15,414 bases of DNA, taken from contig RFJX01000112.1 in NCBI GenBank assembly GCA_003694425.1, forward strand, positions 1 to 15,414, read 5' to 3'. Of this stretch, positions 1 to 15,414 are shown in pieces. This DNA comes from Gammaproteobacteria bacterium. Its GTDB lineage: Bacteria; Pseudomonadota; Gammaproteobacteria; J113. Position numbers and translations under genes: made by a program. Under the pieces are notes generated by a model. It ran no database searches. It saw nothing but the letters and a program-made list of their open reading frames with translations, and was not told where the DNA came from. The first letter of the stretch is position 1. Each line of letters starts with the position of its first letter.

Positions 1-558
1 CTCAGGCGCTGCATGTAGGGCCCGGTTGCGCCCACGTAGATGGGTATGTCGGTGCGCAGCCCGGCGCCCTTGCGGTCATAGGCCGGCATGCTGGACTCGA
101 AGAACCTGCCCTTGTACTCGAAGGCCTCGCCGCTGAACACCTTGCGCATGATCTCCATCGCCTCGTGATGCACCGGGACCGGCTTCATCACGTCGGTGTC
201 GTATTCGAGGTATTCGATCCCGACCTTGCCGACGCCGATGCCCATGATGAAGCGGCCGCCGGAGAGCTCGTCGACCGCGCCCGCCTCGGAAGCGAGGACG
301 GTCGGGTGGCGGATGTAGGGAGAGGTGATGCCCAGGCCGATCGGAATTTCACTGGTGACCATGGAGACCGCCGCGAGGGTGGTGAAACAGCCACGGGACT
401 CCAGTCCGTATTTGCGGAACCAGTGATAGGCCTCGGCAATCCAGAAGCCCCCGTCCAGATTGTACTTCTCCGTCTGCCTCGCATACCGCTCCATCGCGTC
501 GAGCGGCTCATAGGACTTGAAAATCACTCCTACCTTCGGATTCCCGTTCGCGTTCATC
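1..558 (-). CDS. LLM-class flavin-dependent oxidoreductase (luciferase-like), C-terminus cut by window edge
   Basis: The minus frame from ATG 558 stays open to the edge (186 codons), so the 3' end is missing. The protein reads like a bacterial luciferase-like (LLM) TIM-barrel monooxygenase of the FMN/F420 group, close to the Mer/F420-dependent family. Visible family features are an N-terminal strand starting KVGVIFKSYEPL, a mid segment IPIGLGITSPYIRHPTVLA (about residues 71-89), the DELSGGRFIMGIGVG block (about 97-111), and IPIYVGATGP near the cut. GGAGG about 8 nt upstream supports this start. The gene lies 227 bp downstream of, and in the same direction as, the AraC-family gene, which may regulate it. 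Whether it uses FMN or F420, and its substrate, cannot be told. The family call is firm and the function is open. Confidence 0.85.
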
Positions 559-785
559 TGATGATCCCTCCATTACTGTAAGCAGATACGATCCCGTTCA
601 ATCTCTCGTGGCCGGGCATGTCCGGGACTCCGGTGACGGGTCCCTCGGGCGGTCATCGCGTCGATCCGGCCCCTGCCGATGGGCCGCAGGCCCGGTGGTC
701 GCTACGTCTCTCGCAAGCCATGCTAGACACCTCCCGCCATGGATTCTTGTCCTCCAAGGCCCGAAAACTTGACTGGGAGTGCTTG
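559..785. other. Intergenic stretch between the AraC-family gene and the LLM oxidoreductase
   Basis: This 227-bp stretch has no convincing gene. Overlapping open frames here are GC-rich shadows without recognisable protein features. It ends with the Shine-Dalgarno site of the LLM gene (GGAGG near 567-571). I looked on the minus strand for a sigma-70 or sigma-54 promoter and found no clear match. An AraC-type operator would be expected here if the neighbouring regulator acts on the LLM gene, but I see no distinct direct repeat. Confidence 0.4.
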
Positions 786-1763
786 TCAGCCACCGCTGCC
801 GCCCCCCGGTCTCCGGACGCCGGAAGTGGCGCGACGCCGCAGCTCCGAGGGGGAGATCCCGAAGCGGTTGCGGAAGGCCCGGCTGAAGTGGGCGGTGTCG
901 TTGAACCCCTGCCGGAAGGCGATCTCGCTGATCCGCAGGTGCCGCTGCGTGGGGTCGAGCAGGTCGTTACGGGCCGCCCGAAGCCGGCGTTCCCACACCC
1001 AGCGCAACACGGTGGTCCCCGACTCCCGGAACAGGGCGTGCAGGTAGCGGATGGAGATGCCATTGGCCTGGGCGATGAGCTTCGGATTGAGGCCGGGGTC
1101 CATGTAGTGCTCTTCCAGATAGGCGAAGATGCGGTTGAGCAGGCCCGGATGACGCACATCCTCCTTCAGCTCCCGCTGCTTCAGCGCCGCGCGGGTCAGG
1201 GATGCGGTGAGTTCCAGGAGGCTCTGGCCCAGGGTGTACTGATCGGTGATGGGCAGCCCCCGCGCTTCGGTGGCCACCACCTTCATCAGGTCACTGACCA
1301 CCAGTCCGATCCCCTCTGCGGGCAGCTTGCCGATCACCAGGTCGTGGTGGGCGCTGACCAGCCGCTCGCGGAAGATCGGGTGCGGGATGCGGACGACGAT
1401 CCTCCGGCTCGGCTCACGGTAATCGACGGTATAGGGCAGGCCGCCCGCCATCAGCGCCAGATCACCGGGCATCAGCTCGTAACGTTGCGACTGCTGGTCG
1501 ATCACGACCCGCCCCCGGACCAGGGAGGTGAGGAAGAAATCCTCGTTCTCGTTATCGGCGATGTGCAGGGACTTGCGGCTGATCACCACCGGATCGATGG
1601 TGATGTCGTAGACCAGGAGCCCGGTGGGCAGGGGATGGCGCAGACAGCGGAAGTGCCGGAAGCTGCCCTCGTCCCGCTGCTCCACGTCGACCGGGAGGAT
1701 GGCGTCGCGAATGGCCTCTTCCAGGCTCAGGACCTCGCCTCCCTCACCGGATCTCCCGCTCAT
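786..1763 (-). CDS. AraC-family transcriptional regulator
   Basis: This 325-residue regulator has two parts. Residues 1 to about 195 form an AraC_binding_2-like ligand/dimerisation domain, with the cupin-type stretch LVRGRVVIDQQSQRYELMPG at 81-100. Residues about 208-312 form the paired helix-turn-helix DNA-binding domain. The second HTH carries the family signature ISEIAFRQGFNDTAHFSRAF (278-297), followed by FGISPSELRR. Length and layout match FeaR-like AraC activators. The start ATG overlaps the stop of the upstream nucleotidyltransferase gene as ATGA (1760-1763), so the two are translationally coupled. The ligand is unknown. The LLM monooxygenase downstream is the obvious candidate target, by position only. 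The C-terminal tail is glycine-rich and probably disordered. Confidence 0.93.
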   Translation of the reverse strand: MSGRSGEGGEVLSLEEAIRDAILPVDVEQRDEGSFRHFRCLRHPLPTGLLVYDITIDPVVISRKSLHIADNENEDFFLTSLVRGRVVIDQQSQRYELMPGDLALMAGGLPYTVDYREPSRRIVVRIPHPIFRERLVSAHHDLVIGKLPAEGIGLVVSDLMKVVATEARGLPITDQYTLGQSLLELTASLTRAALKQRELKEDVRHPGLLNRIFAYLEEHYMDPGLNPKLIAQANGISIRYLHALFRESGTTVLRWVWERRLRAARNDLLDPTQRHLRISEIAFRQGFNDTAHFSRAFRNRFGISPSELRRRATSGVRRPGGGSGG

Positions 1764-3391
1764 GGCTGGATCAGCTCCTCCGCGACGGGCGACTCGAGGG
1801 AACCGGGGGTATCGAAGTCCTGGAGCACACCGGCATCGGGCATCTCGACTTCGGTCACCGCATCATCATGACGGTAGAGGAGCCGCCTGGCCCCGGCGTC
1901 GCCGTCCAGGAGCAGCATCTCGTCGAGGAAACGCCGGGACCAGAGTACCGGGTTCCCGCGTTTGCCCTGGTAGACCGGCACGCAGATCTCGCGCCCGCTG
2001 TCCGGGTCGAAGGCGGCGACCAGCCGCTCCACCGATTCCCTCGAGAGGCGGGGCATGTCTCCCAGGCAGACGAGTACCGCCTCGGCGTTGTCGTCCACCT
2101 GGGAGACCCCCGCGATGAGAGAGGTACTGAGCCCTTCCCGGTAGCGCGGATTGTGGACGAACTCCACCTGATGGTGTTTGAGCGCGGCCTCGATCTGCCG
2201 CTGCTGATGACCGGTGACGACCAGGATGCGGTCGATGAAGGGTGTCTCCAGGGCGCGCACCACCTGCTCGACCATCGGCCGGCCAGCGACCTCGAGCAGC
2301 AGCTTGTTCGCCGCTCCCATGCGTCTTGACCGACCGGCCGCGAGGACGATGGCGGTAACGCTGCGTGCCCTGCGGACCATCCGCTCGTCCCCGCCGGCAC
2401 GATGTTGCGGGCGTTCGGGTATCTCGCCCAGCAGACCGCCGATCCCCATGCGCATGATCTCCCGGGAGGTGACATTCAGGCCTGCGGCGAGCCGCTCCAG
2501 CACCATGTCGAAGCCGTTGTATTTCGGCGACCGGGCGCAGCCGGGCATTCCCAGCACATGGACGCCTTCGCAACGGGCCAGCAGGAGCAGGTTGCCCGGG
2601 TCCACCGGCATGCCGAAGTGCAGGATCTCTCCTCCCGTGCGCGTCACCGCCATGGGCACCACGTCCCGGCGATCCACCACGGCGGAGGCGCCCGAGACGA
2701 CGATCAGGTCGACCCCGTCATCGATCAGGTGCAGGATGGCCCGGCTGACCTGTCCGGATTCGTGGTCGCAGCGGATCTCCTTCACCAGCCGCCCTTCGAG
2801 GCGGGCCAGGCGCCGGGAGAAGACCTTCGAGGTCTTGTCCTGCAGGGCCTGCCTGGGCCGTCCGAGCGAGGTCTGGATGAGCCCCGCCTTCAGCCCGGTG
2901 AAGGGGAGCACCCGGACCAGCCCTCCCGGCCCTGCGGCGGCCACGCAGTCGACCACCATCTTTCCGGGCACCGCATAGGGAATGACCTTGATGGTGGCCA
3001 CGAGCTCATCCCGGGAGACCACCCGGAAGGGTGGCAGGGTGGCGACGGTGAGCGCCTCGTGCACCAGGTTGACCGCCTCCAGTCGCTCCCGGTCCAAAGT
3101 CAGCAACCCGCGGTGCGAGGCCCTGAGATTGCAGCGCCCGGTACGCGCCCGGTCCAGGGTCACTCCGGCTCCCGACAGGACTTCGGCCACGGTGGTTGCG
3201 GCCTGGTCCTCGCCGACATCATCCTCACCGGGGATGGCCACCGTCACTCTCGTCGCGCCCGCCCGGATCAGGGCCTCCATGGCCGCCTCGTCCAGTACCG
3301 TACCCTTGCGCAACACCCCCTCTTCCACCGGAACGCTGTGGGCGAGGATCGCCCCCCTGGCGCGAGCGACGGGGAGTTCCCGGTACTCCAT
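1760..3391 (-). CDS. Molybdopterin-binding domain fused to a MobA/MocA-like nucleotidyltransferase
   Basis: The 543-residue protein has two domains. Residues 1 to about 335 resemble the MoaB/MogA/CinA-type molybdopterin-binding fold, with VDLIVVSGASAVVDRRD near 227-243 and the GMPGCARSPKYNGFD block near 281-295. Residues about 345-530 are a MobA/MocA-type NTP transferase with LAAGRSRRMGAANKLLL (350-366), LGDMP (443-447), GKRGNPVLW (477-485) and DGDAGAR. Such fusions are known and are expected to attach a nucleotide (CMP or GMP) to molybdopterin for a molybdoenzyme; the nucleotide cannot be read here. The start is ATG at 3391, with GTG at 3394 as an equally placed alternative; both follow a GGGGGTGA ribosome site. 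It is coupled to the AraC gene by a 4-bp overlap. No molybdoenzyme gene is in the window. Confidence 0.88.
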   Translation of the reverse strand: MEYRELPVARARGAILAHSVPVEEGVLRKGTVLDEAAMEALIRAGATRVTVAIPGEDDVGEDQAATTVAEVLSGAGVTLDRARTGRCNLRASHRGLLTLDRERLEAVNLVHEALTVATLPPFRVVSRDELVATIKVIPYAVPGKMVVDCVAAAGPGGLVRVLPFTGLKAGLIQTSLGRPRQALQDKTSKVFSRRLARLEGRLVKEIRCDHESGQVSRAILHLIDDGVDLIVVSGASAVVDRRDVVPMAVTRTGGEILHFGMPVDPGNLLLLARCEGVHVLGMPGCARSPKYNGFDMVLERLAAGLNVTSREIMRMGIGGLLGEIPERPQHRAGGDERMVRRARSVTAIVLAAGRSRRMGAANKLLLEVAGRPMVEQVVRALETPFIDRILVVTGHQQRQIEAALKHHQVEFVHNPRYREGLSTSLIAGVSQVDDNAEAVLVCLGDMPRLSRESVERLVAAFDPDSGREICVPVYQGKRGNPVLWSRRFLDEMLLLDGDAGARRLLYRHDDAVTEVEMPDAGVLQDFDTPGSLESPVAEELIQP

Positions 3392-3401
3392 CACTTCACC
3401 C

Positions 3402-3415
3402 CCTTCCCGGGAAGG
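3402..3415. repeat. 14-bp perfect palindrome beside the nucleotidyltransferase ribosome site
   Basis: CCTTCCCGGGAAGG is its own reverse complement and sits about 11 bp upstream of the nucleotidyltransferase start, touching its Shine-Dalgarno stretch. It could be an operator or a chance GC-rich palindrome. No second copy was noticed in the window. Confidence 0.35.
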
Positions 3416-3446
3416 CAGCTCCCGGACGCCACTGCCATCCTCGCCC

Positions 3447-3462
3447 AGGGGCTGCGGCCCCT
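3447..3462 (-). terminator. Short GC hairpin in the gap after the first RND gene
   Basis: AGGGGC-TGCG-GCCCCT forms a 6-bp GC stem with a 4-nt loop in the 124-bp gap between the RND exporter stop (3519) and the nucleotidyltransferase start. No T-run follows on the minus strand. It is therefore at best a weak terminator or an mRNA processing or stability element that separates the exporter pair from the downstream genes. Confidence 0.3.
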
Positions 3463-3518
3463 CTCCTCTCGCAATGCGGCTGGATGGCTCATGGGGATTC
3501 AGCGGGCCTCGCCGGGCG

Positions 3519-5951
3519 TCATATCGGTTCCGACTCCAGCGGCACGGACGCTGCCGCCCGCGAGCCCCGGGCCGCCCGGGTGATGAATCGCGGCTTGAGG
3601 ATGTCCACCCAGGCAGGGATGAGGAAGATGGCCGCGCAGGCGTTCAGCACCAGCATGATGATCAGGAGGCGGGCGGAGTCGGCCTGGAAACGCAGATCGG
3701 AGATCAGCACCCACATGATGATGCCGCCGATGAGGGTGGTGGCCGTGAAGGTGATGGCCACCCCGGTAGTCGCCACGGCCCGGCGGATGGCCTCCTGGAG
3801 GTCGCCCACGATCTCCATCTCTTCGCGGATCCGGTCCATCATGTAGATGGAGTAGTCCACCCCCAGTCCGATGCCCACCGCGATCATGGGAACGGTGTTG
3901 ACGTTGAGGCCCATCCCCAGCAGATACATGCAGGCATAGCTCAGGGTGGTCGCGAAACCCATGGAGATCAACATCATGAAACCGGCATGGAAAGAGCGGT
4001 AGAACATCATGGTGATGGCCAGGACCAGCGCCAGCACCGTGGGTATCACCACCTGATGGGTCTTGTATACCTCCTCGTTGATGCCCGCGGTCACCCCCAC
4101 CGGCCCGCCGGCCAGGTCGATGTGCAGGCCCTCGATCCGGCTCCCCACCTGGGCCGTCCACTCCTTGGCCATGTGGATCGCCCGGCGGATGGTCTGCCCC
4201 GTGTGGTCCTTGTAGTAGAAGACCATGTTGGCCAGCCGGTTGTCGGTATCGACATATTGCTGGAGGGCGTTGGGGATGGGGGCCGACATCATGTACATGT
4301 ACATCAGTCCTCCCACTTCGGACTCGCGGTTCGGCACCACGGCCCAGCGCGGGTCGTCGTTGCGGGTGAGCTGGTTGACCGTGGTTATCAGGTTGGGCAG
4401 GCCCTTCACGCCCCCGAGGGTCTGATCCAGCATCATGTAGGACTGGAAGTCCTCCAGCGCCTTGACCACCTCGGGCCGCTTGATCCCCCCCTTCTCGTCG
4501 GTGCGGGCGATGATGAACATCTCCTCGGACCCGGGGAAGAGCCGGTTGATCTCGGCCGAGGAGACGTTGAAGTCGTGATCACGATAGAGCAGCGGGGAGC
4601 CTGGTTCCTGTTCGCCGACCTGGACCTTGGTACCCATGATGGCCCCGGTAACCATGATCCCGAAGCCGATCAGCAGCATGACTTTCGAACGTGTCGGGGT
4701 ACCGGTCAGCTCCGCCAGCTTCGGGAACAGATTGCGGACTAATGTGTGCTTTATCGCGGTGCTCCTCGGGGTCGGCAGGAGGGCGAGGAGCATCGGCACC
4801 ATGATGAGCACCGTGACCAGCATGCTCAGCGCCCAGAAGGAGGCATAGACCGCCATCTTGTCGTTGATGGGGACCGAGCCGAGCCCGATGAGGAACAGGG
4901 CGGCGGCATCACAGATGATGGCCAGGGCGCCGGGGCGGAAGAGGGCGTTGAAGGTGTTGCGCGAGGCCGGGATCCGGTCGTGGGTGCGGCTGAGCTCGAA
5001 GAAGTAGCGCTCCACCTTCTGGATCCCGTGTGACAGCGCCCGCGCGGAGATGAGGAAGGGCACGACCAGCAGCAGGGGGTCCAGATTGTAGTCCATGACC
5101 CCCATGAAGCCGACGCCCCAGACGCTCGTCACCACCATCCCGAACAGGGGCAGCAGGACACCGTAGAAGCGCCGGGTATAGACGATCAGGATGACCAGGA
5201 CGATGAGCAGCGTGTAGAGGAAGATCTCCATGATCTGGACGCTGTAGGAATCGACCCAGCCGACCAGCACCGGATGGCCGGTGGCGTAGATCTTCACCCC
5301 GGGCGCCGCCTCGCGCTGGCGGATCTGCTGGATCTGGTCGAAGACCTTCCCGTAGTCCAGCTGTCCTTCGTTGAGGGTGCCCTTGATCAGGGCCGCCTTG
5401 AGATCGGGCGAGACCAGCACGCCATAGACCTGGGGATTGGCCAGGACGTCGCTGCGCATGGCTTCGAGTTCTTCCTCCGTATAGCGGCCGATGGTGGGTG
5501 CATCACCACCGCCTCCGGAGGCCTGGTGGTTGCCGTGGTGGGGGTCGTAGTAGGACTCGGAGGTGACCGACCCGTCCTGGGTCATGTAGATCTTGCGGGT
5601 ATTGCGGTGGGTGAGGCTGGTGACCAGGTTGTGGTTGATGTTGTCGACGCTGTCCAGGGCCTGGGTGATGCGGTGGATACGCCCCAGGGTCTCCTCGGTG
5701 AAGATGTCACCCTCCTCCACCGCCACCGCCAGGGTGACGATGTTGGCCCCGCCGAAGGTATCCCGGATGCTGTTGTGGAGGACGATGTAGGGGTGCTCCT
5801 GCGGCAGCAGATCCGCGAAATCGGAGAGCATCTTGACGGCGGGGATCTGCCAGGCAAAGAAGGCCGTAACCAGAAAGATCACGGAAAGGACCAGCTTCCG
5901 GTAATCGAACAGCAGATTTCCGAAGCGGTAAAAGAACTTCTCCGTATCCAC
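3519..5951 (-). CDS. RND-superfamily (MMPL/patched-like) exporter, paired with the Ycf48-like lipoprotein
   Basis: This 810-residue inner-membrane protein has the duplicated RND/MMPL plan. TM1 lies at about 20-38, followed by a periplasmic loop to about 235. A TM bundle occupies 240-395, TM7 about 424-440, a second periplasmic loop runs to about 633, and the last TM bundle covers 634-780. The second bundle carries GIGLGVDYSIYMMD (693-706), whose Asp sits in the usual proton-relay helix. The matching helix in the first half reads FLISARALSHGIQ and has no equivalent Asp. The first loop contains a His/Gly-rich insert (DPHHGNHQASGGGG, 136-149). The start is GTG at 5951, 4 bp after the Ycf48-like stop, with GGAGG just upstream. 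RND members of this type, next to a Ycf48-like protein, occur in proteobacterial operons with DUF1329 and DUF1302 proteins. Cargo is unknown, probably hydrophobic. Confidence 0.92.
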   Translation of the reverse strand: MDTEKFFYRFGNLLFDYRKLVLSVIFLVTAFFAWQIPAVKMLSDFADLLPQEHPYIVLHNSIRDTFGGANIVTLAVAVEEGDIFTEETLGRIHRITQALDSVDNINHNLVTSLTHRNTRKIYMTQDGSVTSESYYDPHHGNHQASGGGGDAPTIGRYTEEELEAMRSDVLANPQVYGVLVSPDLKAALIKGTLNEGQLDYGKVFDQIQQIRQREAAPGVKIYATGHPVLVGWVDSYSVQIMEIFLYTLLIVLVILIVYTRRFYGVLLPLFGMVVTSVWGVGFMGVMDYNLDPLLLVVPFLISARALSHGIQKVERYFFELSRTHDRIPASRNTFNALFRPGALAIICDAAALFLIGLGSVPINDKMAVYASFWALSMLVTVLIMVPMLLALLPTPRSTAIKHTLVRNLFPKLAELTGTPTRSKVMLLIGFGIMVTGAIMGTKVQVGEQEPGSPLLYRDHDFNVSSAEINRLFPGSEEMFIIARTDEKGGIKRPEVVKALEDFQSYMMLDQTLGGVKGLPNLITTVNQLTRNDDPRWAVVPNRESEVGGLMYMYMMSAPIPNALQQYVDTDNRLANMVFYYKDHTGQTIRRAIHMAKEWTAQVGSRIEGLHIDLAGGPVGVTAGINEEVYKTHQVVIPTVLALVLAITMMFYRSFHAGFMMLISMGFATTLSYACMYLLGMGLNVNTVPMIAVGIGLGVDYSIYMMDRIREEMEIVGDLQEAIRRAVATTGVAITFTATTLIGGIIMWVLISDLRFQADSARLLIIMLVLNACAAIFLIPAWVDILKPRFITRAARGSRAAASVPLESEPI

Positions 5952-5955
5952 TGCC

Positions 5956-6939
5956 TCAGCCTCCCCGGAAGTCCCCGCCGATCACGGCGACGCTGTTGCT
6001 CCTTGGCAGGATCCTGGCCAGATAGCCGTTCTGTCCCACCACGAAGAATTCGTGCTCGTCGGCCGGATAGAGTCCGACGATGTAGAGCCGGACCTTGCCG
6101 CCGTAATCGACAGGGGTCCACTGCTCCCCTTCCCGCCTCAGGATCACCCCTTCCCGTCCGACCACGTAGAGCTCGCTGCCCACCGGATGGATGCCGTAGA
6201 GGGTGGCGCGGGTCCCCGTTCGCTCCTGCTTCCAGCTCCGCCCGCCATCCTCCGTCCGGAGCACCGAGCCGGCCAGACCCACGACCCAGCCATGTTCCCG
6301 GTCGCTGAAATACAGGTCCTGAGGATAGAAGTGGCCGGGGATTTCGGCATCCCGGTTCCAGCTCTGCCCGCCATCGGACGACCGCAGCAGGGTTCCGAAC
6401 TCACCAACGATGAGCAGGTTGTCGGCATCGAAGATCTGGATCCCGTTGAGGATGGCATCCTCGTCGAGTGACCGGACCTGCCAGTTCCGGCCCAGGTCAT
6501 CACTGCTGGCGATGGTGGTGAAGCTTCCCACCGCCCACAACCGGTTGTCCGGTCCGCAGCCGACCGCCTGCATGGTCTCTTCGGTGTCGATCTGGCGCCG
6601 CTCCCAGTTCGCGCCCCCGTTCGTGCCGATCCAGACCCCGGCCATGGTATCGAGGGCGACGAAGGTGCCATCGGGGCAGGCGGTCACGTCGATGAAGGAG
6701 GGAAAGCCCTCGAGTCTCTGACGCTGCCACTGCCTCCCGCCGTCGCCGGAATGGAGCAGGACCCCGCCCCGGCCCACCACCACCACGGCGTCGCCGCTGA
6801 CCTGGACATCCTGGAAGAAATCGGTCCGCCGGACCGGGTCTTCCTTGCTCATCTCCACGGCAGAAACATCCAGTGGGGCCTCACATCCGCACAGCAGTGA
6901 GACCGCCAGCAGGAGAGGGATGAAGAGGAGTGATCTCAT
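5956..6939 (-). CDS. Ycf48-like seven-bladed beta-propeller lipoprotein
   Basis: The frame is open further upstream, but ATG 6939 gives a proper signal peptide (MRSLLFIPLLLAVSLLCGC) with a lipobox ending at Cys19, so I chose it (327 residues). The +2 residue is Glu, so retention in the inner membrane is not forced. The mature part holds seven propeller units of the VVGxxGxLLRSxDGGxxW type, starting roughly at AVVVVGRGGVLLHSGDGG, FVALDTMAGVWIGTNGG, LWAVGSFTTIASSDD, LLIVGEFGTLLRSSDGG, GWVVGLAGSVLRTEDGG, LYVVGREGVILRR and FFVVGQNGYLAR. This is the Ycf48/Hcf136 fold, best known as a photosystem II assembly factor. In non-photosynthetic bacteria relatives sit beside RND exporters, as here, and probably act as periplasmic partners or assembly factors for the pump. 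Confidence 0.9.
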   Translation of the reverse strand: MRSLLFIPLLLAVSLLCGCEAPLDVSAVEMSKEDPVRRTDFFQDVQVSGDAVVVVGRGGVLLHSGDGGRQWQRQRLEGFPSFIDVTACPDGTFVALDTMAGVWIGTNGGANWERRQIDTEETMQAVGCGPDNRLWAVGSFTTIASSDDLGRNWQVRSLDEDAILNGIQIFDADNLLIVGEFGTLLRSSDGGQSWNRDAEIPGHFYPQDLYFSDREHGWVVGLAGSVLRTEDGGRSWKQERTGTRATLYGIHPVGSELYVVGREGVILRREGEQWTPVDYGGKVRLYIVGLYPADEHEFFVVGQNGYLARILPRSNSVAVIGGDFRGG

Positions 6940-7302
6940 GAGTCTACCCCGTGTCCGGACAAGTCCCTTTGCATCATGCGGAGGCCATCCGTAGCGCAGT
7001 GACTGGTGGGACGCCTGCGCGGGCAGGCACAGCCGGATCCCGAAAGAGGAAGGAGACGCTACACTCCGGTGCTGGCAGGGTGCCGGAGTCTGACCCTGTC
7101 CCGGAGCCGACCGCCCACCCCCTCCCGGAGAAGGGTACAACAGATCCCGGCTGTATCCGGAAGATCGGGTTCATATGTTCAGGATCCTCTGGTACCGCAA
7201 CATCAACCATACGGTTGCGTATGCAGTTTAGGTAATGGTTCACGGGAATACAAGGTACGGCCGGAATACCGCCCTGTCAGTCAACAGTCATGCACGCGCA
7301 GA
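6940..7302. other. 363-bp non-coding stretch upstream of the Ycf48/RND genes
   Basis: No convincing gene lies here. The overlapping small frames on both strands lack start sites with a Shine-Dalgarno and look unlike any protein I know. The stretch separates the terminator of the sulfide operon from the Ycf48-like gene and is where the promoter of the leftward exporter operon should be. It is less GC-rich around 7170-7250. A weak minus-strand promoter candidate is TTGCGG (7200-7195) with 17 nt to CATATG (7177-7172), just downstream of the inverted repeats at 7204-7223. A long 5' leader would then precede the lipoprotein gene. Confidence 0.4.
7204..7223. promoter_or_regulatory. Two overlapping inverted repeats, possible operator of the Ycf48/RND operon
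   Basis: CAACC-ATAC-GGTTG (7204-7217) and CATACG-GTTG-CGTATG (7208-7223) share bases and both have 4-nt spacers. They sit directly upstream of the weak minus-strand promoter candidate. The arrangement looks like a binding site for a dimeric regulator or two competing hairpins. Which protein would bind is not visible. Confidence 0.35.
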
Positions 7303-7303
7303 C

Positions 7304-7328
7304 AAAAAAAGCGGGCCGGAAGGCCCGC
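7304..7328 (-). terminator. Intrinsic terminator of the ArsR/SQR/DUF2892 operon
   Basis: The perfect 7-bp stem GCGGGCC (7311-7317) / GGCCCGC (7322-7328) has a 4-nt loop. On the minus strand it is followed by seven T residues (A-run 7304-7310 on plus). It lies 27 bp past the DUF2892 stop and is a textbook rho-independent terminator for the leftward operon. Confidence 0.92.
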
Positions 7329-7355
7329 AAAAGGAGGGAGGAAGTGGTAGCGGCC

Positions 7356-7559
7356 CTACTGGAAGGCCGGGCCCGGCCTCAGTCCGGTGGCCTTGAGGAT
7401 CCTGGCCAGCGGACAGAAGCCGGTGAAGGCGGCCTGGAGCATGTTGGCGCCGATGAAGGCGGTGAACCAGAGCCAGTAGATGGAATGGATCTGGGACAGC
7501 AGCAGACTGAGCAGGATCATGCTGCCGGCGAACGCGAATACCATGCGATCGATGTTCAT
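7356..7559 (-). CDS. DUF2892 (YgaP transmembrane-type) small membrane protein
   Basis: This 67-residue protein is mostly hydrophobic, with two predicted membrane helices (about residues 6-22 and 27-45) and the family ending [19 protein letters not shown]2892 proteins are the membrane part of YgaP-type sulfurtransferases, or stand alone as here. In E. coli, ygaP is controlled by the ArsR-type YgaV, and the same pairing appears in this operon. A role in handling sulfide or persulfide at the membrane is likely, but no reaction is established for the stand-alone form. GAGAGAGG lies about 8 nt before the ATG, and the gap to the upstream SQR-like gene is 21 bp. A single Cys (about residue 49) in the conserved GFCP turn is the only candidate reactive residue. 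Confidence 0.88.
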
Positions 7560-7580
7560 CCTTAAGACCTCTCTCTTTCT

Positions 7581-8867
7581 TCAGTCCGTCTTGCACATCT
7601 TGATTTTCTCGATCCCCAGCATCTTGAGGATGCTGCGCTCGTAGATCGGATCGGTGGAACCTTTCTTCACCTTGCGCAGGAAGTATTTCTCGAAGCCGAT
7701 CTTGGCCAGGTGGACCCATTTGCCCTGGCGGGTCCAGGTGACGTTGCGCGGAGGGATCTGGGGAATGGCGACGAAGGCCACACCCGTATCCCCCAGATCG
7801 GCCAGGCAGACCGCGCTCCAGGTCGGCACATGGTGGGGTTCCCGCCCCTCCAGCTCTGCCTGGAGGTTGTTGACCGTGGCGCAGACCATCGACTCGATCA
7901 TGTAGCCGGTCTTCGGCACACCCACCGGGACCGGGGTCGGCTCGATCGGCGGGATCGCGACGCAGACCCCGACCGCGTAGATATTGGGGAAGGCGGGATT
8001 GCGCTGATGCTGGTCGATGAGTACGAAGCCGCGCGGATTGACCAGCCCCTCGATCCCACAGACCGCATCGACCCCGGTGAAGGCCGGGAGCACCATCGAA
8101 TAGCTGAAGGGCAGCTCGTGCCTCTTCTTCTCGTTGCCCTCCTCGTCGAGCTCGGTGACGTGCATCCGGCCCTCCTCGACCCGGTCGATCCGGGCGTTGG
8201 TGATCCAGTTGATGTGACGCTCGCGCAGGGCGTCTTCCAGCACCCCCTTGGAATTCCCGACGCCGGCCAGTCCGAGATGGCCGATATAGGGCTCGGAGGT
8301 GACGAAGGTCATCGGCACCCGGTCCCGGATGCGCCGCTTGCGCAGGTCGGCATCGGCGATGAAGGCGTATTCGTAGGCCGGGCCGAAACAGGAGGCGAGC
8401 TGCGCCGCCCCCACGACCATCGGACCGGGTTCGTCCACGAAGCGCTGCCATTTTTCCGCCGCCCTGACTGCGTGATCGACGTGGCAGATCGATTCGGTGT
8501 GCCCCTGGATCGGACCCAGCCCCTCAATCTCCTCGAAGGCGAGGCGGGGGCCGGTGGCGATCACCAGATAGTCATAGCGGAGTTCGCCACCGTCACCGAG
8601 CTCGAGGCGGTTGTCGGCCGGGTGTACGCGCTTCACCCCTGCGGCCGAGAATTCGATCCCCTTGCGGCCCAGACACTCCTTCAACGGCACCTTGATGGCA
8701 TCGGGCTTGCGCCAGTTGACCGCCACCCAGGGGTTGGAGGGGACGAAGTGGAAGGTCGGGCTGTCAGAAACCACGGTGATACGGTGCTGTTTTGGCAATG
8801 CAGCCCTGAGTTCGTAGGCCATCGAAACCCCGCCGATCCCGGCTCCCATGATGATGATGTGTGCCAT
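7581..8867 (-). CDS. sqr: Sulfide:quinone oxidoreductase-like FAD flavoprotein
   Basis: The 428-residue protein belongs to the two-dinucleotide-binding FAD/NAD-linked reductase family. An N-terminal GAGIGG (8-13) binds FAD, YLVIATGP lies at 100-107, and a second FAD contact is NIYAVGVCVAI near 295-304. Cysteines at 128 (ESICHV), 160 (QLASCFGPAYEYAF) and 354 (SAVCLADLGDTG) match in context, and almost in number, the three functional cysteines I recall for Acidithiobacillus ferrooxidans SQR (128, 160, 356). SQR oxidises sulfide to a cysteine-bound persulfide or polysulfide and passes electrons to quinone. There is no signal peptide, which argues for a membrane-attached SQR and against periplasmic flavocytochrome c. 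The C-terminal amphipathic, Lys-rich region (about 385-428) would suit membrane attachment. AGGAGG sits 5 nt before the ATG. It lies between a persulfide-type regulator and DUF2892, which fits sulfide oxidation or detoxification. Confidence 0.85.
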   Translation of the reverse strand: MAHIIIMGAGIGGVSMAYELRAALPKQHRITVVSDSPTFHFVPSNPWVAVNWRKPDAIKVPLKECLGRKGIEFSAAGVKRVHPADNRLELGDGGELRYDYLVIATGPRLAFEEIEGLGPIQGHTESICHVDHAVRAAEKWQRFVDEPGPMVVGAAQLASCFGPAYEYAFIADADLRKRRIRDRVPMTFVTSEPYIGHLGLAGVGNSKGVLEDALRERHINWITNARIDRVEEGRMHVTELDEEGNEKKRHELPFSYSMVLPAFTGVDAVCGIEGLVNPRGFVLIDQHQRNPAFPNIYAVGVCVAIPPIEPTPVPVGVPKTGYMIESMVCATVNNLQAELEGREPHHVPTWSAVCLADLGDTGVAFVAIPQIPPRNVTWTRQGKWVHLAKIGFEKYFLRKVKKGSTDPIYERSILKMLGIEKIKMCKTD

Positions 8868-8916
8868 TGATCCTCCTCTCTTGTCTTCCCACCCGTGACC
8901 CTTCGCCGAGGGTCGT

Positions 8917-9222
8917 TCAATCCCCTCCGTTGCTGCAGTAGAGCCCGTAGAGCGCCTGGAGGACGCTCGCGGCCTTGTCGTCCTTGAGCGAGTAGTAGAC
9001 CTTCTGCGCCTCCCGGCGGCAGCTCACGATCCCCTCCTCGCGCAGCCGCGCAAGGTGCTGGGAGAGCGCCGACTGCCCCAGCCCTACCAGTTCCTCCAGC
9101 TCGCCTACCGCATGCTCGCCCCTGACCAGGTGGCACAGGATCATCAACCGGTGCGGGTTGGCCAGGGACTTGAGCAGCCGGGACGCGGCCTGGGCGTTTT
9201 CCTGCATCTGCTCGATTTTCAT
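8917..9222 (-). CDS. ArsR/SmtB-family repressor of the BigR/SqrR/YgaV persulfide-sensor type
   Basis: This 101-residue winged-helix regulator starts with a helix, then LLKSLANPHRLMILCHLV, the recognition region GLGQSALSQHLARLREEGIV (48-67), and the wing RREAQKVYYSL. Cys30 and Cys96 are 66 residues apart, in the LMILC and LYGLYC contexts. This equals the Cys41/Cys107 (SqrR) and Cys42/Cys108 (BigR) spacing of persulfide sensors, and YgaV is similar. No ArsR metal-site ELCVCDL-type motif is present. A third cysteine, Cys68, lies at the wing. In this family, oxidation by sulfane sulfur links the two cysteines and releases DNA. The start is uncertain: ATG 9222 lies inside the operator/-10 box and lacks a ribosome site. 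ATG 9207 (Met6) is the alternative and still keeps all cysteines. It is divergent from the RND operon. Confidence 0.92.
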   Translation of the reverse strand: MKIEQMQENAQAASRLLKSLANPHRLMILCHLVRGEHAVGELEELVGLGQSALSQHLARLREEGIVSCRREAQKVYYSLKDDKAASVLQALYGLYCSNGGD

Positions 9223-9248
9223 ATTAGTTGAATCTAATATTAGTCCAA
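9221..9248 (-). promoter_or_regulatory. Candidate sigma-70 promoter for the ArsR/SQR/DUF2892 operon
   Basis: On the minus strand TTGGAC (9248-9243) is followed by 16 nt and TAATAT (9226-9221). Each box matches four of six consensus bases. It lies wholly inside the inverted-repeat operator. It would place the transcript start near 9214, downstream of the annotated regulator ATG, which favours initiation at Met6 or a near-leaderless mRNA. Confidence 0.5.
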
Positions 9249-9256
9249 GCTAATAT
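9228..9256 (+). promoter_or_regulatory. Candidate sigma-70 promoter for the RND/LolA-like/barrel/cytochrome operon
   Basis: TTGAAT (9228-9233) is followed by exactly 17 nt and TAATAT (9251-9256); TATTAT at 9254-9259 is a second -10 option. The -35 box is the spacer of operator repeat 1, and the -10 box is the right arm of repeat 2. Repressor binding would therefore block it. Transcription would begin near 9263, about 45 nt before the ATG chosen for the RND gene. Confidence 0.55.
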
Positions 9257-9291
9257 TATGTCAAGCCAATGGCCGAAATTGAACGCCTTAC

Positions 9292-9318
9292 AGGAGCAGA
9301 ATGAAAAAATGGCGCTGA
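9292..9318 (+). promoter_or_regulatory. Ribosome site and five-codon mini-ORF overlapping the RND start
   Basis: AGGAG (9292-9296) lies 4 nt before an ATG at 9301 that opens a five-codon frame (MKKWR, stop at 9316-9318), and 12 nt before the in-frame RND ATG at 9309. The mini-ORF overlaps the RND start out of frame. It may be coincidence, or a translational coupling device that tunes the exporter level. Confidence 0.35.
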
Positions 9319-11984
9319 AGACCCGGATAATCGACTACTCCCTGGACCACCCCAGGCTGATCACGGCCCTGATGGCCTTCACCACCCTCCTGCTGGTGGC
9401 GATGGCGGCGCTGCCGAGCATCTGGCCGGAGCGCTTTCCGATGCTGCATTCGATCCGGATCGATACCGATCCGGAGAACATGCTCTCGCCGGAGGAGCCG
9501 GTACGCCTGTTCCACAATGCCGCCAAGAAGGAGTTCTCCCTGCACGACATCGTGGTGGTCGGGATCGCGAACGAAAGGGACCCGGACGGTGTCTTCAACC
9601 CCGCCTCGTTGCAGCGGATCTACCGGCTCACGGAGTTCATCAGGACCCTGCGCTGGCCCTCTGTGGAAGCCCCGGAGCGGGTCGAGGGGGTGATCGAGGC
9701 GGACCTCATCGCGCCCTCGACGGTGGACAACATCGAGCAGGGTGGGCTAGGCTCGGTCCGCTTCTCCTGGCTGATGCCGGAGCCACCGAAGACCCGTGAG
9801 CAGGCGCGGGCGATCCGTGACAAGGCCCTGCGCCTGCCCTTCCTGAAGGACACCATGGTCTCCTCCGACGGAAGGGCGATCGCCCTCTATCTGCCGCTCT
9901 CGCGCAAGGACCTCTCCTGGCGGGTGCGCAAGGAGATCCTCGGGTTCACGCGGGACTGGGAGATGGCAGGTGATCAGGTCCACATCACCGGCCTGCCGGT
10001 GGCCGAGGACACCTTCGGGGTGGAGATGTTCATGCAGATGGCCATCTCCGCGCCGCTGGCGATGCTGGTCATCTTCCTGCTCCTGTGGTGGTTCTTCAAG
10101 CGCCTGGACCTGGTCGCCTCCCCCATGATCGTGGCCATGGTCTGTGCCCTATCGACCATGGCGCTGCTGATCGTCAGTGGCAAGACCATCCACATCATGA
10201 GCTCGATGATCCCGATCTTCATCATGCCCATCGCGGTGCTGGACGCGGTCCACATCCTCTCCGAGTTCTACGACCGCTATCCCCGCTACCGGGATCGGCG
10301 CAAGGCGATCTCGGAGGTGATGCACACCCTCTACGCCCCGATGCTCTTCACCTCGCTGACCACCGTCGCCGGCTTCGCCTCGCTGGCCCTCACCCCCATC
10401 CCCCCGGTCCAGGTCTTCGGGGTCTTCGTCGCCATCGGCGTGTTGCTGGCCTGGCTCTGGACCGTCACCTTCATCCCCGCCTTCGTCATGTTCATCCCGG
10501 AGGAGAAGCTCGAAGGCTACGGCCACGGTGCCGGCGGGGAGCAGAAGGAGAGTGGTCTGCTGGCCCGCGCCCTTCCCGCGATGGGCCACCGGGTCGTACG
10601 CAACCCCGGGGTGGTGCTGGTCGCCACCCTGCTCATCGCCGTGGTGGCGGTGTGGGGGATCACGCAGATCCGGATCAACGACAACCCGATCAAGTGGTTC
10701 CGGGCCGACCACCCCATCCGGGTGGCGGACCGGGTTCTCAACCGCCACTTCGGCGGTACCTACATGGCCTACCTCGAACTCTCCGCGCCGGAGAAGGAGG
10801 AGGATTTCGATTCCTGGCTGACCGGCCTGGAGGGGCGCCTGCGCGCCGCCATGGAGCAGGCCGATGAAACCGGCGCGGTCCCCTACGGGGCCCTGCGCGA
10901 CCACCTGCTGGAGCTGCGCGGCAAGGTACGAGACAAGGACAAACTGCTGGATGCACTGAGCGAGTGGGGCAACCGGCAGGCCGATTCCACGGAGGATGAC
11001 GCCCTCTACGACGCCTGGCAGGAGGCCCTCACCCTGCTGGCTGCCGAGCGCCAGCGCGGTGAGGTTTTCAAGCAACCGCAGGTACTGCGCTGGATGGCGG
11101 GGTTGCAGTCACACCTCACCAGCGGCCCCCTGGTGGGCAAGGCCAACTCGCTGCCCGACCTGGTCAGGACGGTGCACCGGGAGCTGCTCCTCGGCGCGGA
11201 AAAGGAATTCCGGATCCCCGACACCCCGCAGGCGGTGGCCCAGACCCTGCTCACCTTCCAGAACAGCCACCGTCCCCAGGACCTGTGGCACTTCGTCACC
11301 CCGGACTACCGCAAGAGCGTGATCTGGCTCCAGCTCAAGAGCGGCGACAACCGGGACATGGAGGCCGTGGTGCGCCAGGTGGAGGACTATTTCCGCGACA
11401 ACCCGCCCCCGCAGGGACTTGAACACCACTGGTTCGGCCTCACCTACATCAACGTCGTCTGGCAGAACAAGATGGTGTGGGGCATGGCGCGCTCCTTCCT
11501 CGGCTCCTTCCTGGTGGTGCTGGTGATGATGGTATTCCTCTTCCGTTCGCCACTGACCGGGATACTCTCGATGGTCCCGCTGACCGTCACCATCGGGCTC
11601 ATCTATGGCATCATCGGCATCATCGGCAAGGACTACGACATGCCGGTGGCGGTGCTCTCCGCTCTCAGCCTGGGACTGGCGGTGGACTATGCCATCCACT
11701 TCCTGGCCCGCTCGCGCATGGCCGTGGCCCGGGCCGGCACGTGGATGGCCGCGGTGGACGAGGTGTTCGGCGAGCCGGCCCGGGCCATCGCCCGCAACGC
11801 CATCATCCTCGGCGCCGGCTTCCTGCCCCTGCTGGCGGCGCCGCTGGTCCCCTACCAGACGGTGGGGATCTTCATCGCCGCCATCATCCTCAGCGCCGGG
11901 GTGATCACCCTCGTCGTGCTCCCGGCGCTGCTGACGCTGCTGCAACGATTCCTGTTTCCCGCAACCGGAGGAACCCAGTCATGA
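9309..11984 (+). CDS. RND-superfamily exporter of the RND/LolA-like/barrel operon
   Basis: The 891-residue protein has the two-fold RND layout. TM1 is at about 17-37, followed by a periplasmic loop starting IDTDPENMLSPEEPVRLF. A TM bundle lies at 247-395, TM7 at about 434-452, a long second loop runs to about 725, and a TM bundle covers 727-880. Candidate proton-relay helices are MPIAVLDAVHILSEF (306-320) and LGLAVDYAIHF (788-798), each with an Asp. The second loop has a long charged helical stretch (about 497-605). The reading frame extends upstream to 9228 with ATG 9258 also possible. Both lie in the operator/promoter core without a ribosome site, so I chose ATG 9309. The stop overlaps the next start (ATGA, 11981-11984). 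It probably moves a hydrophobic compound or lipid from the inner membrane toward its periplasmic partner. Confidence 0.92.
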   Translation: MALKTRIIDYSLDHPRLITALMAFTTLLLVAMAALPSIWPERFPMLHSIRIDTDPENMLSPEEPVRLFHNAAKKEFSLHDIVVVGIANERDPDGVFNPASLQRIYRLTEFIRTLRWPSVEAPERVEGVIEADLIAPSTVDNIEQGGLGSVRFSWLMPEPPKTREQARAIRDKALRLPFLKDTMVSSDGRAIALYLPLSRKDLSWRVRKEILGFTRDWEMAGDQVHITGLPVAEDTFGVEMFMQMAISAPLAMLVIFLLLWWFFKRLDLVASPMIVAMVCALSTMALLIVSGKTIHIMSSMIPIFIMPIAVLDAVHILSEFYDRYPRYRDRRKAISEVMHTLYAPMLFTSLTTVAGFASLALTPIPPVQVFGVFVAIGVLLAWLWTVTFIPAFVMFIPEEKLEGYGHGAGGEQKESGLLARALPAMGHRVVRNPGVVLVATLLIAVVAVWGITQIRINDNPIKWFRADHPIRVADRVLNRHFGGTYMAYLELSAPEKEEDFDSWLTGLEGRLRAAMEQADETGAVPYGALRDHLLELRGKVRDKDKLLDALSEWGNRQADSTEDDALYDAWQEALTLLAAERQRGEVFKQPQVLRWMAGLQSHLTSGPLVGKANSLPDLVRTVHRELLLGAEKEFRIPDTPQAVAQTLLTFQNSHRPQDLWHFVTPDYRKSVIWLQLKSGDNRDMEAVVRQVEDYFRDNPPPQGLEHHWFGLTYINVVWQNKMVWGMARSFLGSFLVVLVMMVFLFRSPLTGILSMVPLTVTIGLIYGIIGIIGKDYDMPVAVLSALSLGLAVDYAIHFLARSRMAVARAGTWMAAVDEVFGEPARAIARNAIILGAGFLPLLAAPLVPYQTVGIFIAAIILSAGVITLVVLPALLTLLQRFLFPATGGTQS

Positions 11985-12796
11985 AACGGACGCTTCCCCT
12001 TCTCTTCTCCCTGCTGTGGCTCGGCTCCACCGCCGCATGGGCGCAGGCGCCGGGCGTGGACGAGATCGTCAACCGGGCCAACCTCATGGCCTACTACCAG
12101 GGCAAGGATGGCCGGGCGAAGGTCCACATGACCATCACCGACAGCCAGGGACGCAAGCGTGAAAGGGAGATGACCATCCTGCGCCGCGACACCCCGGACA
12201 GCGACGACCTGGCCGGTGGCGCCTATCGCGGCGAACAGAAGTTCTACGTCTACTTCCACCGCCCGGCCGACGTCAACAAGATGGTCTTCATGGTCTGGAA
12301 GCACCTGGACCGGGACGACGACCGCTGGCTCTACCTGCCGGCGCTGGACCTGGTCAAGCGCATCGCCGCCACCGACAAGCGCACCAGCTTCGTCGGCTCC
12401 GACTTCTACTACGAGGACGTCTCCGGCCGCGACATCGACGAGGACGACCACGAGCTGGTGAAGACCACGAACAACTACTACGTCCTGAAGAACACCCCGA
12501 AGGACCCGGCGTCGGTGGAGTTCAGCTATTACCTGGCCTACATCCACAAGCAGAGCTTCATTCCGGTCCAGGTCGAGTACTACGACAAAAACGGCGAGAA
12601 GTACCGGGTGGCGAAGGCCCTGGAGGTGAAGACCATCCAGGGCTATCCGACCGTGGTGCGCGCCCAGATGGAGAGCCTGAAGGCCGGCAGCAGGACCGTG
12701 ATGGAATACACCGACGTGCGCTACGACATCGGCCTGCCGGAAGAGATCTTCACCGAGCGCTACCTGCGCCGGGCGCCGAGGAAATATCTGCGGTGA
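11981..12796 (+). CDS. LolA-fold 'outer membrane lipoprotein-sorting' periplasmic protein (PF17131-like)
   Basis: This 271-residue protein has a clear signal peptide, with likely cleavage after TAAWA (residue 21). The mature part has the hallmarks of the LolA-like family often annotated as outer membrane lipoprotein-sorting protein: KFYVYFHRPADVNKMVFMVW (87-106), DDDRWLYLPALDLVKRI (112-128) and SFVGSDFYYEDVSGRD (136-151). The fold is an open beta-barrel that shields a hydrophobic cargo. Members are commonly encoded next to RND exporters and differ from true LolA and from DUF1329. ATG 11981 has GGAGGA (11967-11972) 8 nt upstream and overlaps the RND stop by 4 bp. Its own stop overlaps the next start, so the three proteins are made in step. 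The likely role is a periplasmic shuttle between pump and outer-membrane barrel. The cargo is not identifiable. Confidence 0.9.
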   Translation: MKRTLPLLFSLLWLGSTAAWAQAPGVDEIVNRANLMAYYQGKDGRAKVHMTITDSQGRKREREMTILRRDTPDSDDLAGGAYRGEQKFYVYFHRPADVNKMVFMVWKHLDRDDDRWLYLPALDLVKRIAATDKRTSFVGSDFYYEDVSGRDIDEDDHELVKTTNNYYVLKNTPKDPASVEFSYYLAYIHKQSFIPVQVEYYDKNGEKYRVAKALEVKTIQGYPTVVRAQMESLKAGSRTVMEYTDVRYDIGLPEEIFTERYLRRAPRKYLR

Positions 12797-14319
12797 TCCG
12801 GCCCGCGCGCGCCTGCCACGCCCTCCTGATCGCCAGCCTCGGCGCTCCGGCCCTGGCCGGGGAGCCGGCATTGCCCGCCGGCCTGGACCCGTTCCAGGAG
12901 AGCGGCGGGGAGGCGGTGGCGGAGCCGCCGCTTCCCGGCGGCCTGGACGGTCCCGCCGCCACGGAGACTACCGGGGAACCGGCGCTGCCCGGAGGGCTCT
13001 CACCCGGCACCGCGCCGACGGAGGGCGCTGATGAAGGCCCCGTCCTGCCGGCCGGGCTGGAGGGTGGCGAGGCGATCGCCCCAGAGACGGAGGGGGAAGA
13101 AGCGGCGGGCCTGCCGGGCGGGTCGGTCAGCGGCTTCCTCGAACAGCGGGCCGGCCACCGGGTGGTGGGCGACGCCACCGAGCGCGGGATCTCCCTGAAC
13201 GAGACCCGCTTCCAGCTGGAGTGGGAGGCGTACCTCGCCCGCGCCACCCTCCGGCTCACCACCGATCTGCTCTACGACAACGTCCCGCAGACCCAGCGCC
13301 TGGAACTGAACGAGGGGCGCGGTTTCCTGGACCTGCGCGAGGCGAGCATCGCCCTGCCCCTGACCGGCTTCATGGACCTCAAGGCGGGGCGCCAGATCCT
13401 CACCTGGGGAGTGGGCGATCTGCTGTTCATCAACGACCTCTTCCCCAAGGACTGGAACGCCTTCTTCATCGGGCGGGACGTGGAGTACCTCAAGGCCCCC
13501 TCGGACGCCCTGAAGCTCTCCCTCTATTCGCGGTGGGCGAATCTCGACCTGGTCTGGACCCCGCAGTTCGATCCCGACCGCTTCATCGACGGGCGTCGCC
13601 TCTCCTACTTCGCCCCGACACTCGGGCGGATCGCCGGGCGCGACGCCGTGGTCCGCCCCCTTACCCCCGACACCCTCCTGCGGGACGAGGAGTGGGCGCT
13701 GCGCCTGTACCGCAACTTCGGCCCCTGGGAGGCCGCCCTCTACGCCTACTCCGGCTTCTGGAAGAGTCCGGCCGGGTCCGATGCCGCCACCGGCCTTGCC
13801 ACCTTCCCGCCCCTCTCGGTATACGGGGCGAGCCTGCGCGGCCCCGTGGGCAAGGGCCTGGTCAGCGCCGAGTTCGGCTGGTACGACTCCCGCGACGACC
13901 GCACCGGCGACGACCCCCTGGTGCGCAACGGCGAGCTTCGTTTCCTGGTCGGCTACGAGCAGGAGCTGGCGCCGGACTTCACCGGCGGGATCCAGTATTA
14001 TGCGGAGCATATGCTGGATCACGACGCCTATCTGCGTACCCTGCCGACGGGCCTGCCCGCCGCCGACGAGACCCGTCATCTCGTCACCCTGCGGCTCACC
14101 CTGCTGACCCATGACCAGAACCTGAGCTGGTCCCTGTTCGCCTACCTCTCTCCCTCCGATCGGGATTACTACCTGCGGCCACGGGTGGCCTACAAGGTCG
14201 ATGACCATTTCACCATCGAGGCGGGGGCCAACCTGATGGGCGGCGCGAAGGTGTACACTTTCTTCGGTCAGCTCGAGGACAACAGCAATGTCCATTTCTC
14301 GATTCGTTACGGCTTCTGA
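12793..14319 (+). CDS. Outer-membrane beta-barrel protein with N-terminal LPxGL repeat tether
   Basis: The start is GTG at 12793, overlapping the stop of the LolA-like gene (GTGA). The 508-residue product has a signal peptide (cleavage near ALA, residue 22). A low-complexity Gly/Pro/Glu/Ala stretch (23-110) follows with five LPxG motifs at 27, 47, 65, 85 and 107. Then comes a long region of alternating amphipathic strands rich in aromatic residues (about 112-508), ending in RYGF with a terminal Phe, the usual outer-membrane barrel signal. Examples of barrel strands are FMDLKAGRQILTWGVGDLL and WALRLYRNFGPWEAALYAY. It resembles DUF1302/porin-like barrels found with RND and LolA-like proteins, but I cannot assign a named family. 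The likely role is outer-membrane delivery or exit for the RND/LolA-like pathway, with the repeat tail projecting into the periplasm. Confidence 0.85.
   Translation: MIRPARACHALLIASLGAPALAGEPALPAGLDPFQESGGEAVAEPPLPGGLDGPAATETTGEPALPGGLSPGTAPTEGADEGPVLPAGLEGGEAIAPETEGEEAAGLPGGSVSGFLEQRAGHRVVGDATERGISLNETRFQLEWEAYLARATLRLTTDLLYDNVPQTQRLELNEGRGFLDLREASIALPLTGFMDLKAGRQILTWGVGDLLFINDLFPKDWNAFFIGRDVEYLKAPSDALKLSLYSRWANLDLVWTPQFDPDRFIDGRRLSYFAPTLGRIAGRDAVVRPLTPDTLLRDEEWALRLYRNFGPWEAALYAYSGFWKSPAGSDAATGLATFPPLSVYGASLRGPVGKGLVSAEFGWYDSRDDRTGDDPLVRNGELRFLVGYEQELAPDFTGGIQYYAEHMLDHDAYLRTLPTGLPAADETRHLVTLRLTLLTHDQNLSWSLFAYLSPSDRDYYLRPRVAYKVDDHFTIEAGANLMGGAKVYTFFGQLEDNSNVHFSIRYGF
12871..13122 (+). repeat. 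Protein-level tandem repeat, five LPxG(L) units
   Basis: Five copies of LPAGL/LPGGL/LPGGS are spaced 20, 18, 20 and 22 residues apart, usually preceded by small or acidic residues (EPA, EPP, EGP). The linkers are Glu/Ala/Gly/Thr-rich and vary in sequence, so this is a short-linear-motif array and not an exact DNA duplication. It lies just after the signal peptide of the barrel protein. Confidence 0.85.
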
Positions 14320-14344
14320 ACCCCAACAAGAGGAGGTACCCACC

Positions 14345-14656
14345 ATGAAGAAGGTCCTTTCCGTCGCAATCCTCGGCCTCGGCCTCGGGATCGGCACCAC
14401 TGCCCTGGCGGCCGACGGTGCCGAGCTCTACAAGAGCAAGGGCTGCGTCTCCTGCCACGGTGAGGGCGGGACCAAGCCCATCGCCCCCAATTTCCCCAAG
14501 ATCGCCGGCCAGAACGAGGCCTACCTGCTGCAGCAGATGAAGGACATCAAGAGTGGCGCCCGCGCCAACGGCCAGTCGGCCATGATGAAGGGGATCGTCG
14601 CCGGGGTGAGCGACGAGGAGATGGCCGCCATCGCCAAGTGGCTCAGCACCCAGTAA
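14345..14656 (+). CDS. Small monohaem class I cytochrome c (c553-like)
   Basis: This 103-residue protein has a signal peptide cleaved near TALAA (about residue 22). One haem site, CVSCH, lies at 34-38, and Met80 or Met81 in GQSAMMKGIV is the likely distal ligand. The C-terminal helix DEEMAAIAKWLSTQ is typical of cytochrome c4/c553-type domains. ATG 14345 was chosen over an upstream in-frame ATG (14288), because AGGAGG (14331-14336) is 8 nt before it and the signal peptide begins there. It lies 25 bp after the barrel stop and so is probably the last gene of the RND operon. It would carry electrons in the periplasm. An electron partner in the divergent sulfide operon is possible, but SQR normally reduces quinone and not cytochrome c. 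Confidence 0.9.
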   Translation: MKKVLSVAILGLGLGIGTTALAADGAELYKSKGCVSCHGEGGTKPIAPNFPKIAGQNEAYLLQQMKDIKSGARANGQSAMMKGIVAGVSDEEMAAIAKWLSTQ

Positions 14657-14671
14657 GCGGCCACCCCGGCA

Positions 14672-14701
14672 CCACCCCCGCCGGGCTGCCGGCGGGGGTG
14701 G
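14672..14701 (+). terminator. Long GC hairpin after the cytochrome gene
   Basis: A perfect 13-bp stem CCACCCCCGCCGG / CCGGCGGGGGTGG with loop GCTG starts 15 bp after the cytochrome stop. No T-run follows on the plus strand (GCCCGTCCCC) and none flanks it on the other side. It probably ends or stabilises the operon's mRNA, but it is not a canonical intrinsic terminator. Confidence 0.6.
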
Positions 14702-14764
14702 CCCGTCCCCGCGTGATGGCGGGGCTGCCACATCCACCCACGACACCCCAGCGGACCAGCGGGC

Positions 14765-15414
14765 ATGGCGCCGTCGCAGGACAGGGAAAGAGGGGGAGGT
14801 GACAGGATCACCCTGGTCCTGGGCGCCGGCGGCGCCCGTGGGCTGGCCCACATCGGGGTCATCGAGGTCCTGGAGGAGTCCGGTTACGAGATAGCGGCCG
14901 TCTCCGGCACCTCCATGGGCGCCCTGATCGGCGGCATCTACGCCATGGGCCGGCTCGAGACCTACCGGGACTGGGTCTGCGCCCTGGAGCAGACCGATGT
15001 CATGCGGCTTCTGGATCTGTCCTTCGATCAGCGCGGCCTGTTCAAGGGCGAACGGATCATCCGGGTCCTGAAGGAGATGATCGGCGACGCCGACATCGAG
15101 ACGCTGCCGCTGCCTTTTACCGCGGTGGCCACCGACCTCGACAGCCAGCGGGAGGTCTGGTTCAACCGGGGACCGCTGTTCGACGCCATCCGTGCATCCA
15201 TCGCCATCCCCACCATCTTCACCCCGCACGAGTACCGCGGCATGAGCCTGGTGGATGGCGGTCTGGTCAATCCCGTTCCGGTCCCGCCCACCTTCAATGA
15301 CGCCACCGATCTGGTGGTGGCGGTCAGTGTCAACGGCCGCCCTGCCAGGACCCCGCCGCTGCCCCCGGCCCGCAGACCGGCACTGACGGGCCGCCTGGAG
15401 GAGTACCGGGAGAA
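14765..15414 (+). CDS. Patatin-like phospholipase (RssA/NTE family), C-terminus cut by window edge
   Basis: The frame stays open to the edge (216 full codons seen). All three patatin signatures are present: the oxyanion loop GAGGARG followed by LAHIGV, the nucleophile elbow GTSMG (Ser about residue 50), and the catalytic Asp in VDGGLVNPVPV. This is the RssA-like branch of Ser/Asp acyl hydrolases that act on phospholipids or lysophospholipids, probably at the inner face of the membrane. The only standard in-frame start is ATG 14765, with a poor ribosome site and a non-conserved 14-residue leader. A strong GGGGGAGG (14792-14799) precedes ATC 14807, where family homology begins. It sits after the hairpin that follows the RND operon, so it may be a separate unit, although a lipase would fit envelope-lipid transport. 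Confidence 0.9.
   Translation, partial: MAPSQDRERGGGDRITLVLGAGGARGLAHIGVIEVLEESGYEIAAVSGTSMGALIGGIYAMGRLETYRDWVCALEQTDVMRLLDLSFDQRGLFKGERIIRVLKEMIGDADIETLPLPFTAVATDLDSQREVWFNRGPLFDAIRASIAIPTIFTPHEYRGMSLVDGGLVNPVPVPPTFNDATDLVVAVSVNGRPARTPPLPPARRPALTGRLEEYRE

Follow-up and report, generated by a model that had tools for sequence, protein, structure and literature searches.

A candidate persulfide-responsive pump, carrier and barrel system encoded divergently from sulfide:quinone oxidoreductase in a gammaproteobacterium

A single ArsR-family repressor is predicted to control two divergent operons through operator dyads that they share, and persulfide would likely induce sulfide oxidation together with the export of a hydrophobic, probably sulfur-derived, product. 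We put the probability of this reading at about 0.5. The operons lie in a 15,414-nucleotide contig of a gammaproteobacterial metagenome-assembled genome (MAG), referred to here as the window. Genes for ArsR, sulfide:quinone oxidoreductase (SQR) and a YgaP-like transmembrane protein (YgaP-TM) diverge from those for an RND pump, a LolA-like carrier and an outer-membrane barrel. An earlier, sequence-only reading had named these products (DUF2892, SQR, ArsR, RND, LolA-fold, barrel) and a cytochrome c, and all seven genes were found where it had placed them. The features are as follows.

7311 to 7328, minus strand: intrinsic terminator at the end of the ArsR-SQR-YgaP-TM operon (7 pairs, all G-C; tail TTTTTTT)
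7356 to 7559, minus strand: YgaP-like transmembrane protein (DUF2892; PF11127, E 8.5e-14)
7581 to 8867, minus strand: SQR (closest solved structure 3sz0, E 8.3e-158)
8917 to 9222, minus strand: SqrR/BigR-type repressor of the ArsR family, carrying Cys30 and Cys96 (closest solved structures 6o8l and BigR 3pqj)
9223 to 9238, no strand: operator dyad 1, ATTAGTTGAATCTAAT, the same dyad as at the pump promoters of relatives
9239 to 9254, no strand: operator dyad 2, ATTAGTCCAAGCTAAT, abutting dyad 1
9237 to 9264, minus strand: sigma-70-like promoter towards ArsR, overlapping both dyads (TTGACA-16-TAATAT, 10/12 consensus match)
9309 to 11984, plus strand: RND/MMPL pump, HAE3-like, 891 aa (PF03176)
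11981 to 12796, plus strand: periplasmic LolA-like carrier (PF17131, E 2e-59)
12793 to 14319, plus strand: outer-membrane barrel with 18 predicted strands (aa 110-507), a distant DUF1302 relative
12871 to 13059, plus strand: four LPxGL motifs (aa 27, 47, 65 and 85, from the sequence) in the barrel's disordered N-terminal arm
14345 to 14656, plus strand: small c-type cytochrome, here the last gene of the pump operon (PF00034)

The pump most likely starts at the ATG at 9309 (the ORF itself opens at 9228), and the start of the cytochrome c gene was corrected to 14345. The pump and carrier genes overlap by 4 bp, as do the carrier and barrel genes. The cytochrome c had been counted as part of the system; we dropped it, as a CxxCH protein stands beside the barrel in only 1 of 50 relatives' loci. 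A tRNA-Trp call at 13160-13253, inside the barrel gene, was taken as a false positive; an Rfam scan of the whole window at gathering scores gave no matches, there or elsewhere. The window also holds another RND gene paired with a YCF48 gene (3519-7140).

The window ArsR has the two cysteines of SqrR, BigR and YgaV: Cys30 and Cys96 align with cysteines of 6o8l, which we take to be the SqrR structure, and of 3pqj, and the equivalent pair in SqrR is presumably Cys41/Cys107. By sequence it belongs to the same subfamily as BigR and is not BigR itself (108.3 bits against the BigR equivalog NF040642, cut-off 155). Among 35 pump-linked ArsRs, 16 have both sensor cysteines. Cys30 is absent in the other 19 (in 14 of these, all titled Planctomycetota, the cysteines present are Cys90 and Cys96), and the signal may therefore differ in those loci. 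Cys128, Cys160 and Cys354 of SQR align with cysteines of 3sz0 and are presumably the catalytic ones. As to what becomes of the SQR product, soxB and dsrA were not found in the MAG, which is 76 percent complete, and its persulfide dioxygenase match was weak and partial. Thus, as far as this incomplete genome goes, there would be few sinks among those listed.

The 86-bp gap between ArsR and the pump supports the shared operator that the sequence-only reading had proposed. In it, the dyad ATTAG-N6-CTAAT occurs twice, the copies directly adjoining each other (9223-9254), which is above chance, since none of 200 shuffles held two, even with one mismatch allowed. In 80 related loci (1.25 Mb) there are six dyad sites in five loci, and all six lie at the pump promoter (p 2e-9, a value that is too small, as the five loci are kin). 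At two of these five loci (L008 and L012) no ArsR gene was detected nearby. Dyads at pump promoters were seen solely in close gammaproteobacterial relatives. The idea of joint control of the two operons is backed by the predicted shared dyads and by the recurrent neighbourhood described below. Four relatives titled as alphaproteobacterial genera carry, in the gap between ArsR and YgaP-TM, ATTC-N8-GAAT, the site published for SqrR (cited in PMC9774250).

Elsewhere in the MAG, the other exact dyads lie upstream of genes for OsmC, a second YgaP-TM and SulP, all with putative sulfide roles; allowing one mismatch gave one extra site (C231, L165) versus two control hits. Scans of eight further genomes gave the following numbers of dyad sites versus sites of a backward-pattern control: G066, 3/0; G289, 1/0; G279, 6/3; G290, 5/4; G065, 2/2; G291, 1/1; G293, 3/3; and G292, 3/7. 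The control scored in six of the eight (1-7 sites) and in four of these at least equalled the dyad count. Therefore, we used a site only if a sulfur gene, ArsR or the pump lay next to it. In two relatives, both among those where the control equals or exceeds the dyad, a site is flanked by SulP on one side and a persulfide-dioxygenase-like gene on the other (of the two proteins, one was checked). Among the loci viewed in the further genomes, five with dyads (L149, L152, L154, L155 and L160) have no clear sulfur gene adjoining.

The pairing of pump and sulfur genes is not a local accident and recurs, in parts, across several phyla. Relatives were the best 80 of at least 550, chosen by the pump alone. 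When 30 of the 80 loci are left out for short flanks (less than 2 kb upstream or 3 kb downstream), at least one of ArsR, YgaP-TM and SQR is found no more than 3.5 kb from the pump in 40 of the remaining 50 relatives; the overall figure is 57 of 80. None of the three is present in 10 of 50 and 23 of 80, respectively, where two loci with partners only beyond 3.5 kb (L019 and L051) count as having none. In 20 control loci of a second, Ame-like pump family (from 14 genomes, six loci from G090, some short), the same partners were found in 0 of 20, with a search made more sensitive by additional ArsR and YgaP-TM profiles. Greedy gene calling lost part of the YgaP-TM ORFs, which were counted at 29 of 50 loci under the overlap filter and at 34 of 50 once it was lifted; the count of 40 loci with a partner was the same in both cases. 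The sequence-only reading had staked itself on co-occurrence of the two operons in relatives, and in this respect it holds.

ArsR matches are concentrated in the first kb upstream of the pump, with counts per kb upstream of 27, 4, 3, 0, 0, 0, 1, 0, 0 and 0, and downstream one in the first and one in the tenth kb (the far bins are reached by fewer loci). This peak, the empty control family and the conserved operator make it extremely unlikely that the genes are chance neighbours without joint control, a view that would fit the rarity of the complete set and the lack of a significant genome-level tie between pump and SQR. ArsR, YgaP-TM and SQR occur together in only 3 of 80 loci (L011, L031 and L072), usually one or two being present, so the complete set was rejected as a rule. 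Orientation varies as well: of the 35 linked ArsR genes, 11 diverge from the pump and 24 are co-directional with it. Counted over the same 3.5 kb, YgaP-TM accompanies the pump at 38 of the 80 loci and SQR at 11; the majority of loci, and nearly all of those from Planctomycetota, have no SQR at this distance, and most relatives having ArsR or YgaP-TM are without SQR nearby. At genome level, SQR occurs in 6 of the 10 genomes with the pump, against 78 of 265, which is not significant (p 0.07). Of the 10 pump loci in the class sample, six have a partner and two match, by length and gene positions, contigs already among the 80 (L004/L007 and L136/L008). Together, these results mean that the cargo need not be the product of SQR. 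Other sulfur-handling types near the pump in the 80 loci are CoA-disulfide-reductase-rhodanese (7), thioredoxin (5) and OsmC (3), one representative of each being checked. Cultured organisms with a pump locus include Aestuariicella hydrocarbonica (L014), Marinobacter bryozoorum (L017) and Amphiplicatus metriothermophilus (L072).

The best NCBIfam match of the pump is the HAE3 model TIGR00921 (176.5 bits, below the cut-off of 351.9). Its nearest solved structures are HpnN, MmpL4, NPC1, Dispatched and MmpL3, several of which move lipids; the nearest by sequence is HpnN (5khn, E 1.4e-8). Where an HAE1 tripartite pump would have MFP and TolC-type partners, its operon has a PF17131 carrier and a barrel of 18 predicted strands. 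The carrier gene is 3' of the pump in 54 of 57 loci having 3 kb downstream, and carrier and barrel are both present in 50 of 57. The carrier scores 200.8 bits against PF17131 (cut-off 30), and its structure model (pLDDT 88) has LolA3 (9tp6), 4z48 and 3bk5 as top Foldseek matches, with E 1.8e-22 to LolA3. The barrel falls below the DUF1302 cut-off (17.1 bits against 23.2), and a PF06980 annotation is attached to 5 of the 120 sequences nearest to it. Its predicted model is as similar to OprD/Occ channels as to the exporter AlgE; its Foldseek TM-scores are low (0.3-0.5), and VIA-align was also used. The disordered N-terminal arm has repeated P-x-LPxGL motifs, and LPxGL motifs are present in 40 of 62 barrels, in two Hydrogenedentota pumps and, among the 120 nearest barrel sequences (a set that contains the one from the window), in 118. 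Possibly they are docking sites for the carrier common to barrel and pumps. No paper describing LPxGL as an envelope motif was found by title or abstract among open-licence PMC papers.

No published description of the whole sulfide-linked system was among the matches listed from open-licence PMC papers, and several known systems share parts of it. The regulators SqrR, BigR, YgaV and sHdrR are likewise two-cysteine ArsR proteins and act on SQR, persulfide dioxygenase or YgaP-type genes; here, in contrast, the predicted target is a route across the envelope and the dyad is ATTAG-N6-CTAAT, although some relatives of the pump have the SqrR site. RND efflux pumps have been noted in general among neighbours of persulfide-sensing ArsR regulators, and the system is not described in section 2.1 of that source (PMC12423496, in excerpt). 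In Azospira suillum, according to excerpts of PMC5358917, an operon of SQR and an RND-type pump (Dsui_3440-3443) shows high expression while sulfide is being oxidised, a DUF2892 gene at another locus is about 10-fold up, and deletion of the operon left the sulfide oxidation rate unchanged. That pump, however, has a membrane-fusion (MFP) subunit and thus another architecture. HpnN, the hopanoid transporter, has a family model that the pump misses by far (69.8 bits against 751.85), and no hopanoid gene was present among the window genes scanned. The Lol pathway shares the carrier fold, but the window operon has an RND pump and a barrel where Lol has LolCDE and LolB; LolA3 of Porphyromonas has no assigned partner in the excerpt of PMC13103446.

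The closest cassette is AmeABCD of Castellaniella defragrans, a monoterpene efflux system of the HAE3 lineage (excerpts of PMC6394551), which combines an HAE3 pump, a LolA-superfamily (DUF1329) periplasmic protein and a DUF1302 barrel and raises monoterpene tolerance. It has suggested to us that the window system could be a general efflux route for toxic hydrophobics that uses a thiol-based repressor by happenstance. We consider this improbable, since the Ame-like control family lacks ArsR, YgaP-TM and SQR in all 20 loci. Ame also has a second periplasmic protein, AmeC, related to photosystem II assembly factors, and lies in terpene catabolism, whereas the window system has sulfur genes and the LPxGL arm. 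The window cassette has no such YCF48-type protein, and none matched in the 80 pump loci within their limited flanks, compared with its presence at 17 of the 20 control loci; the RND and YCF48 pair at 3519-7140 is more Ame-like than the pump studied here.

A stronger competitor, doubtful but to be taken seriously, is envelope repair, in which the route moves a normal lipid or hydrophobic envelope component, carries no sulfur and is merely induced by membrane-damaging reactive sulfur. The lipid movers among the pump's nearest structures, the LolA-like carrier fold and the scarcity of SQR near the pump all fit. The close tie to YgaP-TM and ArsR, joined in places by genes of the rhodanese, thioredoxin and OsmC types, does not, and no lipid-synthesis family is prominent among the recurrent neighbour clusters (judged by one representative or by eye). 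The route might also run in reverse, so that S8 or another hydrophobic form of sulfur outside the cell is taken in by the barrel and carrier and delivered to the inner membrane for the cell to use, as the likeness to OprD/Occ channels would allow. This is very unlikely, because MMPL and HAE3 pumps of known direction work in export or outward transfer and soxB and dsrA, which could use the sulfur, were not found in the 76 percent complete MAG.

For the preferred reading, joint induction of sulfide oxidation and hydrophobic export, we infer a route in which cargo, direction and docking would be as follows. Sulfide would enter the cell and SQR form polysulfide or persulfide, as homology suggests. 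Sulfane sulfur would then bridge Cys30 and Cys96 of ArsR, by analogy with SqrR, YgaV and sHdrR, freeing both promoters. The RND pump would lift the hydrophobic product out of the inner membrane and pass it to the LolA-like carrier. Candidate cargoes are zero-valent sulfur, for instance S8 or long polysulfide, and a lipid or quinone damaged by sulfur; a sulfur-derived hydrophobic cargo is plausible. With the LPxGL motifs of its long periplasmic arm, the barrel would catch the carrier, which may then unload outward at the 18-strand barrel. A narrower form, held only tentatively, is a dedicated persulfide-induced export of zero-valent sulfur, the MMPL pump extracting S8 or polysulfide from the inner membrane, the LolA-like shuttle taking it across the periplasm and the LPxGL-docking barrel releasing it outside.

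We know of no settled account of how polysulfide or elemental sulfur made by SQR leaves a diderm cell without poisoning its membranes. The system described here is a concrete and widely distributed candidate for this exit, with sensor, operator, pump, carrier and exit channel. The LPxGL arm also suggests a testable mechanism by which a LolA-type shuttle could locate its outer-membrane exit. If zero-valent sulfur is indeed exported, this would be, to our knowledge, the first defined bacterial route that places hydrophobic sulfur outside the cell, and it would be a sulfur export line common to Pseudomonadota, Planctomycetota, Desulfobulbales and Hydrogenedentota.

The ArsR, SQR and YgaP-TM genes of the window form one minus-strand run, and the pump is the first of the plus-strand genes, with overlaps of 4 bp between pump and carrier and between carrier and barrel. 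The features are as follows:

7328-7311, minus strand: strong terminator closing the ArsR-SQR-YgaP-TM run
7356-7559, minus strand: YgaP-TM (DUF2892) gene, 67 aa
7581-8867, minus strand: SQR (sulfide:quinone oxidoreductase) gene
8917-9222, minus strand: ArsR gene
ATG at 9309, plus strand: RND/MMPL pump gene
from 11981, plus strand: LolA-like carrier gene, between pump and barrel
from 12793, plus strand: outer-membrane barrel gene, after the carrier
from 14345, plus strand: small cytochrome c gene, next after the barrel
14672-14701: GC-rich hairpin spotted by eye, 3' of the cytochrome c gene
from 14765: patatin-like gene beyond the hairpin

A tRNA-Trp called by ARAGORN within the barrel gene (13160-13253, minus strand) is likely false; Rfam gave none. 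The window also encodes, at 1760-3394 on the minus strand, a MobA-like nucleotidyltransferase with a weak, below-cut-off N-terminal match of molybdopterin-binding type, and an AraC regulator gene (786-1763) adjoins it.

The 86-bp gap between ArsR and pump holds two abutting 16-bp dyads, ATTAG-N6-CTAAT (9223-9238 and 9239-9254), and a promoter-like TTGACA-16-TAATAT site directed at ArsR passes through both. No further dyad was found in the window at a tolerance of up to one mismatch, and two dyads arose in 0/200 shuffles. Across the whole metagenome-assembled genome (MAG) that holds the window (2.08 Mb, 301 contigs, 76 percent complete), the exact dyad occurred at three further places and its backward control at none. 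Each of the three is a single operator copy directly upstream of a gene:

L144, 1501-1955: OsmC
L145, 1263-1516: second YgaP-TM protein
L146, 1-1138: SulP, with a Sel1-repeat gene on the opposite flank of the dyad

These three genes are candidate members of a sulfide regulon, and on the strength of the conserved sequence we propose that the two operons of the window are jointly regulated.

Relatives were collected on pump similarity alone, giving 80 loci (the top 80 among at least 550; 1,249,482 bases). These contained six exact dyads, none more than 100 bp from a called pump start (two in L007 and one each in L008, L011, L012 and L014, the last from Aestuariicella hydrocarbonica; binomial p 2e-9 for loci that are kin). 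In L008 and L012, SQR or YgaP-TM lies across the dyad-bearing gap and no ArsR was detected. Scanned genomes G065 and G279 have the dyad ahead of an ArsR gene of the window type; in G290 it stands ahead of another gene, judged by eye to be ArsR-like. SulP and a metallo-beta-lactamase protein flank the dyad in the genomes of L009 and L010; the L010 protein, the one checked, is closest to 4ysk/4ysl, of which 4ysk is presumably a persulfide dioxygenase, with ETHE1 lower in the list. The backward control was equally or more frequent in these two genomes (dyad/control 3/3 and 3/7), so this site rests on its neighbours and not on rarity. Another pattern, ATTC-N8-GAAT, is found in the gap at the ArsR/YgaP-TM end in L031, L034, L059 and L072 (L034 reaches a contig end, with no ArsR seen; L072 is from Amphiplicatus metriothermophilus); it is the SqrR site according to PMC9774250. 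It is less specific than the dyad (7 sites near pump starts and 20 elsewhere, p 3e-5), and the two are probably spellings of one operator family.

In this top-80 set, 50 loci extend 2 kb or more upstream and 3 kb or more downstream of the pump, and 40 of the 50 had at least one partner (ArsR, YgaP-TM or SQR) within 3.5 kb: ArsR in 26, YgaP-TM in 29 (34 without the overlap filter) and SQR in 5. Over all 80 loci, 57 had at least one partner, 23 none and 3 all three (ArsR 35, YgaP-TM 38, SQR 11). ArsR matches fell in successive kb upstream of the pump as 27, 4, 3, 0, 0, 0, 1, 0, 0 and 0; downstream there was one in the first kb and one in the tenth. Behind the pump, the carrier followed in 54 of the 57 loci with 3 kb downstream, and carrier plus barrel in 50. 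By the phylum in the record title, a partner was present in Pseudomonadota (22/27), Planctomycetota (18/26), Thermodesulfobacteriota (5/6), Hydrogenedentota (3/5), Bdellovibrionota (3/3), Nitrospirota (1/1), Myxococcota (1/1) and loci with no phylum given (4/5), and absent from Kiritimatiellota (2 loci), Omnitrophota, Verrucomicrobiota, Chloroflexota and Thermoplasmatota (1 each). Other recurrent neighbours, judged from one representative each, were a CoA-disulfide-reductase with rhodanese (7 loci), thioredoxin (5) and OsmC (3); a DUF302 cluster (representative PF03625) lies near the pump in 12 loci (L044:3429-3935 and 11 others), and some recurrent clusters have no evident sulfur link.

The window's second RND pump (3519-5951), with a YCF48-type gene in front, forms an Ame-like pair at 3519-7140 on the minus strand; neither a barrel nor a DUF1329 gene adjoins the pair there. 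Its relatives served as the control: 17/20 control loci had a YCF48-type gene nearby and 0/20 had ArsR, YgaP-TM or SQR (Fisher p 2e-10 for partner linkage, first-pump versus control loci). In a class sample, 6/10 pump loci had a partner, 2/10 apparently being contigs already among the 80, and at the genome level the tie between pump and SQR was not significant (6/10 versus 78/265, p 0.07, own genome excluded).

The closest solved structures to the window ArsR are 6o8l, which we take to be SqrR, and BigR (3pqj). The two cysteines of these proteins are present in it as Cys30 and Cys96; its score is under the BigR equivalog cut-off. The cysteine contexts, MILC30HL and GLYC96, compare with ILC31ML and KNVYC98P of E. 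coli YgaV, between which PMC9774250 describes a tetrasulfide bridge seen after Na2S treatment. The window SQR matches sulfide-quinone reductase 3sz0 over nearly its full length (E 8.3e-158), with cysteines 128, 160 and 354 aligned. Among 35 pump-linked ArsRs, 16 carry Cys30 and Cys96, 5 carry neither pair, and 14, all titled Planctomycetota (e.g., L056, L066 and L086), carry Cys90 and Cys96 and possibly answer to another signal. Beyond Pseudomonadota and Desulfobacterota, the ArsR signal may differ.

The motif LPxGL occurs in 40/62 barrels of related loci, with 103 copies in the disordered N-terminal arm, spaced 9-27 residues apart, versus 1 elsewhere, and in 118 of the 120 barrel sequences nearest to that of the window, counting the window barrel itself. 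Around the 103 copies, P stands two residues before in 100, E three before in 57 and G after in 47. Of the 22 barrels without it, 20 fall in one pump-tree clade (26 rows, support 97); L018 and L048 lie outside. At least two copies within 40 aa were found in 42 of 9,677 scanned ORFs, namely 40 barrels (including L135, L136 and L139) and the Hydrogenedentota pumps of L082 and L084. In these two pumps a variable loop carries three copies near residues 518-553 (repeat stretches 522-555 in L082 and 518-557 in L084); the L023 pump has a single copy outside that loop. The presence of the motif on donor pump and acceptor barrel alike points to the carrier as their shared partner, and LPxGL would be a docking motif.

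We found no description of the pump-carrier-barrel system or of LPxGL in open-licence PMC literature. The closest architecture is AmeABCD, which, according to PMC6394551, has a second periplasmic subunit of photosystem-II-assembly type, whereas the window system is without one. PMC12423496 names RND pumps in general terms among neighbours of sulfane-sulfur ArsRs, which may include the present pump. PMC5358917 describes an SQR operon that contains an MFP-type RND pump and, elsewhere, a DUF2892 gene up about 10-fold under sulfide-oxidising conditions.

In the proposed mechanism, SQR would oxidise sulfide, sulfane sulfur would bridge the ArsR cysteines, and bridged ArsR would release both operons; the pump would then put a hydrophobic product onto the carrier, which would unload it at the barrel, with cargo, direction and docking of the route being our inference. 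In the MAG, with about a quarter of the genome missing, dsrA and soxB were not found and persulfide dioxygenase has a weak, partial match at most, which fits detoxification rather than sulfur use.
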